Below, one piece after another: positions 1 through 64,000 of a DNA stretch of 64,000 bases (positions are counted from its first letter, which is position 1; each line of letters starts with the position of its first letter). The notes below the pieces were generated by a model, which was not told the origin of the DNA, did no database searches, and saw only the letters and a program-made list of their open reading frames with translations. This DNA is from Conyzicola lurida (GTDB lineage: Bacteria; Actinomycetota; Actinomycetes; Actinomycetales; Microbacteriaceae), in assembly GCF_014204935.1 (NCBI RefSeq), contig NZ_JACHMJ010000001.1, forward strand, positions 3,162,001 through 3,226,000, in the 5' to 3' direction. The position numbers and the translations under genes are program-made.

Positions 1-407
1 GCTACAACGCCCTCATCTTCCTCGCCGCCATGCAGGCGATCCCGCGCGACTACTACGAGGCGGCGATGCTCGACGGCGCGACCAAACTGCGCCAGTTCTT
101 CTCCATCACTATCCCGTCTCTGCGCCCCACCCTCATCTTCGTGATCATCACGTCGACCATCGGCGGCCTGCAGATCTTCGACGAGCCGCGCATGTACGAC
201 CAGTCCGGCCAGGGCGGCGCCAGCGCGCAGTGGCTCACGATCACCATGTTCATCTACAACCAGGGCTTCGGCCAGACCGGCGGAGGCCAGTTCGGCCACG
301 CCGCCGCGGCCGCCTGGCTGCTCTTCATCATCATCATCGTGGTGGGGCTCATCAACCTCGCGGCGACGAGGGCAATCGCGAGCGCGGGAACGAGAAACGG
401 CAAATGA
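1..407 (+). CDS. Sugar ABC transporter permease (MalF/CebF-like), 3' part
   Basis: The reading frame is already open at the window edge, so the N-terminus is missing. The visible ~135 residues hold the cytoplasmic EAA loop of binding-protein-dependent permeases (YYEAAMLDGA about residue 15 of the visible part), which docks on the ATPase, followed by two hydrophobic membrane segments. It should form the heteromeric channel with the permease that begins at 404 through an ATGA overlap. The adjoining GH1 beta-glucosidase and LacI regulator suggest that the substrate is cellobiose or another beta-glucoside. The binding protein would lie upstream, outside the window. The family is certain; the substrate is inferred only from neighbours. 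Confidence 0.9.
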   Translation, partial: YNALIFLAAMQAIPRDYYEAAMLDGATKLRQFFSITIPSLRPTLIFVIITSTIGGLQIFDEPRMYDQSGQGGASAQWLTITMFIYNQGFGQTGGGQFGHAAAAAWLLFIIIIVVGLINLAATRAIASAGTRNGK

Positions 408-1281
408 CCACGACACAGGCTCCCGGCTGGTACACCCGTCGCAAGGCGAAGTCCGCCGCCACCAACAAGCCGGGCATCCTCGGCTACGCGTTCCTCACGG
501 TCGTGATCCTCGGTGCCCTGTTCCCGCTGTACTGGTCATTCCTGATCGGTAGCGGCGATTCATCCACTATCACCAAACAGGACATCGACTGGCTGCCGGG
601 CGGCAACTTCCTCAAGAACGCCGCGGCCGTGATCAACGAACCGAGCGTCGGCTTCTGGAAGGCGTTCACCAACAGCATCATCGTGTCGACCGTCGTCTCG
701 GCGTCGGTCGTGCTCTTCTCCACCCTGGCCGGCTACGCCTTCGCCAAGCTGAAGTTCAAGGGCAGCCGCGGCATGCTGCTGTTCATCATCGCCACGATGG
801 CCGTGCCGACCCAGCTCGGCATCGTGCCGCTCTTCATCGCCATGTCGCAGTGGTTCCACCTCAGCGGCACGCTGCTCGCGGTCATCATCCCGGCACTCGT
901 CACGGCGTTCGGCGTGTTCTGGATGACGCAGTACCTGACCCAGTCGCTGCCGGACGAGCTCATCGAGGCCGCCCGTGTCGACGGCGCGAGCATGATCCGC
1001 ACGTTCTGGCACGTCGGGCTGCCCGCCGCCCGCCCGGCCGCGTCGATGCTCGCCCTCTTCACGTTCGTGGCGACCTGGACCAACTTCTTCTGGCCGTTCA
1101 TCATCCTGGACAGTAACAATCCGACGCTGCCCGTGGCATTGTCGCTACTGCAGAGCAATTACTTCGTCGACTATTCGATCGTGCTGGCCGGCGTACTGCT
1201 GTCCACGATCCCGCTCCTCATCCTCTTCGCGGTGGCGGGCAAGCAACTGGTTTCAGGAATTATGCAAGGAGCAATCAAGGG

Positions 1282-1285
<4 letters not shown>
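404..1285 (+). CDS. Sugar ABC transporter permease (MalG/CebG-like)
   Basis: A 293-residue inner-membrane permease with about six hydrophobic segments and the conserved EAA loop (ELIEAARVDGA) near residue 190, the contact site for the ATP-binding subunit. The ATG at 404 overlaps the stop of the previous permease (ATGA), which is typical of translationally coupled permease pairs. A longer in-frame reading from 230 exists but its extra residues are shadow translation. The gene runs directly into the GH1 beta-glucosidase by another ATGA overlap, so uptake and hydrolysis of a beta-glucoside are probably coexpressed. No ATPase gene is present here; such importers often share an MsiK-type ATPase encoded elsewhere. 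Confidence 0.92.
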
Positions 1286-2730
<1,445 letters not shown>

Positions 2731-2825
2731 CGTTCGGTTCGGGTTGCCGCGGCTCCGGCCGCGGCATCCCGCACGTCGGGCGAAGTCCCTAGAATTACAG
2801 CCACACCACTCGAAGGGCTCCAGCG

Positions 2826-3848
2826 ATGAATGCTGCACCGTTGCGACGCCTCCCGCCCACGCTCGAGGCCGTCGCCGCCGCCGCCGGCGTCTCCCGGTCG
2901 ACCGTGTCCCGGGTCGTCAACGGCTCCACCCGCGTGAGCCCCGACGTGCTCACCGCGGTGACCGCCGCGATCGAAGAGCTGCAGTACATCCCCAACCGGG
3001 CCGCGCGGTCGCTCGCCAACCGGCAGACGATGGCGATCGCCCTCGTCGTGCCGGAGGAGACGACACGCTTCTTCGGCGACCCGTACTTCGCTTCGATCGT
3101 GCACGGCATCACCAAGGGGCTCGAGCCCAGCGACTACGTGCTGACCCTGCAGCTGACCAGCCCGTTCTCGCCGTCGGAGAAGACAGTGCGCTACCTGCTC
3201 GGCGGCAACGTCGACGGGGCGCTCGTGGTCTCGCACCACTCGGGCGACCACTTCCTCGCGAGCCTCGGCAAGGAACTGCCCGTCGTTTTCGGCGGCCGCC
3301 CTCTGCGGCCCGACGAGCAGACGAGCTACTTCGTCGACGTCGACAACACGGCCGCGGCGGAGATGGGCACGCAGTTCTTGATCGATCTCGGCCGCACCCG
3401 AATCGCGACGATCTCCGGTGCCGCCGACATGCCCGCGGGCATCGACCGCGCTGCCGGGTGGAAGCGGGCGATGGACGGCGCGGGCCTGCGCAGCGATCTG
3501 CTCGCGGACGGCGACTTCACCATGGCCGGCGGCGCGCGCGCGATGCGGGAGCTGCTCGACCGTGCACCCGACCTCGACGCCGTCTTCGTCGCGAGCGACC
3601 TGATGGCCACGGGTGCCGTCTCCGTCCTGCGCGAGCGCGGCCGCGTCATCCCGGCGGACGTCGCCGTCGTCGGTTTCGACGACAGTCCCGCCGCGACGAG
3701 CGGCGAGGTCGAGCTGACCACCGTGCATCAACCGTCCGTGGAGATGGGCGAGGCGATGGCGCACATGCTGCTCGCGCTGCTGCGCGGCGAAGACCCCGAG
3801 CCGGTCAACATCATGCCGACTCGCATCGTGGTGCGGGCGAGTACCTAG
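2826..3848 (+). CDS. LacI-family transcriptional regulator
   Basis: A 340-residue LacI/GalR regulator: a helix-turn-helix near residues 12-33 (TLEAVAAAAGVSRSTVSRVV), the hinge helix (YIPNRAARSLANR), then a periplasmic-binding-protein-like effector domain. It lies just downstream of the beta-glucoside permease and glucosidase genes and most likely represses them, by analogy with CebR. Its stop codon shares the tetranucleotide CTAG with the stop of the convergent lspA gene, so the two coding regions overlap by 4 bp. A weak TAGAAT -10-like hexamer lies at 2790-2795, suggesting it may have its own promoter. The effector sugar is not known. Confidence 0.93.
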   Translation: MNAAPLRRLPPTLEAVAAAAGVSRSTVSRVVNGSTRVSPDVLTAVTAAIEELQYIPNRAARSLANRQTMAIALVVPEETTRFFGDPYFASIVHGITKGLEPSDYVLTLQLTSPFSPSEKTVRYLLGGNVDGALVVSHHSGDHFLASLGKELPVVFGGRPLRPDEQTSYFVDVDNTAAAEMGTQFLIDLGRTRIATISGAADMPAGIDRAAGWKRAMDGAGLRSDLLADGDFTMAGGARAMRELLDRAPDLDAVFVASDLMATGAVSVLRERGRVIPADVAVVGFDDSPAATSGEVELTTVHQPSVEMGEAMAHMLLALLRGEDPEPVNIMPTRIVVRAST

Positions 3849-4393
3849 TCGACGGGAGTCTCGTCGCTCGCGGACGTGGACGCCTTGGGCGTCGTGGTGA
3901 TCGAGACCGGGCGGCCCATCAGGGTGAGCAGGACGAGCATGACCGCGCCGACGAAGATCGCGATGTCGGCGACGTTGCCGATGAAGAAGTCCGCGTAGGC
4001 GATGAAGTCGACGACGTGCCCGCGGCCGAAGCCGGGGTCGCGGAACAGGCGGTCGCCGAGGTGCGTCGTCGCCCCGCCGAGCAGCAGGCCGAGGGCGACC
4101 ATCCAGCCGACCGAGGTCACGCGGCGGGCGTACCAGGCGATGAGGATGACGGCCAGACCGGTGAGGATCGCGAAGATCCAGGTGTACTCGGTGCCGATCG
4201 AGAATGCGGCGCCGGGGTTGTAGACCAGCACGAAACGGATGAGGTCGCCGATGAACGGCACCACTTCGCCGTTGCCGAGGGCGGACTCCGCCCACCACTT
4301 GCTGCCCTGGTCGAGCAGGATCACCACGACGGCGATGAGCACGACGGCCCAGAACAGGCGGCGCGGGGCGGGGGCGGGGGTGGTTTCGGTCAC
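3845..4393 (-). CDS. lspA: Lipoprotein signal peptidase (signal peptidase II)
   Basis: A 182-residue polytopic membrane protease of the SPase II family, which cleaves the signal peptide of diacylglyceryl-modified prolipoproteins. Four hydrophobic segments, the YNPGAAF motif (N59), VVDF (catalytic D129) and NVAD (catalytic D143) are in the expected places. One oddity: the usual GNLIDR motif reads THLGDR, so a normally conserved asparagine is replaced by histidine (about H111). The N-terminus is short and the C-terminal tail is Thr/Ser-rich. It is not next to ileS or rluD, its common partners, so it may be a second lspA copy. The window contains lipobox proteins that would be its substrates. 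Confidence 0.9.
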   Translation of the reverse strand: MTETTPAPAPRRLFWAVVLIAVVVILLDQGSKWWAESALGNGEVVPFIGDLIRFVLVYNPGAAFSIGTEYTWIFAILTGLAVILIAWYARRVTSVGWMVALGLLLGGATTHLGDRLFRDPGFGRGHVVDFIAYADFFIGNVADIAIFVGAVMLVLLTLMGRPVSITTTPKASTSASDETPVD

Positions 4394-4416
4394 CCGTCGA
4401 TTATCCCGGACGTAGG

Positions 4417-4531
4417 GGGTTGAGCCTGCGCGGTGGAGCTATGGGAATCGCGCCAGCGATTCCGCGACCCCAGCGCCGAGGGAGCCTGCGACCGAGGTTC
4501 ACGCGCAGACGAGTTTCGACAGGCTCAACCC
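4417..4531. repeat. Dispersed palindromic repeat, family 1, full-length copy
   Basis: The element is bounded by GGGTTGAGCCTG (4417-4428) and its inverted counterpart TTTCGACAGGCTCAACCC (4514-4531), which ends 2 bp before the stop of the Lrp-family gene. Inside is a perfect 8-bp hairpin, GGAATCGC (4444-4451), loop GCCA, GCGATTCC (4456-4463). The copy at 55984-56080 has the same flanks and loop but a different, still fully paired stem, which indicates selection on structure. It sits between two convergent-end or tandem genes and may also act as a transcript end. Confidence 0.8.
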
Positions 4532-4533
4532 GC

Positions 4534-5061
4534 TCAGACCGCGAGGCGCGGGGTGTGGTGCTCGAAGACCAGGCTCGTGCGCGTCGACGCGACCGACGGG
4601 TGCGCCGACAGGTTGTCCACGACGAACTGGCGCGCGTGGTCGGTGTCACGCGTCGCGATGTGCAGGATGAAGTCCTCGGCGCCGCCGAGGAAGAACACCT
4701 GCACGACCTCGGGCAGCTGCCGCATCTCGTCGGAGAACTGCGCGATCGCCTTCCGGGCCCCGACGCGGATGTTCACGCTGATGAGCGCCTCGAGCCCCAG
4801 GCCGAGCGACCGCGGGTTGAGGTCGGCGTGGAATCCGCGCACGACACCGCGTTCGATCAACGACCGCACCCGGGTCAGACTCGTGGATGGCGCGATCCCA
4901 ACCTCCTCGGCGAGGCGCGCGTTCGACATCCGCGCGTCGTCGCGCAGCAGGCGGATCAGCTGCAGGTCGATGTCGTCGAGCGGCTCGTAGCGGCGAATTA
5001 TCTCCGGGGCCGATGCCATCGATGCATCGCTTGCAGAAGATTCAGGCAACTTTGTCGTCAT
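4534..5061 (-). CDS. Lrp/AsnC-family regulator (AldR-like)
   Basis: A 175-residue Lrp/AsnC protein: an N-terminal winged helix-turn-helix (DDIDLQLIRLLRDDARMSNA onward) and a C-terminal RAM/AsnC effector domain (residues ~95-170). The ATG at 5061 was chosen because it gives a natural N-terminus; the longer frame runs through the divergent promoter into ald. ATG at 5019 is a shorter alternative that still keeps the whole domain. It is divergent from alanine dehydrogenase with an 82-bp shared control region, the same arrangement as aldR-ald in mycobacteria, so alanine-responsive control of ald is the likely role. The effector is inferred, not seen. Confidence 0.9.
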   Translation of the reverse strand: MTTKLPESSASDASMASAPEIIRRYEPLDDIDLQLIRLLRDDARMSNARLAEEVGIAPSTSLTRVRSLIERGVVRGFHADLNPRSLGLGLEALISVNIRVGARKAIAQFSDEMRQLPEVVQVFFLGGAEDFILHIATRDTDHARQFVVDNLSAHPSVASTRTSLVFEHHTPRLAV

Positions 5062-5143
5062 TTCACGAATTATATGCGGCAGAAACGTGGCCGAAACGAA
5101 GCACAGCCAGAATTTCAGCACACCCACCACGAACGGATAAACC
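5062..5143. promoter_or_regulatory. Divergent lrp/ald control region with helically phased repeats
   Basis: This 82-bp intergenic segment is less GC-rich than its surroundings and must hold both divergent promoters. It contains two near-identical decamers in direct orientation, GGCAGAAACG (5078-5087) and GGCCGAAACG (5089-5098), spaced by 11 bp, about one helical turn. That spacing suits cooperative binding by an oligomeric Lrp/AsnC protein. Assigning them as regulator sites is inference. Confidence 0.35.
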
Positions 5144-6256
5144 ATGCGCGTCGGAGTCCCCAGCGAGATCAAGAACAACGAAAACCGCGTCGCGCTGACG
5201 CCGGCCGGCGTGCACGAGCTCGTGCGTCGCGGGCACGAGGTCGTCATTCAGGCCGGAGCCGGCGAGGGCGCGCAGATCCCCGACGAGCTCTACATCGCCG
5301 CCGGCGCGACGATGCTCGCAACCGCGGACGAGGTCTGGGCCGCCGGCGACCTGCTGCTCAAGGTCAAGGAGCCGATCGCCGAGGAGTACCCGAAGATGCG
5401 CTCGGGGCAGGTGCTCTTCACCTACCTGCACCTCGCCGCTTCGCGCCCGTGCACCGACGCGCTGCTCGCGGCCGGCACCACGTCGATCGCCTACGAGACC
5501 GTCCAGCTTCCCGACCGCACCCTGCCGCTGCTCTCGCCCATGAGCGAGGTCGCCGGCCGCCTCTCGGCCCAGGTGGGCGCGATGCAGCTCATGAGCCCGA
5601 ACGGCGGAGGCGGCATCCTCATGGGTGGTGTTCCCGGCACGGCGAAAGCCAAGGTCGTCGTGATCGGCGGCGGCGTCGCCGGCGAGCACGCCGCGGCCAA
5701 CTCGCTCGGCATGGGTGCCGAAGTGACCGTCGTCGACCTGTCGATCCCGCGCCTGCGCCAGCTCGAGGGCCAGTACCCCGGCCTCAAGACCGCGGTCTCC
5801 ACGAGCTACGCCATCGCCGCGCTCGTCAAGGAGGCCGACCTCGTCATCGGCTCGGTTCTCATCCCCGGGGCGGCGGCACCCAAACTCGTCACCGACGAGA
5901 TGGTCGCCGGCATGAAGCGCGGCAGCGTGCTGGTCGACATCGCGATCGACCAGGGAGGATGCTTCGAGGGCAGCCGAGCGACGACCCACGACGACCCCAC
6001 GTTCACCGTTCACAACAGCACCTACTACTGCGTCGCAAACATGCCGGGCGCGGTCGCGCAGACGTCGACGCAGGCACTGACCAACGCGACGCTGCCCTAC
6101 GTGCTGCAGATCGCCGACCGCGGCTGGCTCGGCGCGATCACGGCGAACGCACCGCTCGCGAAGGGACTGTCGACGCACGAGGGCGCGCTCTACAACGCCG
6201 AAGTCGCGGAGGCGCTCGGCTACGCGTCGAAGGAACTCGCGAGCCTGATCGGGTAG
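5144..6256 (+). CDS. ald: Alanine dehydrogenase
   Basis: A 370-residue NAD-dependent L-alanine dehydrogenase catalysing reversible deamination of alanine to pyruvate and ammonium in the cytosol. Family landmarks are complete: N-terminal MRVGVPSEIKNNENRVALTP, catalytic K75 (LLKVKEP), H96 (TYLHLAA), and the Rossmann glycine motif GGGVAGEHAA near residues 174-183. The length is typical of the hexameric enzymes. The gene is divergent from an Lrp/AsnC regulator, so expression is probably induced by alanine through that protein. It is monocistronic here: the next gene starts 89 bp downstream and is unrelated. Confidence 0.97.
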   Translation: MRVGVPSEIKNNENRVALTPAGVHELVRRGHEVVIQAGAGEGAQIPDELYIAAGATMLATADEVWAAGDLLLKVKEPIAEEYPKMRSGQVLFTYLHLAASRPCTDALLAAGTTSIAYETVQLPDRTLPLLSPMSEVAGRLSAQVGAMQLMSPNGGGGILMGGVPGTAKAKVVVIGGGVAGEHAAANSLGMGAEVTVVDLSIPRLRQLEGQYPGLKTAVSTSYAIAALVKEADLVIGSVLIPGAAAPKLVTDEMVAGMKRGSVLVDIAIDQGGCFEGSRATTHDDPTFTVHNSTYYCVANMPGAVAQTSTQALTNATLPYVLQIADRGWLGAITANAPLAKGLSTHEGALYNAEVAEALGYASKELASLIG

Positions 6257-6344
6257 TTGACTGCGAACTTTCACGCGGCGTGCAGGATTCGCACAGGGCA
6301 CCTCGGGCAGGCTGGAACTCCAGCCACACTGAAAGGCCCGAATC

Positions 6345-7181
6345 ATGAGCAACTTCCAGCGCATGCTGAAACTGGCGTCGAAAGCACTCGACAAGAACGG
6401 CCAGTCGTCGTCGACCGGTTCCGGTCAGACCGACTGGCGGAGCGTCGTGCGCACCGTCGCGGACAAGGTGACCGGGGACGAGCGTTCCACGACCTCGCCC
6501 GCTTCCTCCTACTCCTCCCGTCCCGATGACGCGCGACCCGCTGCCCAGCGTCCCGCCGCCGCGGGTCCCGCCGCCGCGCGTCCCGCCGCGCCCGCGAGCG
6601 CCGAGGACCGCGCGGCGCTCGCCCGCTACGACTACCTGCTCAAGACCGCTGCTCCGGAGCAGCTCGAGCAGGTGCACCGTGAGGCATTCGCGCGCCTCAC
6701 CCCGGCGCAGCGCGACCAGGTGGACGCGCAGCTGCGTTCCGAGCTGCCCGCGAACGAGCAGCCCGCCTCCGCGAGCCCCGACGACCTCGCCCGCTCGGCG
6801 GCGCGCGGCGAAGCGCGCAACCCCGGCTTCCTCAAGGGCCTCTTCTCCAAGGCCTCCGGTCGCGGAGTCGGCGGCGCTGCCGCCGGACTCGGCGTCGGAG
6901 CGGTAGCGGGTGCCGGCATCGGCGCCGCGGGCGGACTGCTCGCGGCGGTCGCCGGTGGCGCGATCGTGAGCAGCGTCGCGGCTCCCCTGCTCGAGCAGGC
7001 CGCGGGCATGGGCGTCGACTTCGAGAACCTCGCGAACCTCGGCGAGCTGGGCGACTTCAGCGGTCTCGCCGAGGGCGCGGAAGGCTACGTCGGCGGACTC
7101 GGCGAGCAGGTCGCGGACTTCGGGTCGAACTTCGAGATCCCGGGGCTCGGCTCACTGGGCGGCCTGTTCGGTCGCGACTAG
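6345..7181 (+). CDS. Unknown protein with Gly/Ala-rich C-terminal hydrophobic segment
   Basis: A 278-residue protein I do not recognise with confidence. It has a basic N-terminus (MSNFQRMLKLASKALDKN), a low-complexity Ala/Pro-rich linker (residues ~55-88), a charged helical block (residues ~88-140), and a Gly/Ala-rich hydrophobic stretch (~175-225) that could insert in or lie on the membrane. The tail is Gly/Asp/Leu-rich with repeated LGELGDF/GLGSLGGLF patterns. Similar proteins in actinobacteria are often given misleading transporter-ATPase names, but no nucleotide-binding motif is visible here. GAAAGG 10 nt before the ATG is a reasonable ribosome-binding site. Function unknown. Confidence 0.75.
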   Translation: MSNFQRMLKLASKALDKNGQSSSTGSGQTDWRSVVRTVADKVTGDERSTTSPASSYSSRPDDARPAAQRPAAAGPAAARPAAPASAEDRAALARYDYLLKTAAPEQLEQVHREAFARLTPAQRDQVDAQLRSELPANEQPASASPDDLARSAARGEARNPGFLKGLFSKASGRGVGGAAAGLGVGAVAGAGIGAAGGLLAAVAGGAIVSSVAAPLLEQAAGMGVDFENLANLGELGDFSGLAEGAEGYVGGLGEQVADFGSNFEIPGLGSLGGLFGRD

Positions 7182-7252
7182 CGCCGGGCTCGGGCGCGGG
7201 TCGTCGGACGCCTCTCGCTGGCAGCCACGCGCCCGTTCAACAGGACGATTTG

Positions 7253-7314
7253 CCGCGTTCGCACGCTCGACAGGGCCGTTTGCGGGGCGTCGGCCGCGGC
7301 ATCCTGTCGACCGG
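7253..7314. repeat. 62-bp direct repeat, copy 1
   Basis: The stretch from CCGCGTTCGCACGCTCGACA onward is repeated at 7767-7828 with a single difference over 62 bp (G versus A at about offset 33). The copies lie in the same orientation on either side of the small membrane-protein gene. There is no coding potential I would defend in either copy. Confidence 0.85.
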
Positions 7315-7341
7315 CTGGCCCGGGAGCGGCCGTGACACGCT

Positions 7342-7629
7342 CTAGAGGAGCGACAGCACCGTCACGAGCGCGATCGGCAACCCGCCGACCGCGACGGCGA
7401 TAGCGCCGAAAATGAAGCCGAGCAGCGACACCCGTGCGCCAGCGAGCATCGGGTCCGCGATCAGGCGACGGCGCGACACCAGACCGGCGGCGATTGCGGC
7501 CAGGCCGACCGCCGCCGCGGTGAGCGGGCCGACGAACAGCATCGTCAGCGCGGCCACTCCGAGCGCGAACGACACCAACGCCGAGGTCGCGATTCGCGCG
7601 GGCACGACCGGAGGCGCAATCTCGTCCAC
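7342..7629 (-). CDS. Small membrane protein (DUF4190-like)
   Basis: A ~95-residue protein with two long hydrophobic segments (residues ~13-45 and ~65-95) separated by a short basic loop containing SRRR. This layout is typical of DUF4190-type small actinobacterial membrane proteins of unknown function. GTG at 7629 is preferred because GGAG lies about 6 nt upstream; a TTG at 7641 would add four residues. It is bracketed by the two copies of the 62-bp direct repeat, which is unusual, and has no obvious operon partner. Confidence 0.7.
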   Translation of the reverse strand: MDEIAPPVVPARIATSALVSFALGVAALTMLFVGPLTAAAVGLAAIAAGLVSRRRLIADPMLAGARVSLLGFIFGAIAVAVGGLPIALVTVLSLL

Positions 7630-7766
7630 ACCCGTCTCCAATCGATTGATACTCAGCTTATGGGTGCGACCCGGTTTCGGCCAGAGCCACTTCGCCGAGA
7701 GCGACCGCCGATCCCGACGCCACGACGCGCGATCGCCCGGGTTTGCGCGGCGAACAGGCCGAGTGG

Positions 7767-7828
7767 CCGCGTTCGCACGCTCGACAGGGCCGTTTGCGAG
7801 GCGTCGGCCGCGGCATCCTGTCGACCGG
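7767..7828. repeat. 62-bp direct repeat, copy 2
   Basis: The second copy matches 7253-7314 at 61 of 62 positions in the same orientation. The distance between copies is 514 bp, enclosing the small membrane-protein gene. The 5' flanks also share a looser pattern (an AACAGG word about 10-20 bp before the repeat), suggesting that the original unit was longer. Confidence 0.85.
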
Positions 7829-8011
7829 TGATGGCAGACGGCCGCGCCGACGGCGGATGTTCGAAATAGCTGTGCCGCGCTGAGGTGGCATAACGAAATC
7901 GCGGACGCCGCGGGGCCGGGACTCGCCGCCTGGGCCGCACCGCCCTGCTACCCCGTCGCCCGATGGTCGCACTGCAAGCGGAGGCACCTCGTGCGCGGCA
8001 CAGCACCGAGC

Positions 8012-8135
8012 CGCGCTGAGGTGTGTCGACCGCGCGCCCGCACGAACCAGCGCGTGCGCAACAAAACTCAGCGCGCCCGGGACAATCCTGCGCGCCCGCG
8101 ACAAACCTCCGCGAGCGCGACGTCGCTCAGCGCCG
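8012..8135. repeat. GC-rich palindromic repeat, family 2, copy A
   Basis: Built from ~20-bp units of the type GCGCTGAGGTTTGTCGCG and its complement. The first part (8012-8076) aligns directly with 42384-42446 at roughly 80 percent by eye. The last part (8101-8130, complement of CTGAGCGACGTCGCGCTCGC) matches 42348-42377 in inverted orientation at 29 of 30 positions. Because the element is itself a palindrome, both alignments hold. It lies just downstream of the minus-strand iron operon. Confidence 0.75.
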
Positions 8136-8187
8136 CATAGCCGAATGCGCCGCCCGACGGGGTCGACACGAGCGCAGGCAGGGTGGG

Positions 8188-8496
8188 CTAGTGCCGCGGG
8201 CCTCGGCGCTCGACGCGCACGTCGTCGTCGAGGTCGATTTCGACCTTGCCTCCGTAGATGCCGAGGTCTCCGTCGCCGGCGAGCGGGGCGGGGGCGGGCA
8301 GCACGGTCTGGCGGTCGAGCTCGATCTGGGCCTCGTTACGCGTCGGGTTGAAGACCTCGTCGCCGATTCCCATCACACCGCCGCGCGGGCCGTTGGTCTC
8401 GTTCTTGTTCGAGAGATCGATCCAGCCGAATCGGGAGGCGACGAAGATGGCGATGCACGCCAGTACCACGACCCCGAAGACGATCCACCCGTTCAC
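8188..8496 (-). CDS. Small N-terminally anchored protein, unknown function
   Basis: A 102-residue protein that starts with GTG and has a single N-terminal transmembrane helix (residues ~3-20, IVFGVVVLACIAIFVASRF). A polar, Asp-rich C-terminal part is probably extracytoplasmic or cytoplasmic depending on orientation. It follows the haem/iron transporter ATPase by 9 bp on the same strand, so it is likely the last gene of that operon. I do not recognise a family. Its acidic tail (KVEIDLDDDVRVE) could be a metal-contacting surface, but that is speculation. Confidence 0.7.
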   Translation of the reverse strand: MNGWIVFGVVVLACIAIFVASRFGWIDLSNKNETNGPRGGVMGIGDEVFNPTRNEAQIELDRQTVLPAPAPLAGDGDLGIYGGKVEIDLDDDVRVERRGPRH

Positions 8497-8505
8497 CCCA
8501 CCAGC

Positions 8506-9276
8506 TTAGACAGGAAATGACCCCCGAACGGGGAGAATCACGGGTCGGCCGTTCTGCTCGCGCACCTCGACGGGCAGCCCGTAGACGCGTTCTACCCGCT
8601 CGGCGGTGAGTACTTCGGCCGGGGTTCCGACGGTGTCGAGCCGGCCGGACGCGATCAGCGCCACGCGGTCGGCGTAGGCCGCGGCGAGCGAGAGGTCGTG
8701 CACCACGACCACGACGGCGCGGCCCGCACGGGCGAGCACGGCGGCGGTCGCCATGACCTCCTCTTGGTGGCGCAGGTCGAGCGCCGCGGTCGGTTCGTCG
8801 AGAAAAACCGTCGGCGTGCCCTGTGCCAGCACGCGCGCGAGGGACACCCGCGCCTTCTCGCCTCCGGAGAGCGACGTGTACCGGCGGGCGGCGAGGTGTG
8901 CGACATCCGTAGCTCTGATCGCCTCGGCGATCGCCGCCTCGTCGTCGGCGCTGTCGGCCGTGCGCGCCCACGGGCTGCGACCCATCTCCACGACCTCGGC
9001 GACGGTGAACGGGAAGCTCACCTGGTTCTCCTGGGTGAGCACGCTGCGCAGCCGGGCGAGTTCCACGTGTCGAATCGAGCGGATGTCGCGGCCGTCGATC
9101 CGCACCGACCCGGTGCTCGGCGTGACGTCGCCGCTCAGCACGGAGAGCAGCGTCGACTTGCCGGCGCCGTTCGGGCCGACGAGGGCGAGCAGCTCGCCCG
9201 CGACGATGTCGATGCTGACGCCGTCGAGAACGGGGTGCGCGTCGAATGCGACACCGACGCCCTCGGCGCGGATCAT
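8506..9276 (-). CDS. hmuV: Haem/iron-siderophore ABC transporter ATP-binding protein
   Basis: A ~256-residue ABC ATPase of the FecE/HmuV family. Visible are Walker A (GPNGAGKST, residues ~34-42), a Q-loop (LTQENQVSFPF), the signature LSGGEKAR, Walker B (TVFLDEPTAAL) and an H-loop histidine (VVVHDLSL). The spacing suits haem-type ATPases. I place the start at 9276 because it gives an ATGA overlap with the permease stop and a GGGGG stretch about 7 nt upstream; ATG at 9282 adds two residues. It powers import by the FecCD permease encoded immediately upstream. Ligand choice between haem and ferric siderophore cannot be fixed from the ATPase. Confidence 0.92.
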   Translation of the reverse strand: MIRAEGVGVAFDAHPVLDGVSIDIVAGELLALVGPNGAGKSTLLSVLSGDVTPSTGSVRIDGRDIRSIRHVELARLRSVLTQENQVSFPFTVAEVVEMGRSPWARTADSADDEAAIAEAIRATDVAHLAARRYTSLSGGEKARVSLARVLAQGTPTVFLDEPTAALDLRHQEEVMATAAVLARAGRAVVVVVHDLSLAAAYADRVALIASGRLDTVGTPAEVLTAERVERVYGLPVEVREQNGRPVILPVRGSFPV

Positions 9277-10313
9277 GCCCATCCCCCGCTGCGCTTGCGC
9301 TGCCGGTAGAGCAGGTAGAAGAAGAACGGCCCGCCGATGAGCGAGGTGAGCATGCCGATCGGAAGGTCGGCGCCGGGTACGACGGTGCGGGCGACGAGGT
9401 CGGCGATGCTGATGAGCGCGCCGCCGCCGACCGCGCTCGCGACGATGAGCGGCCGGTGCGACGGGCCGATCGCCATGCGGATCACGTGCGGCACCACGAG
9501 CCCGACGAACGCGATGATGCCGCAGAAGGCGACGGCCACGCCGGTGAGCAGGGCGACGAGCACGATCGACACGATGCGCAGCGACTCGACGTTGACCCCG
9601 AGGTGGCGCGCGTTGCGTTCCCCGAGCGCGAGCAGGTCGTAGCGGCGGCCGAGCACCACCGCGGCGACGAGCCCGACCAGCATGACCGGCACCACGATGG
9701 CGACTTCGCGCCAGAGCGATCCGTTGAGCGACCCGAGCTGCCAGAACGTGATCTGCTCGCGGCTGGCCGTGTCCCCGGCAAAGAGCAGGAAGGCCAGCCC
9801 CGCGCCCGCGAACGCGTTGATCGCGATGCCGGTGAGCAGCAGGGTGACGACCTCGGTGCGGCCGTTGGCCCGCGAGACGAAGTAAACGACGAGGGTCGCG
9901 GCGAGCCCGCCGAGGAACGCCAGGACCGCGATGCTCCAGCTGCCGATCGCGGTGACGCCGAAGACGATCGCGGCGGCCGCGCCCAGAGCGGCACCCGACG
10001 AGACGCCGACGACACCGGGTTCCGCGAGCGGGTTGCCGAAGATCGCCTGCATGACGGCACCCGCGACCGCGAGGGCGGCGCCGACGGCGAGGCCCATCAC
10101 GATGCGGGGGAAGCGCACGATCCAGATGGTCGATTCGACGATCGGGTCGGCGGGCGCCCAGCCGTTGGGGATGCCCGCCGCGCGCAGTAGCGAACCCACG
10201 ATCTCGGCGGGGGTGATGGGCAGCTGGCCGACCATCGACGAGGCGAGCACCGAGGCGACGAGCACGACGGCGAGAACGACGGAGAGCAGGATGCCCCGGG
10301 AGACACGGGTCAC
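9273..10313 (-). CDS. hmuU: FecCD-family haem/iron ABC transporter permease
   Basis: A ~346-residue BtuC/FecCD-type permease with about ten hydrophobic segments and the family landmark GEPGVVGVSSGAALGAA-like sequence around residue 115, plus GNARHLG in the coupling region. GTG at 10313 is preferred because it makes a GTGA overlap with the upstream lipoate-ligase-like gene; another GTG at 10331 would lengthen the overlap to 22 bp. It forms the membrane channel for HmuV. No periplasmic-type binding protein (HmuT) gene is adjacent; its usual place is occupied by the lipoate-ligase-like gene. The operon is headed by an iron box, supporting iron-linked uptake. Confidence 0.92.
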   Translation of the reverse strand: MTRVSRGILLSVVLAVVLVASVLASSMVGQLPITPAEIVGSLLRAAGIPNGWAPADPIVESTIWIVRFPRIVMGLAVGAALAVAGAVMQAIFGNPLAEPGVVGVSSGAALGAAAAIVFGVTAIGSWSIAVLAFLGGLAATLVVYFVSRANGRTEVVTLLLTGIAINAFAGAGLAFLLFAGDTASREQITFWQLGSLNGSLWREVAIVVPVMLVGLVAAVVLGRRYDLLALGERNARHLGVNVESLRIVSIVLVALLTGVAVAFCGIIAFVGLVVPHVIRMAIGPSHRPLIVASAVGGGALISIADLVARTVVPGADLPIGMLTSLIGGPFFFYLLYRQRKRSGGWA

Positions 10314-11359
10314 GGAACGCGCTGCAGCCACTCGTCAGTGCCGAACTTCTCGGTCACCAGCGTTTCGGCCTTGGCCCTCTCCTCGGGAGTGATCTCGCTC
10401 GGCGTCGCCCCGTAGAGCTTCTCGAACGTCTCCACCATGCGGTCGATGATCGCGGTGCGCTCGAGGCCGGTCTGGCTGCGCAGCGGGTCGACGCGCTTGG
10501 CGGCGCTCTTCGTGCCCTTGTCGCTCATCTTCTCGCGGCCGATGCGCAGCACCTGCACCATCTTCTCGCCGTCCATGTCGTAGCTCATGGTGACGTGGTG
10601 CAGCACCGCACCGTTGCCGAGACGCTTCTGGGCGGCGCCGCCGATCTTGCCGGTGGGGCTCGTGATGTCGTTGAGCGGCTGGTACGTGGCCTCGATGCCG
10701 AGCGACTTGAGCGCGACGAGCACCCAGTCGTCGAGGAACGCGTAGGAGTCGGCGAAGCTCATGCCCTGCACGAGGTCGGCCGGCACGTAGATCGAGTAGG
10801 TGATGACGGCGCCCGAGTCCATGAACATCGCCCCGCCGCCGCTGATGCGGCGCACGACGTCGAAGCCGAACTTGTCCGCGTTGTCGCGGTCGACCTCGTT
10901 CTTGAGCGACTGGAAGCTGCCGATGACGACCGCCGGTTCGTTCCACTCCCAGATGCGCAGCGTCGGCTTGCGGCGTCCGGCACCCACTTCTTCGGCGAGC
11001 ACCTGGTCGAGCGCCATCTGCAGCACGGGACGCTCGGCGCTGCCGTGCACGACCTGCCACTCGTAGTCACGCCACGACGTCGCCCGCTGCAGCGCGCGGC
11101 GGATCGCGGTCGCGACGCCCTCGGGGCTGAAGCCGAGCAGCGTCGCCCCTTCGGGCAGGGATTTCTGGATGGCGGACGCGATAGTCACCGCGTCCGAGTC
11201 GGCGGGCAGCCCGTTGACCGCGTCGTCGATCGCTTCGAGCGCGCTGTCGGGCTCGAGGAAGAAGTCGCCCGCGAGGCGGAATCCCGAGATCCTCTCGTCG
11301 ACGACCTCGAGGTCGACGACGACGAGCTTGCCTCCCGGCACCTTGAATTCGCCGTGCAT
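10310..11359 (-). CDS. Lipoate-protein ligase A family protein, accessory domain first
   Basis: A 349-residue protein. Residues ~1-90 resemble the accessory (C-terminal) domain of LplA, while residues ~95-290 are the BPL/LPL catalytic fold with RRISGGGAMFMD (binding loop) and the SPTGKIGGAAQKR motif containing the expected catalytic lysine. The domain order is thus swapped relative to E. coli LplA, as in other actinobacterial homologues I recall. It would attach lipoate or a related acyl group to a lipoyl domain. Unusually, it is the first gene of a haem/iron transporter operon and is preceded by an iron box, so its expression is probably iron-dependent. Substrate and link to iron are unproven. 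Confidence 0.85.
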   Translation of the reverse strand: MHGEFKVPGGKLVVVDLEVVDERISGFRLAGDFFLEPDSALEAIDDAVNGLPADSDAVTIASAIQKSLPEGATLLGFSPEGVATAIRRALQRATSWRDYEWQVVHGSAERPVLQMALDQVLAEEVGAGRRKPTLRIWEWNEPAVVIGSFQSLKNEVDRDNADKFGFDVVRRISGGGAMFMDSGAVITYSIYVPADLVQGMSFADSYAFLDDWVLVALKSLGIEATYQPLNDITSPTGKIGGAAQKRLGNGAVLHHVTMSYDMDGEKMVQVLRIGREKMSDKGTKSAAKRVDPLRSQTGLERTAIIDRMVETFEKLYGATPSEITPEERAKAETLVTEKFGTDEWLQRVP

Positions 11360-11382
11360 AAACGGGCCTTCCTCGTGAGTTG

Positions 11383-11401
11383 TCAGGTAAGCCTAACTCG
11401 C
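11383..11401 (-). promoter_or_regulatory. DtxR/IdeR-type iron box
   Basis: Compared with the 19-bp actinobacterial consensus TWAGGTWAGSCTWACCTWA, the + strand reads AGGTAAGCCTAAC without mismatch over the central 13 positions, about 14 of 19 overall. It lies 24-42 bp upstream of the lipoate-ligase-like gene that heads the hmu operon. It also covers the last codon and stop of the upstream hydrolase gene. Confidence 0.65.
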
Positions 11402-12271
11402 CGAGGGAAGGTGGGCTTCGAGCCATTCGACCAGGTCGGCGTAGACCTCGACCCGGTTGGTCTCGTTGAAGATCTCGTGGCGTGCCCCCGCGTAGACGAC
11501 GACCTCGACGTGGGTCAGGCCGCCCCGCCGGATGTAGCTCTCGGCGAGCGTGCGCACGCTGCGTTCCCCTCCGAGCGGGTCTTCCTCGCCGATCATGATG
11601 AGCAGCGGCACGTCGGCGGCGAGGCGGCGCTTCGGTTTGCCGAACAGGCGCAGCCCGTCGCGCACGCCGAACAGCTTGAGCGCGTCGGCGTAGAAGGTGA
11701 GGTCGTCGTCGACGAACCCCTGCGCGACCGAGGCGTCGCGGCTCAGCCATTCGAACCCGGTGTCGCCGAGCGACTTGTGCGTCTTGTTGAGGTCCCCCGC
11801 GTTCATGTGCCGCGGCGACCGGTAGGCGGTTCCGGTGAAGACGACGGCGGCGAAGTCGGCGATGTGCTCGTTGATGAGATCCTGGCCGAGCAGCGATCCC
11901 CAGGAGTGGCCGAGGTAGACGATGGGGACGCCGGGATGGTCTTTCTGGATGACGCCGGTGAACTGGTGCAGATCGGCGACCGCCGCGCGGTGTCCGCCGT
12001 CGCCGAGCCGCCCGAGCTTCGAGCGGTCGCCGTCGTGCTGGGCGAGGCCGGTGCGGCCGTGGCCGCGGTGGTCGTCGGCGTAGACCGTGTAGCCCTGGTT
12101 GACGAGCACCTGGGCGAGGTCTTCGTAGCGCGCCGCGTGGTCGCCGAGGCCGTGGGCCAGCTGCACGATCGCCTTGGGTTTGGCGGCGTTCCACACGTAG
12201 TAGTAGATCGTCACACCCTGCGCGTCGACGAACTCGTGCTCGTCACGCATCGCGGTGAATGTGGGCACCAT
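11393..12271 (-). CDS. Alpha/beta hydrolase (monoacylglycerol-lipase-like)
   Basis: A 292-residue serine hydrolase of the Hydrolase_4/lysophospholipase group. The oxyanion motif LAHGLGDHAARY and the DDHRGHGR segment are followed by the nucleophile elbow GHSWG (Ser ~123), the acid in GEEDPLGG and the histidine in GARHEIFNE, so the triad is complete. No signal peptide is seen, so it is probably cytosolic, cleaving monoacylglycerols or related esters. The ATG has a strong GAGGAGG ribosome-binding site. It lies between ribokinase and the iron operon on the same strand; its stop codon is inside the iron box of the next operon. A functional link to either neighbour is not evident. Confidence 0.9.
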   Translation of the reverse strand: MVPTFTAMRDEHEFVDAQGVTIYYYVWNAAKPKAIVQLAHGLGDHAARYEDLAQVLVNQGYTVYADDHRGHGRTGLAQHDGDRSKLGRLGDGGHRAAVADLHQFTGVIQKDHPGVPIVYLGHSWGSLLGQDLINEHIADFAAVVFTGTAYRSPRHMNAGDLNKTHKSLGDTGFEWLSRDASVAQGFVDDDLTFYADALKLFGVRDGLRLFGKPKRRLAADVPLLIMIGEEDPLGGERSVRTLAESYIRRGGLTHVEVVVYAGARHEIFNETNRVEVYADLVEWLEAHLPSAS

Positions 12272-12302
12272 AGCCTCCTCGGTTGAGGCAATAGTACTGA
12301 CG

Positions 12303-13208
12303 TCACACCGCGAGAAGATCGTTCACTTCTGCGCGCGTCGGCAGGCCGTCACGTGCCCCGATCGCGCGCGTGGACAGCGCGCCGGTGGCCGCCGCGAACC
12401 GCAGAGCGTCGGGCACCGTCTGACCCTCGGCGAGCGCCACGGCGAGCGCGCCGTTGAACGAGTCGCCGGCGCCGGTGGTGTCGACCGGTCGGGCCGGGAA
12501 CGCGTCCTGGTGGTGCGGGGCTTCGCCCGGTGCGACGAGGTCGGCGCCGTCGCCGCCGCGCGTCACGATCACGGTGCCCACACCCACGGCCTGCAGCGAC
12601 TCGACCGAGCCGAGGGCCTCGAGTTCGGTGTCGTTAGGGGTGAGGATGTCGACGAGCGCGAGCAACTCCGCCGGCAGCGCTTCCGCGGGGGCCGGCGCCG
12701 GGTTGAGGATGAACGTCCACCCCTCGGAACGCGCGACGCGTGCCCAGGCCGTCACGGTGTCGACCGGCACCTCGAGACAGGCGAGTACCACGGCCGGCTT
12801 CCCGGCGAAGGGCGCGGCCGTGGCCGCGGCATCCGCCCCACTGACCAGGGCGTTCGCACCCGGGTTGATGATGATGGAGTTCTCGCCGCTCGTGTCGATG
12901 ACGACCGCGGCCACGCCGGTCGGAGCGTCGACCCGGGCCACGCTGTCGAGGTTGACGCCCTCGGCGTCGAGGGCCGCCCAGGCCTGGTCGCCGAGCTCGT
13001 CGGTGCCGATCGCCGCGACGAAGCGCACGTCGCCGCCGAGCCGCGCGGCCGCCGCGGCCTGGTTGGCGCCTTTGCCGCCCGGCACGATGCGGAAGGTCTC
13101 GCTCGTCACCGTCTGGCCCGGCTTCGGGAAGGCGGCGAGGCCGGTGAAGAGCAGGTCCATGTTGACGGACCCGACGACGATGACGGGGGTGGGGGAGGCG
13201 GAAGGCAT
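12303..13208 (-). CDS. rbsK: Ribokinase (PfkB family)
   Basis: A 301-residue PfkB carbohydrate kinase that phosphorylates D-ribose at O5 with ATP. The N-terminal GSVNMDL and GGKGANQAAAAARLG motifs bind the sugar, and the C-terminal DTTGAGDSFNGAL carries the catalytic aspartate and anion hole, both typical of true ribokinases. The length is normal. It is not accompanied by ribose transporter genes here. It is divergent from the marR-MFS pair, with the MarR operator in the 72-bp gap, so its promoter may be influenced by MarR. Related nucleoside or deoxyribose kinases cannot be excluded. Confidence 0.9.
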   Translation of the reverse strand: MPSASPTPVIVVGSVNMDLLFTGLAAFPKPGQTVTSETFRIVPGGKGANQAAAAARLGGDVRFVAAIGTDELGDQAWAALDAEGVNLDSVARVDAPTGVAAVVIDTSGENSIIINPGANALVSGADAAATAAPFAGKPAVVLACLEVPVDTVTAWARVARSEGWTFILNPAPAPAEALPAELLALVDILTPNDTELEALGSVESLQAVGVGTVIVTRGGDGADLVAPGEAPHHQDAFPARPVDTTGAGDSFNGALAVALAEGQTVPDALRFAAATGALSTRAIGARDGLPTRAEVNDLLAV

Positions 13209-13246
13209 CCCCCGATTATGCCGGTAGCCACGGCATCGGCACTTTA

Positions 13247-13274
13247 CTTAGCATGGCTAATTACCTATGCTAAG
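13247..13274. promoter_or_regulatory. Palindromic operator in front of marR
   Basis: CTTAGCAT (13247-13254) and ATGCTAAG (13267-13274) form a perfect 8-bp inverted repeat around an AT-rich core with TAATTA at the centre. The site ends 6 bp before the marR start codon, so the repressor probably covers the transcription start of marR and its MFS partner. AT-rich palindromes of this size are normal MarR-dimer targets; binding itself is inferred. Confidence 0.7.
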
Positions 13275-13280
13275 CAATAG

Positions 13281-13697
13281 ATGACGAACGAACTCGCCCA
13301 CCAGCTGCGCCAGACGATCCTGCGCCTCGCCCGCCGCGTGCGGGCCGAGCGTGCCGACGATGCGATGAGCGACGGCAAGCTGTCGGTGCTGTTCATCCTC
13401 GTGAACCAAGGCGCGCAGACGCTCGGCTCGCTCAGCGAGGTCGAGCGGGTCACCCCGCCGTCGATGAACCGCACGATCAACTGGCTCGTCGAGCACGGGT
13501 TCGTCAGCCGCGAGAGCGACGCCACGGACGGCCGGAAGGTCGTGATCGACGTGACGGACGCCGGACGCCGGCTCGTGAAGGAGACCCGGCGCAAGCGCGA
13601 CGCGTGGTTCTCGTCGCGGCTCGCCACGCTGACCCCGGAGGAACGCGCGACGCTCGAGAGTGCCGAGGCGATCCTGAGGAGGCTCGCCGACCAATGA
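13281..13697 (+). CDS. MarR-family transcriptional regulator
   Basis: A 138-residue winged-helix regulator with the recognition region LGSLSEVERVTPPSMNRTINWLVEHGFVSRE and the beta-wing motif DATDGRKVVIDVTDAG. Flanking helices would form the dimer interface. It is translationally coupled (ATGA) to the MFS transporter gene downstream and preceded by a palindromic operator, so it most likely autorepresses and represses the transporter until a small-molecule ligand binds. The ligand is unknown. The start is fixed by the palindrome that ends just upstream. Confidence 0.92.
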   Translation: MTNELAHQLRQTILRLARRVRAERADDAMSDGKLSVLFILVNQGAQTLGSLSEVERVTPPSMNRTINWLVEHGFVSRESDATDGRKVVIDVTDAGRRLVKETRRKRDAWFSSRLATLTPEERATLESAEAILRRLADQ

Positions 13698-15019
13698 GTG
13701 CCATGTTCCGCTCGCTGAGCGGCATCAACTACCGCCTGTGGTTCGGGGGCGCCCTCGTGTCGAACATCGGCACCTGGATGCAGCGCACCGCGCAGGACTG
13801 GATCGTGCTGACGATGCTGACCGACAACGACGCCGTCGCGGTCGGCATCACCATGGCGCTCCAGCTCGGCCCGCAGCTGTTGCTCGTGCCGTGGTCGGGG
13901 CTCATCGCCGACCGCTTCGACCGGCGCAAGCTGCTCATGCTCACCCAGTCGCTCATGGCCGCGCTGGGGGTGGCGCTCGGCCTGATGGTGCTGTTCGGCG
14001 TCGCCGAGCTGTGGCACGTCTACGCGTTCGCCTTCGCGCTCGGCGTCGTCTCGGCGATCGACGCCCCCGCGCGTCAGGCTTTCGTCTCCGAATTGGTGAG
14101 CGAGAAGGACCTGCCCAACGCGGTGTCGCTCAACTCGGCATCGTTCAACGCCGCACGCCTCGTCGGGCCCGCGGTCGCCGGCGTGCTGACCGTGGCGGTT
14201 GGCGCGGGGTGGGTGTTCCTGATCAACGCGATCACGTTCGCGGCGACCTTCGTCTCGCTCGCCCTGCTGCGCCGCGACAAGCTGCGGGTCTCGGAGCGGG
14301 CGCCGCGCGAGCCGGGGCAACTGCTCGAGGGGTTCCGCTACGTCGCCAAACGGCCGGACATCATCGCGATCATGGTCGCGGTCTTCATCGTCGGCACCTT
14401 CGGCCTCAACTTCGCGATCTTCACCGCCACCATGGCGCGGGTGGAGTTCGACCACGGCGCCGGCGAGTTCGGCCTGCTCTCGTCGGTGCTCGCGATCGGC
14501 TCGGTGACCGGTGCGCTGCTGTCGGCCCGGCGCGAGAAGCCGCGCATGCTGATCCTCTTCTCGGCCGCGGCCGCCTTCGGGGTGAGCTGCGCGATCTCCG
14601 CCGTGATGCCGACGTTCACCACGTTCGCACTCGCGCTGATCCTCGTCGGCTTCTCGTCGATCACCTTTATGACGACGGCGAACAGCATGGTGCAGACCAC
14701 GACCGAGCCCGTGATGCGCGGCCGTGTGATGGCCCTCTACATGGCGATCTTTATGGGCGGCACCCCGATCGGCGCGCCCGTCGTCGGCTGGGTGTCGAAC
14801 GAGTTCGGCCCGCGCTGGGCGCTCGGCGTCGGGGCCGCGTCCGGCATCCTGGCGGCGCTCGTCGGCGTGGTCTGGATGGTGGTGTCGAACGACCTGCGCG
14901 TGCACCGGCACCCGACCCGGCGCATCCGCTTCGTCATCAGCCACAGCATGGGGCGGCTGGGGCGGGCGGATGCCGCGGCCGAACTGGCGCTCGACGAAAC
15001 GGTGGCGCGCAAGGCGTAG
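13694..15019 (+). CDS. MFS transporter (EntS/MFS_3-like efflux)
   Basis: A 441-residue major facilitator protein with about twelve hydrophobic segments. Near the N-terminus is the GTWMQRTAQDWIVL signature common in the MFS_3/enterobactin-exporter-like group, and the loop motif LIADRFDRRKLL (motif A region) follows near residues 75-90. ATG at 13694 overlaps the marR stop (ATGA); a longer in-frame extension into marR is not credible. The MarR linkage points to efflux of a toxic compound or siderophore. The C-terminal ~40 residues are a hydrophilic cytoplasmic tail. Substrate unknown. Confidence 0.92.
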   Translation: MSAMFRSLSGINYRLWFGGALVSNIGTWMQRTAQDWIVLTMLTDNDAVAVGITMALQLGPQLLLVPWSGLIADRFDRRKLLMLTQSLMAALGVALGLMVLFGVAELWHVYAFAFALGVVSAIDAPARQAFVSELVSEKDLPNAVSLNSASFNAARLVGPAVAGVLTVAVGAGWVFLINAITFAATFVSLALLRRDKLRVSERAPREPGQLLEGFRYVAKRPDIIAIMVAVFIVGTFGLNFAIFTATMARVEFDHGAGEFGLLSSVLAIGSVTGALLSARREKPRMLILFSAAAAFGVSCAISAVMPTFTTFALALILVGFSSITFMTTANSMVQTTTEPVMRGRVMALYMAIFMGGTPIGAPVVGWVSNEFGPRWALGVGAASGILAALVGVVWMVVSNDLRVHRHPTRRIRFVISHSMGRLGRADAAAELALDETVARKA

Positions 15020-15032
15020 CCGAGCTCGCGGA

Positions 15033-15081
15033 TTGAGCCTGCGAAGGAGGGCGATCGAGGGGTTTTCGACAGGCTCAACCC
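15033..15081. repeat. Dispersed repeat, family 1, short copy
   Basis: TTGAGCCTG (15033-15041) followed by GCGAAGGAGG-like sequence and closed by TTTCGACAGGCTCAACCC (15064-15081). It lies between the converging ends of the MFS gene and the DUF3140 gene and lacks the inner hairpin of the long copies. A terminator role is possible, since the arms can pair. Confidence 0.75.
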
Positions 15082-15085
15082 GCCC

Positions 15086-15430
15086 CTACTTCTTCAGCGG
15101 GTCATTGCCCCAGTTCATCAGCGAGTAGCGCCACGGCGTGTTCTCGATGTCGCCGTCGGGCCGTTGCGCGCTGTGCCGTTTCACGTAGCCGACCACCTTG
15201 CGCATCCACTCGATGTCAGCGTGGCTGAGGTCGGCTTTCTTCTTGTGCAGGATCGCGACGATCTTGCGCCCGGAGTGGTGGCCGACGGACTCGGCGCCCT
15301 CCGACGACTTCTGCCCGACATCCTTCGACTCGTCGGTGTCGAGCCATTTCTCGATCTGTGTCGCCGTCATGTTCACTGCGGAGTGGAAGTCGTTCCAGAC
15401 GTCGTCGACGCCCTCGGTGCTTTTCGTCAT
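15086..15430 (-). CDS. DUF3140 family protein
   Basis: A 114-residue acidic/basic mixed protein with the pattern VWNDFHSAVNMTATQIEKWL near the N-terminus, SGRKIVAIL in the middle and ADIEWMRKVVGYVKRH followed by WRYSLMNWG at the C-terminus. This matches my memory of the DUF3140 family, small actinobacterial proteins of unknown function sometimes associated with DNA-binding annotations. ATG at 15430 gives the family-like N-terminus; the longer frame adds Arg-rich sequence without support. No operon partner; it is flanked on both sides by family-1 repeats. Confidence 0.75.
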   Translation of the reverse strand: MTKSTEGVDDVWNDFHSAVNMTATQIEKWLDTDESKDVGQKSSEGAESVGHHSGRKIVAILHKKKADLSHADIEWMRKVVGYVKRHSAQRPDGDIENTPWRYSLMNWGNDPLKK

Positions 15431-15549
15431 GATTCCACGGTCGCCCGCGCGACGCGGCATGGCAAGGCCTTGCCAGCTGTCGCGCGCCGTATTTTCGCTA
15501 TCGCGCCCGAAATTTCGGCCGCGACAGCGAGAAAACACCGCGCCACGGG

Positions 15550-15567
15550 TTTCGACAGGCTCAACCC
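15550..15567. repeat. Dispersed repeat, family 1, single arm
   Basis: An isolated TTTCGACAGGCTCAACCC word 10 bp downstream of the transglutaminase stop codon. It is identical to the right arms at 4514 and 15064, without a recognisable left arm. Confidence 0.75.
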
Positions 15568-15577
15568 GCGAGAGGCG

Positions 15578-16423
15578 TTACGCCTCCTTCGTGATCTCCA
15601 CCTTGACGAAGAGCTCGCTGCCGTAGGGGCCCGCGTAGACGCCACGCAGCGGCGGCACGTCGTTGTAGTCGCGCCCGCGCCCGACCGTGACGTGACGGTC
15701 GCCGATGTCGATCGTGTTGGTCGGGTCGAAGCCGCGCCATTCGCCGCAGTACCACTCGACCCACGCGTGCGATTCGCCGGCGATGGTCTCCCCGATCGCG
15801 GCATCCGGCTTGGGGTGAAGGTACCCGGAGACGTAGCGCGCCGGGATACCGACGGAGCGCAGCGCCCCGAGAGCGAGGTGGGTGATGTCCTGGCAGACGC
15901 CCTTGCGCACGGCCCAGGCCTCTTTCGCGGTCGACGTGACCCCGGTGAAGCCCTGCATGTACTCCATGGCGTCGCCGATGGCGGAGCAGATCTCGAGCGC
16001 GGCGGCGCACGGGTCGGTGTGCCGGCCGGCGATCTCCGCGGCGAGCGCGACGACCTCGTCGGGCGGATCGGTGCGCCGCGTCTGCTTGATCTGCTCGATG
16101 TACGTGGTGGCCGACTCGGCCGAGGCGGTGAGCGCCTCCCAGGTCAGTTCCTGGTCGGCGTGGATGCGCGGGCGCACCTCGACCAGGCTCGTCGCGGTGA
16201 GCGATAGCTCCTTGTGCGGAGTCAGGATCTCGAACGACGACACCCGCGAACCCCAGTAGTCGACGTAGTTGTGCTGGCTCGAGATCGGCAGGATCTCGAC
16301 GTGCGAGTAGAGCACGAGCTGGCCGTCGGCGCTCACGGGCAGCATGCGCGCCTCGTTGTACGACGCGGTCACGTCTCCGCCGTAGTGGAAACCGGTCATG
16401 TGCTTGATACGAAGGCGGTTCAT
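15578..16423 (-). CDS. Transglutaminase-like protein of the ATP-grasp/alpha-E triad
   Basis: A 281-residue protein: an N-terminal bacterial transglutaminase-associated beta region (LRIKHMTGFHYGGDVTASYNEARM), then a papain-like transglutaminase core with GVCQDITHLALGALRSVGIPARYVSGYL (catalytic Cys), ESHAWVEWY (His) and GFDPTN (Asp). The family length is normal. It is the last gene of a three-gene unit with an alpha-E protein and a circularly permuted ATP-grasp enzyme, joined by an ATGA overlap. Such triads are conserved in many bacteria and have been proposed to make and process a peptide-like modification. The transglutaminase-like member would act as amidase or peptidase. The physiological substrate is unknown. 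Confidence 0.92.
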   Translation of the reverse strand: MNRLRIKHMTGFHYGGDVTASYNEARMLPVSADGQLVLYSHVEILPISSQHNYVDYWGSRVSSFEILTPHKELSLTATSLVEVRPRIHADQELTWEALTASAESATTYIEQIKQTRRTDPPDEVVALAAEIAGRHTDPCAAALEICSAIGDAMEYMQGFTGVTSTAKEAWAVRKGVCQDITHLALGALRSVGIPARYVSGYLHPKPDAAIGETIAGESHAWVEWYCGEWRGFDPTNTIDIGDRHVTVGRGRDYNDVPPLRGVYAGPYGSELFVKVEITKEA

Positions 16424-17349
16424 GAGCTCTCCCCCACCCAGCTGGGTGCGGCGTTGGTCGGGAAGTACCGCTGGCGGATCGCTTCCGAGGCGGCGCTCGT
16501 CGCGGCCTGCACATTGTCCATGTGGCGGGGCAGGTCTTCGAGGATCTCGGCGATCGGCCGGTACTCGAGCTCGCTGCGGATCTGGCCGAGCTGGCGCTGC
16601 GCCTGGTCGGAGATGCCCACGCGCTCGGCCCGGGGTTCGAGGTCGCGCATGCACGCCTCGGCCCGGGAGACCGAGAAGAGGATGCTGCGCGGGAACAGTC
16701 GGTCGAGTAGCAGGAACTCGGCCGCGTTCTGGGCGCTCGGCATGCCGCGGTAGGTGCGCAAGTATGCCTCGTACGCGCCGCAGCTGCGCAGGATCGTGGT
16801 CCACGACGGGCCGCTCGCCTCGGTCAGGCTGCGGGTCGCGAGCAGTCGCGCGGTCATGTCCGCGCGCTCGAGGCTGCGGCCGAGGGTGAAGAACTGCCAC
16901 GCCTCGTCGCGGCTCGTGGCCGACTCGATGATGCCGACGGCGAGCGCGCTACGTTCGCGCACCCAGCCGAAGAACTCGTGCACCTTGTCGCCCGAGACCT
17001 TGCGCGGCATCCGCGCCCGAGTCGTGTTGAGGCACTCCCACAACTCGGTCGAGACGATCTCGCGGGCCCGGCGGGCGTTCTCGCGGGCGGCGCCGAGAGA
17101 GTAGGCGATGGATGCCGGCTCGGAACGGTCGACCGCGAGGATCGAGAGGATATCGGCGCGGGTGAGCACCTGGTCCTCGGGTGCCTCGCTGCCCATCACG
17201 CTGAGGAGGGAGCGGCAGGCGAGGTCCTCCTCGATCCACGGGTCCTCGAGCAGCAGCTGGAGGTGCACGTCGAGGATGCGGGCGGTGCCGTCGGAGCGCT
17301 CGATGTAGCGGCCGATCCAGAACAGGCTCTCGGCGATGCGGCTCAGCAT
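16420..17349 (-). CDS. Alpha-E domain protein (DUF403)
   Basis: A 309-residue all-alpha protein starting with MLSRIAESLFWIGRYIERSD, the hallmark of the alpha-E (DUF403) family. A helical repeat region follows with ARENARRAREIVSTELWECLN near residues 85-110 and MPSAQNAAEFLL further on. The domain has no assigned chemistry and is found almost only beside or fused to circularly permuted ATP-grasp and transglutaminase-like proteins, as here. Overlaps of 4 and 7 bp with the neighbours argue for one transcript. It may act as a scaffold or as a second component of the ligase; this is inference. Confidence 0.92.
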   Translation of the reverse strand: MLSRIAESLFWIGRYIERSDGTARILDVHLQLLLEDPWIEEDLACRSLLSVMGSEAPEDQVLTRADILSILAVDRSEPASIAYSLGAARENARRAREIVSTELWECLNTTRARMPRKVSGDKVHEFFGWVRERSALAVGIIESATSRDEAWQFFTLGRSLERADMTARLLATRSLTEASGPSWTTILRSCGAYEAYLRTYRGMPSAQNAAEFLLLDRLFPRSILFSVSRAEACMRDLEPRAERVGISDQAQRQLGQIRSELEYRPIAEILEDLPRHMDNVQAATSAASEAIRQRYFPTNAAPSWVGESS

Positions 17350-19043
17350 GATGCATCCTCCGACCCGGTCGCTGAGCCTGTCGAAGCGCCCGATGCGGGC
17401 CCTTCGACAAGCTCAGGGTCCGCTAGTTTCTGTTGTTGCTGCTGCTCCTGCTGCCCGTTGCCCTTCGGGCCGTCGAGCGGCGAGTGGTCCTGCAGGTGCT
17501 CGGCCGCGATGATCGGGATCGCCTGCGTGTTCGTGTTCGACGCCTGGTCGGCGACGAGACCCTGGATGCTGTGGCGCGACACCTGCAGCGGGTCGAGTCC
17601 GACGACCCATGTGTCCTTCGAGCCGCCGCCCTGCGAGCTGTTGACGACGAGTTCGCCCTCGGGCAGCGCGACGCGGGTGAGGCCGCCGGGCAGCACCCAG
17701 ATGTCCTTGCCGTCGTTGACCGCGAAGGGGCGGAGGTCGGCGTGACGCGGGCGCATGCCGTCGTCGACGAGGGTGGGGATGGTCGACAGCTGCACGACGG
17801 GCTGCGCGATCCAGCCGCGCGGGTCCTTGATCAGGCTGTTGCGCAGCTTCTCCAGCTCGTCCTTCGAGGCGGCGGGGCCCACGACGAGTCCCTTTCCGCC
17901 GGAACCGTCGACGGGTTTCACGACGAGCTCGTCGAGCCGGTCGAGAACCTCTTCGAGCGCTCCCGGGTCTTCGAGGCGCCAGGTGTCGACGTTCTTGAGG
18001 ATCGGCTCCTCGCCCAGGTAGTAGCGGGTGAGGTCGGGCAGGTAGGTGTAGACGAGCTTGTCGTCGGCCACGCCGTTGCCGACCGCGTTCGCGATCGTGA
18101 CGTTGCCGAGGCGGGCAGCGAGCAGCAGACCGGGCGAGCCCAGCATCGAGTCGGCGCGGAACTGCAGCGGATCGAGGAACTCGTCGTCGACGCGGCGGTA
18201 GATCACGTCCACCCGGGTCGGGCCCGCGGTCGTCCGCATCCAGACGCGGCCTCCCGAGCAGAACAGGTCGCGGCCCTCGACGAGCTCGACGCCCATGAGG
18301 CGCGCGAGCAGGGTGTGCTCGAAGTACGCGGAGTTGTAGACACCCGGGGTGAGCACGACCACGTTGGGGTCGTCGACACCCTCCGGTGCGCTGGCCCGCA
18401 GTGCCTGCAGCAATTTGTGGGGGTATTCGCCGACCGGGCGCACGCGCATCGATACGAAGAGCTCGGGCAACGTCTGGGCCATGACCCGTCGGTTCGAGAT
18501 CACGTAGCTGACGCCGGACGGCACCCGGACGTTGTCTTCGAGGACGCGCCATCCGCCCTGCTCGTCTCTGATCAGGTCGATGCCGCTGACCTGGATCCGC
18601 ACGCCGTTGGCGGGCTCGATACCGGCCGCCTCGCGGTGGAAGTGGCTCGAGCTGGTGACGAGCTTGGCCGGGATCACCCCGTCCTTGATCGCCTCCTGCT
18701 TGCCGTAGATGTCGGCGAGGAAGGCCTCGAGCGCGCGCACGCGCTGCTTGATGCCGGACTCGACCTCGAGCCACTCGGCCTGCTCGATCACCCGGGGAAC
18801 CGCGTCGAGCGGGAAGGGTCTCTCCTCGCCCGCGAAGTCGAAAGTCACCCCCTGGGCCAGGTAGGAACTCGCCAGGGCATCCGTTCTGCCCCGCAGTTCC
18901 TCCTGCGTCATCTGCGCGAGCGCGGCGTGGAGCGCCTTGTACGGCGGCCTCGCCTTTCCCGGCGTGGAAAACATTTCATCGAACGCGACCGCGCCAGTCC
19001 TGCGCGTGGTGGTGGCGCCATAGTCATCAAACAGGTCGCCCAT
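17343..19043 (-). CDS. Circularly permuted ATP-grasp enzyme with repeat-derived tail
   Basis: A 566-residue circularly permuted ATP-grasp protein (type 2). Conserved blocks include YYGKQEAI-like FLADIYGKQEAI, the DLIRDEQGGWRVLEDNVRVPSGVSYV segment (mid-protein), ILTPGVYNSAYFEH-like and the VVKPVDGSGGKGLVVGP grasp loop. It presumably ligates an amine to a carboxylate using ATP. The core ends near residue 510. The remaining ~50 residues are low complexity: a glutamine run (QEQQQQQK), then sequence translated from a family-1 repeat (PELVEGP and ASTGSATGS). This tail looks like an insertion at the 3' end that moved the stop codon. First gene of the triad with alpha-E and transglutaminase-like genes. 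Confidence 0.93.
   Translation of the reverse strand: MGDLFDDYGATTTRRTGAVAFDEMFSTPGKARPPYKALHAALAQMTQEELRGRTDALASSYLAQGVTFDFAGEERPFPLDAVPRVIEQAEWLEVESGIKQRVRALEAFLADIYGKQEAIKDGVIPAKLVTSSSHFHREAAGIEPANGVRIQVSGIDLIRDEQGGWRVLEDNVRVPSGVSYVISNRRVMAQTLPELFVSMRVRPVGEYPHKLLQALRASAPEGVDDPNVVVLTPGVYNSAYFEHTLLARLMGVELVEGRDLFCSGGRVWMRTTAGPTRVDVIYRRVDDEFLDPLQFRADSMLGSPGLLLAARLGNVTIANAVGNGVADDKLVYTYLPDLTRYYLGEEPILKNVDTWRLEDPGALEEVLDRLDELVVKPVDGSGGKGLVVGPAASKDELEKLRNSLIKDPRGWIAQPVVQLSTIPTLVDDGMRPRHADLRPFAVNDGKDIWVLPGGLTRVALPEGELVVNSSQGGGSKDTWVVGLDPLQVSRHSIQGLVADQASNTNTQAIPIIAAEHLQDHSPLDGPKGNGQQEQQQQQKLADPELVEGPASGASTGSATGSEDASC
17372..17418. repeat. Family-1 repeat inside the 3' end of the ATP-grasp gene
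   Basis: CTGAGCCTGTCGAA (17372-17385) and CCTTCGACAAGCTCAGGG (17401-17418) form an inverted pair within the coding region, 29-75 bp from its stop. In the frame used they encode PELVEGP and STGSAT-type peptides, without disrupting the reading frame. Confidence 0.8.
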
Positions 19044-19099
19044 GGCCCCACTCTAATCGGGCCATGTTGCGGCGTTGTTTCGGCCGTGCGTGTCGAAGA

Positions 19100-20032
19100 T
19101 TACGAGCGGTCGGATGCCGCGGGCCGCCGCTCCGCCGTGCCCGGCAGCCCCAGCGCGGCGAACCCGGCGTCGAGCGCGGCCAGTGCGTCCGCGTCGATCT
19201 CGGCCGGCCGCCACCGGCTGATCGGGCGGAAGTCGAGCCCCGAACGCCGTGCGACCAGCGCCTTCGCCGAGTTCGGATAGGCGGGCGCCATCGCCGACTC
19301 CTGGGCGACGAGCGCGGCCTGCACGGCGGGCGCCCGCTCGTCGTCGGGGTTGGCGCAGAGCCAGGCCACGGTGTCGGGGTAGACGTTGACGACCCAGCCC
19401 GAGAGTCCGTGTACCCCGACCGCGACCGACTCGACGAGGCTCTCGATGCCGGCGTTGAAGACGCGCAGCGGCGTGCCCTCGGCCGCGGCGACGCGCTCGG
19501 CCATGACCGCGACGTCGTGGCTGGTCTCTTTGAAGAAGGAGAAGCGTCCGGTGTCGGCGATCCAGGCGATCAGATCGGTGGAGAACAGGCGGTGATACGG
19601 CAGGGGGCACTCGTAGATGCCGAAATCGACACCGGGGTTGGCGTCGAGGATGCGCTCGAGGCGCGCGCGCAGCTCGGTCTCGGAGGCGTCGGCGTCGACG
19701 AGCACCGAGGCGATCAGCACCACCGCGTCCACGCCGGTCGCGGCGAGCCGGGCGGCCGCCCGCGCCTGCTCGTCGGCCGAACCCGAGTCGGCGACGGCCG
19801 CGATCACGGGCACGCGGCCGGCAGCACGCGCGACGACGCGGGCGGCGAGGGCGAGCCGCTCCTCCTCGCTCAGGTCGAACATCTCGCCGGAGAGCGCACC
19901 GGGGAAGAGGCCGGCCGCGCCCTGCCTGATCAGCCAGTCGGTGTACCCGTCGACCACCGCCCAGTCGATCGTGAGGTCGTCGCTCAGCGGGGTGAGCATC
20001 ACGGGCCAGGCGCCGGCGGGTAGGGCTGTCAT
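19100..20032 (-). CDS. Dihydrodipicolinate synthase/N-acetylneuraminate lyase family aldolase
   Basis: A 310-residue class I aldolase of the DapA/NanA superfamily with a TIM-barrel layout. Visible are the GALSGEMFDLSEEER phosphate-loop-like segment, FGIYECPLPYHR containing the conserved tyrosine, and the Schiff-base lysine in SFFKETSHD (about residue 165). The YNxP motif of true DapA reads YECP, and the usual GTTGE reads GALSGE, so it is probably not lysine-biosynthetic but a 2-keto-3-deoxy sugar acid or related aldolase. ATG at 20032 was taken in place of a TTG at 20044. It is divergent from the MetE-like gene; the shared gap contains a perfect inverted repeat. Confidence 0.87.
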   Translation of the reverse strand: MTALPAGAWPVMLTPLSDDLTIDWAVVDGYTDWLIRQGAAGLFPGALSGEMFDLSEEERLALAARVVARAAGRVPVIAAVADSGSADEQARAAARLAATGVDAVVLIASVLVDADASETELRARLERILDANPGVDFGIYECPLPYHRLFSTDLIAWIADTGRFSFFKETSHDVAVMAERVAAAEGTPLRVFNAGIESLVESVAVGVHGLSGWVVNVYPDTVAWLCANPDDERAPAVQAALVAQESAMAPAYPNSAKALVARRSGLDFRPISRWRPAEIDADALAALDAGFAALGLPGTAERRPAASDRS

Positions 20033-20107
20033 CGCGGGGTCCAATCGTCGTCGATGCGGAAAGCGATTTCCAGCCTACGAGATCGCGGTGACGATCGCGA
20101 CGGCCGC

Positions 20108-20155
20108 CGCGTGTTACGCCGTTCGACAGTGCGCCGAAACCGCGCGTAACACGCG
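20108..20155. promoter_or_regulatory. Perfect 12-bp inverted repeat in a divergent promoter region
   Basis: CGCGTGTTACGC (20108-20119) and GCGTAACACGCG (20144-20155) are exact inverse complements separated by 24 bp, giving a centre-to-centre spacing of 36 bp. The pair ends 16 bp before the MetE-like start codon and 76 bp upstream of the divergent aldolase gene. It could be a two-site operator or an RNA hairpin in the leader of the methyltransferase gene. Confidence 0.55.
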
Positions 20156-20171
20156 TGCCACGATTGAGCAC

Positions 20172-21389
20172 ATGCTGAACAGTTCCGACCGCATCCAGAC
20201 CACCCACGCCGGCAGCCTGCCCCGCACGCCCGAGCTCATCGCGGCCAACGAGGCGCGGGAGTTCGAGGAGGACGGCTTCACCTTCAAGCGCACCCCCGAG
20301 TACACACAGCTCGAGGGCGAGGCGGTCGCGGACCTCGTCGCTCGCCAGAAGGCCCTCGGCATCACGGTGCCCGGCGACGGCGAGTACGGCAAGGCCATGT
20401 CGAGCGCGGTGGACTACGGCGCGTGGTGGTCCTACTCGTTCCAGCGAGTGAGCGGCCTGTCGCTCGACGGCTCCAACATCTTCACCACCCCGCCCGTGCG
20501 CTCGACTCCCGGCAACGTGCGGCTCACCTCCTTCCCCGACCGCCGCGACCGCGAGCTCTTCGCCGAGGCGTACACCGACGGCGTCGAGACCGGCTCCGGC
20601 GCCACCCCGTTCCCCTCGACCACCGGCCCGATCTCGTACATCGGCCACGAGGCGATCGCGAACGACATCGCCAACCTCACGAGCGCCCTCGCGGCATCCG
20701 GCTTCACCGAGGGGTTCATCACCTCGATCGCTCCCGGCAGCGCCTCGCGCGTACTCAACGAGCACTACGCCACCGAGGAAGAGCACATCTGGGCGTGGGC
20801 CGACGCCCTGCACGAGGAATACAAGGCGATCACCGACGCCGGCCTCGTGGTGCAGATCGACGACCCGTCGATCGCCGAGAACTGGGACCAGATCAACCCC
20901 GAGCCGTCGATCGAGGACTACCGCGCCTTCACACGCATCCGCGTCGAGGCCCTCAACTACGCTCTGCGCGACCTGCCCGAAGACCAGATCCGTTTCCACC
21001 TCTGTTGGGGAAGCTGGCACGGGCCGCACACCACCGACATCGAGCTCAAGCACATCGTCGACCTCATGCTCGAGATCAACGCGGGCGCGTACTCGTTCGA
21101 AGCCGCCAACGCGCGTCACGAACACGAGTGGACCGTCTGGGAAGAGACGAAGCTGCCCGAGGGCAAGTTGATCCTGCCCGGCGTGATCGGCCACGCGACC
21201 AACGTCGTCGAGCACCCGGAGCTCGTGGCCCAGCGCATCGAGCGTTTCGCCTCGGCCGTCGGTCGCGAGAACGTGATCGCGTCGACCGACTGCGGACTCG
21301 GCGGACGCATCCACCCGCAGATCGCCGTCGCCAAGCTGGAAGCGCTCGGCCGCGGCGCCGAGCTCGCCACCGAGCGTCTCTGGCGCTAG
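20172..21389 (+). CDS. Cobalamin-independent methionine synthase-like methyltransferase
   Basis: A 405-residue protein corresponding to the catalytic C-terminal barrel of MetE, without the N-terminal duplicated barrel. The four zinc ligands are conserved: H276 and C278 in FHLCWG, E310 in SFEAAN, and C374 in STDCGLGG. N-terminal TTHAGSLPRTPEL is the usual substrate-pocket segment. Such short MetE-like proteins (MetE-II/MesD-like) transfer methyl groups to homocysteine or other thiols from varied donors; the acceptor here is not established. ATG at 20172 gives the canonical N-terminus. It is followed by a hairpin terminator at 21418 and preceded by an inverted repeat that may control it. Confidence 0.88.
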   Translation: MLNSSDRIQTTHAGSLPRTPELIAANEAREFEEDGFTFKRTPEYTQLEGEAVADLVARQKALGITVPGDGEYGKAMSSAVDYGAWWSYSFQRVSGLSLDGSNIFTTPPVRSTPGNVRLTSFPDRRDRELFAEAYTDGVETGSGATPFPSTTGPISYIGHEAIANDIANLTSALAASGFTEGFITSIAPGSASRVLNEHYATEEEHIWAWADALHEEYKAITDAGLVVQIDDPSIAENWDQINPEPSIEDYRAFTRIRVEALNYALRDLPEDQIRFHLCWGSWHGPHTTDIELKHIVDLMLEINAGAYSFEAANARHEHEWTVWEETKLPEGKLILPGVIGHATNVVEHPELVAQRIERFASAVGRENVIASTDCGLGGRIHPQIAVAKLEALGRGAELATERLWR

Positions 21390-21417
21390 CGGCACGGGCA
21401 CCTCTGCCCATCGAGAC

Positions 21418-21455
21418 CGCGCGGCCACTCTGACTAAGGTGGGAGTGGCCGCGCG
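21418..21455 (+). terminator. Hairpin terminator after the MetE-like gene
   Basis: CGCGCGGCCACTC (21418-21430) pairs perfectly with GAGTGGCCGCGCG (21443-21455) across a 12-nt loop, 29 bp after the stop codon. There is no U-run, as is common for actinobacterial terminators. It separates the methyltransferase from the secretion locus. Confidence 0.7.
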
Positions 21456-21496
21456 ACCGTGTCACCGCGCCGGCCCGACACATGGGGGTATTGCGA

Positions 21497-22630
21497 GTGA
21501 GCTTTGACGGCCTCGGCGTTCTGCCCGCTCCCCTCGGCCGACGTGCCCTCTCTTTTGCGGTGGATGCCGCGATCGTGGCGATCGCCGCCATTCCCGCGTT
21601 CATCGGCTACCCCCTGCTGCTCGCCGCAGCGCTCGCGGGCGACACGGGTTCGGGCCCGGTGCCGCTCGTCCTGGTGATCGTCGGCGTCGTGCTGGCCGAC
21701 GCGGTCGTCATCGTGCAGCTCGTGCTGCACGGGCTGCGCGGCATCACCGTGGGCAAGAAACTGCTCGGCCTGCGGTCGGTCAACGTCGACACGCTGGAGA
21801 AGCCCGGGTTCTGGCGCGTCGTGCTGCGTGCGATCGTGCTCGGCGCGAGTTCGATCGTCCCCGTCGCCGGCCCCGCGGTGCTGCTCGCCTCCCCCCTGTG
21901 GGCGTCGAACGCGCAGAAGCGCGGCTGGCTCGACGCGGTCAGCCGCTCGGTACTCGTCGACGCGCGACTCGGCGTCGACCCGTACGACGCCACGGCGATG
22001 CGCGAGGCCCGCAAAGCGCGCGACCGCGCGAACGCCGAGCCCGCCCCCGAGGTTCCGTCGCTCGCCACGGGCACCGGCGCGCCCACTCCGTTCGCGCCGG
22101 GCACCCGCTCGCGATCGTCGATCGTCGGCGGCGCCCCCGCGACCGGCGCCCTCGCCGAAGCCGCCCCGGCCACCGCCGATCCCGCGGGTCCGGTCGCTCC
22201 GGCGACACCTCCCGCAGTTCCCTCCACTCCCGCCACGGGCTCGGTCGGCCTGCCGCCCGGCTTTGGCCAGGCCGCGGCGGCGACGCCCGCGGCGGAAGCG
22301 CTCCTCCTGGGCGAGAACGGTCTGCGCTACGCGCTCAAGGCGACCGCCGTGATCGGCCGCAATCCCGTCGCGGACCCCGCGAAGCCGGAGGCGGCGAGCA
22401 TCATCGTCGCCGACGAGACCTTCTCGATGTCGAAGACGCACGCGCGGCTCGAGCTCGACGCCGACGGCGTGTGGGTCACCGACCTGAGTTCGAGCAACGG
22501 CACCGCCGCCGTGGACACGGCGGGCGCGTCATCCGATCTCACGGCGGGTACGCCCGCCCACGTCGCCTGGGGAGGCACCGTCCGTTTCGGCGACCGGGTC
22601 TTCACGGTCCACCAGTCCAGCAGTTTCTGA
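21497..22630 (+). CDS. RDD-family membrane protein with C-terminal FHA domain (T7SS-associated)
   Basis: About 377 residues. An N-terminal RDD domain (PLGRRALSFAVDAAIVAI with the R/D/D-type pattern, GITVGKKLLGLRSV) has three to four membrane segments within residues 1-140. A Pro/Ala/Thr-rich linker (~170-255) connects to an FHA domain (GRNPVADP, SMSKTHARLELD, TDLSSSNGT; ~285-370) that would bind phosphothreonine. GTG at 21497 is preferred for the GGGGG 8 nt upstream; ATG at 21482 is an alternative. The stop overlaps the AAGGAG ribosome-binding site of the EccC-like gene. It is probably a membrane component of the secretion machine, perhaps regulated by a Ser/Thr kinase through FHA. Function inferred from context. 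Confidence 0.85.
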   Translation: MSFDGLGVLPAPLGRRALSFAVDAAIVAIAAIPAFIGYPLLLAAALAGDTGSGPVPLVLVIVGVVLADAVVIVQLVLHGLRGITVGKKLLGLRSVNVDTLEKPGFWRVVLRAIVLGASSIVPVAGPAVLLASPLWASNAQKRGWLDAVSRSVLVDARLGVDPYDATAMREARKARDRANAEPAPEVPSLATGTGAPTPFAPGTRSRSSIVGGAPATGALAEAAPATADPAGPVAPATPPAVPSTPATGSVGLPPGFGQAAAATPAAEALLLGENGLRYALKATAVIGRNPVADPAKPEAASIIVADETFSMSKTHARLELDADGVWVTDLSSSNGTAAVDTAGASSDLTAGTPAHVAWGGTVRFGDRVFTVHQSSSF

Positions 22631-22644
22631 AGGAGCACCGCTAA

Positions 22645-25600
22645 GTGAAACTCAAACTGGCGCTCAAGCGCGAGAACGGCGAATCGACCGACATCGTCGT
22701 CACCGCCGACGCCACCGCGACCGTCGGCGACGTCGCCCGCACGATCGCCGAGACCGACCCGTCTACGCCGCTGGTCCCGAGCCCGCAGACCGCCCTCACC
22801 CTGCAGGTGGGGCCGCCGAACGCCGCGAAACTCGTCATCCTCGACGCGACCGTGCCCATCGGCGACGCCGCCATCGGTTCGGGCTTCGACGCGGTCGTCG
22901 TGACCGCGCCGGTGTACCCGGTCGGGGGCGCCGGCAGCGACCCGCGGGCGACCGCCGCCGTTCTGCGCGTCACCGCCGGCCCCGACGCCGGGCGCGAATA
23001 CCGCCTCCCGCTCGGTTCCTCGACGCTCGGCCGCGACGCCGCCAATGCCGTCGTGATCGCCGACCCGCTCATCTCGAAACGGCACGCGCGCATCGAACTC
23101 TCGCCCTCGGGAGTCGACATCGTCGACCTCAACTCGGCCAACGGCATCCTCGTCGACGGTGGACTCGTGCCGCGGCTGTCACTGCCGAGCGGGCAGTCGG
23201 TCGTGCTGGGCGACAGCACGGTCACCATCACCCTGATGGCGAACCCGTCGCTCACCGACGACGGCATCCTCGAGCGCGGCGGCCAGCTGCGGTTCAACCG
23301 CTCGCCCCGCGTGGAGGCGCGCTACCCGTCGAAGGAGCTCGCGACCCCCGAGGTGCCGATCGACGCCGACAAGCCGCCGTTCACCGTCATCACGATGATC
23401 GCCCCTGTTCTGATGGGCGGCACGATGTTCGCGCTCACCGGAAACCCGATCTCGCTGGCGTTCGTCGCCCTTGCCCCCGTGATGGTGTTCGGCAACTACT
23501 TCGCGCAGAAGCAGCGGATCGGCAAGAAAACCAAAATCGAAATCGAACGCTTCGAGCTGCAGATCGCCGATCTGGAAGACCAGTTCGAGCAGGAGGCCCC
23601 GCAGGAACGCGCGATCCGGCTGCTCGAGAGCCCCTCGGTCGCCGAGGTCTACGCGGAGGCGCACCGCCTCGGTCCGATGCTCTGGACCCGGCGCCCCGAA
23701 CACTGGAACTTCCTCGACGTGCGCCTCGGTCTCGGCAGCATGCCGTCGCGGCTCACGATCGCCGAAGACGACGGTCGCGGCGGCCTGCCGCTGTTCTCTC
23801 GCCGGGTGGACGACCTGCGCGAACGAGTGCGCCTGATCAGCGACGTGCCGGTGGTCGAGAACCCGTTCCTGTCGGGCGCACTCGGCGTCAGCGGCCCGAG
23901 CACCCTCGTGGCCGACGCCACCCGGGCGCTCGTCGTGCAGTACGCCGGCCTGCACTCCCCCGCCGAGGTCGGCTTCGCGGCGCTGCTCTCCCCCGATTCC
24001 ACCCCCGAGTTCGAGTGGCTCAAGTGGCTGCCGCACACGACGTCGCCGCACAGCCCCGTCGGCGCCGCGCCGCTCGCCGACAGCGCCGCGACAGGGCGGG
24101 CGATGCTCAACGCGCTCGAAGAGATCATCGCGTCCCGCCGGGCCGACGTCCGGCGGGCGGCCGACGCCCGTGGCGCCTCGGAAGACGACAAGGCCGCCGC
24201 CGCCCGCGGCGCCAAGGTCGGATCCCGCGACGCCGGGTCGTTCTTCTCCGACGGTGGAGCGGCCCTCGTGCTGCTCATCGCCGGCGACGCCCCCGTCGAC
24301 CGGGCGCGCCTGGTCCAGATCGTCGAGGACGCGGCCGACGCGCACGTGTTCCCCATCTGGATGGCCCCGACCGTGGAAGCACTGCCGGCCGCCTGCCGGA
24401 CGTTCGTCGACGTGACCGGCGGCCTCGAGGCATCCGTCGTCCACTTCGTCCGTCAGGGCATGATCGTTCCCGACGTGCGGGTCGAGGGCGTCTCCGCCGA
24501 CTACGCGCGGATGCTCGCCCGCCGCCTCGCGCCCGTCGTCGACGCCGGCGCGGTGATCGCCGACTCGAGCGACCTGCCGCGCAGCGTCTCTCTGCTCACC
24601 CTGCTCGGTGCCGACCTGTCGACCGAGACCCAGGCCGCGATCGACCGCTGGAGCCAGAACAACTCGATCCACGACCGCAGCGGCCGCCCGCCGATCGCCC
24701 GCAAGCGCGCCGGCACCCTGCGCGCGCTCGTCGGCCAGACCTCCCCCGACGCGATGCATCTCGACCTGCGCACGCAGGGCCCGCACGCGCTCGTCGGCGG
24801 CACCACCGGTTCGGGCAAGAGCGAGTTCCTGCAGGCCTGGGTGCTCGGCATGGCGGCCGAGTACAGCTCCGACCGCGTCACGTTCCTCTTCGTCGACTAC
24901 AAGGGCGGGTCGGCCTTCGCGGAATGCGTGAAGCTGCCGCACTGCGTCGGCCTCGTCACCGACCTCAGCCCGCACCTCGTGCGTCGAGCGCTCACCAGCC
25001 TGCGCGCCGAGCTGCACCACCGCGAGCACCTCTTCAACCGCAAAAAGGTCAAAGACCTGATCGAGCTCGAGAAGCGCGGCGACCCCGAATGCCCGCCCGC
25101 CCTCGTGCTCGTGATCGACGAGTTCGCGGCCTTGGCCGGCGAGGTGCCCGAGTTCGTCGACGGAGTCGTCGACATCGCCCAGCGCGGCCGCTCGCTCGGC
25201 ATCCACCTGATCATGGCCACGCAGCGCCCGGCGGGCGTCATCAAGGACAACCTGCGCGCCAACACCAACCTGCGCGTCGCCCTCCGCATGGCCGACGAGT
25301 CGGACTCGAAGGACGTCGTCGGCGACCCGGTCGCCGGCACCTTCGACCCGTCCATCCCCGGTCGCGCGATCGCGAAGACCGGCCCGGGCCGCCTCATCCC
25401 GTTCCAGTCCGGCTACGCCGGCGGGTGGACGACAGACGAGCCGGATGTCGCGGGTGTCAAGATCTCGGAACTGCGATTCGGCGCGACCACGCCGTGGGAC
25501 CCGCCCGTGCAGGAGTCGAACGAACAGACGGAGGACCTCGGCCCGAACGACCAGTCGCGCATCGTCACCAACCTCGTGAGCGCGGCGAAGGCCGTGGGAA

Positions 25601-27159
25601 TCCCCGCACCGCGGCGCCCATGGCTCGACGATCTGAAGAGCGGCTACGATCTGCTCTCCCTGCCCCAGGAGCGCGACTCGGCGATCGTCATCGGCGTGAC
25701 CGACAAGCCCGAGAGCCAGCAGCAGCGTCCCGCGTACTTCCGCCCCGACACCGACGGGCACGTCGCCATCTACGGGACCGGGGGCACCGGCAAGACGGCG
25801 CTGCTGCGCACGATCGGAATCGCGGCGGGCATGGCCCCGGGCGGCGGACGCGTGACCGTCTATGGAATGGACTTCGGAACCGGCGCGCTGCGCAGCATCG
25901 AGGCACTGCCCCACGTCGGCTCGATCGTGGCCGGCGACGACCACGAACGCGTCGCGCGTTTGCTCACCATGCTGCGCTCCGAACTCGACGCGCGCTCGGC
26001 CCGCTACACCGAGGTGAGCGCGGCGAGCATCGACGAATACCGCACCCTCACCGGCCGCACCGACGAGCCACGCGTGTTCCTGCTCCTCGACGGATTCGGC
26101 ACGTTCCGGCAGGAGTACGAGTCCAGCCTCGCCCGGGCGCCGCTCTACAACGCGTTTATGCGCCTGCTCGGCGAGGGCCGCCCACTCGGCCTCCACGCCG
26201 TGATCACGGCCGACCGCTACGGCAGCGTGCCGACCGCCGTCAACGCGGCGATCCAGCGCCGCATCGTGCTGCGCATGCCCGACGAAGGCTCGTACCAGAT
26301 CCTCGACGCCCCCAAGGACGTGCTCACCGAGAAGTCGCCTCCCGGCCGCGCGATCGTGGAGGGCGACGAGACACAGATCGCGGTCATCGGCGGCACGTCG
26401 AACGTCTCGGAGCAGACCGCCGCCACCAAGGCCCTCGCCGACCGTTTGCGGGCAGCGGGGGTGCGCGACGCCCCCGAGGTCGGTGCCCTCCCCCGCGAAC
26501 TCACGACGGCCCAACTCCCCGATTCCGTCGAGGGGCTGCCCGTACTCGGCATCTCCGACGAGGCGCTCGCCCCGATGGGGTTCGAGCCCTCCGGCACCTT
26601 CGTCGTCGGCGGACCCCCGTCGAGCGGCAAGACCAACGTGCTGCGTGCCGTCACCCGGGCGATCGCCCGGTCGAACCCGGAGACGAAGTTCTTCCACATC
26701 GGCGGCCGCCGTTCGCAGCTGGCGAAAGACTTCGCGTGGATGCGCAGCGCCGTGCGTCTCGACGAGGGGGTCGAGCTCATCAACGAGCTCGTCGAGGTCG
26801 TCTCCGACGAGGACATCACCAGCCAGATCGTCATCGTGATCGAGAACGCCACGCAGTTCGCGGGCACCCCGATCGAGAAGCCGCTCGTGTCGCTCGCGCA
26901 GAAGGTCAACCGCAGCGACCACCTGCTCATCACCGACGTCGATATCGCCGGCCTCAGCAGCAGCTTCGGTCTGGTCGGCGACCTCAAAGCCGGCCGCACG
27001 GGCATCATCCTGAAGCCCGATACCCACGACGGCGACAACGTGTTCAAAGTGCCGTTCCCGCGGGTCTCCCGTCACGAGTTCCCCGAGGGACGCGGACTTT
27101 TCGTACAGAACGGCAAGGTATCGCGGGTGCAGGTGCCGCTGGTGGACCCCGTCGAGTAG
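22645..27159 (+). CDS. Type VII secretion FtsK/SpoIIIE ATPase (EccC/EssC-like) with FHA domain
   Basis: A 1,504-residue motor ATPase. Residues ~1-90 may be a ubiquitin-like fold; ~105-195 are an FHA domain (LGRDAANAVVIADPLISKRH, LNSANGILV). Two membrane helices follow near 245-290, then three FtsK-type modules. Module 1 has Walker A GGTTGSGKS (K725) and a full Walker B LVLVIDEFAAL. Module 2 has GTGGTGKT (K1050) but Walker B ends in LLLDGF, and module 3 has GGPPSSGKT (K1329) with IVIENA, so modules 2 and 3 lack the DE pair. One active and two degenerate modules is the EccC/EssC pattern. GTG start with AAGGAG at 22630. It should drive export of the WXG-type proteins encoded downstream. Confidence 0.95.
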   Translation: MKLKLALKRENGESTDIVVTADATATVGDVARTIAETDPSTPLVPSPQTALTLQVGPPNAAKLVILDATVPIGDAAIGSGFDAVVVTAPVYPVGGAGSDPRATAAVLRVTAGPDAGREYRLPLGSSTLGRDAANAVVIADPLISKRHARIELSPSGVDIVDLNSANGILVDGGLVPRLSLPSGQSVVLGDSTVTITLMANPSLTDDGILERGGQLRFNRSPRVEARYPSKELATPEVPIDADKPPFTVITMIAPVLMGGTMFALTGNPISLAFVALAPVMVFGNYFAQKQRIGKKTKIEIERFELQIADLEDQFEQEAPQERAIRLLESPSVAEVYAEAHRLGPMLWTRRPEHWNFLDVRLGLGSMPSRLTIAEDDGRGGLPLFSRRVDDLRERVRLISDVPVVENPFLSGALGVSGPSTLVADATRALVVQYAGLHSPAEVGFAALLSPDSTPEFEWLKWLPHTTSPHSPVGAAPLADSAATGRAMLNALEEIIASRRADVRRAADARGASEDDKAAAARGAKVGSRDAGSFFSDGGAALVLLIAGDAPVDRARLVQIVEDAADAHVFPIWMAPTVEALPAACRTFVDVTGGLEASVVHFVRQGMIVPDVRVEGVSADYARMLARRLAPVVDAGAVIADSSDLPRSVSLLTLLGADLSTETQAAIDRWSQNNSIHDRSGRPPIARKRAGTLRALVGQTSPDAMHLDLRTQGPHALVGGTTGSGKSEFLQAWVLGMAAEYSSDRVTFLFVDYKGGSAFAECVKLPHCVGLVTDLSPHLVRRALTSLRAELHHREHLFNRKKVKDLIELEKRGDPECPPALVLVIDEFAALAGEVPEFVDGVVDIAQRGRSLGIHLIMATQRPAGVIKDNLRANTNLRVALRMADESDSKDVVGDPVAGTFDPSIPGRAIAKTGPGRLIPFQSGYAGGWTTDEPDVAGVKISELRFGATTPWDPPVQESNEQTEDLGPNDQSRIVTNLVSAAKAVGIPAPRRPWLDDLKSGYDLLSLPQERDSAIVIGVTDKPESQQQRPAYFRPDTDGHVAIYGTGGTGKTALLRTIGIAAGMAPGGGRVTVYGMDFGTGALRSIEALPHVGSIVAGDDHERVARLLTMLRSELDARSARYTEVSAASIDEYRTLTGRTDEPRVFLLLDGFGTFRQEYESSLARAPLYNAFMRLLGEGRPLGLHAVITADRYGSVPTAVNAAIQRRIVLRMPDEGSYQILDAPKDVLTEKSPPGRAIVEGDETQIAVIGGTSNVSEQTAATKALADRLRAAGVRDAPEVGALPRELTTAQLPDSVEGLPVLGISDEALAPMGFEPSGTFVVGGPPSSGKTNVLRAVTRAIARSNPETKFFHIGGRRSQLAKDFAWMRSAVRLDEGVELINELVEVVSDEDITSQIVIVIENATQFAGTPIEKPLVSLAQKVNRSDHLLITDVDIAGLSSSFGLVGDLKAGRTGIILKPDTHDGDNVFKVPFPRVSRHEFPEGRGLFVQNGKVSRVQVPLVDPVE

Positions 27160-27162
27160 CAC

Positions 27163-27209
27163 GTGGGTAGTCCTCCCCATCGCCCTCGCTTATGAGGGTC
27201 GCTTACGAT
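27163..27209 (+). promoter_or_regulatory. Shared T7SS promoter element, copy 1
   Basis: GTGGGTAGTCCTCCCCAT (27163-27180) carries a TGGG...CCCA dyad. It is followed 23 bp later by the -10-like TACGAT (27204-27209) within TTACGATCGAAAC. The same two-part layout occurs at 30685-30730 before the WXG100 gene. It lies in the 81-bp gap between the ATPase gene and the first small secreted-type gene, indicating a second transcript within the locus. Confidence 0.6.
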
Positions 27210-27240
27210 CGAAACAACGCAGTAGAGAGGTAGTGAACTC

Positions 27241-27582
27241 ATGGGCGACAAGATCTGGCTCAATATGCAGGACCTCGATGACGTCTCTGCCGGCCTCACC
27301 GCGACGATCGACGAGTTCAAGAACGCATCGTCGAACAACGACCGCGCCGAGGAGGCCGTCGGCAAGCCCGACGACCGCAACGAACTCTTCAACAAGCTCA
27401 GCGACTTCGAGAGCGACTGGAACGATAAGCGCGAGGCGCTCACCGAGAACCTCGAAGGGCTCCTCGAGCAACTCAACAATGTGATCACCGGCTGGCGCGA
27501 CTTCGACAAGGGCGTCCGCGATTCTCTCGAAGAGGCGGGCGAGGACAACAAACCCACCCCGGCCTCGAACATCCCGGTATAG
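27241..27582 (+). CDS. Small acidic helical protein, putative T7SS substrate or partner
   Basis: 113 residues, strongly acidic and predicted almost entirely helical, with two long amphipathic stretches (residues ~5-35 and ~45-98) around a polar turn. The size and hairpin-like pattern suit an ESX/WXG100-type helical bundle, but there is no clear WxG; the tryptophan in ESDWNDKREAL lies near the middle. A Pro/Thr-rich tail (EDNKPTPASNIPV) could carry an export signal. It lies directly after the EccC-like gene behind the shared promoter motif, and 8 bp before the large putative substrate, so the two may form a secreted pair. Family not recognised. Confidence 0.75.
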   Translation: MGDKIWLNMQDLDDVSAGLTATIDEFKNASSNNDRAEEAVGKPDDRNELFNKLSDFESDWNDKREALTENLEGLLEQLNNVITGWRDFDKGVRDSLEEAGEDNKPTPASNIPV

Positions 27583-27590
27583 GACGCATC

Positions 27591-28907
27591 ATGGCTCTGA
27601 ACTCACCGAACAAGAACTACACGCTGCGAATTCTCGACGGCAATCCGACCGACATCGAGTCGCGCGGAAGCGGCCTCGTCGCACTCGGCACCACGATGGA
27701 GACCACTGCTGCCGCGCTCAAGAAGATCAGCGAGGGAACCACCCAGATCGCCGAGTCCGTCGACGCGATCCGCGAGGCCGCGGGCGAGATCGACAGCGAT
27801 CTCGCGGATGCCTCCGTACGGTACAAGATGACCGGCGAAACCCTGAAGACCTATGCCGCGGCCCTGCTGACGGCCCATCAGACGATCCACCCGCTCATCG
27901 ACGACATCGAGACGGCGCACTCCACCGCCGAGTCCAAGCGGAACGCCGCAAACGACGCGGCCGGCGACGTCGACAGCCTCGAGACCGTATGGCTCTGGGA
28001 GACCGCGCCCACGGAAGCCGAGCTCAAGAAGGCTGCCGCGGCCAGTTCCACCGCGGCCTCCGCCGCGACCACCGCCGAGAACAATCTCGACGAACTGTGG
28101 GAGACCTTCGAGACCGCGTTCGGCGCCTGGTCTGACGCCTACGACAACGCCGTGGGCGACATTCAGAAGGCCATCGACACCGCCGACAACAACGACGGGT
28201 TCTGGGAGAACCTGAGCGACTTCCTCGACGTTCTCGGCTACATCATCACCGCCCTGGCGATCATCGCCCTCTTCCTCACCGGTCCGATCGCCGCGATAGT
28301 TCTCGCCGTCGTCGCGGTCCTCACGGTGATATCCCTGATCGGACATCTCGCGGCCGCCATTACCGGCAACGGCAGCTGGGTGGATGTGGCGGTCGATGTC
28401 GTGGGACTCCTGACCTTCGGCGCTGGCACCGTCGCTGCGCGATCGATCGCGAAGGGACTGCTGGGCACGTCGATGCGCACGTTGACCGTCGGCGGGCGCA
28501 ACGCGGTGCAGACTGCCATCCGATCCACGATGAAGCCCGCCGTGTGGTGGAACCCGCTCGGAAACGCCTGGCGCGCGGGCTCGGCCTTCATCCGGTCGCG
28601 CGTGCAGACGATACCCGCCGTCTTCTCCATTCCGAACGCCGGACGCGCGATCACGGGTGGAAGCCAGCGAATGGCGGACTTCCTTGCCTTCACCGCGAAG
28701 GTGGAACAGAGGTTCGGCACCAACCCCGGAGTCGCCGCGTGGTTGCAGCAGGCGAAGACCGCCGTGCCCTCGGTGGGCGAGCGCATCGCCAACACGGCAC
28801 AGTGGGCGGGGCTGACCGCCTTCGACTTCGCCGACAAGGGCCTCAACGAGTTCTCGAACAGCTACGGCGAATTCAAAGACTTCCTCACAACCCCGAAGTT
28901 GGGATGA
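27591..28907 (+). CDS. Putative T7SS-exported WXG/LXG-type protein with membrane helices
   Basis: 438 residues. Residues ~1-205 are helical and Ala/Thr/Glu-rich (KKISEGTTQIAESVDAIREA, WETAPTEAELKKAAAASS), resembling the N-terminal helical targeting domain of large T7SS substrates. Two to three hydrophobic segments follow (~208-265, GYIITALAIIALFLTGPIAAIVLAVVAVL), then a ~170-residue C-terminal region with basic and hydrophobic stretches and WXQQ-type motifs. I recognise no toxin active site in the C-terminus. The next gene encodes a four-helix membrane protein, which would suit an immunity protein or a second export component. Slightly lower GC than flanking genes. Effector status is a hypothesis. 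Confidence 0.7.
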   Translation: MALNSPNKNYTLRILDGNPTDIESRGSGLVALGTTMETTAAALKKISEGTTQIAESVDAIREAAGEIDSDLADASVRYKMTGETLKTYAAALLTAHQTIHPLIDDIETAHSTAESKRNAANDAAGDVDSLETVWLWETAPTEAELKKAAAASSTAASAATTAENNLDELWETFETAFGAWSDAYDNAVGDIQKAIDTADNNDGFWENLSDFLDVLGYIITALAIIALFLTGPIAAIVLAVVAVLTVISLIGHLAAAITGNGSWVDVAVDVVGLLTFGAGTVAARSIAKGLLGTSMRTLTVGGRNAVQTAIRSTMKPAVWWNPLGNAWRAGSAFIRSRVQTIPAVFSIPNAGRAITGGSQRMADFLAFTAKVEQRFGTNPGVAAWLQQAKTAVPSVGERIANTAQWAGLTAFDFADKGLNEFSNSYGEFKDFLTTPKLG

Positions 28908-28914
28908 TAGAAGA

Positions 28915-29451
28915 ATGACCACCAGAACGGCCCTGACGGACGTCGAACTCGACCGCCGTGTCGCGCGCGGTAAGCGCGTCTTTATGTACGCGGCATTCGC
29001 CATGCTCCTCTTCTTCCTCCTCAGCCTGCTGAACTTCGTGCTCGCGGGCGGCAGGATGGGACTTCGCGACACGGCGCGCTGGGACGAGACGGCCGCGTGG
29101 CCGTTGATCCCACTGCCCGCGTTCCTCGTGATCGCGGCCGGGCTCGCCGCCGTGATCGGCGTGTTCCTCGCGGTGCCCTACTTCCGCCACGACACGGCAG
29201 ACGACCTCGTGCTGATGGGGGTCGTCTCCATCATCCTGTTCGGCTTCATGTCGCTGTTCTTCGCCGGCGTGTATACGTCGACGAGCGGCATCCCCACGGA
29301 TTTCGACAGCTACCCGGAACAGGGCGTCGGCTGGCACTGGATCGCCGCGGCCATTCAGATCCCGGCCGTCATCGCCCTCACCGTCCGCGGAATCTCCCTG
29401 TACCGCGCCCACAAACGCAGGAAGCAGGATTCCCATCTCGAATCCGCGTGA
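28915..29451 (+). CDS. Four-helix membrane protein in the T7SS locus
   Basis: 178 residues with four clear hydrophobic segments (~20-45, 60-92, 99-122, 138-160), a basic N-terminus and a basic C-terminal tail (AHKRRKQ). No family recognised. It starts 7 bp after the large putative substrate gene and is followed closely by two soluble proteins, so it belongs to the same transcript. It may protect the producer against the neighbouring protein, or be a species-specific membrane part replacing EccB/EccD-type components; the sequence does not decide. Confidence 0.7.
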   Translation: MTTRTALTDVELDRRVARGKRVFMYAAFAMLLFFLLSLLNFVLAGGRMGLRDTARWDETAAWPLIPLPAFLVIAAGLAAVIGVFLAVPYFRHDTADDLVLMGVVSIILFGFMSLFFAGVYTSTSGIPTDFDSYPEQGVGWHWIAAAIQIPAVIALTVRGISLYRAHKRRKQDSHLESA

Positions 29452-29473
29452 GCACACCCGGAAGGCCGACCCC

Positions 29474-30082
29474 GTGAACCTCGCCGACGAGCTCAAGGGC
29501 GTCGCGCCCACGCCGGAACTCTCCTACACGCTGCTCTTCCCCCCGGGATGGGCGCACTTCGGGATGACCCGTGAGGCGGAGAAGCAGCTGGTCTCGAACA
29601 TCCAGGAGATCTACCAGGAGCGGGGAAAGGCCGAGTTGGCCCTCGACCTGCGCACGCGCACCCACGTGTACTTCTCCAAGCTCCGCCAGATCGGCGCGCG
29701 GGCGATCTACCTCCCGATCCGCCGCGTCGACGACATCGTCCTCCCGGTGTCGATCGCCGCCGTTCCGTACTCCGTACCGACGGGCAGCACCATACTCGGG
29801 CTCGCCTCGACGCTGGGCAGCGGATCATTCGAAGAGGTGCAGCTTCCCCAGGGTCCCGCCCTCCGCGCGGTCGTCGACCGCAACCGGGTCGACAAGGAAG
29901 AGGGCCTCTCCTCCCGCACCATCACCTACCTCGTGCCTACTCCGGGCGAGAGGCCGCGACAGGCGGTCATGTTCAGCTTCGCCATACTGCACCTGACCGG
30001 CGAGGAGGGCACGGAGTTCGTCGAAGTGCTCGAGGCTCTCTTCGCGTCGATCATGAGCACCTTCCGTTGGAGACACGAGTGA
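29474..30082 (+). CDS. Unknown soluble protein in the T7SS locus (first of a pair)
   Basis: A 202-residue protein with a GTG start and no signal peptide. Notable stretches are ELSYTLLFPPGWAHFGMTREAEKQ near the N-terminus, a strand-rich centre (IYLPIRRVDDIVLPVSIAAVPYSV) and a helical C-terminus (GEEGTEFVEVLEALFASIMSTFRW). It overlaps the next gene by a GTGA junction. Its C-terminal layout (strand, then a helix ending in an aromatic-Arg motif) resembles that of the next protein (ELGRIALMLEDMTTLMESVRF), so the two may be diverged relatives or partners, possibly chaperones like EspG. This is inference from shape only. Confidence 0.65.
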   Translation: MNLADELKGVAPTPELSYTLLFPPGWAHFGMTREAEKQLVSNIQEIYQERGKAELALDLRTRTHVYFSKLRQIGARAIYLPIRRVDDIVLPVSIAAVPYSVPTGSTILGLASTLGSGSFEEVQLPQGPALRAVVDRNRVDKEEGLSSRTITYLVPTPGERPRQAVMFSFAILHLTGEEGTEFVEVLEALFASIMSTFRWRHE

Positions 30083-30663
30083 CCGGTTACACCTTCGCCT
30101 ACGATCCCGAGCTCTGGATCGCGGTTCCCTTGGACTTTGCTCCCACCGAGTGGGCGGACGCGGACGCGTGGGCCGACGACGTGTCGCGGCAGATCTCCGC
30201 GGGCGCTCCCGATCCGGAATCCGTGCGTCCGGCGTTCTACGAGACCGCACTCGAGGTGGCGGCGCTCGACACACCCGGTGCCGCGGATCGCTTCTGGTAC
30301 TTCCCGGTCGACGCGCGCTTCGTCTCCGTGGTGAACGGCTACGCCGTTCCCCGCGACGTCATCGAGGGCGAGGCGACGCTCGAGCAGTTCGCGGGCTCCG
30401 ACGACGAGTCGATCACCGTGCCGTCGATCGAGTCCTTCGATTCGGCTGTATTCGGCCGACTCGTGCTCGGTCTGACGACCACCGCATTCCAAGACGATGA
30501 CGACCAGCGCGTCGTCGTCGGCCAGGCGCGTCTCGTCGGCGAGACCGCGGGTCACATCTTCCTCTTCGAAGTTCTCGACCGGGAACTCGGCAGAATCGCC
30601 CTGATGCTGGAGGACATGACGACCCTCATGGAATCCGTCCGCTTCTCCGCCGACGAGGGGTGA
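30079..30663 (+). CDS. Unknown soluble protein in the T7SS locus (second of a pair)
   Basis: 194 residues, acidic. The start is taken as the GTG at 30079 that overlaps the previous stop (GTGA); a TTG at 30067 would be a poorer choice. The N-terminus YTFAYDPELWIAVPLDFAPTEW is followed by mixed alpha/beta sequence and a C-terminal helix rich in Met and Leu. Like its upstream partner it begins with a DPELW/PPGW-type segment suggesting a shared fold. No enzymatic motif is visible. Placement between the putative substrate and the WXG100 gene suggests a chaperone or assembly role, unproven. Confidence 0.65.
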   Translation: MTGYTFAYDPELWIAVPLDFAPTEWADADAWADDVSRQISAGAPDPESVRPAFYETALEVAALDTPGAADRFWYFPVDARFVSVVNGYAVPRDVIEGEATLEQFAGSDDESITVPSIESFDSAVFGRLVLGLTTTAFQDDDDQRVVVGQARLVGETAGHIFLFEVLDRELGRIALMLEDMTTLMESVRFSADEG

Positions 30664-30684
30664 CGACCACCGCGGTGATCGCGC

Positions 30685-30730
30685 GTGGGTAGTGGTGCCC
30701 ATAGGCGCCTGACGGATCGTCGATTACGGT
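30685..30730 (+). promoter_or_regulatory. Shared T7SS promoter element, copy 2
   Basis: GTGGGTAGTGGTGCCCAT (30685-30702) differs from the copy at 27163 at only three inner positions and keeps the TGGG...CCCA dyad. The -10-like TACGGT (30725-30730) follows 22 bp later within TTACGGTGGAAAC. It drives the WXG100 gene as a separate, probably abundant, transcript. Confidence 0.6.
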
Positions 30731-30782
30731 GGAAACCATAAACCACGTCCTTTCCGATGAGGGACACAGGAAGGCTGAGATT

Positions 30783-31067
30783 ATGACTTTTCACGCTAGC
30801 TACGAAGCAATGGAACAGACCGCTCTGACCCTCGACGGCGGAGCCGACGACATCCGCGCGCAGCTCACCTCGCTCCTCGGCAAGGTCGAAGACCTCCTGG
30901 GCGAGGGCTTCAAGACCGAGCTGGCCTCGGGCAAGTTCGGCGACGGATACCGCGAGCTCAACACCGGCGTCAACCAGGCCGTCGAGGGCATCGACGCCAT
31001 GGCGCAGGCACTGCGCGACATGTCGACCAAGACGCAGGAGCACGACGCCTCGATGGCCGGCAGCTAA
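30783..31067 (+). CDS. WXG100-like protein (EsxA-type)
   Basis: 94 residues, the classic ESX size: two amphipathic helices (residues ~5-42 and ~53-90) around a turn, with no signal peptide. The start is ATG at 30783, preceded by AGGAAGG. The family WxG turn is replaced by FGDGY (SGKFGDGYREL near residues 45-55), so the signature tryptophan is absent and aromatic F/Y stand in. It has its own promoter motif and is followed by a strong terminator, as expected for a highly expressed secreted substrate. Likely exported by the EccC-like ATPase as a dimer. Confidence 0.85.
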   Translation: MTFHASYEAMEQTALTLDGGADDIRAQLTSLLGKVEDLLGEGFKTELASGKFGDGYRELNTGVNQAVEGIDAMAQALRDMSTKTQEHDASMAGS

Positions 31068-31080
31068 CCAGCTTCCGATA

Positions 31081-31117
31081 ACGAAGGGCCGGGCGACCAT
31101 GTCGCCCGGCCCTTCGT
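31081..31117. terminator. Strong bidirectional hairpin terminator
   Basis: A perfect 17-bp inverted repeat, ACGAAGGGCCGGGCGAC (31081-31097) and its complement (31101-31117), with a 3-nt CAT loop. It lies 13 bp past the WXG100 stop and 8 bp before the stop of the converging LacI gene, so it can end transcripts from both sides. Confidence 0.9.
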
Positions 31118-31125
31118 CGTCTCGG

Positions 31126-32130
31126 CTAGCGCGTGCTCTCGCGCACCACGAGCTCGGGCTCGAAGACCACCTGCCGCGGCGGGGTCGCCGGGTCGTCGGC
31201 CTGCTCGAGCAGGATCTCGACCGCCGTGCGGCCGATGAGCGCGCTCGGCTGGCGGATCGACGACAGCGGCACGACGGCGGCGCTGGCGAAGTCGATGTCG
31301 TCGTAGCCGATCAGCGCGATCTCCTGTGGCACACGCACCTCGGCCTGCATCATGAGCGCCTGCAGCACGCCCATGGCCACGAGGTCGTTCGCGGCGAAGA
31401 TCGCGTCGGGGCGGTCGGCGGGGGCGCGCTCCACGATCGCGACGCCCGCGGCACGGCCGGCGAGCACGCTGAGCGCGTCGACCTCGACGACCTCGAGCGA
31501 CGAGGAGGGGTGGTCGGCGATGGCCAGGCGAGCGCCCGCCAGGCGGTCGGTGACCTGGCGGATCTCCATCGGGCCGCCGATGAAGGCGATACGGGTGCGG
31601 CCCTGCGCGACGAGGTGCTCGACCGCGAGACGGCCGCCGGCGATATCGTCGACCGAGACGGAGCTGAACGCGCTGTCGCCGCTCGAGCGGTCGACGAGTA
31701 CGGCGGGGATTCCGCGGTCGCGGAGCCGGGCCAGGCGCGCGGTGATGTCGCCGAACGGCGAGATGAGAACGCCGTGCACGCGCTGCTCCTCGAAGAGGTC
31801 GAGGTACGCCGATTCGCGCTCGCTGTTCTCGTCGCTGTTGCCGAGGATGACGGTGAGGCCGGCCTGCGCGGCCTGGTCTTCGGCGCCGCGGGCCACGTCG
31901 GTGAAGAACGGGTTGCGCACGTCGAGCACCACGAGCCCGATGGTCTTGCTGTGCCCCGCCCGCAGCTGACGCGCGGCGTCGTTGCGGATGAAGCCGAGCT
32001 CGTCGATGGCGGCGATCACCCGGGCGACCGTCGCCTCTGCCACTTTGTCGGGCCGGTTGAGCACGTTGGAGACGGTGCCGACCGAGACGCCGGCGCGCTG
32101 GGCGACGTCGCGGACGCTCGCGGGGTTCAT
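31126..32130 (-). CDS. LacI-family regulator, second of a tandem pair
   Basis: 334 residues: HTH (SVRDVAQRAGVSVGTVSNVLN, residues ~5-25), hinge (NDAARQLRAGHSKTIGLVV) and effector domain. ATG at 32130 overlaps the stop of the upstream LacI gene (ATGA). The two proteins are clear paralogues, sharing RQVTDRL/RQVADRLEGA, IAFIGGPMEIRQ/IAFVGGPLGIRQ and IALIGYDDIDF/IALVGYDDIEF. The recognition helix (VGTVSNVLN versus LGTVSHYIN) differs, so they may read related but different operators, such as the GTGTCAA and GATTCAA classes seen in this window. Regulator of the sugar clusters on either side by inference. Confidence 0.9.
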   Translation of the reverse strand: MNPASVRDVAQRAGVSVGTVSNVLNRPDKVAEATVARVIAAIDELGFIRNDAARQLRAGHSKTIGLVVLDVRNPFFTDVARGAEDQAAQAGLTVILGNSDENSERESAYLDLFEEQRVHGVLISPFGDITARLARLRDRGIPAVLVDRSSGDSAFSSVSVDDIAGGRLAVEHLVAQGRTRIAFIGGPMEIRQVTDRLAGARLAIADHPSSSLEVVEVDALSVLAGRAAGVAIVERAPADRPDAIFAANDLVAMGVLQALMMQAEVRVPQEIALIGYDDIDFASAAVVPLSSIRQPSALIGRTAVEILLEQADDPATPPRQVVFEPELVVRESTR

Positions 32131-33158
32131 GCCGAGACCGCTGTCTCCGACGTCACCGTCGAGCCCCGCACGACGAGGTGCGGTGGGAAAACCACGTGCT
32201 TCGGGGCGTCGCTCGGCTCGCCGGAGAGCTCGGCGAGGAGCAGCTCGACGGCAGCGATGCCGAACTCCTCGTGCGGGGCGCGGACGGACGTGAGCGGGAT
32301 GATCGACGACTCGCCGAACTCGATATCGTCGTACCCGACGAGCGCGATGTCGTGGGGCACGCTCACGCCGTGGTCGACGACGAACGCCTGCAGCAGGCCG
32401 AGCGCGAGCAGGTCGTTGACAGCGAAGACGGCGTCGGGGCGGGACTCCTCCGGGCGGCGGGCGATACCGGCAGCCACGACGCGGCCCTCGGCGATGGTGC
32501 GGTCGGCGACGTTGATCACCTCGAGCGTCGCCTCGGGGTTTTCGGCGATCGCCTTGCTGGCGCCCTCGAGACGGTCGGCGACCTGCCGGATTCCGAGCGG
32601 ACCGCCGACGAAGGCGATGCGCTTGCGGCCGCAGTCGAGCAGGTGGCGAACGGCGAGGTAACCGCCGGTGACGTCGTCGATCGAGACGGAGGGTTGCTGG
32701 TCGGAGACGGCGCGCTGCCCCACGAGCACCGACGGGGTGCCCCGCTGGCGCAGCTGCAGCAGGCGTTCCTCGATCGGGTCGTGCGAGGCGACGAGAAGGC
32801 CCTGCACGCGCTGCGCCTCGAAGAGCTCGAGGTACGCGTCTTCGCGCTCGCGCGAGCGGCCGGAGTTGGCGATGAAGACCGAGAACCCCTCGGCGGCCGC
32901 ACGCTGTTCGACGCCCTCGGCGATCGTGGCGAAGAAGGGGTTGCTCACGTCGGGCGCGATGTACGCCATCGTCGCGCTGCGCCCCAGCCGCAGCTGCCAG
33001 GCGGCGTTGTTGCGCACGAAGCCCAGTTGGTCGATCGCCCGCTGGATGCGCTGCTGCTTCTCGGGCGAGACCCGCGCCGGGTGGTTGATGTAGTGCGAGA
33101 CGGTTCCGAGGGAGACCTCGGCGAGCGTCGCGACCTCGCGAATACCGACTCTGCTCAC
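32127..33158 (-). CDS. LacI-family regulator, first of a tandem pair
   Basis: 343 residues with a GTG start. The HTH (GIREVATLAEVSLGTVSHYI, ~5-24) is followed by the hinge VRNNAAWQLRLGRSATMAYI and a full periplasmic-binding-like domain (NPFFATIAEGVEQ, GYLAVRHLLDCGRKRIAFVGG, DAVFAVNDLLALG). It is paralogous to and translationally coupled with the downstream LacI gene. Upstream on the same strand lie a carboxymuconolactone decarboxylase and an SDR gene, so the four may be one transcript controlled by the operator at 34545. The effector sugar is unknown. Confidence 0.9.
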   Translation of the reverse strand: MSRVGIREVATLAEVSLGTVSHYINHPARVSPEKQQRIQRAIDQLGFVRNNAAWQLRLGRSATMAYIAPDVSNPFFATIAEGVEQRAAAEGFSVFIANSGRSREREDAYLELFEAQRVQGLLVASHDPIEERLLQLRQRGTPSVLVGQRAVSDQQPSVSIDDVTGGYLAVRHLLDCGRKRIAFVGGPLGIRQVADRLEGASKAIAENPEATLEVINVADRTIAEGRVVAAGIARRPEESRPDAVFAVNDLLALGLLQAFVVDHGVSVPHDIALVGYDDIEFGESSIIPLTSVRAPHEEFGIAAVELLLAELSGEPSDAPKHVVFPPHLVVRGSTVTSETAVSA

Positions 33159-33266
33159 CTTCGTCCGCCCTTTCCCCGACGGAGCAGTGGCCCCTGTTCG
33201 GTCCGTGTGCCCAGGTCCTACCTCGTGCCCACTTCTTGCAGTGTGCTGAGACTACCGCGCGCGGCG

Positions 33267-33677
33267 TCAGTCGTCGTCTGGCCCCAGCGCCGGCGGGATC
33301 TCGATGCCGAGTTCGACGAGCTGGTCGGTGACGACACGGATCGCGTTGAGCGCTTTGGGAAAACCAGAATACTGCACCGTATGGATGACGGTCTCGATGA
33401 TCTCGGTGGGGGTGCACCCCACCCGGATCGCACCGCGGGTGTGGCCACGCAGCTGCGCTTCAAGCCCGCCGATGGTGACGAGCGAGGCCAGCGTCAACAG
33501 CTCGCGCTGGGCGAGCGTGAGTCCGGGCCGCGAGTAGATGTCCCCGAAATTGAACTCCACCCCGAACCGGGCGAGGTCCTGCGCCAACCCGGTCTGCATC
33601 TCGATGAGACCGTCGGCTTTGCCCTCGCCGTAGACCTCGTTGAACCAGTGCTTGCCCTTGTCGAGTCGCTTCGTCAT
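33267..33677 (-). CDS. Carboxymuconolactone decarboxylase (CMD) family protein
   Basis: 136 residues of the CMD fold with REL(L)TLASLVTIGG and ETVIHTVQYSGFPKALNAIR, the conserved helix and His-containing active-site helix. There is no CxxC, so it belongs with gamma-carboxymuconolactone decarboxylase-like proteins, not with AhpD peroxidases. It lies 9 bp after an SDR oxidoreductase gene in what appears to be a sugar or sugar-acid operon; no protocatechuate genes are nearby. It might act on a lactone generated by the SDR. The exact reaction is unknown. Confidence 0.88.
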   Translation of the reverse strand: MTKRLDKGKHWFNEVYGEGKADGLIEMQTGLAQDLARFGVEFNFGDIYSRPGLTLAQRELLTLASLVTIGGLEAQLRGHTRGAIRVGCTPTEIIETVIHTVQYSGFPKALNAIRVVTDQLVELGIEIPPALGPDDD

Positions 33678-33686
33678 CTGGGGATC

Positions 33687-34436
33687 CTAGATCGAGTGTC
33701 CGCCGTCGAGCGGCAGGATGAGTCCGGTGATGTTGACGGCTTCGGGCGCCGCGAGGAAGACGACCGTCTGCGCGAGGTGCTGCGGCTCGCCGAGCAGCCG
33801 GGTGGGGATCTGGTCGAGCAGCGCCTCGCGTCGCTCGGGGGTGTCGTTGTCCCGGCCGGGCGTCGCCTGCGCCCCGGGGGCGAGCGCGTTCACGGTGATG
33901 CCGCTCTCGGCGACCTCGATCGCGAGCGCCTTGGTGAGCCCGACCACCCCGGCTTTGGCCGCGGCGTAGGCGGTCGCGCCGCGTACGAGACGGCCGCCGC
34001 TGACGGCGGCGATCGAGGCGATGTTGATGATGCGCCCCGACTTCTGTTGGAGCATCGAGGGCAGCACGGCCCGGGTGACGTTGAAGACCGAGTCGAGGTT
34101 GCGGGCGATCTGGGTGTTCCAGGTCTCAGCGGTCATCTCGTGGAAGAAGCTGACGGCTCCGCCGCCGGCTCCATTGAGCAGGATGTCGATACCGCCCCAC
34201 TCCGCGACGACGCCGGCGACCGCGTCCTGCACGGCGTCGAAGTCGGTGAGGTCGGCGGTGGCGGAATACGCGCGTACGCCGTGCGAGCGCACCAGCTCGG
34301 CGGTCTCCTCGAGTCCCGCGGCGTTGAGATCGAGTCCGGCGACATCAGCACCCTCTGCCGCCAGCGTTTCGGCGATGACCCGTCCGAGGGCTCCCGCCGC
34401 TCCGGTCACGATGGCCCGCTTGCCCTGTAATCTCAT
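33687..34436 (-). CDS. SDR-family oxidoreductase
   Basis: A 249-residue classical short-chain dehydrogenase: cofactor motif TGAAGALG (residues ~11-18), acidic residue after beta-2 (GLDLNAAG) favouring NAD, NGAGG, catalytic Ser and the YAAAKAG motif. It ends in an ILPLDGGHSI tail typical of sugar or polyol dehydrogenases. First gene of a minus-strand unit with the CMD protein and probably the LacI pair. It is divergent from a sugar ABC importer, and the intergenic operators face both promoters. A sugar or sugar-lactone oxidation role is likely but the substrate is not deducible. Confidence 0.9.
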   Translation of the reverse strand: MRLQGKRAIVTGAAGALGRVIAETLAAEGADVAGLDLNAAGLEETAELVRSHGVRAYSATADLTDFDAVQDAVAGVVAEWGGIDILLNGAGGGAVSFFHEMTAETWNTQIARNLDSVFNVTRAVLPSMLQQKSGRIINIASIAAVSGGRLVRGATAYAAAKAGVVGLTKALAIEVAESGITVNALAPGAQATPGRDNDTPERREALLDQIPTRLLGEPQHLAQTVVFLAAPEAVNITGLILPLDGGHSI

Positions 34437-34544
34437 GTGGATTCCTCACTGCGGGCGGCGTCTCTGCCGCCCGTGGCCGTTTATTCGTACGTGTAGCGAA
34501 CCACTTTTACCGGTGGTCGACGTCAGTTCAGTGTTGCACCAGCG

Positions 34545-34558
34545 TTGAAACGTGTCAA
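34545..34558. promoter_or_regulatory. LacI-type operator O1 (TTGAAACGTGTCAA)
   Basis: A near-palindrome with CG at its centre. On the minus strand its last six bases read TTGACA, a perfect -35 element for the divergent SDR operon, so a bound repressor would block that promoter. Its centre is 111 bp from the second identical site at 34656, a spacing compatible with looping. Confidence 0.75.
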
Positions 34559-34620
34559 ATAGCCAGAACGGACTGCCCCACAACCGAGATCCACAATCGC
34601 TGTGTTCCCTTGTTTAGCGC

Positions 34621-34649
34621 TTGACAGCGTCCGACCTCGGGAATAGCCT
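34621..34649 (+). promoter_or_regulatory. Promoter of the sugar importer operon
   Basis: A consensus-like sigma-70 (SigA-type) promoter: TTGACA (34621-34626), 17-bp spacer, TAGCCT (34644-34649). The downstream operator begins 7 bp after the -10, so repressor would cover the start site. Confidence 0.75.
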
Positions 34650-34655
34650 CAGCAA

Positions 34656-34669
34656 TTGAAACGTGTCAA
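34656..34669. promoter_or_regulatory. LacI-type operator O2 (TTGAAACGTGTCAA)
   Basis: Identical to O1 and located over the predicted +1 of the importer promoter, 29 bp before the GTG start of the binding-protein gene. Confidence 0.75.
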
Positions 34670-34697
34670 ACCACAGCCACATCTTCAAGGAGGAAAT

Positions 34698-36032
34698 GTG
34701 TCAACTGCATTTGCAGGTCGCCGTAACCGCGCCCTATTCACAGTCATTGCAGGCATCGGGGCAGCATCGTTGCTGCTCTCCGCCTGCTCGTCCGGCGACA
34801 CCCCGGCCGCGGGCGGCGGGGAAGACACCGCCACCGCACTCACCCTTCTCACCCCGGCGGAGAACTCGATCGTGCGCGACGAGCTCGCCGTGCTCGCCGG
34901 CGACCAGTGCGCCACCGAGGACGAGGCCCTCCCGCTCGAGAGCGAGACGGTGGCCCAGGCCGACGTCAACCAGAAGATCACCCTGCTCGCCAGCCAGGAC
35001 GCGCTGCCGGTCATGTTCGTCGCCGGCACCGCCCAGGTGAAGCCCGACGGCGACCTCGGCAAGAACGATCTCGCGCTCGACTACGAGGCGACCCTGAAGG
35101 AGCTCGGCGTCTGGGACAACATCCTGCCCGCCGCCGTCTCCACCGTTAAGGCGGCCTACGGCGGCAACATGGCTAGCCTCCCGTTCCAGTACAACCTCGA
35201 GGGCATCTGGTACAACAAGGCGATCTTCGCCGAGAACGACGTCGAGGTCCCCGAGACCTACGACGAGCTGCTCGACGCGTTCGCCACCTTCAAGGAGGCC
35301 GGCGTGACGCCGATCACCGAGCCGGGCAGCCAGGGCTGGCCGATCACGCGTCTCATCGGCAACTACATCTTCCGCAGCGTCGGCCCCGACGCGATGAAGG
35401 ACATCCAGAGCGGTGACGCCAAGCTGACCGACCCCGAGTACGTGGAGGCCGCCCAGGCGATCGCCGACCTCGGCACCGAGGGCTACTTCGGCGAGGGCAT
35501 CACGTCGCGCGACACCGACACCGCCTACGCCCAGTTCCTCAACGGCGACGCCGCCACGATGTACATGGGATCGTGGCTGCTGGCCAACCTCAACGACGAA
35601 GAGCAGAACGTGATCGGCGAAGACAACGTCGGCTTTATGCCCTTCCCGAACGTCGACGGCGGCGCCGGCGACTCCGGCCAGTGGCCCGCCAACGCCGGAG
35701 CGGCGACCGCTGTCTCGACCAAGGCCTACGGCCCCAAGGTCGGCGACTGGCTCTCCTGCATCGCCGAGAACTACGGCAGCAGCGTCCTCGCCAACCAGGG
35801 AGTCGTCTCCGGCTTCAAGGTGAACGAGGAAGTCACCGACGTGAAGCCGCTGACCGCCGAGATCCAGACGATCGTCTCCGAGGCGAGCGAGACCGTGCTC
35901 TGGTTCGAGGCCCTCTTCGACGCCAAGACCACGTCGGACGCCCAGACCAACGTGTCGCTGCTGATCACCGGCCAGATGAGCGCCGAGGACTACATGTCGC
36001 AGCTCCAGTCCGACTTGGAACAGGCGCAGTAA
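34698..36032 (+). CDS. Sugar ABC transporter substrate-binding lipoprotein
   Basis: 444 residues, extracellular solute-binding family 1. A lipoprotein signal peptide with basic start (AGRRNRALF) and lipobox LLLSAC (Cys ~28) anchors it to the outer face of the membrane. GTG at 34698 follows a perfect AAGGAGG (34688-34694) and matches the frame; the ATG two bases earlier is out of frame, and the longer frame starts inside the operator. Downstream are two permeases, an aldo-keto reductase and a beta-galactosidase, pointing to a galactoside or similar oligosaccharide. Repression by the LacI pair at two operators is likely. Ligand identity is not visible. Confidence 0.93.
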   Translation: MSTAFAGRRNRALFTVIAGIGAASLLLSACSSGDTPAAGGGEDTATALTLLTPAENSIVRDELAVLAGDQCATEDEALPLESETVAQADVNQKITLLASQDALPVMFVAGTAQVKPDGDLGKNDLALDYEATLKELGVWDNILPAAVSTVKAAYGGNMASLPFQYNLEGIWYNKAIFAENDVEVPETYDELLDAFATFKEAGVTPITEPGSQGWPITRLIGNYIFRSVGPDAMKDIQSGDAKLTDPEYVEAAQAIADLGTEGYFGEGITSRDTDTAYAQFLNGDAATMYMGSWLLANLNDEEQNVIGEDNVGFMPFPNVDGGAGDSGQWPANAGAATAVSTKAYGPKVGDWLSCIAENYGSSVLANQGVVSGFKVNEEVTDVKPLTAEIQTIVSEASETVLWFEALFDAKTTSDAQTNVSLLITGQMSAEDYMSQLQSDLEQAQ

Positions 36033-36047
36033 CCACCGGTTCCACCC

Positions 36048-36084
36048 GCGGGCGGCGGCCCCTTCTCAGGGGAACGCCGCCCGC
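36048..36084 (+). terminator. Intra-operon stem-loop after the binding-protein gene
   Basis: GCGGGCGGCG (36048-36057) pairs with CGCCGCCCGC (36075-36084), with an inner CCCC/GGGG pairing. It lies 16 bp after the stop of the binding-protein gene. Such loops commonly stabilise the upstream mRNA or terminate part of transcription, giving more binding protein than permease. Confidence 0.65.
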
Positions 36085-36141
36085 ACCCGGGGAGCACTGC
36101 ACCGCCGCGTGCCCCCGACGACTCCAGACAAAAGGAATGCC

Positions 36142-37026
36142 GTGAAAGACGTCCTCGGTGACAAGAAATCGATCCTGATCCTGCTGGGTCCGGCCCTGCT
36201 GGTCTTCACCCTCATCAAGATCGTGCCCGTGCTCTGGTCGTTCGGCCTGACCTTCTTCGACGGCAACCCGCTCGGCGGCTTCGAGTTCGTGGGCATCGGC
36301 AACTTCCAACGCTTCTTCTCCGACCCGCAGGCGCTCTCCGCCCTCGGGTTCACCCTCAAGTACGCGATCGTCATCTCGATCGGCCAGATCGCGCTCGGCT
36401 ACGGGCTCGCGCTGCTCTACGTCTTCGTCCTCAAGAACGCCTCGAACTTCGTGCGCACCGTGGTGTTCTTCCCCACGATCCTGCCGACGGTCGCGGTCGC
36501 CCTGCTCTTCAAGAGCCTGTTCGCCGTCGGCGACCAGCAGGGCCCGGTCAACGCGGGCTTCCAGATCATCGGCCTCGAGTCGGTCGACTGGTTCGCCACC
36601 GGAGACGGCACCTTCACCGTCGCCATCATCATGGAGCTCTGGCGCTCCATGGGCTTCTTCGCCGTGCTGCTCTACGCCGGCCTGCTCGATATCCCCGACG
36701 AGACGCTCGAGTCGGCCCGCCTCGACGGCGCGCACGGCTGGCGTCTGGTGCGCCACATCGTCATCCCGCTGTCGCTGCCGGTGCTGCTCTCCAGCGTCGT
36801 CTTCAGCGCCAACAACACCCTCAAGGTGTTCGACACGGTGCTCGCCCTCAACAACGGCGGGCCGGGCGGCGAGACCACGCCGCTCACGCTGTACATGTAC
36901 CGCACCGTCTTCAGCTACTCGGACTACGGCTACGGCTCGACGATCGCCTTCATCCTGACGATCCTCTGCTTCCTCGTCACCCTCTTCATCTTCCGCTCGG
37001 CTCGACGCGACAACACGACTGCGTAG
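36142..37026 (+). CDS. Sugar ABC transporter permease (MalF-type)
   Basis: A 294-residue permease with six hydrophobic segments and the EAA loop (ETLESARLDGAHGWRLVRHI, about residue 192). GTG at 36142 has AAAGGA upstream; the longer frame from 36109 lacks a ribosome-binding site. It pairs with the permease at 37036 to form the channel for the lipoprotein-bound sugar. The ATPase is not encoded here and is probably a shared MsiK-like subunit. The substrate is inferred from the linked GH2 beta-galactosidase. Confidence 0.92.
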   Translation: MKDVLGDKKSILILLGPALLVFTLIKIVPVLWSFGLTFFDGNPLGGFEFVGIGNFQRFFSDPQALSALGFTLKYAIVISIGQIALGYGLALLYVFVLKNASNFVRTVVFFPTILPTVAVALLFKSLFAVGDQQGPVNAGFQIIGLESVDWFATGDGTFTVAIIMELWRSMGFFAVLLYAGLLDIPDETLESARLDGAHGWRLVRHIVIPLSLPVLLSSVVFSANNTLKVFDTVLALNNGGPGGETTPLTLYMYRTVFSYSDYGYGSTIAFILTILCFLVTLFIFRSARRDNTTA

Positions 37027-37035
37027 GACAACACC

Positions 37036-37953
37036 ATGACAACCCAGACCGCGATCCCCGTCACTCCCATCAGGTCGGCCGCGCCATCCGGCCCCACCGT
37101 TCGCGCGAAGCGCCCCGGCGGCGTCGGCCGCTTCTTCAAGCGCGCTCCCGTGCGCGTGTTCCTCGTCGTGCTCGTGCTCGTCGAGCTGTACCCGCTGTTC
37201 TGGCTGCTGATGGGCTCGTTCAAGACGCAGAGCGAGTTCACCTCGAACCCGACCTGGTCGCTTCCGGAGCAGCTGAACTTCGAGAACTACGTCGCCGCCT
37301 GGACCACCGGCTCCATCGCCACCAACCTGTGGAACAGCGTCGCCGTCACCGTGCCGTCGCTGTTCTTTATGCTGCTGCTCGGCGTCGCCGCGGCCTACGC
37401 GCTCGAGATCATGGTCTGGAAGGGCCGCAACACGATCCTGCTCGCCTTCGTCGCCGGCATCATGATCCCCGGGCAGATGATCCTCGTCCCGCTGTTCACG
37501 GTCTACTTCCGCTCGGGCCTGACCAGCACGCTCTGGCCGCTCATCATCACCTACACCGTGATGGGCCTGCCGCTCACGGTGTTCCTGATGGCCGCGTACT
37601 TCCGGGCGATCCCGCGCGAGATCTTCGAGGCGGCCACGCTCGACGGCTCGGGCATGATCCGCTCGTTCTTCTCCATCGGAATCCCGATGATGCGCAACGC
37701 GATCGTCACCCTCGCCCTCGTGCAGTTCTTCAGCATCTGGAACGACCTGCTCATCGCCCTGACCTTCACGACCAAGAGCAGCCTCGCCACGGTGCAGGTC
37801 GGCCTGCTCAACTTCAGCGACGAGTACGGCTCCACCCAGTACGGCCCGCTGTTCGCGGCGATCAGCATCAACGTGGTCGGCATGCTCGTGCTCTACCTGT
37901 TCCTCAACAAGCAGATCATGGCCGGACTCGCGGCCGGAGCGGTCAAGGGCTGA
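37036..37953 (+). CDS. Sugar ABC transporter permease (MalG-type)
   Basis: 305 residues with a ~35-residue basic cytoplasmic N-terminus (RAKRPGGVGRFFKRAPVR), six membrane segments, and the EAA loop REIFEAATLDGSGMIRSFF near residue 200. It starts 9 bp after the partner permease. Its stop TGA shares one base with the ATG of the aldo-keto reductase (TGATG), so the downstream metabolic enzyme is translationally coupled to transport. Confidence 0.92.
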   Translation: MTTQTAIPVTPIRSAAPSGPTVRAKRPGGVGRFFKRAPVRVFLVVLVLVELYPLFWLLMGSFKTQSEFTSNPTWSLPEQLNFENYVAAWTTGSIATNLWNSVAVTVPSLFFMLLLGVAAAYALEIMVWKGRNTILLAFVAGIMIPGQMILVPLFTVYFRSGLTSTLWPLIITYTVMGLPLTVFLMAAYFRAIPREIFEAATLDGSGMIRSFFSIGIPMMRNAIVTLALVQFFSIWNDLLIALTFTTKSSLATVQVGLLNFSDEYGSTQYGPLFAAISINVVGMLVLYLFLNKQIMAGLAAGAVKG

Positions 37954-38840
37954 TGCCGTTCCGACCCATCACGCTGGGTGCGTCCTCCCTCGGAGACAGG
38001 GGCGGGGCGGCGGATGTCGCGGCTCTCGCCGACGCCCTGGTGGCGTCGCGCTTCGCCCAGATCGATACCTCGAACAACTACGCCGAGGGTCGCAGCGAGC
38101 AGGCGCTCGGTGCCGCGCTGGCCCGCGCCGGCGGGCTACCGGATGGCGCCATCCTGATCACCAAGACGGACTACGACCCGGTAACGAAGGTCTACGACGG
38201 CGACCGGGTGAAGCGCTCGTTCGAGGAGTCGCTGACCCGGCTCGGGCTCGAGCGGCTGCCGCTGCTGCACCTGCACAACCCCACGACGATGACGTTGGCC
38301 GAGGCGACCGGGCCGGGCGGCGCGATCGAGGCGCTCGTCGGGCTGCGCGAACAGGGGCTCGTCGACGCGATCGGCGTGGCCGCCGGCACCCGCGCGCTGG
38401 TCGAGGACTACGTGCGCACCGACGCGTTCGACGCCGTGCTCACCCACAACCGCTACACGCTCGTCGACCGCAGCGCGCAGACCATTCTCGAGCTCGCGGC
38501 CGAGCGCGGCATGACCGTCTTCAACGGCGCTCCGTTCGGCGGCGGCATCCTCGCCGACGAGACCGGCACGGCCACGAAGTACGGGTACCGCCCGGCCTCG
38601 TTCGCCCTGCACGGCTTCATCGCCAAGCTGCGCCAGGTGTGCGAGCAGTGGTCGGTTCCGCTGCCCGCCGCCGCCCTGCACTTCTCGCTGCGCAACCCGC
38701 TCATCCACTCGACCGCCGTGGGTGTGAGCAGCCTCGCGCGCCTGGACGCGCTCGGGGAACTCGCCGCCACGCAGATTCCCGAGGGGTTCTTCGAGGCCGT
38801 CGAGAAGCTCGGCACTCCCCCGCTCACCGCGAATGACTGA
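37953..38840 (+). CDS. Aldo/keto reductase (aldose dehydrogenase-like)
   Basis: A 295-residue AKR barrel with IDTSNNYAEGRSEQALGAAL (catalytic Asp and Tyr region), ILITKTDY (Lys) and LLHLHNP (His). The segment order and the VTKVYDGDRVKRSFEESLTRLGLERL stretch resemble D-threo-aldose 1-dehydrogenase/L-fucose dehydrogenase-type enzymes, which oxidise free sugars to lactones. Coupled by TGATG to the permease and overlapping the GH2 gene by 8 bp, it probably oxidises the sugar released by that hydrolase. The divergent SDR and CMD proteins could continue such an oxidative route. Confidence 0.88.
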   Translation: MPFRPITLGASSLGDRGGAADVAALADALVASRFAQIDTSNNYAEGRSEQALGAALARAGGLPDGAILITKTDYDPVTKVYDGDRVKRSFEESLTRLGLERLPLLHLHNPTTMTLAEATGPGGAIEALVGLREQGLVDAIGVAAGTRALVEDYVRTDAFDAVLTHNRYTLVDRSAQTILELAAERGMTVFNGAPFGGGILADETGTATKYGYRPASFALHGFIAKLRQVCEQWSVPLPAAALHFSLRNPLIHSTAVGVSSLARLDALGELAATQIPEGFFEAVEKLGTPPLTAND

Positions 38841-41800
38841 CCACCACGAAACTTTCTCCCCCGGCACCGGCCGACGCCGGCCGCGGGCGGACTTCCTCTC
38901 CGACGCCGCGCGCCTGTCCCTGAACGGTCAGTGGAAATTCGCGCTGTCGCCCACGGCGGCGGGCACCGGCCCGGGTTTTACGGACCCGGATCTCGACGAC
39001 TCGGCCTGGGCCGACATCCGGGTGCCCGCCCACTGGGTCCTCGAGGGCCACGGGCAGCCCCTGTACACGAACACCGCGTTCCCGATCCCGGTCGACCCGC
39101 CGCGCGTTCCCACCGAGAACCCGACCGGCGACTACCGGCTCGCGTTCGAGCTGCCCGCCGGGTGGCGCGCTGCCGGCACGGTGCTGCGCTTCCAGGGTGT
39201 CGACTCGAGCGGGACCGTCTGGCTCAACGGCGCCGAGCTCGGCCACTCGAAGGGCAGCCGCCTGCCGTTCGAGTTCGACGTCGGCGCGCACCTCGTGCCC
39301 GGGGTCAACGTGCTCGCCGTGCGCGTGCACCGCTGGTCGAGCGGCACCTACCTCGAAGACCAGGACATGTGGTGGCTACCCGGCATCTTCCGCGACGTCG
39401 AACTGCTCGAGAGACCGGATGGCGCGATCGACGACTTCTTCGTGCACGCCGACTACGACCACCTGACCGGTCTCGGCACGCTGCGGGTCGACGCGGATGT
39501 CGCGGGCCTGGTCGATCTGCCCGAGCTCGGCATCCGCGGCCTGCCGACCGGCGCGACCGTCACGGTGCCGGTCGAACCGTGGAGCGCGGAGCTGCCGCGG
39601 TTGTACCGGGGCTCGCTACGGGCGGCCCCTGAGTCGGTCCCCGAGCTTGTCGAAGGGCCGAACGCCGCGGGGCCGGTCACTTCGACAGGCTCAGCGACCG
39701 GCACTGAGACCATCGCCCTCGCGGTCGGCTTCCGCACCGTCGCGATCACCGACGGCCGCCTGCTCGTGAACGGCAGGCCCGTGTTCTTCCGCGGCGTCAA
39801 CCGGCACGAACACGACCCCGACCGCGGGCGCTCGCTCGACGTCGAGACGATGCGCCGCGACATCCTGATGATGAAAAGGGCGAACATCAATGCCGTGCGC
39901 ACGAGCCACTACCCGCCGCACCCCGAATTTCTGCGGCTGTGCGACGAACTCGGGCTCTGGGTCGTCGAGGAGTGCGACATCGAGACCCACGGGTTCATCT
40001 ACACCGGCTGGGAGGGCAACCCGCCCGCCGTCGCCGAGTGGAAGCCCGCGCTGCTCGACCGGATCGAGCGCATGGTCGAGCGCGACAAGAACCACGCGAG
40101 CATCGTGGTCTGGTCGATGGCCAACGAGAGCTGGGTCGGCGACACGTTCGGCGACCTCGAGACCGCCATCCGCGACCGCGACCCGAGCCGTCCGATCATG
40201 TACGAGCGCGACCCCAGCTACCAGAACTCCGACTTCTACAGCCTGATGTACCCGTCGCTCGAGGACCTCGAGGCGATCGGCCGCCGCGACGAGGCCCGGC
40301 CCGAGAACGTGACCGACGAGCAGGACGCGCGCCGCCGCGACCTGCCCTTCTTGCTCTGCGAATACGCGCACGCGATGGGCAATGGTCCGGGATCGCTGAT
40401 CGACTACCAACGCATCCTCGAGTCGAGCGACCGGTTCTGCGGCGCCTTCGTCTGGGAGTGGATCGACCACGGCTTCACCTCCCCCGACGGCACCTTCATG
40501 ATGCACGGCGGCGACATCGAGTTCCGCCCGAACGGCGGGCGCTACTGCCTCGACGGCCTGGTCTTCCCCGACCGCACACCCTCGCCCGGGCTGTTCGAGC
40601 TGAAGGCGGCGATCGCTCCCGTTTCCATCGAGGTGGATGCCGCGGCCGGCGTCGCCCGCATTGCGAACAAGCACGACTTCCGCGACCTGTCGCACCTGGC
40701 GTTCGACTGGGTGGTGGAGGTCGACGGCCTGCCGGTTGCCCGCGGGTCCCTCGACGTGCCGCCGGTCGCGGCGCGCTCGGCGGTCGACGTGCCGCTGCCC
40801 GCGGTCGCCCCGGCGCCCGCGGGAGAAACCTGGGTCACCGTGACGGCGTCGCTCGCGGCCGACACCCCCTGGGCCGACGCGGGCCACGAGGTGGCGCTGG
40901 GCCAGGCGCCGATCGACCTTCGGAAGCGGGTTGAGCCCGTCGAAACCCCGACCCGCACCCCCCAGGGTTTCGACAAGCTCAACCCGCCACCTCCCGGTTT
41001 CGACACGCTGAACCCGCTTCTCGCCCTCGGCCCCGCGGCCTTCGACCCGCGCACCGGGCGCCTGACTCGTCTCGGCGATCTCGACCTCGACGGGCCGGTG
41101 CTCGATGTCTGGCGCGCGCCCACCGAGAACGACCGCGGGCAGGGCCCGCGCAACACGATGGCCGCGACCTGGAAGGCCGTCGGACTCGACCGCCTGCTGC
41201 ACCGCACCGACAGCGTCGACGCCGACGGCGACCGGCTCACGGTCGTCACCCGCTCGGCACCCGCCGCGCACGGCATCGGCCTGCGCACCGTCTTCGCCTG
41301 GACTCTCCGGGACGACGCGCTCGACCTCGCGGTCACCGTGACGCCCGAGGGCATCTGGCGCGATACCCCGATCGGTAACCACGATGTCTGGTTACCGCGC
41401 CTGGGCCTGCGCTTCGGCCTGCCGGGCGGCTTCGAGTCGGCCGAGTGGTTCGGCCGCGGACCGGGCGAGAGTTACTCCGACAGCCTGGCGGCATCCCGGG
41501 TCGGACGGTTCTCGTCGACCATCGACGCGCTGCAGACCCACTACCCGGTGCCGGAGGAGAACGGCAACCACGTCGGGACGCGCTGGCTCGAGCTCTCGGG
41601 CGCCGGCCTGACCGCGTTACGGGTCGAGGGGGCCCCGCACTTCGACTTCACCGCCCGCCGCTGGACGAGCGAGGATCTCGAACGGGCGCGGCATCCGAAA
41701 GACCTCTCGGACTCGGGACGCGTCTGGCTCAATCTCGACCACGCCCAGCAGGGGCTCGGGTCTGCGGCGTGCGGGCCGTCGCTGCCCGAGCGCTACCGGG

Positions 41801-41844
41801 TCGCGCCCGAAGCGACGACGTTCGCCCTGCGGTTCGTGCTCTAG
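38833..41844 (+). CDS. GH2 beta-galactosidase with repeat-encoded insertions
   Basis: A 1,003-residue LacZ-type enzyme: sugar-binding and jelly-roll domain (~1-220), immunoglobulin-like domain, TIM barrel with acid/base E432 (MANESWVG) and nucleophile E510 ([11 protein letters not shown]), then domain 4 and the large C-terminal beta-sandwich ([19 protein letters not shown]). No signal peptide: cytoplasmic. Two segments break the alignment expected for the family and coincide exactly with family-1 repeats. One near residues 262-290 encodes [13 protein letters not shown]; one near 698-730 encodes GFDKLN and GFDTLN motifs. Both stay in frame and lie in linkers between domains. Last gene of the importer operon; hydrolyses beta-galactosides or related glycosides. 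Confidence 0.93.
39641..39696. repeat. Family-1 repeat inserted in the GH2 gene (inter-domain)
   Basis: CCGAGCTTGTCGAAGGG (39641-39657) and ACTTCGACAGGCTCAGCG (39679-39696) form an inverted pair inside the coding region. It is translated in frame as PELVEGP and TSTGSAT-type peptides between the second domain and the catalytic barrel. Confidence 0.8.
40928..41015. repeat. Three family-1 arms inserted in the GH2 gene
   Basis: Three consecutive arms lie in the reading frame: GGGTTGAGCCCGTCGAAACC (40928-40947), GGTTTCGACAAGCTCAACCC (40966-40985) and GGTTTCGACACGCTGAACCC (40996-41015). They translate as VEPVET, GFDKLNP and GFDTLNP in a proline-rich linker before the C-terminal domain. Confidence 0.8.
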
Positions 41845-42293
41845 CCGTCGACCGGCTCTTCGATCGGGGTGAGCACGAAGACCGGGATCTCGCGGTCGGT
41901 CTTCGTCTGATAGTCCGCGTAGTCGGGGTAGGCCGCGACGGCACGCTCCCACCACGCGGCCTTCTCGTCGCCCTCGATGAGGCGCGAGGTGTAGTCGCGC
42001 TTGACGGCGCCGTCCTGCAGCTCGACGTGCGGGTTCGCGAGCAGGTTGAAGTACCAGACCGGGTGCTTCGGGGCTCCGCCGAGGGACGCGACGACCGCGT
42101 ACTCGCCGTCGTGCTCGACGCGCATCAGCGCGGTCTTGCGTAGCTTGCCCGACTTCGCGCCGACGCTGGTCAGCAGGATGATCGGCATACCGCGCAGGTC
42201 GCCGCCTTCCGCGCCATCCGTCGCCTCGAAAAGCTCGGCCTGCTTGCGCGCCCATTCGGACGTGCTCGGTTCGTATTCTCCCAAGAGTGGCAT
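41841..42293 (-). CDS. Deazaflavin (F420)-dependent nitroreductase family protein
   Basis: 150 residues of the DDN/PNPOx-like fold: an N-terminal [21 protein letters not shown] helix, then [51 protein letters not shown], the characteristic family block. It probably reduces substrates with F420H2 or binds a related deazaflavin or flavin. ATG at 42293 gives the canonical start; longer frames run into repeats. It is convergent with the GH2 gene and shares the CTAG stop tetranucleotide with it. No genomic link to a substrate. Confidence 0.9.
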
Positions 42294-42347
42294 GACTCTA
42301 TTCCACCACCTACGCGGCCTCCAGCGCGGCGTCATGCCGTGACGACG

Positions 42348-42446
42348 CTGAGCGACGTCACGCTCGCGGAGGTTTGTCACGGGCGCGCTGAGGTTTGTCG
42401 CGCACGCGCACGCACGAACGGGCGCGTGCGAAACAAACCTGCGCGG
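42348..42446. repeat. GC-rich palindromic repeat, family 2, copy B
   Basis: It contains the CTGAGCGACGTCACGCTCGC block (42348 onward), which is an inverted near-exact copy of 8101-8130. A hairpin follows, AGGTTTGTCGCGCACGCGC (42391-42409) with GCGCGTGCGAAACAAACCT (42422-42440), paired at 17 of 19 positions. The hairpin region aligns with 8012-8076. It lies upstream of the nitroreductase gene. Confidence 0.75.
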
Positions 42447-42512
42447 CGACACGGGGCTGCGCGGCGACACGGGGCTGCGCGGCGACACGGGGCTGCGCGG
42501 CGACGCGGGGCT
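42441..42512. repeat. Four tandem 18-bp repeats
   Basis: Four head-to-tail copies of GCGCGGCGACACGGGGCT, the last with one substitution, directly abut the family-2 hairpin. A truncated fifth unit follows. Being a multiple of three, the array reads as SPRSPV-type hexapeptides on the minus strand, but no start signal supports translation. Confidence 0.85.
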
Positions 42513-42558
42513 GCGCGGGGCCGCGGCGACCCGGCGCCGCGGGCCGACCCCGCGGCTC

Positions 42559-43404
42559 TCAGCCCGCGAACTGCTCCCGCCAGAGGTACTCGGGCTCGAA
42601 GCCGAGCCGCGACCGCGCCTTGTCGATCGACATCAGCGTCTCGAACTCGCCGAGCTCCTTGGTCACCGGCACCGCGGCGAAGTGCAGCGCGAGCAGCTCG
42701 GCCGTCGGCACGGCCGACCCCGAGTCGGATGCCGCGATGTTGTAGACCTCGAGCCCCGGTTCCGCGTGCTCGAGCGCGAGCGAGACGGCGAGCGCGCCAT
42801 CCCGGGCGTCGATGTAGCTGAACATGAGCGACCGGCGGTAGCCGGGGTCCGCGGCCCGGGCGAAGCTGCCGTACTCGTCCGCCGTCACGACGTTCGTGAA
42901 GCGCAGGGCGGTGATCGACAGGGCGGGGTTCCAGCGCACGAGCTGCGCGACCATCGCCTCCTCGAGCACCTTGCCGAGGCCGTAGGTGTTGTTCGCCGCG
43001 GTCACCGTCTCGTCGAGCGGCAGGGCGGCCGGCGCCTCGTCGAACGGGAACCCCATCGCCGTGATGCTCGACGCGTAGACGACGGTGTCGATCCCGGCGC
43101 GCATCGCCGCCTGGAACACGTTGAACGAGACGGTCAGGTTGTTGTGGAACGTCGTGACGTCGGGCACGAGACCATTGACCGGGATGGCGGCCAGATGCAC
43201 GACCGCGTCGAGACCCGAGTGCCGCGAGTCGATGCCGAGGAACGCGTCGAGGGTCTGCCCGTAGTCGGTGAAGTCGACGCGCGTGAACCCGGGTCCGGGG
43301 GCTCCGGCGATGTCGAGCCCGATGACGTCGTGGCCGTCGGCGCGGAGGCGCTCGACGGTCGCCCGGCCGAGTTTGCCTGTGCTGCCGGTGACTGCGATGC
43401 GCAT
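42559..43404 (-). CDS. NAD(P)-dependent epimerase/dehydratase
   Basis: A 281-residue extended SDR with the N-terminal [20 protein letters not shown] nucleotide motif, a VVHLAAIP segment, and the active-site pattern with Ser (YASSITAMG) and [12 protein letters not shown] (Tyr-x-x-x-Lys). The size suits sugar-nucleotide epimerases or uronate dehydrogenase-like enzymes; the latter would fit a sugar-acid operon. Last gene of a five-gene minus-strand run headed by the Tm-1-like gene, although a family-1 repeat separates it from the cupins. Substrate unknown. Confidence 0.87.
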
Positions 43405-43428
43405 GGGGGTCCTTTGGAGGGAGGTGGA

Positions 43429-43475
43429 TTGAGCTGTCGAAATCTATCGGGTGGGGGTTTCGACGGGCTCGACCC
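43429..43475. repeat. Family-1 repeat, diverged copy
   Basis: TTGAGCTGTCGAAA (43429-43442) and TTTCGACGGGCTCGACCC (43458-43475) lie in the 106-bp gap between the epimerase and cupin genes. The right arm has two substitutions relative to the common form. Confidence 0.65.
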
Positions 43476-43510
43476 GCTCGAGAGTTTCGATACGGCCGTG
43501 GACGACCTGC

Positions 43511-43909
43511 TCAACCACCGTAGGCCGGGAAGTCGGCGGGCAACGCCGCCGCGGGCACCGCGTGCCCCGCGGCGTCCGTCTCGGTGTGGTGCAGGTGCCC
43601 GGTGCGGCCGCCGGACGGGTGCCCGGTCTCGGTGAAGAAGCCCCGCACGGTCTCGTAGACCTCGACGAAGTCGTGGGTGTCGCCCGCGCGCGTGAGCACG
43701 ATGTCGCCGGCCTGCACGTAGCGTTCCTCCCCCTCGATGAGAATCTTCGCCTTACCCTCCCACAGGAACCACACCTCGTGGTCGTCGTGGAAGTGGCGGT
43801 CGAAACGTCCGCCGTCGACGGTGATGGCGAAGCGGCCGATCGTGGCGATCTCGGCCCAGTCGGGCCGATTCTCGGGGTTCAGCCACGATCCGGGTTCGAT
43901 GACCGGCAC
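43511..43909 (-). CDS. Cupin-domain protein (first-position partner of the tandem cupins)
   Basis: 132 residues with a GTG start at 43909, which overlaps the previous cupin stop by one base. The cupin metal motif is visible as GGRFDRHFHDDHEVWFLWEGKAKILI with the second motif GDIVLTRAGDTHDFVEV. The C-terminal tail contains GHLHHTETDAAGH, rich in histidine. Cupins of this size act as sugar isomerases, oxygenases or binding proteins. Together with the adjoining cupin it may form a heteromeric or bicupin-like enzyme. Metal and reaction unknown. Confidence 0.82.
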   Translation of the reverse strand: MPVIEPGSWLNPENRPDWAEIATIGRFAITVDGGRFDRHFHDDHEVWFLWEGKAKILIEGEERYVQAGDIVLTRAGDTHDFVEVYETVRGFFTETGHPSGGRTGHLHHTETDAAGHAVPAAALPADFPAYGG

Positions 43910-44337
43910 TAGTTGCCCTGCGACCAGAGCGGTGCGACTCCGGCGTCGAGGATCACCGCGTCCGGCAGTCCGTCGAGTCCGGTCTCCGCGCCGCCCGGCG
44001 TGTAGACGACCGAGAGCCGCAGCGGACGCCACGTCGTGTTGTAGGTCGAGTGCTGGGTGCCCTTCGGGATGTACACGGCGTCGCCCTCGCGGATCGGGAA
44101 CGCCGGGCCGTCGCCGACGGTCTGCTCGCCCTCGCCCGAGATCACGTAGATGACCTCTTCCTCCCCCGGGTGGTCGTGCGGCGCGTGCCCCTGGCCCGGG
44201 TAGATGATCACTTCGCCGACGGTGAGGCCGGCACCCTCGTCGAGGTGCGGGGTGACGAGCCACTTGATGGTGCCCCAGCCGAACGTGCGGGTGGGCACCT
44301 CGTCGGGGCGGCGGCCCGCCTGTGCTGATGTGGTCAT
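43909..44337 (-). CDS. Cupin-domain protein
   Basis: 142 residues. ATG at 44337 has AAGGAG 6-7 nt upstream; a longer start at 44352 lacks support. Motif 1 is GQGHAPHDHPGEEEVIYVISGEG (three His and a Glu, probable metal ligands) and motif 2 is GDAVYIPKGTQHSTYNTTW. The N-terminal IKWLVTPHLDEGAGLTVGEVII pattern resembles cupins seen with sugar-acid and rhamnose clusters. It follows the PEP-hydrolase-like gene by 47 bp that include a family-1 repeat arm, and overlaps the next cupin gene by one base. Confidence 0.85.
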   Translation of the reverse strand: MTTSAQAGRRPDEVPTRTFGWGTIKWLVTPHLDEGAGLTVGEVIIYPGQGHAPHDHPGEEEVIYVISGEGEQTVGDGPAFPIREGDAVYIPKGTQHSTYNTTWRPLRLSVVYTPGGAETGLDGLPDAVILDAGVAPLWSQGN

Positions 44338-44360
44338 GGAGTGCTCCTTCACGGTGGTGG

Positions 44361-44380
44361 CCCTTCGACAGGCTCAGGGA
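44361..44380. repeat. Family-1 repeat, single CCCTTCGACAGGCTCAGGGA arm
   Basis: A perfect 20-bp arm of the CTTCGACAGGCTCAG subtype, 4 bp downstream of the PEP-hydrolase-like stop codon. Confidence 0.7.
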
Positions 44381-44384
44381 CCGG

Positions 44385-45209
44385 TTAGTTGAACGGGATG
44401 GACTTGAAATCGACGAGCTGCTGCTTGATGGCGCGCTCGGTGGGCAGGCGCTCCACCGACGAGGCGCCGAAGAATCCGACGACGCCGGTGGTGTTCGCGA
44501 GGATGTAGGCCGCGTCGTCCGGCTCGGCGATCGGGCCGCCGTGGCAGAGCACGATCACGTCGGGGTTGACCGCCGCCGCGGCGTCGCGCATCTGCTGTAC
44601 GCGGTGCGCCGACTCCTCGAGCGTGAGCGCGGTCTGCGCGCCGATGGTGCCCGCCGTGGTGAGACCCATGTGCGGCACGATGATGTCGGCACCGGCCTCG
44701 GTCATCGCGACCGCCTGCTCCACGTCGAACACGTAGGGCGAGGTGAGCAGGTCGCGCTCGGCGGCCAGCCGGATCATGTCGATCTCGAGGTCGAAGCCCA
44801 TGCCGGTCTCCTCGAGGTTCTGCCGGAAGACCCCGTCGATGAGACCGACGGTGGGGAAGTTCTGCACGCCCGCGAACCCGAGCGCCTTGAGCTCGTCGAG
44901 GAACCGTTCCATCACGCGGAACGGGTCGGTGCCGTTGACCCCGGCGAGCACGGGGGTGTCACGCACGATCGGCAGCACTTCGCGGCTCATGTCGACCACG
45001 ATCTGGTTGGCGTCGCCGTAGGCGAGCAGGCCGCTGAGCGAGCCGCGGCCGGCCATGCGGTAGCGGCCCGAGTTGTAGATGATGAGGAGGTCGACCCCGC
45101 CGGCCTCCGCGGCCTTGGCCGAGATGCCGGTCCCCGCGCCGGCGCCGATGAGCGGCTCCCCCGCCGCGATCGTCGCGCGGAACCGCGCGAGCGCTGTTGC
45201 CCTGTCCAT
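44385..45209 (-). CDS. PEP-hydrolase family TIM-barrel protein
   Basis: A 274-residue TIM-barrel protein of the phosphoenolpyruvate hydrolase-like family: [49 protein letters not shown] and [18 protein letters not shown]. These blocks are conserved in proteins that almost always occur beside, or fused to, Tm-1-like proteins, as here (1-bp gap). The activity has not been settled for most members; C-P bond hydrolysis or aldol-type chemistry is inferred from the fold. ATG at 45209; the longer frame extends into the Tm-1-like gene and is not credible. Confidence 0.88.
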
Positions 45210-45210
45210 G

Positions 45211-46467
45211 TCAGTTCGCCTTTCCGGTGATGAGGTCGTGCAGCGCGTCGGCAGCGCGGCGGGCGAGCCCCGGGTCGTTGATGTTGTGCGGTTCGTCGAC
45301 GACCGTGACGGAGCTGCCCGCGACGGCGGCGAGCGCGGCGTCGAACAGAGCGTCATCCGCCCCCTCGTCTCTGAACGGCTGGCCGGCGTCGTCGAGGGCG
45401 GAGACTCCGCCGCGCGGGATCACCAGCACCGTGGGCGACGTCGCCGCGGCGAGCTTGGCCCCGACGCGGGCACCCAGCTCGGCGCTCTCCTCGGGCGTCG
45501 TGCGCATGAGCGTGACCGTGGGGTTGTGGATGAAGAAGAGCCGGTCGTCGAACGCGGCCGGCACGGTGTCGCGCGGTCCGAAGTTGACCATGTCGAGCGC
45601 GCCCACGCTGACGACCTGGGGCACACCGGATGCCCCGGCTGCGGTCAGTCGGGACGGCCCGGCCGTGAGGACCCCGCCCACCAGATCGTCGGCGAGCTCG
45701 GTGGTGGTGAGATCGAGCACCCCGGCGAGCAGACCGGAGCGGGCGAGCGCCTCGAGGGCGAGGCCGCCCGAGCCGGTGGCGTGGAAGACGAGCACCTCGT
45801 AGCCGAGCTCCTCGAGCCGTTCGCGCGCGGCGTCGACGGCCGGGGTCGTGACCCCGAACATCGAAGCGCCGACGAGAGGGCGGTCGTCGTGCGTTGCGGC
45901 GGTCGACCGGGCGAGACGTGCCGTCGCCATCGCGGCGATGCCGGCCGCGGCGTTGCCGAGCACCTCGCGCGAGATCTGGTTGATGCCGGCGATGTCGACG
46001 ACGCTGTACATGAGCGTCACATCGCTGGCCCCGACGTACGGGGAGACATCGCCCGACGCCATTGTCGAGACGATGAGTTTCGGGAGGCCGACCGGCAGGT
46101 CGCGCACGGCGCGGGCCGCGATCGCGGAGCCGCCGCTGCCGCCGAGGGCGAGCACACCGTCGAGTCCGTCCGCGGCGAGAAGGTCGGCCAGGACGACGGC
46201 CGCTCCCTCGCCCATCGTGGCGGTGGCGAGCCCACGGTCTCCGCGCGAACGGAGCTCGGCGATCGAGCTGCCGGCAGCCTCGGCCACCTGAGACTGGTCG
46301 ACGGAGATCAGGCCGTCGAAGCCGTGCGGTTCACGGATGCCGGTGTCGACGACCGCGACGCGCACTCCGTGCCGGGCGAGGGATTCGGCGATCCAGCGGT
46401 ACTCCGCGCCCTTGGTGTCGAGGGTTCCGACGAGGGCGACGATCGCCTCGCGAGTGCTTGCTGCCAT
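45211..46467 (-). CDS. Tm-1-like ATP-binding domain protein (UPF0261)
   Basis: 418 residues of the UPF0261 family, named after the N-terminal domain of the tomato virus-resistance protein Tm-1. Landmarks are [55 protein letters not shown] (phosphate-binding glycine loop) and [24 protein letters not shown]. It heads a minus-strand operon with the PEP-hydrolase-like protein, two cupins and an epimerase. It is divergent from the alpha-rhamnosidase gene, with a LacI-type operator overlapping the likely -35. A role in catabolism of a sugar acid or its phosphorylated product fits the context but is unproven. Confidence 0.9.
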
Positions 46468-46515
46468 CGGTGATCTCCATCGTCGTTGTTGGGTGACCCC
46501 ATCCTGTTCCAGATT

Positions 46516-46529
46516 TTGAAACGTGTCAA
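46516..46529. promoter_or_regulatory. LacI-type operator (Tm-1-like operon side)
   Basis: TTGAAACGTGTCAA, identical to the sites at 34545 and 34656. Read on the minus strand its end forms TTGACA, with a weak CAGGAT -10 17 bp later, so repressor should block the Tm-1-like operon. Its centre is 66 bp from the second site at 46582. Confidence 0.72.
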
Positions 46530-46570
46530 CTCTTGTCCGATTTTTGTCGTGCGTGGTAGAGATTGCGGGT

Positions 46571-46595
46571 TACTATCGGTTTTGAAACGTGTCAG
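46571..46595 (+). promoter_or_regulatory. Alpha-rhamnosidase promoter -10 and operator
   Basis: TACTAT (46571-46576) is a good -10 hexamer. It is followed 5 bp later by TTGAAACGTGTCAG (46582-46595), one base from the identical operators elsewhere. No good -35 is seen at 16-18 bp, so an activator may help, or the -10 is the main determinant. Confidence 0.6.
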
Positions 46596-46656
46596 AACGA
46601 TGAGCCGTGAGGCACGATTCACCCATTCGCTTCACCGAAAGGACCAGTGCCCAACG

Positions 46657-49254
46657 ATGGTCACACCAGGCGCCGTACGCTTCGAACACCACCGAGAGGC
46701 CCTCGGCATCGGTGTCAGCACTCCCCGCGTGTCGTGGAAGACCGTCGCGCCGGCCGGCTGGGTGCAGAGCGCCTACGAGATCGAAACCGCCACCGACGGC
46801 GGCACGGTCACGAGCGGCCGGATCGACTCGGACGAGTCCGTGCTGGTGCCGTGGGCCGCCGAGCCGCTCGTCTCGCGCCAGGCGGCGACGGTGCGCGTGC
46901 GTGTCTGGGGTGGCGACGACGTCAGCGAGTGGAGCGAGCCGTCGGCCGTCGAGGCCGGACTGCTCGACCCCGTCGACTGGATCGCCGTTCCCGTCACCGG
47001 CGACTGGCCCGAGGAAGACTCCGACGACCGCCGCCCGCCGATCGTGCGCCGCGGATTCCGCACGGAGGGCGTGATCGCCGCCGCCCGCCTCTACGTCAGC
47101 GCGCACGGCCTCTACGAGGTCGAGATCAACGGCGAGCGCGTCGGCACCGACGCGTTCTCCCCCGGCTGGACCGTCTACCGCGAGCGCCTGCGCTACTACA
47201 GCTACGACGTCACCGGACTGCTGGCCGACGGCGAGAACGCGATCGGCGCCTGGCTCGGCGACGGCTGGTACCGCGGCCGACTCGGCTGGCGCGGCGGGTT
47301 CCGCAACCTGTTCGGCGACGACCTGTCGCTCATCGCCCAGCTCGAGATCCGCTACGCCGACGGCCGCGTCGATACGGTCGCGACCGACGGCGACTGGAAG
47401 GCCGCCCTCGGGCCCATCGTCAGCTCCGGCCTCTACGACGGAGAGACCTACGACGCCCGCGACGAGGTCGACGGCTGGTCCAGCCCGCGGTTCGACGACG
47501 CCGGCTGGACACCCGTCGCCACCGGCATCCGCGACCCGGCCACCCTCGTCGCCCCCGAGGGTCCGCCCGTGCGCTGCACGCAGGAGGTCGCGCCCGTCTC
47601 GGTGCTGACCACGCCGAGCGGGGCCGCTGTGCTCGACCTCGGCCAGAATCTGGTCGGCCGCCTCCGCATCCGCGTGCGCGGGGCCGCCGGCGACACCGTC
47701 ACGATCCGCACGGCGGAGGTCATGCAGGACGGCGAGATCTACACCCGCCCCCTGCGCGACGCGAAATCGACCGACGTCTACACGCTCGCCGGGCGCGACG
47801 TCGAGGAGTGGGAGCCCCGCTTCACCATCCACGGATTCCGCTTCGCCGAGATCAGCGGCTGGCCGGGCGACATCTCAGAGGCCGTCGCGAACGGCGACAT
47901 CGTAGCGCGCGTCTACCACTCCGACCTCGAGCGCACCGGCTGGTTCGACAGCTCGAACGCGCTCGTCAACCGCCTGCACGAGAACGTGCTGTGGAGCATG
48001 CGCGGCAACTTCGTCGACATCCCCACCGACTGCCCGCAGCGCGACGAGCGGGTGGGGTGGACCGGCGACATCCAGGTCTTCGCGCCAACGGCATCCTTCC
48101 TCTACGACGTCTCGGGCATGCTCTCGTCGTGGCTCAAAGACGTCGCCGTCGAACAGCTGCCCGACGGCACCGTGCCCTGGTACGTACCGGTCATCCCCGC
48201 GAAGCACATGTGGACGCCCATCCGCCCGGGCGCGGTCTGGGGCGACGTGGCCGTGCTCACCCCGTGGGTGCTCTACGAGCGCTTCGGCGACGCCGGCATC
48301 CTCGCCGCCCAGTACGACAGCGCGAAGGCGTGGGTCGACCTGATCGACCGCCTCGCGGGACCCGACCACCTCTGGAACGAGGGCTTCCAGCTCGGCGACT
48401 GGCTCGACCCGGCGGCACCCCCGCAGGACCCGGCCGACGCCACCACCGACAAGTACCTCGTCGCCACCGCCTACTTCGCCTGGTCGACCCAGCACCTCGC
48501 GAAGACCGCGGCCGTCTTGGGCCGGGTGGATGACGCGGCACGCTACTCCGCGCTGGCCGCCGAGATCCGCGTGGCCTTCGCCGACGAGTACCTGCTGGCC
48601 GACGGCCGCATGACGAGCGACGCGCAGACGGCCTATTCGCTCGCGATCACCTTCGACCTGATCCCCGACCCGGGCCAGCTCGACCGGGCGGGGAGCCGCC
48701 TCGCCGAACTCGTCGCCGAGGCCGAGAACCGCATCGCCACGGGGTTCGCCGGCACGCCGCTCGTCTCGGACGCGCTCACCCGCGCGGGCGCGATCGACAG
48801 CGCATACGACCTGCTGCTCGAGCCCGAGTGCCCGTCGTGGCTGTACCCCGTGACGCAGGGCGCGACCACCATCTGGGAGCGCTGGGACAGCCAGCGCCCC
48901 GACGGCACGGTCAACCCCGGCACCATGACCTCGTTCAACCACTACGCCCTCGGCGCGGTCGCCGACTGGTTGCACCGCGTCGTCGCGGGCATCGCCCCGG
49001 CGGCACCCGGCTATCGCAGCATCGCGTTCGCGCCCCGGCCCGGCGGCGGCTTCACCCGGGCGTCGGCGCAACACGAGACTCCGTACGGACGCGCGTCGAT
49101 CGAGTGGCATATCGTGGAGGACGAGCTCGTCGTCGAGGTCGTCGTCCCCACGGGGGCGGATGCCACGGTCGAGCTCCCCGGACAGACGCCGATCCCGGTC
49201 GGCAGCGGTTCGCACCGCTTCACCTCCAAGCGCAAGGAAGCACTTACCCCATGA
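46657..49254 (+). CDS. GH78 alpha-L-rhamnosidase
   Basis: 865 residues, no signal peptide: a cytoplasmic GH78 enzyme releasing L-rhamnose from rhamnosides. The N-terminal fibronectin-like domain begins FEHHREALGIG...PRVSW. Carbohydrate-binding domains follow, then the (alpha/alpha)6 barrel with the CPQRDERVGWTGD motif (D463, E464) and TTIWERWDS (E741, general base), and a C-terminal sandwich (PYGRASIEW). ATG at 46657 fits the family start; ATG at 46600 would add 19 residues and overlaps the operator region. It is coupled by ATGA to a sugar isomerase gene. The complete rhamnose pathway downstream supports its specificity. Confidence 0.95.
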   Translation: MVTPGAVRFEHHREALGIGVSTPRVSWKTVAPAGWVQSAYEIETATDGGTVTSGRIDSDESVLVPWAAEPLVSRQAATVRVRVWGGDDVSEWSEPSAVEAGLLDPVDWIAVPVTGDWPEEDSDDRRPPIVRRGFRTEGVIAAARLYVSAHGLYEVEINGERVGTDAFSPGWTVYRERLRYYSYDVTGLLADGENAIGAWLGDGWYRGRLGWRGGFRNLFGDDLSLIAQLEIRYADGRVDTVATDGDWKAALGPIVSSGLYDGETYDARDEVDGWSSPRFDDAGWTPVATGIRDPATLVAPEGPPVRCTQEVAPVSVLTTPSGAAVLDLGQNLVGRLRIRVRGAAGDTVTIRTAEVMQDGEIYTRPLRDAKSTDVYTLAGRDVEEWEPRFTIHGFRFAEISGWPGDISEAVANGDIVARVYHSDLERTGWFDSSNALVNRLHENVLWSMRGNFVDIPTDCPQRDERVGWTGDIQVFAPTASFLYDVSGMLSSWLKDVAVEQLPDGTVPWYVPVIPAKHMWTPIRPGAVWGDVAVLTPWVLYERFGDAGILAAQYDSAKAWVDLIDRLAGPDHLWNEGFQLGDWLDPAAPPQDPADATTDKYLVATAYFAWSTQHLAKTAAVLGRVDDAARYSALAAEIRVAFADEYLLADGRMTSDAQTAYSLAITFDLIPDPGQLDRAGSRLAELVAEAENRIATGFAGTPLVSDALTRAGAIDSAYDLLLEPECPSWLYPVTQGATTIWERWDSQRPDGTVNPGTMTSFNHYALGAVADWLHRVVAGIAPAAPGYRSIAFAPRPGGGFTRASAQHETPYGRASIEWHIVEDELVVEVVVPTGADATVELPGQTPIPVGSGSHRFTSKRKEALTP

Positions 49255-50060
49255 ATGCGACGATCTCCCTCCAGCTGTACACGATCCGTGAGGCGCTGGA
49301 GGCGGATCCCCGCGCCGCCCTCGCCCGGGTCGCCGAACTCGGCTTCACCACCGTCGAACTCTTCGGCATGGACACCCGCGCCGACGCGTACGCCGCCGGT
49401 CTCGCCGAGACCGGCCTCACCGCGGCGAGTGCGCACGCGACCCTCGTCGGCCGCGGCGGGGTCGCGGCCCCCGACTTCGACGCGACCTTCGATCTGGCCG
49501 AGCGCCTCGGAGTCACCACGGTCATCGAGCCGTCGACGCCCGCCGCGAGCTGGAAGGACGGCGCCGAGATCGAGCGCATGGCCGACGAGCTCAACGCGGC
49601 GGCCGACGCCGCCGCCGAACGCGGACTGCGCGTCGGCTACCACAACCACGACGGCGAACTGCGGGGCCGCGTCGGGTCGGTGAGCGGGCTCGAGTACTTC
49701 ACCACCCTGCTCGACCCACGGGTCGTGCTCGAGGTCGACGCCTACTGGGTGGTCGCCGGAGGGGAGGACCTCGTGCCGTTCCTCGAGAGAACCGCCGACC
49801 GCGTGCGGTTATTGCACGTCAAAGACGGGAAGCTCGAGGGCGACCTCGCCAGCCAGCCCGCCGCCGGAACCGGCGAGACGCCCGACCACCTCGCCACCCA
49901 GGTGCCCGCCGGCACCGGTGCCGTGCCGCTCGACGCGGCACTCGCCGCCCTGCCCTCCCTCGAGTTCGCGGTGGTCGAGTTCGACGTCTACTCGGGCGAC
50001 CTCTTCGCCGGCATCGCCGCCGGCCGCGACTACCTGATCGAGCGGGGGTACGGCGCATGA
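49251..50060 (+). CDS. Sugar phosphate isomerase/epimerase (xylose isomerase-like TIM barrel)
   Basis: A 269-residue AP-endonuclease-2-type TIM barrel beginning ATISLQLYTIREALEADPRAAL. Metal-ligand motifs include VTTVIEPSTP, RVGYHNHDGEL and LEVDAYWVVAGGEDLVPFLERTADRVRLLHVKDGK. The family includes inosose, hydroxypyruvate and ketose isomerases/epimerases. It is coupled by ATGA to both the alpha-rhamnosidase upstream and the Gfo/Idh/MocA oxidoreductase downstream. Such isomerase-oxidoreductase pairs often act on oxidised (3-keto) glycosides, so it may handle the aglycone or a keto-sugar. Exact substrate unknown. Confidence 0.88.
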   Translation: MNATISLQLYTIREALEADPRAALARVAELGFTTVELFGMDTRADAYAAGLAETGLTAASAHATLVGRGGVAAPDFDATFDLAERLGVTTVIEPSTPAASWKDGAEIERMADELNAAADAAAERGLRVGYHNHDGELRGRVGSVSGLEYFTTLLDPRVVLEVDAYWVVAGGEDLVPFLERTADRVRLLHVKDGKLEGDLASQPAAGTGETPDHLATQVPAGTGAVPLDAALAALPSLEFAVVEFDVYSGDLFAGIAAGRDYLIERGYGA

Positions 50061-51157
50061 GCGGCACCGGCCCCGTGGGCGTCGGCATCATCGGCGCGGG
50101 CGCGATCAGCGACCAGTACCTGACGAACCTCACCAGATTCCCGGATGTCGCGGTGTTGATGGTCGCGGACCTCGACACCGAGCGCGCCGCAGCCCAGGCC
50201 GCCGCGTACGGGGTTCCGGGGTCCGGCACCGTCGACGAGCTGCTCGCGCACGACGGGGTCGAGATCGTCGTGAACCTGACGATCCCGGCCGTGCACGCGG
50301 AGGTCTCCACCCGCGCGCTGGAACTAGGCAAGCACGTCTGGAGCGAGAAGCCGATCAGCATCGACCGCGCGAGCGGACTCGCCCTGCTCGAGACCGCGAC
50401 GCGCACCGGCACGCGCATCGGGGTCGCTCCCGACACCGTGCTCGGCGCGGGAGTGCAGAGCGCGCTGCGCGCGATCGCCCGCGGCGACATCGGCGCCCCG
50501 CTCTCGGCCGTCACCGCGTTCCGCGCGCCGGGCCCGGAATCCTGGCACCCGAACCCCGACTTCTTCTTCCAACCGGGCGCCGGCCCCCTGCTGGACATGG
50601 GCCCGTACTACCTCACGACGCTGGCCTGCGTCTTCGGCTCGTTCCAGAGCGTGGCTGCCGTCGGATCACGCGCGCAGGCGACGCGGCTCATCGGTTCCGG
50701 CCCGCGCGCCGGCGAGCGCGTGCCGGTGAACGTCGACACCCAGATCAACGCCGTCGTGAACTTCGCGGGCGGCGGGGTGGCTCAGAGCGTCTTCAGCTTC
50801 GACTCGCCGCTCGTGCAGGTCGGCGTCGTCGAGATCACCGGCGAGACCGGCACGATCGTGCTGCCAGACCCCAACATGTTCGACGGCTCGTCGTTCATCG
50901 TGCGCGGCGCCGACCGCACCGAGCTGCCCGCGACCGGGTTCGTCGGCGGCCGCGGTTCGGCCGTGCTCGAGATGGCGCGCGCGATCCGTGGCGGCGGCGA
51001 CGACCTGCTGCCCGCCGGCCTCGCCTACCACGTGCTCGACACGATGCTGGCGATGGAGGAGTCCGCGTCATCCGGCGCATTCGTCACCGTGGAGAGCGTG
51101 GCGCCGCCCGCGCCGCTGCTCGCCGAGGACTGGGATCCGACCGCGCGCACCCTCTGA
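50057..51157 (+). CDS. Gfo/Idh/MocA family oxidoreductase
   Basis: 366 residues. N-terminal Rossmann motif GVGIIGAGAISDQYLTNL, the conserved WSEKPIS (EKP) lysine near residue 97, and a C-terminal beta-sheet domain with GPLLDMGPYYLTTLACVFG carrying the family His/Asp region replaced by MGPYY. It would oxidise or reduce a sugar or inositol-like substrate with NAD(P). It is translationally coupled to the isomerase gene, forming a three-gene operon with the alpha-rhamnosidase. Closed by a hairpin terminator at 51167. Confidence 0.9.
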   Translation: MSGTGPVGVGIIGAGAISDQYLTNLTRFPDVAVLMVADLDTERAAAQAAAYGVPGSGTVDELLAHDGVEIVVNLTIPAVHAEVSTRALELGKHVWSEKPISIDRASGLALLETATRTGTRIGVAPDTVLGAGVQSALRAIARGDIGAPLSAVTAFRAPGPESWHPNPDFFFQPGAGPLLDMGPYYLTTLACVFGSFQSVAAVGSRAQATRLIGSGPRAGERVPVNVDTQINAVVNFAGGGVAQSVFSFDSPLVQVGVVEITGETGTIVLPDPNMFDGSSFIVRGADRTELPATGFVGGRGSAVLEMARAIRGGGDDLLPAGLAYHVLDTMLAMEESASSGAFVTVESVAPPAPLLAEDWDPTARTL

Positions 51158-51166
51158 AAACGTCGT

Positions 51167-51194
51167 GCCCGGTGTGCTTGACGGCGCACCGGGC
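51167..51194 (+). terminator. Hairpin terminator overlapping the next promoter
   Basis: GCCCGGTGTGC (51167-51177) and GCGCACCGGGC (51184-51194) pair with one mismatch around a 6-nt loop, 9 bp past the Gfo/Idh/MocA stop. The loop is exactly the TTGACG -35 element of the rhamnose importer promoter. Confidence 0.7.
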
Positions 51195-51206
51195 GCGCAA
51201 TAGAGT
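51178..51206 (+). promoter_or_regulatory. Promoter of the rhamnose importer operon
   Basis: TTGACG (51178-51183), 17-bp spacer, TAGAGT (51201-51206). The -35 lies in the loop, and part of the spacer in the right arm, of the upstream terminator hairpin. Confidence 0.72.
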
Positions 51207-51223
51207 GGCGTCGTCCGCGAGCC

Positions 51224-51237
51224 TTAAAACGATTCAA
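51224..51237. promoter_or_regulatory. Rhamnose-type operator (TTAAAACGATTCAA)
   Basis: A variant of the LacI-type site with AACGATTC at the centre, in place of AACGTGTC. It lies about 17 bp after the -10, so repressor would block early transcription. The only close match in the window is at 56474, before the rhamnose isomerase gene. Confidence 0.65.
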
Positions 51238-51290
51238 CGAAGCCCGCGGCACACAGCATCCATCCCCTCAGCGTCGAGGTTAGGTAACAA

Positions 51291-52808
51291 GTGTCAGATT
51301 CCCCCAGCACCGGAGCGCCCGCGCTCGAACTGCGCAGCATCTCGAAGGCCTTCGGCTCGGTGGTCGCGCTGTCGAGCGCCAGCCTCCGTCTCGAGCGCGG
51401 CTCGATCCACGCCCTCGTCGGCGAGAACGGCGCCGGCAAGTCGACGATCGTGAAGATCATCGCCGGCCTGTACCAGCGCGACAGCGGCGACTTCGAGCTC
51501 GACGGCGCCAGCGTCGACTTCAGCTCGACCGCCCAGTCGAAGGCGGCCGGTATCGCCGTGATCTACCAGGAACCCACGCTGTTCCCCGACCTGTCGGTCA
51601 CCGAGAACATCTTCATGGGCCGCCAGCCCACCCTGAGCTTCGGCCGCATCGACCGCTCGCTCATGCGCGAGCAGGCGCTCGGCCTGTTCGCGCGGCTCGG
51701 CGTGCGCATCGACCCCGACCGCCCGACCCTCGGTCTCTCCATCGCCGACCAGCAGATCATCGAGATCGCCAAGGCGATCTCGCTCGACGCGACAGTGCTG
51801 GTGATGGACGAGCCGACCGCCGCGCTCTCCGGCGTTGAGGTCGACCGGCTCTTCGCGGTCGCCCGCAGCCTGCGCGACGAGGGTCGCGCCCTGCTCTTCA
51901 TCTCGCACCGCTTCGACGAGGTGTTCGACCTCTGCGACACCGTCACGGTCATGCGCGACGGCGAGTACATCAACACGAGCCCGATCGCCGAGACGACCGT
52001 CGACGAGATCGTGCGCCGCATGGTCGGCCGCGACGTCACGACACTGTTCCCCAAAGAGGACGCGGTGATCGGCGACGAGGTGCTCGTGGTCGACGGGCTG
52101 ACCGAGCCGGGCGTCTTCCACGACGTCTCGTTCTCCGTGCGTTCCGGCGAGATCGTCGCCCTGGCCGGGCTCGTCGGGGCCGGGCGCAGCGAGATCGCGC
52201 GCGCCGTCTTCGGGGTCGACCCGTACTCCTCGGGCACCGTGGCCATCAAGGGCAACCGCGTGCCGAAGCGCAACCCGGCGGCGGCGATGCGCCTCGGCCT
52301 CGCGCTCGTACCCGAGGACCGCCGCAAGCAGGGTCTCGTGCTCGAGAGCTCGGTCGCCCGCAACACGACCATGGCGATCCGCCGGTCGCTCACCCGGTTC
52401 GGCCTGCTCTTCTCCGCCCCGGAAAACCGGGCCGCCGCCGACTGGGCCGGCCGGCTCGAGGTCAAGACCGCGGCGCTCGACACCGAGGTGGGCACGCTCA
52501 GCGGCGGCAACCAGCAGAAGGTCGTGCTGGCCAAGTGGCTCGCCACGCACCCCAACGTGCTCATCGTCGACGAGCCCACCCGAGGCATCGACGTCGGCAC
52601 GAAGGCCGAGGTACACCGGCTGCTCTCCCGCCTCGCCGGACAGGGGCTCGCCGTGCTGATGATCTCGTCCGAACTACCCGAGGTGCTCGGCATGGCCGAC
52701 CGCGTCCTGGTCGTGCACGAGGGGCGCATCACCGCGTCGATCGACCGGGCGGATGCCACGGCCGAGTCCGTCATGTTCGCCGCGACCCACGAGGAGGTCG
52801 TCGCGTGA
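51291..52808 (+). CDS. rhaT: Rhamnose ABC transporter ATP-binding protein (RbsA-type)
   Basis: 505 residues with two ABC modules, as in RbsA/RhaT. Module 1 has Walker A GENGAGKST (~45-53) and Walker B VLVMDEPTAAL. Module 2 has the degenerate GLVGAGRSE loop, the signature LSGGNQQKV and VLIVDEPTRGID. GTG start at 51291. It forms the sugar importer with two permeases and a binding lipoprotein encoded downstream by overlapping genes. The rhamnose catabolic genes that follow, and the shared operator type, indicate L-rhamnose as the substrate; the ATPase alone would not distinguish it from ribose or xylose importers. Confidence 0.9.
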   Translation: MSDSPSTGAPALELRSISKAFGSVVALSSASLRLERGSIHALVGENGAGKSTIVKIIAGLYQRDSGDFELDGASVDFSSTAQSKAAGIAVIYQEPTLFPDLSVTENIFMGRQPTLSFGRIDRSLMREQALGLFARLGVRIDPDRPTLGLSIADQQIIEIAKAISLDATVLVMDEPTAALSGVEVDRLFAVARSLRDEGRALLFISHRFDEVFDLCDTVTVMRDGEYINTSPIAETTVDEIVRRMVGRDVTTLFPKEDAVIGDEVLVVDGLTEPGVFHDVSFSVRSGEIVALAGLVGAGRSEIARAVFGVDPYSSGTVAIKGNRVPKRNPAAAMRLGLALVPEDRRKQGLVLESSVARNTTMAIRRSLTRFGLLFSAPENRAAADWAGRLEVKTAALDTEVGTLSGGNQQKVVLAKWLATHPNVLIVDEPTRGIDVGTKAEVHRLLSRLAGQGLAVLMISSELPEVLGMADRVLVVHEGRITASIDRADATAESVMFAATHEEVVA

Positions 52809-53830
52809 CCACCACCGCCACCGCACCCGCCTCCCGCGTGGGCTCCGTTCTCAGCTCGTTCATCAAGGCCCGCGAAACCGGCATCCTGCTCGCCCTCGTG
52901 CTCATCGTCGTCGTGACCACGGCGAAGAACCCGAACTTCCTCTTCAGCAACGACGGGTTCCGCGACCTGCTGCTGACGCCGTCGATCCTGCTGCTCGTCG
53001 CGGTCGGCCAGGCGATCGTCATCATCACCCGCAACGTCGACCTGTCGGTCGGGTCGGTGCTCGGCCTCACCGCGTACCTGACGGGACGCCTGTTCATCGA
53101 CATTCCCGGCATCCCGATCATCGTCGTCTTCCTCGCCGGCCTGGTCTTCGGCGGCCTGCTCGGTCTGATCAACGGCGCCCTCGTGGCCTTCGCCAAGGTG
53201 CCGGCGCTCGTGATCACGCTCGGCACGCTCTACGCCTACCGCGGCATCAACGTGCTCTGGACCGGCAGCGACCGCATCAACGCCTCGGACATGCCGAAGC
53301 CGTTCCTCGCGCTCGGCACGCAGTCGATCCTGTTCATCCCGGTGCTCACGATCATCGCCGTCGTGGTGCTGATCGTGGCCGGCTGGTACATGCGCAACCA
53401 GCGCGGAGGCCGCGAGTTGTACGCCATCGGTTCAGACCCGGATGCCGCCAACCTCTACGGTCTGGGCGTGACACGTCGCGTGCTCGTGGCATTCGTGGTG
53501 TGCGGTGCCCTCGCGGGACTCGCCGGCGTGCTCTACGCGGCCCGCTACGGCACGGTCAACTCGCAGGCCGGCAGCGGCTTCGAGCTCGAGGCCGTGGGTG
53601 CCGCGGTCATCGGCGGTGTCGCGATCTTCGGCGGCAGCGGCACGGTCTGGGGCGCGGCCATCGGCGCGTACCTGCTCTTCACCATCAACCGGGCGCTGCC
53701 GATCCTCGGCGTGCAGGACTTCTGGCAGCGCGCCGTCGTCGGCGTGCTCATCATCGGCGCCATCGTGCTCGACCGGCTGCTCGCGCTTCGACAAACCCGC
53801 AAACTCGTGGAAGCGAGGGATTCCGAATGA
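52805..53830 (+). CDS. rhaP: Rhamnose ABC transporter permease
   Basis: A 341-residue BPD_transp_2 (RbsC-type) permease with 8-10 hydrophobic segments, the VDLSVGSVLGL motif (~75-88) and the GGVAIFGGSGTVWGAAIGA loop, both diagnostic for the family. The GTG start overlaps the ATPase stop (GTGA). It pairs with the second permease at 53827 to make a heteromeric channel, the usual rhamnose-importer arrangement (RhaP/RhaQ); which of the two is P and which Q is by gene order only. Confidence 0.88.
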   Translation: MTTTATAPASRVGSVLSSFIKARETGILLALVLIVVVTTAKNPNFLFSNDGFRDLLLTPSILLLVAVGQAIVIITRNVDLSVGSVLGLTAYLTGRLFIDIPGIPIIVVFLAGLVFGGLLGLINGALVAFAKVPALVITLGTLYAYRGINVLWTGSDRINASDMPKPFLALGTQSILFIPVLTIIAVVVLIVAGWYMRNQRGGRELYAIGSDPDAANLYGLGVTRRVLVAFVVCGALAGLAGVLYAARYGTVNSQAGSGFELEAVGAAVIGGVAIFGGSGTVWGAAIGAYLLFTINRALPILGVQDFWQRAVVGVLIIGAIVLDRLLALRQTRKLVEARDSE

Positions 53831-54888
53831 CGTCCTCACTCACCGGCGCCCCCGCCAGCACCCGCTCCTACAAGGACTACTCGCGCCCGCTCTGGCAGCG
53901 CGTGCTGCTCACCCGCGAGGGCGCGGTCTACGCGGCCCTCATCATCGTGATCGTCGGCGCCACGGTGAGCGTGCGCAATTTCGGCAGCCCCATCACCATG
54001 ACCTACCTGCTGCTCGACGTCACCCCGATCCTGCTCATCGCGCTGCCGATGACGCTCGTCATCATCACCGGCGAGATCGACCTCTCGGTCGCGAGCGTCG
54101 TCGGGCTATCGAGCGTCACCCTCGGCACGCTGCACCAGGCGGGGCTGCCGATCGAGGCGGCCGGAGCCGTGGCGATCGTGGTGGGGGCTCTCGCGGGAGC
54201 GCTCAACGGGTTCCTCATCACGGTGGTCGGACTGCCGTCGCTCGCGGTGACGATCGGTACTCTCGCGCTCTACCGCGGTCTCGCGGTCGGCCTGCTCGGC
54301 ACCACCGCGGTCACCGACTTCACCGAGTTCTGGACCGACCTCGCCAAGTCGAAGATCGGCTCGACCGGCGTGCCGAGCGTGATGATCCTGTTCGTGATCC
54401 TGCTCGTCGTGTTCGCGATCGTGCTGCACTTCACCCCCTTCGGCCGCGGCATCTTCGCCATCGGCCTCAGCCCCGAGGCGGCGCGGTTCTCCGGCATCCA
54501 CGTGGAACGCACCAAGTTCATCCTGTTCGTGCTGAGCGGCACGATCTCTGCCGTCGCCGGCATCTTCTACACGCTGCGCTTCGGCAGCGCCCGGGGCGAC
54601 AACGCGACGGGCCTCGAACTCTCGGTGATCGCCGCCGTGCTGCTCGGCGGCGTCTCGATCTTCGGCGGGCGCGGCGCACTGCACGGCGTCATCGCCGGTG
54701 TGCTCCTCATCGGCGTGCTCGGCAGCGCACTGCGGCTCGCGAACGTCACCTCCGACGTCATCAACATCATCACGGGAACGCTGCTCGTCGCGTCCGTGGT
54801 GTCGACAAGCGTCCTGGCCTGGCTGCGCACCGCGCGCGCCCGACCGGGCGGAACAAACCGCGCACCATCGGCTACCACCAAGAGCTAG
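53827..54888 (+). CDS. rhaQ: Rhamnose ABC transporter permease
   Basis: A 353-residue RbsC-type permease: a ~35-residue cytoplasmic start, then GEIDLSVASVVGLSSV and GGVSIFGGRGALHGVIAGV, the same family motifs as its partner. It has a basic Arg/Pro-rich C-terminal tail. The ATG overlaps the partner's stop (ATGA). A much longer in-frame reading backwards into the upstream genes has no biological support. Confidence 0.88.
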   Translation: MTSSLTGAPASTRSYKDYSRPLWQRVLLTREGAVYAALIIVIVGATVSVRNFGSPITMTYLLLDVTPILLIALPMTLVIITGEIDLSVASVVGLSSVTLGTLHQAGLPIEAAGAVAIVVGALAGALNGFLITVVGLPSLAVTIGTLALYRGLAVGLLGTTAVTDFTEFWTDLAKSKIGSTGVPSVMILFVILLVVFAIVLHFTPFGRGIFAIGLSPEAARFSGIHVERTKFILFVLSGTISAVAGIFYTLRFGSARGDNATGLELSVIAAVLLGGVSIFGGRGALHGVIAGVLLIGVLGSALRLANVTSDVINIITGTLLVASVVSTSVLAWLRTARARPGGTNRAPSATTKS

Positions 54889-54925
54889 TGCGGTTCCACC
54901 ACCACATTCACAAGGGAGAACAAAG

Positions 54926-55966
54926 ATGTTGTTTCAGAAGAATTCGGGCCGGGTCGGCGCGTTCGCAGCCCTCGCGGTCACGGTAGCGCTCGTCGCCACC
55001 GGTTGTGCGGCCGGCGACGACGGCGGAGACGGGGGCGGGGGCGGCGACAGCGGCAACCTCGCCATCACGTTCCTGCCGAAGAACCTCGGCAACGCCTACT
55101 TCGACACCTCCGACAAGGGCGGCGAGACGGCGATCGAGGAATTCGGCGGCACCTACGCCGAGGTCGGGCCGTCGGAGGCCAGCCCCGACGCCCAGGTCAG
55201 CTACATCAACACGCTCACCCAGCAGGGCGTGGGCGGAATCGTCGTGTCGGCCAACGACCCGACCGCGATCTGCGACGCCCTCAACGAGGCGCGCGACAAC
55301 GGCGTCAAGGTCGTGACCTTCGACTCCGACACCGACGTCGAGTGCCGCGACATCTTCATCAACCAGGCCACCAGCGAGGGCATCGCGAAGATCCAGGTCG
55401 ACCTCATCGCCGAGCAGATCGGCGACGAGGGCGAGATCGCGATCCTCTCGGCGACGGCAAACGCCACGAACCAGAACGCGTGGATCGACCTGATGAAGGA
55501 AGACCTCGCGGCCAACCACCCGAACATCACCCTGGTCGACACCGTCTACGGCGACGACGACGACCAGACCAGCTTCGACAAGACGGCGGCACTGCTGCAG
55601 ACGCACCCGAACCTCAAGGGGATCATCTCCCCGACGACGGTCGGCATCGCGGCCGCGGCCCGCTACCTGCAGACCTCGGAGTTCAAGGGCACGGTCGCAC
55701 TGACCGGTCTCGGCACCCCGAACCAGATGCGCGACTACGTCGAAGACGGTACGGTCACCGCGTTCGCACTGTGGAACCCGGCGGACCTCGGCTACCTCGC
55801 GGCCTACGCCGCGAAGGCACTCATCGAGGGTGACATCACCGGCGAGGTGGGCGACGAGTTCAGCGCCGGCGAGCTCGGCGACTTCACCGTCGAAGAGGAC
55901 GGCACGGTCCTCCTCGGCGACCCGTACACGTTCGACGCCGACAACATCGGCGAGTTCGACTTCTAG
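54926..55966 (+). CDS. rhaS: Rhamnose ABC transporter substrate-binding lipoprotein
   Basis: A 346-residue type-1 periplasmic-binding-protein fold with a lipoprotein signal (lipobox LVATGC, Cys ~28) followed by a Gly/Asp linker (GDDGGDGGGGGDSG). FLPKNLGNAYFDTSDKGGE and EASPDAQVSYINTLTQQGVGGIVVSANDP are typical of RhaS/RbsB-type proteins. GGGAG lies upstream of ATG 54926. It captures rhamnose outside the membrane and delivers it to the importer. A strong hairpin follows the gene within a family-1 repeat. Confidence 0.9.
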   Translation: MLFQKNSGRVGAFAALAVTVALVATGCAAGDDGGDGGGGGDSGNLAITFLPKNLGNAYFDTSDKGGETAIEEFGGTYAEVGPSEASPDAQVSYINTLTQQGVGGIVVSANDPTAICDALNEARDNGVKVVTFDSDTDVECRDIFINQATSEGIAKIQVDLIAEQIGDEGEIAILSATANATNQNAWIDLMKEDLAANHPNITLVDTVYGDDDDQTSFDKTAALLQTHPNLKGIISPTTVGIAAAARYLQTSEFKGTVALTGLGTPNQMRDYVEDGTVTAFALWNPADLGYLAAYAAKALIEGDITGEVGDEFSAGELGDFTVEEDGTVLLGDPYTFDADNIGEFDF

Positions 55967-55983
55967 ACCGTTACAACATCCGG

Positions 55984-56080
55984 TGGTTGAGCGCGGTGGA
56001 GCTATGAGAAACGCGCCAGCGTTTCTGCGACCCCAGCGCCGACCGAGCCTGCGAGGGAGGGTGATACCTCCCTCGCAGGC
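55984..56080. repeat. Dispersed palindromic repeat, family 1, long copy
   Basis: The copy shares GGTGGAGCTATG, the GCCA loop and GCGACCCCAGCGCCGA with 4417-4531. The stem here is AGAAACGC (56007-56014) with GCGTTTCT (56019-56026), fully paired but different in sequence from the first copy. The right part is remodelled into the separate hairpin at 56047-56080. Confidence 0.8.
56047..56080 (+). terminator. Hairpin after rhaS (terminator or processing loop)
   Basis: GCCTGCGAGGGAGG (56047-56060) and CCTCCCTCGCAGGC (56067-56080) pair perfectly over 14 bp with a 6-nt loop. It lies between rhaS and rhaM and probably lowers read-through, raising binding-protein levels relative to downstream genes. 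Confidence 0.75.
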
Positions 56081-56100
56081 CACACAAACGAAAGGCCCCC

Positions 56101-56439
56101 ATGACCCAGCGCATCTGCTTCCAGCTCCAGGTGAAGCCCGACCACATCGAGGCGTACACCGAGGCGCACGCCGCCCTCTGGCCGGACATGCTCGAGGCGC
56201 TGAAGGCGACGGGCTGGAACAACTACTCGATCTTCATGCGCGACGACGGGCTGGTGATCGGCTACTTCGAAACGGAAGACCTGCAGGCGAATCTCGACGG
56301 GATGGCGGCCACCGAGGTCAACGCCCGCTGGCAGGCCGCGATGGCCGACCACTTCGTCGGAATCGACCGCCCCGCCGACGAGGCGTTCAACTACCTGACC
56401 GAGGTGTTCAACCTCGACGACCAACTGGCGAAGCTCTGA
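56101..56439 (+). CDS. rhaM: L-rhamnose mutarotase
   Basis: A 112-residue RhaM/RhaU protein of the dimeric ferredoxin-like fold that speeds alpha/beta anomer exchange of L-rhamnose. Conserved residues are visible in YTEAHAALWPDMLEALKATGWNNYSIFMRDD (active-site His and Trp/Tyr) and the C-terminal LTEVFNLD. The length matches the family. GAAAGG precedes the ATG. Its stop codon region provides the -35 of the next promoter, so downstream rhamnose genes can be transcribed separately. Confidence 0.93.
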   Translation: MTQRICFQLQVKPDHIEAYTEAHAALWPDMLEALKATGWNNYSIFMRDDGLVIGYFETEDLQANLDGMAATEVNARWQAAMADHFVGIDRPADEAFNYLTEVFNLDDQLAKL

Positions 56440-56468
56440 TTGTGAAACCCCGCACGACCAACTACAGT
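56440..56468 (+). promoter_or_regulatory. Promoter of the rhamnose catabolic genes
   Basis: TTGTGA (56440-56445), 17-bp spacer, TACAGT (56463-56468). It begins directly at the end of the rhaM gene. Confidence 0.65.
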
Positions 56469-56473
56469 ACTTA

Positions 56474-56487
56474 TTGAAACGATTCAC
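56474..56487. promoter_or_regulatory. Rhamnose-type operator (TTGAAACGATTCAC)
   Basis: Five bases after the -10, covering the expected start site. It shares AAACGATTCA with the site at 51224, marking both rhamnose promoters as one regulon. Confidence 0.65.
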
Positions 56488-56542
56488 TCCGGCGGGCGGC
56501 GGATGCCGCGGACCGGGTGACCACAACACGGAAAGAATTCCA

Positions 56543-57709
56543 ATGGTGCAATTCAGCGACATTTCGTCCGCGCTCGAAACCCAGGTCATCGAGCTCCCCT
56601 CCTGGGCCTTCGGCAACTCGGGTACCCGGTTCAAGGTGTTCGGAACCCCGGGCACACCGCGCACGATCCAGGAGAAGATCGCCGACGCGGCGCAGGTCAA
56701 CCAGTACACGGGCCTCTCCCCCAAGGTCGCGCTGCACATTCCGTGGGACAAGGTCGACGACTACTCGGCGCTCCGCGACTACGCGGCCGACCTCGGCATG
56801 CAGCTCGGCACCGTGAACAGCAACACGTTCCAGGACGACGTCTACAAGTTCGGCTCGCTCACGCACACCGACCCGAAGATCCGCCAGAAGGCGATCGACC
56901 ACCACTTCGAGTGCATCGACATCATGCACGCCACGGGGTCGCAGGACCTCAAGATCTGGCTCGCCGACGGCACCAACTACCCGGGCCAGGGCGACATCCG
57001 CGGCCGTCAGGACCGCCTCGCCGACTCGCTCGCCTCGATCTACGCCCGCATCGGCGACGACCAGCGCCTCGTGCTCGAGTACAAGTTCTTCGAGCCCGCT
57101 TTCTACCACACCGACGTTCCCGACTGGGGAACCTCGTACGCCCAGGTCTCGGCCCTCGGCGAGCGCGCCCTCGTCTGCCTCGACACCGGCCACCACGCCC
57201 CGGGCACGAACATCGAGTTCATCGTCGCCCAGCTTCTGCGCCTCGGAAAGCTCGGCAGCTTCGACTTCAACTCGCGCTTCTACGCCGACGACGACCTGAT
57301 CGTCGGCGCGGCCGACCCGTTCCAGCTCTTCCGCATCCTCTACGAGGTGATCCGCGGTGGCGGCTACGGACCCGAGTCGACCGTGGCCTTCATGCTCGAC
57401 CAGTGCCACAACGTCGAGGACAAGATCCCCGGACAGATGCGCTCCGTGCTCAACGTGCAGGAGATGACGGCGCGTGCGCTCCTCGTCGACCCCGCCGCGA
57501 TCAAGGCCGCGCAGGACGCGGGCGACGTGCTCGGCGCCAACGGCATCCTCATGGACGCGTTCTACACCGACGTGCGGCCGGCCCTCGCCGAGTGGCGCGC
57601 GGGACGGGGACTGCCCACCGACCCGATGGCTGCGTACGCGGCATCCGGATATCAGCAGAAAATCGCCGAAGACCGCGTCGGCGGCGCACAGGCAAGCTGG
57701 GGAGCATAG
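56543..57709 (+). CDS. rhaI: L-rhamnose isomerase (RhaI type)
   Basis: A 388-residue xylose-isomerase-like barrel of the RhaI (Pseudomonas-type) group, converting L-rhamnose to L-rhamnulose. Motifs with metal ligands are LEYKFFEPAFYHTDVPDWGT, CLDTGHHAPGTNIEF and LGSFDFNSRFYADDDL. ATG at 56543 gives MVQFSDISSALETQ, the usual start; the longer frame begins inside the operator. It is directly followed by the aldolase-dehydrogenase gene (2-bp gap). This type is unrelated in sequence class to E. coli RhaA-only signatures and is common in actinobacteria. Confidence 0.93.
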   Translation: MVQFSDISSALETQVIELPSWAFGNSGTRFKVFGTPGTPRTIQEKIADAAQVNQYTGLSPKVALHIPWDKVDDYSALRDYAADLGMQLGTVNSNTFQDDVYKFGSLTHTDPKIRQKAIDHHFECIDIMHATGSQDLKIWLADGTNYPGQGDIRGRQDRLADSLASIYARIGDDQRLVLEYKFFEPAFYHTDVPDWGTSYAQVSALGERALVCLDTGHHAPGTNIEFIVAQLLRLGKLGSFDFNSRFYADDDLIVGAADPFQLFRILYEVIRGGGYGPESTVAFMLDQCHNVEDKIPGQMRSVLNVQEMTARALLVDPAAIKAAQDAGDVLGANGILMDAFYTDVRPALAEWRAGRGLPTDPMAAYAASGYQQKIAEDRVGGAQASWGA

Positions 57710-57711
57710 CC

Positions 57712-59748
57712 ATGACGAACGAGACCGCAGCGCAGCTCATCGCGCGCTCCAACCGCCTGGGCTCCGACCCGCGCGTCACCAACTACGCCGGCGGCAACAC
57801 CAGCGCCAAGGGCACCGAGACCGACCCCGTCACCGGCGAGCCGGTCGAACTGCTCTGGGTCAAGGGATCCGGCGGCGACCTCGGCACGCTGAAGGAAGCC
57901 GGCCTCGCGGTCCTTCGCCTCGACCGCGTGCGCGGGCTGAAAGACGTCTACCCCGGCGTCGAGCGCGAGGACGAGATGGTCGCCGCATTCGACTACACGC
58001 TGCACGGCAAGGGCGGCGCGGCGCCGTCGATCGACACCGCGATGCACGCGCTCGTCGACGCCGACCACGTCGACCACCTGCACCCCGACTCGGGTATCGC
58101 GTTCGCGACCGCCGCCGACGGCGAAGAGCTGACCGCGAAGGCGTTCGGCGGCAGGGTCGCGTGGGTCGACTGGCGCCGACCCGGCTTCCAGCTCGGGCTC
58201 GACATCGCCGCGATCAAGGAGGCGAATCCCGACGCGATCGGTGTGATCCTCGGTGGCCACGGCATCACGGCCTGGGGTTCCACGTCGGACGAAGCGGAAG
58301 CCAACTCGCTCTGGATCATCGAGACAGCGGAGGCGTACATCGCCGAGAACGGCAAATCGCACCCCTTCGGCGAAGACCTGCCCGGCTACGGTGCACTGCC
58401 CTCGGCCGAGCGCCTCGCCAAGGCCGCGGCCCTCGCCGCCCACCTGCGCTCGATCGCGTCGACCGACAAGCCCCAGGTCGGCTCGTTCACCGACGCCGAG
58501 GTCGTGACCGACTTCCTCGGGCTCTCCGAGCACCCGCGTCTCGCGGCCCTCGGCACGAGCTGCCCCGACCACTTCCTGCGCACCAAGGTCAAGCCGCTCG
58601 TGCTCGACCTGCCCGCGTCGGCCTCGGTCGAGGAGTCGATCGCGCGCCTCGACGAGCTGCACGAGCAGTACCGTGCCGACTACCAGGCCTATTACGACGC
58701 GTACGCGACCCCTGAGTCCCCAGCCATCCGCGGCGCCGACCCGGCCATCATCCTCATCCCGGGCGTCGGCATGTTCAGCTACGGCGCGAACAAGCAGACG
58801 GCCCGCGTCGCCGGCGAGTTCTACATCAACGCCATCAACGTGATGCGCGGCGCCGAGGCGATCTCGACCTACGCGCCGATCTCCGACGAGGAGAAGTTCC
58901 GCATCGAGTACTGGTCGCTCGAGGAAGCGAAGCTCCAGCGCCTGCCGAAGCCCAAGCCGCTCGCCGGCCGCATCGCGCTCGTCACGGGAGCGGCATCCGG
59001 AATCGGCAAGGCGATCGCCACGCGTCTCGTCGCCGAGGGCGCCTGCGTCGTCATCGCCGACCTCGACCTGCAGAAGGCTCAGGATGCCGCGGCAGAACTG
59101 GGCTCGACCGATGTCGCGATCGGCGTGCAGGCGAACGTCACCTCGGAGGAGGACGTGCAGGCGTCGGTCGACGCCGCGCTGCTCGCCTTCGGCGGGCTCG
59201 ACCTCGTGGTGAACAACGCCGGTCTCTCGCTGTCGAAGTCGCTCCTCGAGACCACGGTCGCCGACTGGGATCTGCAGCACGACGTGATGGCGAAGGGGTC
59301 CTTCCTCGTGTCGCGCGCCGCGGCCCGCGTCTTGATCGACCAGAAGCTCGGCGGCGACATCATCTACATCTCGAGCAAGAACTCGGTGTTCGCCGGGCCG
59401 AACAACATCGCGTATTCGGCGACGAAGGCCGATCAGGCGCACCAAGTGCGGTTGCTCGCGGCCGAGCTCGGCGAGTACGGCGTGAAGGTCAACGGCATCA
59501 ACCCCGACGGAGTGGTGCGCGGTTCCGGCATCTTCGCCGGCGGCTGGGGCGCCAAGCGCGCGGCGGTCTACGGCGTCGACGAGGAGGACCTCGGCAAGTA
59601 CTACGCGCAGCGCACGCTGCTCAAGCGCGAGGTACTGCCCGAGAACGTGGCGAACGCGGTGTTCGTGCTGTGCACGGGCGACCTCAGCCACACGACCGGA
59701 CTGCACATCCCGGTCGACGCCGGCGTGGCCGCGGCCTTCCTGCGATGA
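57712..59748 (+). CDS. rhaEW: Bifunctional rhamnulose-1-phosphate aldolase / L-lactaldehyde dehydrogenase
   Basis: 678 residues combining two enzymes. Residues ~1-400 are a class II aldolase/adducin-type domain with NYAGGNTSAKGTE and the zinc site VDHLHPDSG, cleaving rhamnulose-1-phosphate to DHAP and L-lactaldehyde. Residues ~420-678 are an SDR domain with TGAASGIGKAIA (~425), NNAGLS, and the catalytic YSATK (~568), oxidising lactaldehyde to L-lactate. The fusion is known from several rhamnose-using bacteria. The fusion couples removal of the toxic aldehyde to its production. It starts 2 bp after rhaI and precedes rhaB. Confidence 0.92.
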   Translation: MTNETAAQLIARSNRLGSDPRVTNYAGGNTSAKGTETDPVTGEPVELLWVKGSGGDLGTLKEAGLAVLRLDRVRGLKDVYPGVEREDEMVAAFDYTLHGKGGAAPSIDTAMHALVDADHVDHLHPDSGIAFATAADGEELTAKAFGGRVAWVDWRRPGFQLGLDIAAIKEANPDAIGVILGGHGITAWGSTSDEAEANSLWIIETAEAYIAENGKSHPFGEDLPGYGALPSAERLAKAAALAAHLRSIASTDKPQVGSFTDAEVVTDFLGLSEHPRLAALGTSCPDHFLRTKVKPLVLDLPASASVEESIARLDELHEQYRADYQAYYDAYATPESPAIRGADPAIILIPGVGMFSYGANKQTARVAGEFYINAINVMRGAEAISTYAPISDEEKFRIEYWSLEEAKLQRLPKPKPLAGRIALVTGAASGIGKAIATRLVAEGACVVIADLDLQKAQDAAAELGSTDVAIGVQANVTSEEDVQASVDAALLAFGGLDLVVNNAGLSLSKSLLETTVADWDLQHDVMAKGSFLVSRAAARVLIDQKLGGDIIYISSKNSVFAGPNNIAYSATKADQAHQVRLLAAELGEYGVKVNGINPDGVVRGSGIFAGGWGAKRAAVYGVDEEDLGKYYAQRTLLKREVLPENVANAVFVLCTGDLSHTTGLHIPVDAGVAAAFLR

Positions 59749-59761
59749 GCACGGGTCTCCG

Positions 59762-61183
59762 ATGACGACCGCGGTCGCCGCCGTCGACCTCGGCGCGACG
59801 AGCGGGCGGGTGATCCTCGGACACGTCTCGGCGAACGAGCTGAGCATCCGCCCGGTCGCGCGGTTCCCGAACACGCCGGTGCGCACGATAGACGGCCTGC
59901 ACTGGAACATCCTCGAGCTGTACCGCAGCGTCGTCGCGGGCCTCGGCGCCGCGGCCCGCGAGGAGCCCGCGATCGCCAGCATCGGCATCGACTCCTGGGC
60001 TGTCGACTATGCGCTGCTGCGGAACGGCCGCATGCTCGGCGTTCCGTACCACTACCGCGACGAGCGCAACAACGCCGCGGTCGAGGCGGTACACGGACTC
60101 GTCACGCCGCCCGAGCTCTACGCCGCGAACGGCCTGCAGTTCCTGCCGTTCAACTCGCTCTACCAGCTGACCGCCGACCGGCTGGCCGGCAGCCTCGATG
60201 CAGCCGACGGCGTGCTGCTCGTGCCCGACCTCCTCGGGTACTGGCTCACCGGCCGCAAAGTCGCCGAACGCACCAACGCGTCGACGACGGGACTCGTCAA
60301 CATCGCCACCGGCGAGTGGGACGCGGCCCTGCTGCGGCGGCTCCAGCTGCCGGCGTCGCTCTTCCCCGAGCTGGTGGATGCCGGCACGAGGATCGGTCCG
60401 CTGCTGGACGACGTCGCGCGCGAGATCGGCATCGACCCCGCGACGGGTGTCACCGCCGTCGGGTCGCACGACACGGCATCCGCTGTTCTGGCAGTACCCG
60501 CGCAGACCGAGGACTTCGCGTACATCTCCTGCGGCACCTGGGGGCTCGTCGGCGTCGAGCTCGAACGACCCGAACTGTCGGAGGCCGGACGTCTCGCCAA
60601 CTTCACCAACGAGGGCGGCGTCGACGGCACGGTGCGCTATTTGCACAATGTGATGGGCCTCTGGCTGCTGAGCGAGTCGGTGCGCGAGTGGGAGCGGGGC
60701 GCGACCCCGATCTCGTTGCCGGCGCTGCTCGCCGCGGCATCCGCCGTCACCGTCCCCGTTGCCGTCTTCGACGCCAACGACCCCAGATTCCTGACTCCCG
60801 GCGACATGCCGGCCCGCATCGCGGAGTGGTGCCGCGAGAACGGCGCCGTCGTGCCCGGGAGTCAGGCCGAGTTCGTGCGCAGCATCATCGAGAGCCTCGC
60901 GGCGGCGTTCGTCGACGCGGTGCGCACGGCGTCGTCGCTGTCGGGCAAGCGAGTGTCGGTGATCCACATCGTGGGCGGCGGCTCGCAGAACGAGCTGCTC
61001 TGCCAGCTGATCGCCGACCGCAGCGGGCTGCCCGTGCAGGCCGGGCCGGTCGAGGCGACCGCGATCGGCAACGTGCTCGTGCAGGCGCGTGCCGCAGGCC
61101 TCGTCGACGGTTCGCGCGCGGCGATGCGGGCGCTCGTCGCGGCCGCGTTCGAGGTGCGCACCTACACGCCACAGGCGCTCTAA
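59762..61183 (+). CDS. rhaB: L-rhamnulokinase
   Basis: A 473-residue FGGY-type kinase phosphorylating L-rhamnulose at O1. Family motifs are AVDLGATSGRVILG (N-terminal phosphate loop), SIGIDSWAVDYALL (catalytic Asp region), YISCGTWGLVGVE and VIHIVGGGSQNELLCQLIAD. The length and motif set match RhaB better than other FGGY kinases. It starts 13 bp after the aldolase-dehydrogenase gene; the aldo-keto reductase follows 23 bp later, so all four genes from 56543 are probably one transcript under the operator at 56474. Confidence 0.93.
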   Translation: MTTAVAAVDLGATSGRVILGHVSANELSIRPVARFPNTPVRTIDGLHWNILELYRSVVAGLGAAAREEPAIASIGIDSWAVDYALLRNGRMLGVPYHYRDERNNAAVEAVHGLVTPPELYAANGLQFLPFNSLYQLTADRLAGSLDAADGVLLVPDLLGYWLTGRKVAERTNASTTGLVNIATGEWDAALLRRLQLPASLFPELVDAGTRIGPLLDDVAREIGIDPATGVTAVGSHDTASAVLAVPAQTEDFAYISCGTWGLVGVELERPELSEAGRLANFTNEGGVDGTVRYLHNVMGLWLLSESVREWERGATPISLPALLAAASAVTVPVAVFDANDPRFLTPGDMPARIAEWCRENGAVVPGSQAEFVRSIIESLAAAFVDAVRTASSLSGKRVSVIHIVGGGSQNELLCQLIADRSGLPVQAGPVEATAIGNVLVQARAAGLVDGSRAAMRALVAAAFEVRTYTPQAL

Positions 61184-61206
61184 CCCATCACAAGGAAGTG
61201 ACCCCC

Positions 61207-62136
61207 ATGAAAATATCCACCATCCCCCAGACCGACCTCGAGACGTCGAACGTCATCCTCGGCCTGATGCGTATCAAGGACCTCGACGACGCCGAGATCC
61301 GCGACCTCGTCGCCTCGGCGCGCGACGCCGGCATCAACTTCTTCGACCACGCCGACATCTACGGCGGCTCGCGCCACTTCGCCGAGAAGCGCTTCGGCGA
61401 CGCGGTCACCTTCACCCCGGCAGAGCGCGAGTCCGTCGTGGTGCAGTCGAAGGTGGGCATCCGGGAGGGGTCGTTCGACTTCTCCAAGCAGCACATCCTC
61501 GACACGGTCGACGAATCGCTGGCGGCGCTACGCCTCGAGCACCTCGACATCCTGCTGCTGCACCGTCCCGACACGCTCGTCGAGCCCGACGAGGTCGCAT
61601 CGGCGTTCGACGAACTGCACGCCGCGGGCAAGGTGCGACACTTCGGTCTCTCGAACCACACGCCCGGCCAGACCGAGCTGCTGAAGCGCTACGTCACCCA
61701 GCCGCTGCCGATCAACCAGGTGCAGCTCAGCATCACCCACGCACCGCTCATCGCGCAGGGCACCGCCGCGAACATGGCCGGGCTCGACCAGTCGGTGAGC
61801 CGCGACCTCGGGATCCTCGACTACAGCCGCCTCAACGACATCACGCTGCAGGCGTGGTCGCCGTTCCAGAAGGGGTTCTTCGACGGCGTCTTCCTCGGCG
61901 ACCGCGAGAACTTCGCCGACCTCAACGACGTGATCGACGAGCTCGCGGCCAAGTACGACGTGCCGACCTCCGCCATCGCGGTGGCCTGGATCACGCGTCA
62001 TCCGGCGAATATCCAGGTCGTTCTCGGCACGACGACGATCTCGCGGGTGCGGGACTCGGCGCTCGGCTCCGACCTGCCGCTCACGCGCGAGGAGTGGTAC
62101 CGCCTGTTCACGGCGGCGGGGCACTTGCTGCCGTAG
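61207..62136 (+). CDS. Aldo/keto reductase (YdhF-like)
   Basis: A 309-residue AKR with NVILGLMRIKDL, INFFDHADIYGG (Asp, Tyr), VVVQSKVGI (Lys) and LDILLLHRPD (His): a complete catalytic tetrad. QAWSPFQKGFFDGVFLG and TTTISRV are typical of the YdhF branch. It is the last gene of the rhamnose operon, where it could reduce lactaldehyde to propanediol as an overflow route, or act on an unrelated carbonyl. Its 3' end overlaps the convergent MFS gene by 29 bp. Confidence 0.88.
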   Translation: MKISTIPQTDLETSNVILGLMRIKDLDDAEIRDLVASARDAGINFFDHADIYGGSRHFAEKRFGDAVTFTPAERESVVVQSKVGIREGSFDFSKQHILDTVDESLAALRLEHLDILLLHRPDTLVEPDEVASAFDELHAAGKVRHFGLSNHTPGQTELLKRYVTQPLPINQVQLSITHAPLIAQGTAANMAGLDQSVSRDLGILDYSRLNDITLQAWSPFQKGFFDGVFLGDRENFADLNDVIDELAAKYDVPTSAIAVAWITRHPANIQVVLGTTTISRVRDSALGSDLPLTREEWYRLFTAAGHLLP

Positions 62137-63352
62137 CCCGCCGCACCCGGAACGCCCACGCGTACGCCCCGAACGCGGCCGACGCCAGCACGAGCATGAT
62201 CACCACGGTCGCGACCGGCGTCGCCACCCCGAAGAGTCCGGCGATCGGCGACGACACGGCCGCGAACACCATGTTCGACGCGCCGAGCAGCGACGCGGCG
62301 GTGCCGGCGCGCAGGCCGTGCGGTTCGAGCACGAACGCCTGCGCGGCCGGCCCGACCATGCCGAACGAGGTCGTGAAGCAGAGCAGCGGCAGCAGGAACC
62401 CGACGAAGCCCGCGCCGGGCAGCAGCAGCACGCTGAGCAGCAGGAGCGCGGCCGACAGCACGAGGGCGGTGAGCCCGACGAGCACGATGCGCTTCGGTGA
62501 GTGCCGCCGCGACAGCCGCGCGCTCACCTGCGCGCCGACGATCATGAGCGCGCCGTGGCCGCCGAAGGTGATGGCGTACTCGGTGGCCGTGAGGCCGTAG
62601 ACGTCCTGGAACAGGAACGCGCTCGAGGCCATGTACGTCATCATCCCGGCGAACATCAGCCCGCCGCCCACCACGCACGCCCGGAACACCGGCGAGCCGA
62701 ACAGCACCCGGTAGTCGTCGCGCACCCCGGCACCCTCGCGCAGCGCACGCCGCGACGGCGGGTTCGTCTCCGAGCGCAGGAACACCGCGAACGCGAGCAC
62801 GACGAGCAGCGCGCCGTAGGCGACCAGCACCCAGAACAGCCCGCGCCAGTCGACCACGCCGAGCAGCTGCGCGCCCAGCGCGGGCGACAGCACCACGAAG
62901 AACCCGCTGATCACCGAGAGGTTGGCGACGAACCGCAGCATCGCCGCGCCCGAGACGGTGTCGCGCACCAGCGCGATGCCGATGACCGCACAGCCCGCGG
63001 CTCCCAGCCCCTGCCCGAAGCGGCTCACGATGAGCCACTCGATGGTCGGGGCGAGCGCGCACGAGACCGTGGCCGCCGTGTAGACGAGCAGCGCGACGGT
63101 GAGCGGCTTGGTGCGACCGACGGCGTCGGAGATCGGGCCCGCCGCGAGCTGCCCCAGCGCCATGCCGATGAACGCGCCGGTCAACGTGAACTGCACGAGC
63201 GCCGGGCTCGTGCCGAGCTCGTCCTGCAGCTGAGGGAACGCCGGCAGGTAGAGGTCCATCGTCAACGGCCAGATGGCCTGCAGCATGCCCAGCGACGCGA
63301 CGAACAGCAGACGACGCCGCGCGTCGCCCCGCATCCGGGAGGTCGCCGTCAT
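62108..63352 (-). CDS. MFS transporter (Bcr/CflA-type multidrug efflux)
   Basis: 414 residues with twelve hydrophobic segments. The N-terminal MDLYLPAFPQLQDELGTSPALVQFTLTGAFIGMALGQLAAGPISDAVGRTKPL is diagnostic for the Bcr/CflA drug-resistance group, with motif A in GPISDAVGR near residue 85. It is coupled by an ATGA overlap to the GH42 gene upstream on the same strand, an odd partner for a drug exporter. It might export sugars instead, as some MFS proteins of this group do. Convergent with the rhamnose operon, overlapping its last gene. Confidence 0.9.
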   Translation of the reverse strand: MTATSRMRGDARRRLLFVASLGMLQAIWPLTMDLYLPAFPQLQDELGTSPALVQFTLTGAFIGMALGQLAAGPISDAVGRTKPLTVALLVYTAATVSCALAPTIEWLIVSRFGQGLGAAGCAVIGIALVRDTVSGAAMLRFVANLSVISGFFVVLSPALGAQLLGVVDWRGLFWVLVAYGALLVVLAFAVFLRSETNPPSRRALREGAGVRDDYRVLFGSPVFRACVVGGGLMFAGMMTYMASSAFLFQDVYGLTATEYAITFGGHGALMIVGAQVSARLSRRHSPKRIVLVGLTALVLSAALLLLSVLLLPGAGFVGFLLPLLCFTTSFGMVGPAAQAFVLEPHGLRAGTAASLLGASNMVFAAVSSPIAGLFGVATPVATVVIMLVLASAAFGAYAWAFRVRRATAASAPPP

Positions 63353-64000
63353 TCGCCGTCCCGCAGCATCAGGTAGCCGAAGGGGGCCAGCGTGCCCGAC
63401 GGCACCTCGGCAGGCTCGGATGAGTGGTTGATCAGCGTCACGACATCTCCGCGGCGGGCCGCCTCGACCGTCTCGGGCAGATCGTCGACCACGGGCTGCA
63501 CGCCGGCGGCTGTGAAGACGTGGGCCAGAACGGAGCCACTCCCCGCGGCATCCGGAATCGTGGCCAGGTAGTACGCCCGACCCTCGCCGACCGCGTTGAC
63601 CGTGAACGCCGGCCGGCCGTCGAGGCGCCCGCCGACGAACGTGGCGAGCTCGGTCGCCCCGTCGAGGTGGATCTCTTCGGCGAGCAGCGTGCCGGTCGCC
63701 TCGACGGCGCCTTTAAGGGGAGCAAACATTTGGCCGGGGCCGGATGCCACGGGACCGGTCACCGAGGACTCCCCGGCGGACGACGGCCCGGCGCCGCTCC
63801 CGGCCGGAGGTACCAGCGCGCCGAAGTCTTCGAGCCAGATTCCCAGCGACGGGCCGAGCTGGGTGAGGTAGCCGCCCGCGCGGAAGGCGTCGTTCTCGTC
63901 GACGAGGTCGCTGAACGCGCCGATGAGCAGGTGGCCGCCGGCCTCGGCGAAGGCGAGCAGGTTCGCGGCGCCCTCGGCCGTCAGCAGGTAGAGCTGCGGC
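63349..64000 (-). CDS. GH42 beta-galactosidase, C-terminal part
   Basis: The frame stays open to the window edge, so about 217 C-terminal residues are visible. The upstream portion (QLYLLTAEGAANLLAFAEAG, DLVDENDAFRAGGY) is the trimerisation domain of GH42 enzymes, followed by the small C-terminal beta domain (GRAYYLATIPD, VVTLINHSSEPAEV, PFGYLMLRDGE). The catalytic barrel lies beyond the window. An Ala/Gly/Ser-rich stretch between the domains is longer than I would expect. It probably hydrolyses galactosides (or arabinosides) in the cytoplasm. It is coupled to the MFS gene by an ATGA overlap. Confidence 0.85.
   Translation of the reverse strand, partial: PQLYLLTAEGAANLLAFAEAGGHLLIGAFSDLVDENDAFRAGGYLTQLGPSLGIWLEDFGALVPPAGSGAGPSSAGESSVTGPVASGPGQMFAPLKGAVEATGTLLAEEIHLDGATELATFVGGRLDGRPAFTVNAVGEGRAYYLATIPDAAGSGSVLAHVFTAAGVQPVVDDLPETVEAARRGDVVTLINHSSEPAEVPSGTLAPFGYLMLRDGE

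Follow-up and report, generated by a model that had tools for sequence, protein, structure and literature searches.

A putative type VII-like system of Conyzicola lurida, with a predicted ubiquitin-like domain and an FHA domain on its ATPase and a likely second chromosomal locus

The stretch of DNA analysed here (the window, 64,000 nt) comes from contig NZ_JACHMJ010000001.1 of Conyzicola lurida, and coordinates below are positions in it unless given in Mb. The locus at 21497–31067 carries all of its named genes on the + strand, and Pfam and NCBIfam matches to its open reading frames bear out the gene content given in the initial annotation: an RDD-FHA protein, an EccC/EssC-like ATPase, a WXG100-like protein and a substrate-like protein. 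A codon-usage gene caller recovered the same gene set, placing the starts of the first and last genes later. The first gene (from 21482 with an ATG start or 21497 with GTG, to 22630) encodes an RDD membrane domain (Pfam, 3.9e-12) and a C-terminal FHA domain (1.5e-5) in which the phosphothreonine-binding set GR...S-K-T-H...NG is present by eye. This protein, possibly an envelope part, adjoins the ATPase in relatives too. Since relatives of the ATPase with 38–77% identity occur in 22 of 59 other genomes searched (mostly over the full length; in a few the match is fragmented or falls on a broken contig), the locus is not a chance assembly. Past its last gene lies a strong hairpin (31081–31117, neither strand assigned; dG -40.9, z -7.6), likely a bidirectional terminator, which separates the WXG100 gene from a convergent LacI-like gene. 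PADLOC models detected no known anti-phage defence system at the locus, the only cross-hits being to the ATPase domains and one coiled-coil stretch.

The ATPase (22645–27159, 1504 aa; FtsK_SpoIIIE 2.1e-53, FHA 7e-12) comprises, in order, a predicted ubiquitin-like domain, an FHA domain, two transmembrane segments (aa 246–287) and three ATPase modules, with Walker A residues conserved in modules 1 and 2. Several observations bear on its N-terminal half: firstly, AlphaFold2 predicted for aa 1–87 (22645–22905, +) a beta-beta-alpha-beta...beta fold with pLDDT 84–96 per 10-residue block, and weak YukD Pfam matches were found in 5 of 18 related ATPase N-termini (best 3.6e-4) and in 4 of the 52 sequences of the A2 set (best 0.043); secondly, the match of this domain to EccD was weak (3.7% probability), and the 50 Foldseek matches listed were FHA or FHA-like structures only; thirdly, in Agathobacter a stand-alone YukD gene precedes FHA and EssC. 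From the fold prediction and the weak YukD matches, we predict the N-terminus to be ubiquitin-like, of EsaB/YukD type. The FHA domain (aa 105–197; 22957–23235, +) is of the phosphothreonine-binding type: R130, S144, H147, N166 and G167 are invariant in 18 sequences and reach a conservation of 90% or more in a set of 52. Together with the residues seen by eye in the RDD-FHA protein, this fits the earlier suggestion of control by Ser/Thr phosphorylation.

The best NCBIfam match of the ATPase is the EssC model (535.7 bits, below the cut-off of 778.4), and T7SSb (Ess/Yuk) EssC likewise has FHA domains N-terminal to the motor. EsaB is a separate protein in T7SSb, whereas an EsaB-like part is fused to the ATPase here, and the EssB, EsaA, EssA and EsaB families had no Pfam or NCBIfam match among the locus proteins. 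In a tree built without TsdC, Olsenella or Bifidobacterium sequences, 51 rows of FHA-type or related ATPases split from seven T7SSa and two T7SSb rows with an SH-aLRT of 99. In this tree the ATPase does not group with T7SSa EccC, and it also stands apart from T7SSb EssC, represented there by two plasmid-borne sequences on long branches.

Downstream of the ATPase lies an effector module made up of a polymorphic protein with membrane segments, a WXG-like partner, a protein of Mog1/LpqN/Eag fold and a four-transmembrane protein. The partner, a small helical protein of 113 aa (27241–27582), perhaps Lap-like, matched the WXG100 family of these loci in profile comparison (94.9%, P 1e-8). The substrate or effector candidate (27591–28907, 438 aa) combines a conserved N-terminus (22–64% identity in residues 1–100), a hydrophobic stretch at aa 208–282 and a variable C-terminus (3–27% in residues 301–350); Pfam detected no LXG domain in it. 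T7SSb LXG effectors with two small partners are an analogue of such a module. The four-transmembrane protein (28915–29451, 178 aa), recognised by its hydrophobicity and a Holin-X match just above threshold (4.6e-7; 30.3 bits, cut-off 28.4), was found by phmmer among genes called in 40 regions only at the window locus and at L040, within the effector module. It thus seems tied to the effector rather than to the ATPase, which speaks against its proposed part as a channel substitute and leaves it a candidate for immunity or effector partner. The next protein (29474–30082, 202 aa), a candidate chaperone or immunity protein, has a predicted structure similar to Mog1, PsbP, LpqN and the T6SS Eag (DUF1795) chaperones such as SciW, the likeness being one of fold only. 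A protein of ~194–195 aa (30079–30663) is possibly a distant relative of the 202-aa family: profile comparison with family c12 gave a weak match (hhalign, 198 columns aligned, P 0.0066, probability 2.5%), and hhalign found none to the 202-aa family itself. Of the earlier statement that the 113-, 178-, 202- and ~195-aa proteins lack a recognisable family, the absence of a firm family holds, but profile comparison places the 113-aa protein near WXG100 and structure prediction gives the 202-aa protein the fold just described. The last gene (from 30783 with an ATG chosen by eye, or possibly GTG at 30729, to 31067) encodes a 94-aa WXG100 protein (Pfam, 1.2e-9) in which neither W-x-G nor a C-terminal YxxxD was seen by eye.

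A palindrome, TGGGTAGTNNTNCCCA, occurs exactly four times in the 3.64 Mb genome (the reversed control occurs 0 times). Two copies lie on the + strand of the window locus upstream of the small WXG-like genes: GTGGGTAGTCCTCCCCAT (27163–27180) precedes the 113-aa gene, with a -10-like TACGAT (27204–27209) 25 nt past it, and GTGGGTAGTGGTGCCCAT (30685–30702) precedes the WXG100 gene, with TACGGT (30725–30730) at 24 nt. The other two precede the PP2C and FN3 genes of a second locus at C1:2.332–2.347 Mb, 0.84 Mb away, where TAnnnT stands at 34 rather than 24–25 nt. By Pfam (and, for TgpA, by profile) this second locus encodes first PP2C and FHA proteins, then a Ser/Thr kinase (Pkinase 1.7e-34), a 244-aa FHA-like protein, a giant Ig/FN3 protein of 1,864 aa (Big_9 and fn3), MoxR, DUF58 and the TgpA transglutaminase, with a small FHA protein 3' of TgpA; it holds no match to the ATPase or to RDD, and the kinase does not adjoin the ATPase in this genome. 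The presence of these genes in the same genome and the rare promoter element common to both loci argue against calling the system reduced. The RDD-FHA/ATPase operon itself lacks the palindrome and the second locus has a small FHA protein of its own, so the two loci are not exact complements.

In many relatives the corresponding genes form one operon, MoxR-DUF58-TgpA-(RDD-FHA)-PP2C-FHA-Ser/Thr kinase-FHA-like-EccC-WXG100. Among 66 loci (A) with at least 7 kb upstream of the ATPase, TgpA was found in 47, DUF58 with TgpA in 43 and kinase with PP2C in 28, as compared to 0 of 6 T7SSa control loci; some species are represented by more than one of these loci (L052 and L108 are apparently one contig), so the counts are not independent events. 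Conversely, an EccC-like ATPase lies within 12 kb of 17 of 37 lower-scoring TgpA genes and of 0 of 43 higher-scoring ones, five of the 17 being beside the close ATPase type and the rest mostly beside a short type. A further FN3-MoxR-DUF58-TgpA-FHA operon, at 1.06 Mb, ends in a short EccC of its own, so the assignment of partner genes to the ATPase of the window is tentative. Together, and because the palindrome has exactly four copies, two per locus, these data suggest (with a probability of about 0.62) a type VII-like system, split over two chromosomal loci, whose ATPase belongs to a separate phylum-wide clade with ubiquitin-like, FHA and EccC parts fused. We read the system as a kinase/FHA-controlled T7SS variant, probably akin to T7SSd and to the bifidobacterial PFNA cluster.

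It may also be a member or sub-branch of T7SSd itself (Garrett et al., 2024; PMC11217815), spread over two loci, a reading to which we give somewhat less than even odds. As described in the accessible text of that paper, T7SSd of Actinomycetota has an FHA-bearing EccC/EssC-type ATPase with conserved phosphothreonine-binding residues, a Ser/Thr kinase, a very large Ig-domain protein, WXG100 and no separate ubiquitin-like gene. The FHA-bearing ATPase and WXG100 (TsdA) occur at the window locus, and the kinase (TsdD) and large Ig-domain protein (TsdI) at the second; moreover, two loci of another class of the phylum (L225 and L226) carry ATPase and kinase, and L225 an FN3 protein as well. By contrast, PP2C, RDD-FHA, MoxR, DUF58 and the TgpA transglutaminase, like the predicted fusion of a ubiquitin-like domain to the ATPase, the split loci and the common promoter element, are not named for T7SSd in that text. 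T7SSe (Tse) resembles the present set in its kinase, PPM phosphatase, separate FHA protein, Ig-like giant protein and WXG100, but in the same text it is confined to Bacillota, has a stand-alone ubiquitin-like TseB and comes with no named TgpA, MoxR or DUF58.

A less probable reading takes the ATPase as part of an envelope maintenance or signalling complex (MoxR-DUF58-TgpA-FN3) rather than a secretion motor, with the WXG-like proteins as structural partners. The strong linkage to TgpA, DUF58, MoxR and FN3 proteins is in keeping with it, as is the PFNA cluster of Bifidobacterium, whose kinase and FN3 protein are treated as host-signalling (PMC8430577, PMC6803598). In the accessible text, that cluster (pkb2 kinase, fn3, MoxR AAA-ATPase, duf58, tgm transglutaminase, prpC phosphatase and fha) has the gene set of the second locus and shares its order from pkb2 through fn3, aaa-atp (MoxR) and duf58 to tgm, with phosphatase and FHA genes last in PFNA and first here; neither of the two papers mentions FtsK or secretion. 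Neither there nor in the accessible text of PMC11217815 are T7SSd and the PFNA cluster connected. Against the envelope reading stand the full EccC/EssC architecture with its conserved Walker A residues, the WXG100-like genes within 10 kb downstream of the ATPase in 76 of 89 loci, and the polymorphic substrate-like proteins.

Less probable still, the palindrome would be a general promoter element and the two loci not functionally joined. In relatives the form ATGGGGAGTNCTCCCCAT lies 5' of WXG100 genes with a TAnnnT hexamer 24–25 nt downstream: this spacing accounts for 71 cases, against two at the remaining offsets between 16 and 40. TGGG[TG]A-N6-CCC, a pattern refined on the data on which it was counted, is present in 71 of the 150 upstream regions of WXG type as compared to 11 of 589 others. 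Unlinked copies with the same spacing precede FN3 (G011, G026), PP2C (G006) and an effector module (G013), yet among 20 unlinked sites inspected there are 11 for which a position 5' of system genes is not clear, one lying by eye next to flagellar genes in G006. A general element is hard to reconcile with only four strict and five relaxed sites in this genome, with the whole palindrome in 17 of 23 close-ATPase genomes (it is missing in the other six) as against 2 of 37 without a close ATPase, and with element plus hexamer in 0 of 35 loci of other ATPase branches (15 B, 9 D, 4 C, 7 T7SSa).

An ordinary ESX (T7SSa) system shares the EccC-type motor and WXG100 proteins; here, FHA and ubiquitin-like domains sit on the ATPase. 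No EccB, EccD, EccE or mycosin family was matched among the locus proteins by Pfam or NCBIfam, in agreement with the initial annotation, and the whole genome gave 0 matches to EccB and to EccD. Across 60 genomes, EccB matched in 10 and EccD in 16 (E 0.001), nine and eight of them above cut-off, and G016 holds two partial EccD matches far below it (22.7 and 21.1 bits). Among the 23 close-ATPase genomes only G024 and G043 have either above cut-off, and there they adjoin a second EccC, which lies on a separate contig; in G024 this EccC belongs to the T7SSa clade, and in G043 it is unplaced. A divergent ESX system with its EccB, EccD, EccE and mycosin elsewhere in the genome is therefore very improbable and largely refuted, despite the relatives with EccB and EccD and a mycosin-like protease at C1:0.625 Mb, which is the best genome-wide match to the mycosin model (257 bits, below the cut-off of 278.75), adjoins eno and is unlinked to the locus.

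For the split type VII-like system, we envisage that a common regulator would bind the 18-bp palindrome and turn on the WXG100 and effector genes together with the control and envelope operons; the fixed spacing between element and -10 box makes an activator likely. The kinase would phosphorylate threonines that are bound by two FHA domains, one on the ATPase and one on the RDD-FHA protein, gating assembly, and PP2C would reverse this. The fused ubiquitin-like domain may take the role played elsewhere by EsaB/YukD or the EccD domain. The ATPase would export the WXG100 proteins and the 438-aa effector, targeted by its WXG-like partner; in the manner of T6SS Eag chaperones, the Mog1-fold protein might shield the effector's membrane segments, with the four-transmembrane protein as immunity candidate. 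The Ig/FN3 protein would form an envelope or surface part matured by MoxR-DUF58-TgpA.

More tentatively, the PFNA cluster and T7SSd could be two halves of one phylum-wide T7SS controlled by kinase, phosphatase and FHA proteins, in which the FHA-EccC motor carries a fused ubiquitin-like EsaB/YukD part and MoxR-DUF58-TgpA with the Ig/FN3 giant replaces EccB/EccD/EccE or EssB/EsaA as the envelope part; in the branch of the window, one transcription factor at ATGGGGAGTNCTCCCCAT, 24–25 nt from the -10 box, would drive the WXG100, effector and control operons even where they are scattered. The present set provides a parts list for a large actinobacterial type VII branch of which we found no description, links the orphan "host-signalling" PFNA operon with a secretion motor, and hints at the fate of the ubiquitin-like component that seemed "missing" from such systems. 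The palindrome with its fixed -10 box offers a regulatory signature for finding scattered T7SS effectors and their regulator, and phosphorylation control of type VII secretion becomes directly testable in harmless environmental strains.

Gene calls across the window (C1:3162001-3226000, in a genome assembled as a single contig of 3.64 Mb) upheld all of the genes named in the initial annotation, and gave the T7SS-like locus the following content: an RDD-FHA protein (21482/21497-22630), an EccC/EssC-like ATPase of 1,504 aa (22645-27159), a 113-aa protein (27241-27582), a substrate-like protein of 438 aa (27591-28907), a four-TM protein of 178 aa (28915-29451), small proteins of 202 aa (29474-30082) and ~194 aa (30079-30663), and a WXG100 protein (best start 30783). 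By eye, a methionine-synthase-like gene lies upstream, and downstream are two consecutive, convergent LacI-type regulator genes (31126-33158), separated from the locus by a strong hairpin (dG -40.9, z -7.6). PADLOC models did not support the identity of the locus as a known anti-phage defence system.

Profile searches of 60 genomes returned no match to EccB and none to EccD in the C. lurida genome, which bears out the earlier claim that both are lacking and leads us to reject an ordinary ESX system with unlinked EccB/EccD. Across the 60 genomes at E 0.001, EccB matched in 10 (9 above cut-off) and EccD in 16 (8 above cut-off). Among the 23 genomes with a close ATPase (group A of our own classification into A, B, C for short ATPases and D for those from other classes; list read by hand from the ATPase genome search), just two, G024 and G043, had EccB or EccD above cut-off, and in both these genes adjoin a different EccC on another contig. 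The C. lurida genome, without EccB/EccD matches, does encode a stand-alone mycosin-like protease (C1:624754-626046; L170:9254-10546), flanked by eno/FtsB/DUF501-like genes on one side and NADH dehydrogenase on the other (names by eye).

The ATPase itself belongs to a separate clade. Its top NCBIfam match was EssC (535.7 bits, below cut-off), followed by EccCb and EccCa, and in a tree of 60 rows the 51 FHA-type and related ATPases stood apart from 7 T7SSa and 2 T7SSb sequences (SH-aLRT 99; rows hand-picked, quick method, arbitrary root, both T7SSb rows on long branches). Modules 1 and 2 keep their Walker A residues across 18 relatives. Residues 105-197 form an FHA domain closest to those of GarA, OdhI and FhaA; its R130, S144, H147 and N166, which we take to be the pThr-contacting positions, are invariant in 18 sequences and nearly so in 52. 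Sequence sets were A2 (the window with 51 of 55 listed loci, once 16 near-copies or odd starts had been dropped), A3 (the window with 21 of 22 loci) and A4 (18 of 21 loci; L066, L067 and L071 left out). A high-confidence structure prediction gave residues 1-87 a ubiquitin-like strand/helix order, for which the evidence from sequence is weak, though consistent: Pfam YukD matched 4 of the 52 N-termini of set A2 (best 0.043) and 5 of 18 other related N-termini (best 3.6e-4). An alignment of the EccD N-terminus with that of the ATPase ran end to end but was weak (P 0.0037, 3.7%). On an Agathobacter plasmid, YukD, an FHA protein and EssC are three successive genes, in the order of the fused domains. 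The available portion of Garrett et al. (PMC11217815), which describes T7SSd, a subtype to which this system may belong, does not mention such a ubiquitin-like, FHA and ATPase fusion.

Group A relatives among the 80 best-ranked of the 575 confirmed candidates came from Micrococcales and, beyond that order, from Propionibacteriaceae, Nocardioides, Dactylosporangium, Lentzea, Actinospica and one Mycobacterium sp.; others are present in further classes of the same phylum. A plasmid search with the ATPase matched 546 records, every one below 60% identity; a relative at 45% identity lies on one Arthrobacter replicon that is listed as plasmid. Among the matches listed, Rothia terrae plasmids also gave long ones. 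A Streptomyces atratus plasmid (L236, 3353-14335) holds a minimal three-gene locus encoding a 2,028-aa putative T7SS-secreted protein, a WXG100 protein and an FHA-type ATPase of the related branch B, and a 19-kb stretch of Luteimicrobium album (L150) contains two ATPase genes of the family; WXG-type and LpqN-like genes lie between these two and also follow them.

In many relatives, gene calls and clustering placed the ATPase near the end of an operon, [Ig/FN3 giant protein]-MoxR-DUF58-TgpA-(RDD-FHA)-PP2C-FHA protein-Ser/Thr kinase-236-aa protein-ATPase-WXG100, and Pfam confirmed representatives of its families; the 236-aa family had no Pfam match and is FHA-like by eye. Of 102 group A loci, 99 remained after removal of L059, L125 and L146 (no ATPase called), and 66 of these had at least 7 kb upstream: TgpA was found there in 47, DUF58 with TgpA in 43, a kinase in 28, PP2C in 30 and both of the latter in 28. 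TgpA, DUF58, kinase and PP2C were upstream of the ATPase in none of 6 T7SSa control loci; group B provided no control, since all B loci had less than 7 kb upstream. By profile best hit, RDD-FHA was upstream in 46 of the 66; this count includes FHA-only proteins, and the profile also matches in 3 of the 6 T7SSa loci. The TgpA genes of the 60 genomes fell into two score classes (split at E 3e-20, chosen after viewing the list), and 17 of 37 lower-scoring genes had an EccC-like ATPase no more than 12 kb away, compared with 0 of 43 higher-scoring ones, which serve as an internal control; a few neighbours may be missed, because start-to-start distances and only listed EccC places were used. By our reading of the ATPase genome search, the 17 linked ATPases comprise 5 of the close type, 1 of type B and 11 short or unclassified ones, so the TgpA linkage is a property of the wider clade. 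The C. lurida genome has a further FN3-like-MoxR-DUF58-TgpA-FHA operon (L039, C1:1057001-1075000, at 3-9461) whose last gene encodes a short EccC-like ATPase (968 aa), a type present in many genomes of the ATPase search; the promoter element described below is absent there.

The initial annotation regarded the locus as reduced, which did not hold: its kinase, phosphatase and envelope genes lie at a second locus of the same genome, in the order PP2C-FHA-kinase-244 aa-FN3-MoxR-DUF58-TgpA-201-aa FHA protein (Pfam), with leuCD-like genes following by eye. TgpA is complete there (774 aa), and the gene after it encodes the 201-aa FHA protein, not RDD-FHA; neither an ATPase nor RDD-FHA was found at this locus, which has its own small FHA protein. 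Because these genes sit at one locus and the motor and effectors at the other, the system is better described as split than as reduced.

Both halves carry the same promoter element. TGGGTAGTNNTNCCCA is common to the stretches before the 113-aa and WXG100 genes and has four exact copies genome-wide (reversed control, none); the second locus has the remaining pair, at C1:2347232 (111 bp before PP2C) and C1:2342665 (113 bp before a 1,864-aa Big_9/fn3 protein). The consensus in group A loci is ATGGGGAGTNCTCCCCAT. The pattern TGGG[TG]A-N6-CCC, refined on the same data in which it was counted, occurred in 71 of 150 distinct WXG-type upstream regions and 11 of 589 regions of other genes (Fisher 1.5e-44), with 199 matches in these loci against 25 for the reversed pattern; columns left free by the pattern were T in 75, A in 74 and T in 75 of 75 copies. 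A -10-like TAnnnT hexamer starts 24 nt (49 cases) or 25 nt (22) after the element, and at all remaining offsets from 16 to 40 only twice in total. These 71 instances occur in 49 of 106 A loci, and none was found in 15 B, 9 D, 4 C or 7 T7SSa loci. Full palindromes were present in 17 of 23 genomes with a close ATPase versus 2 of 37 without. The constant spacing suggests a putative activator site. A sigma-70 consensus scan found nothing, the promoter emerging solely through comparison of relatives, and action as an RNA hairpin was unsupported (z -0.4 and -1.1). A single literature search listed no T7SS paper with this motif.

Twenty unlinked element sites, a subset of all those found, were fetched. 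Nine of them are followed directly by system genes and have the hexamer at 24-25: two sites before WXG-type genes in each of G047 and G041 (WXG matches passing E 0.01 only), and single sites before an LpqN-like-PP2C-FHA set in G053, an effector module in G013, FN3 in G011 and G026, and PP2C in G006. With such elements before FN3 or PP2C, the last three genomes show the split again, under the same switch. At the second locus of C. lurida the spacing is 34, an extra ten bases (roughly one helical turn). The other 11 sites are not clearly before system genes. They include a fifth, imperfect C. lurida element near a MarR-like gene (by eye; L266, 3515-3530; C1:3458014) with no hexamer at the usual spot; further unassigned sites are in L248, L250, L251, L252, L257, L258, L259, L261 and L264. 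A perfect palindrome of the same kind, without hexamer, lies beside flagellar genes (by eye) in G006 (L255, C1:2085000-2091000, at 2960).

The genes after the ATPase resemble an effector module. Profile comparison marks the 113-aa protein as WXG100-like (94.9%). In the 438-aa protein, residues 208-282 contain hydrophobic segments; its identity to 14 relatives is 22-64% across residues 1-100 and 3-27% across 301-350, and even the two copies in the nearest relative (ATPase identity 77%) match residues 301-438 at only 10-30%. This pairing of a conserved N-terminal part with a variable C-terminal part is the pattern seen in polymorphic effectors. The suggestion that the 178-aa four-TM protein replaces channel parts failed, as it is missing beside the ATPase in 38 of 39 other regions; confined to the module, it could be an immunity protein. 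The 202-aa family, found at many of these loci, has a predicted fold resembling Mog1, PsbP, LpqN and the T6SS Eag chaperone SciW (E 2e-4 to 1e-2; TM-scores up to 0.48 of query); hhalign found no sequence relationship to LpqN-like families (0.4%), the sole link being fold prediction. The immunity protein Tsi3 is also among the fold matches, consistent with the 202-aa protein being an immunity protein. We prefer to read it as a probable chaperone because the substrate carries membrane segments. The matching SciW structure was solved together with an effector's membrane part. LpqN-family proteins stand beside substrates in several loci (family c11, 18 members; e.g. L144:16533-17012, Pfam Lpp-LpqN 2.1e-5) and perhaps replace the 202-aa family as chaperones.

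The operon genes of the ATPase relatives match the PFNA cluster of Bifidobacterium (MoxR, DUF58, TgpA, kinase, FN3, PP2C, FHA; PMC8430577, PMC6803598); the available portions of these papers contain 0 mentions of FtsK or secretion and draw no connection to either. Nor does that of Garrett et al. (PMC11217815) mention transglutaminase, MoxR, DUF58 or RDD, and our search of open-licence literature found no paper joining PFNA genes and T7SS. We propose that the ATPase would secrete a potentially toxic effector, that kinase and FHA proteins would gate the system, and that a common regulator may act at the element.
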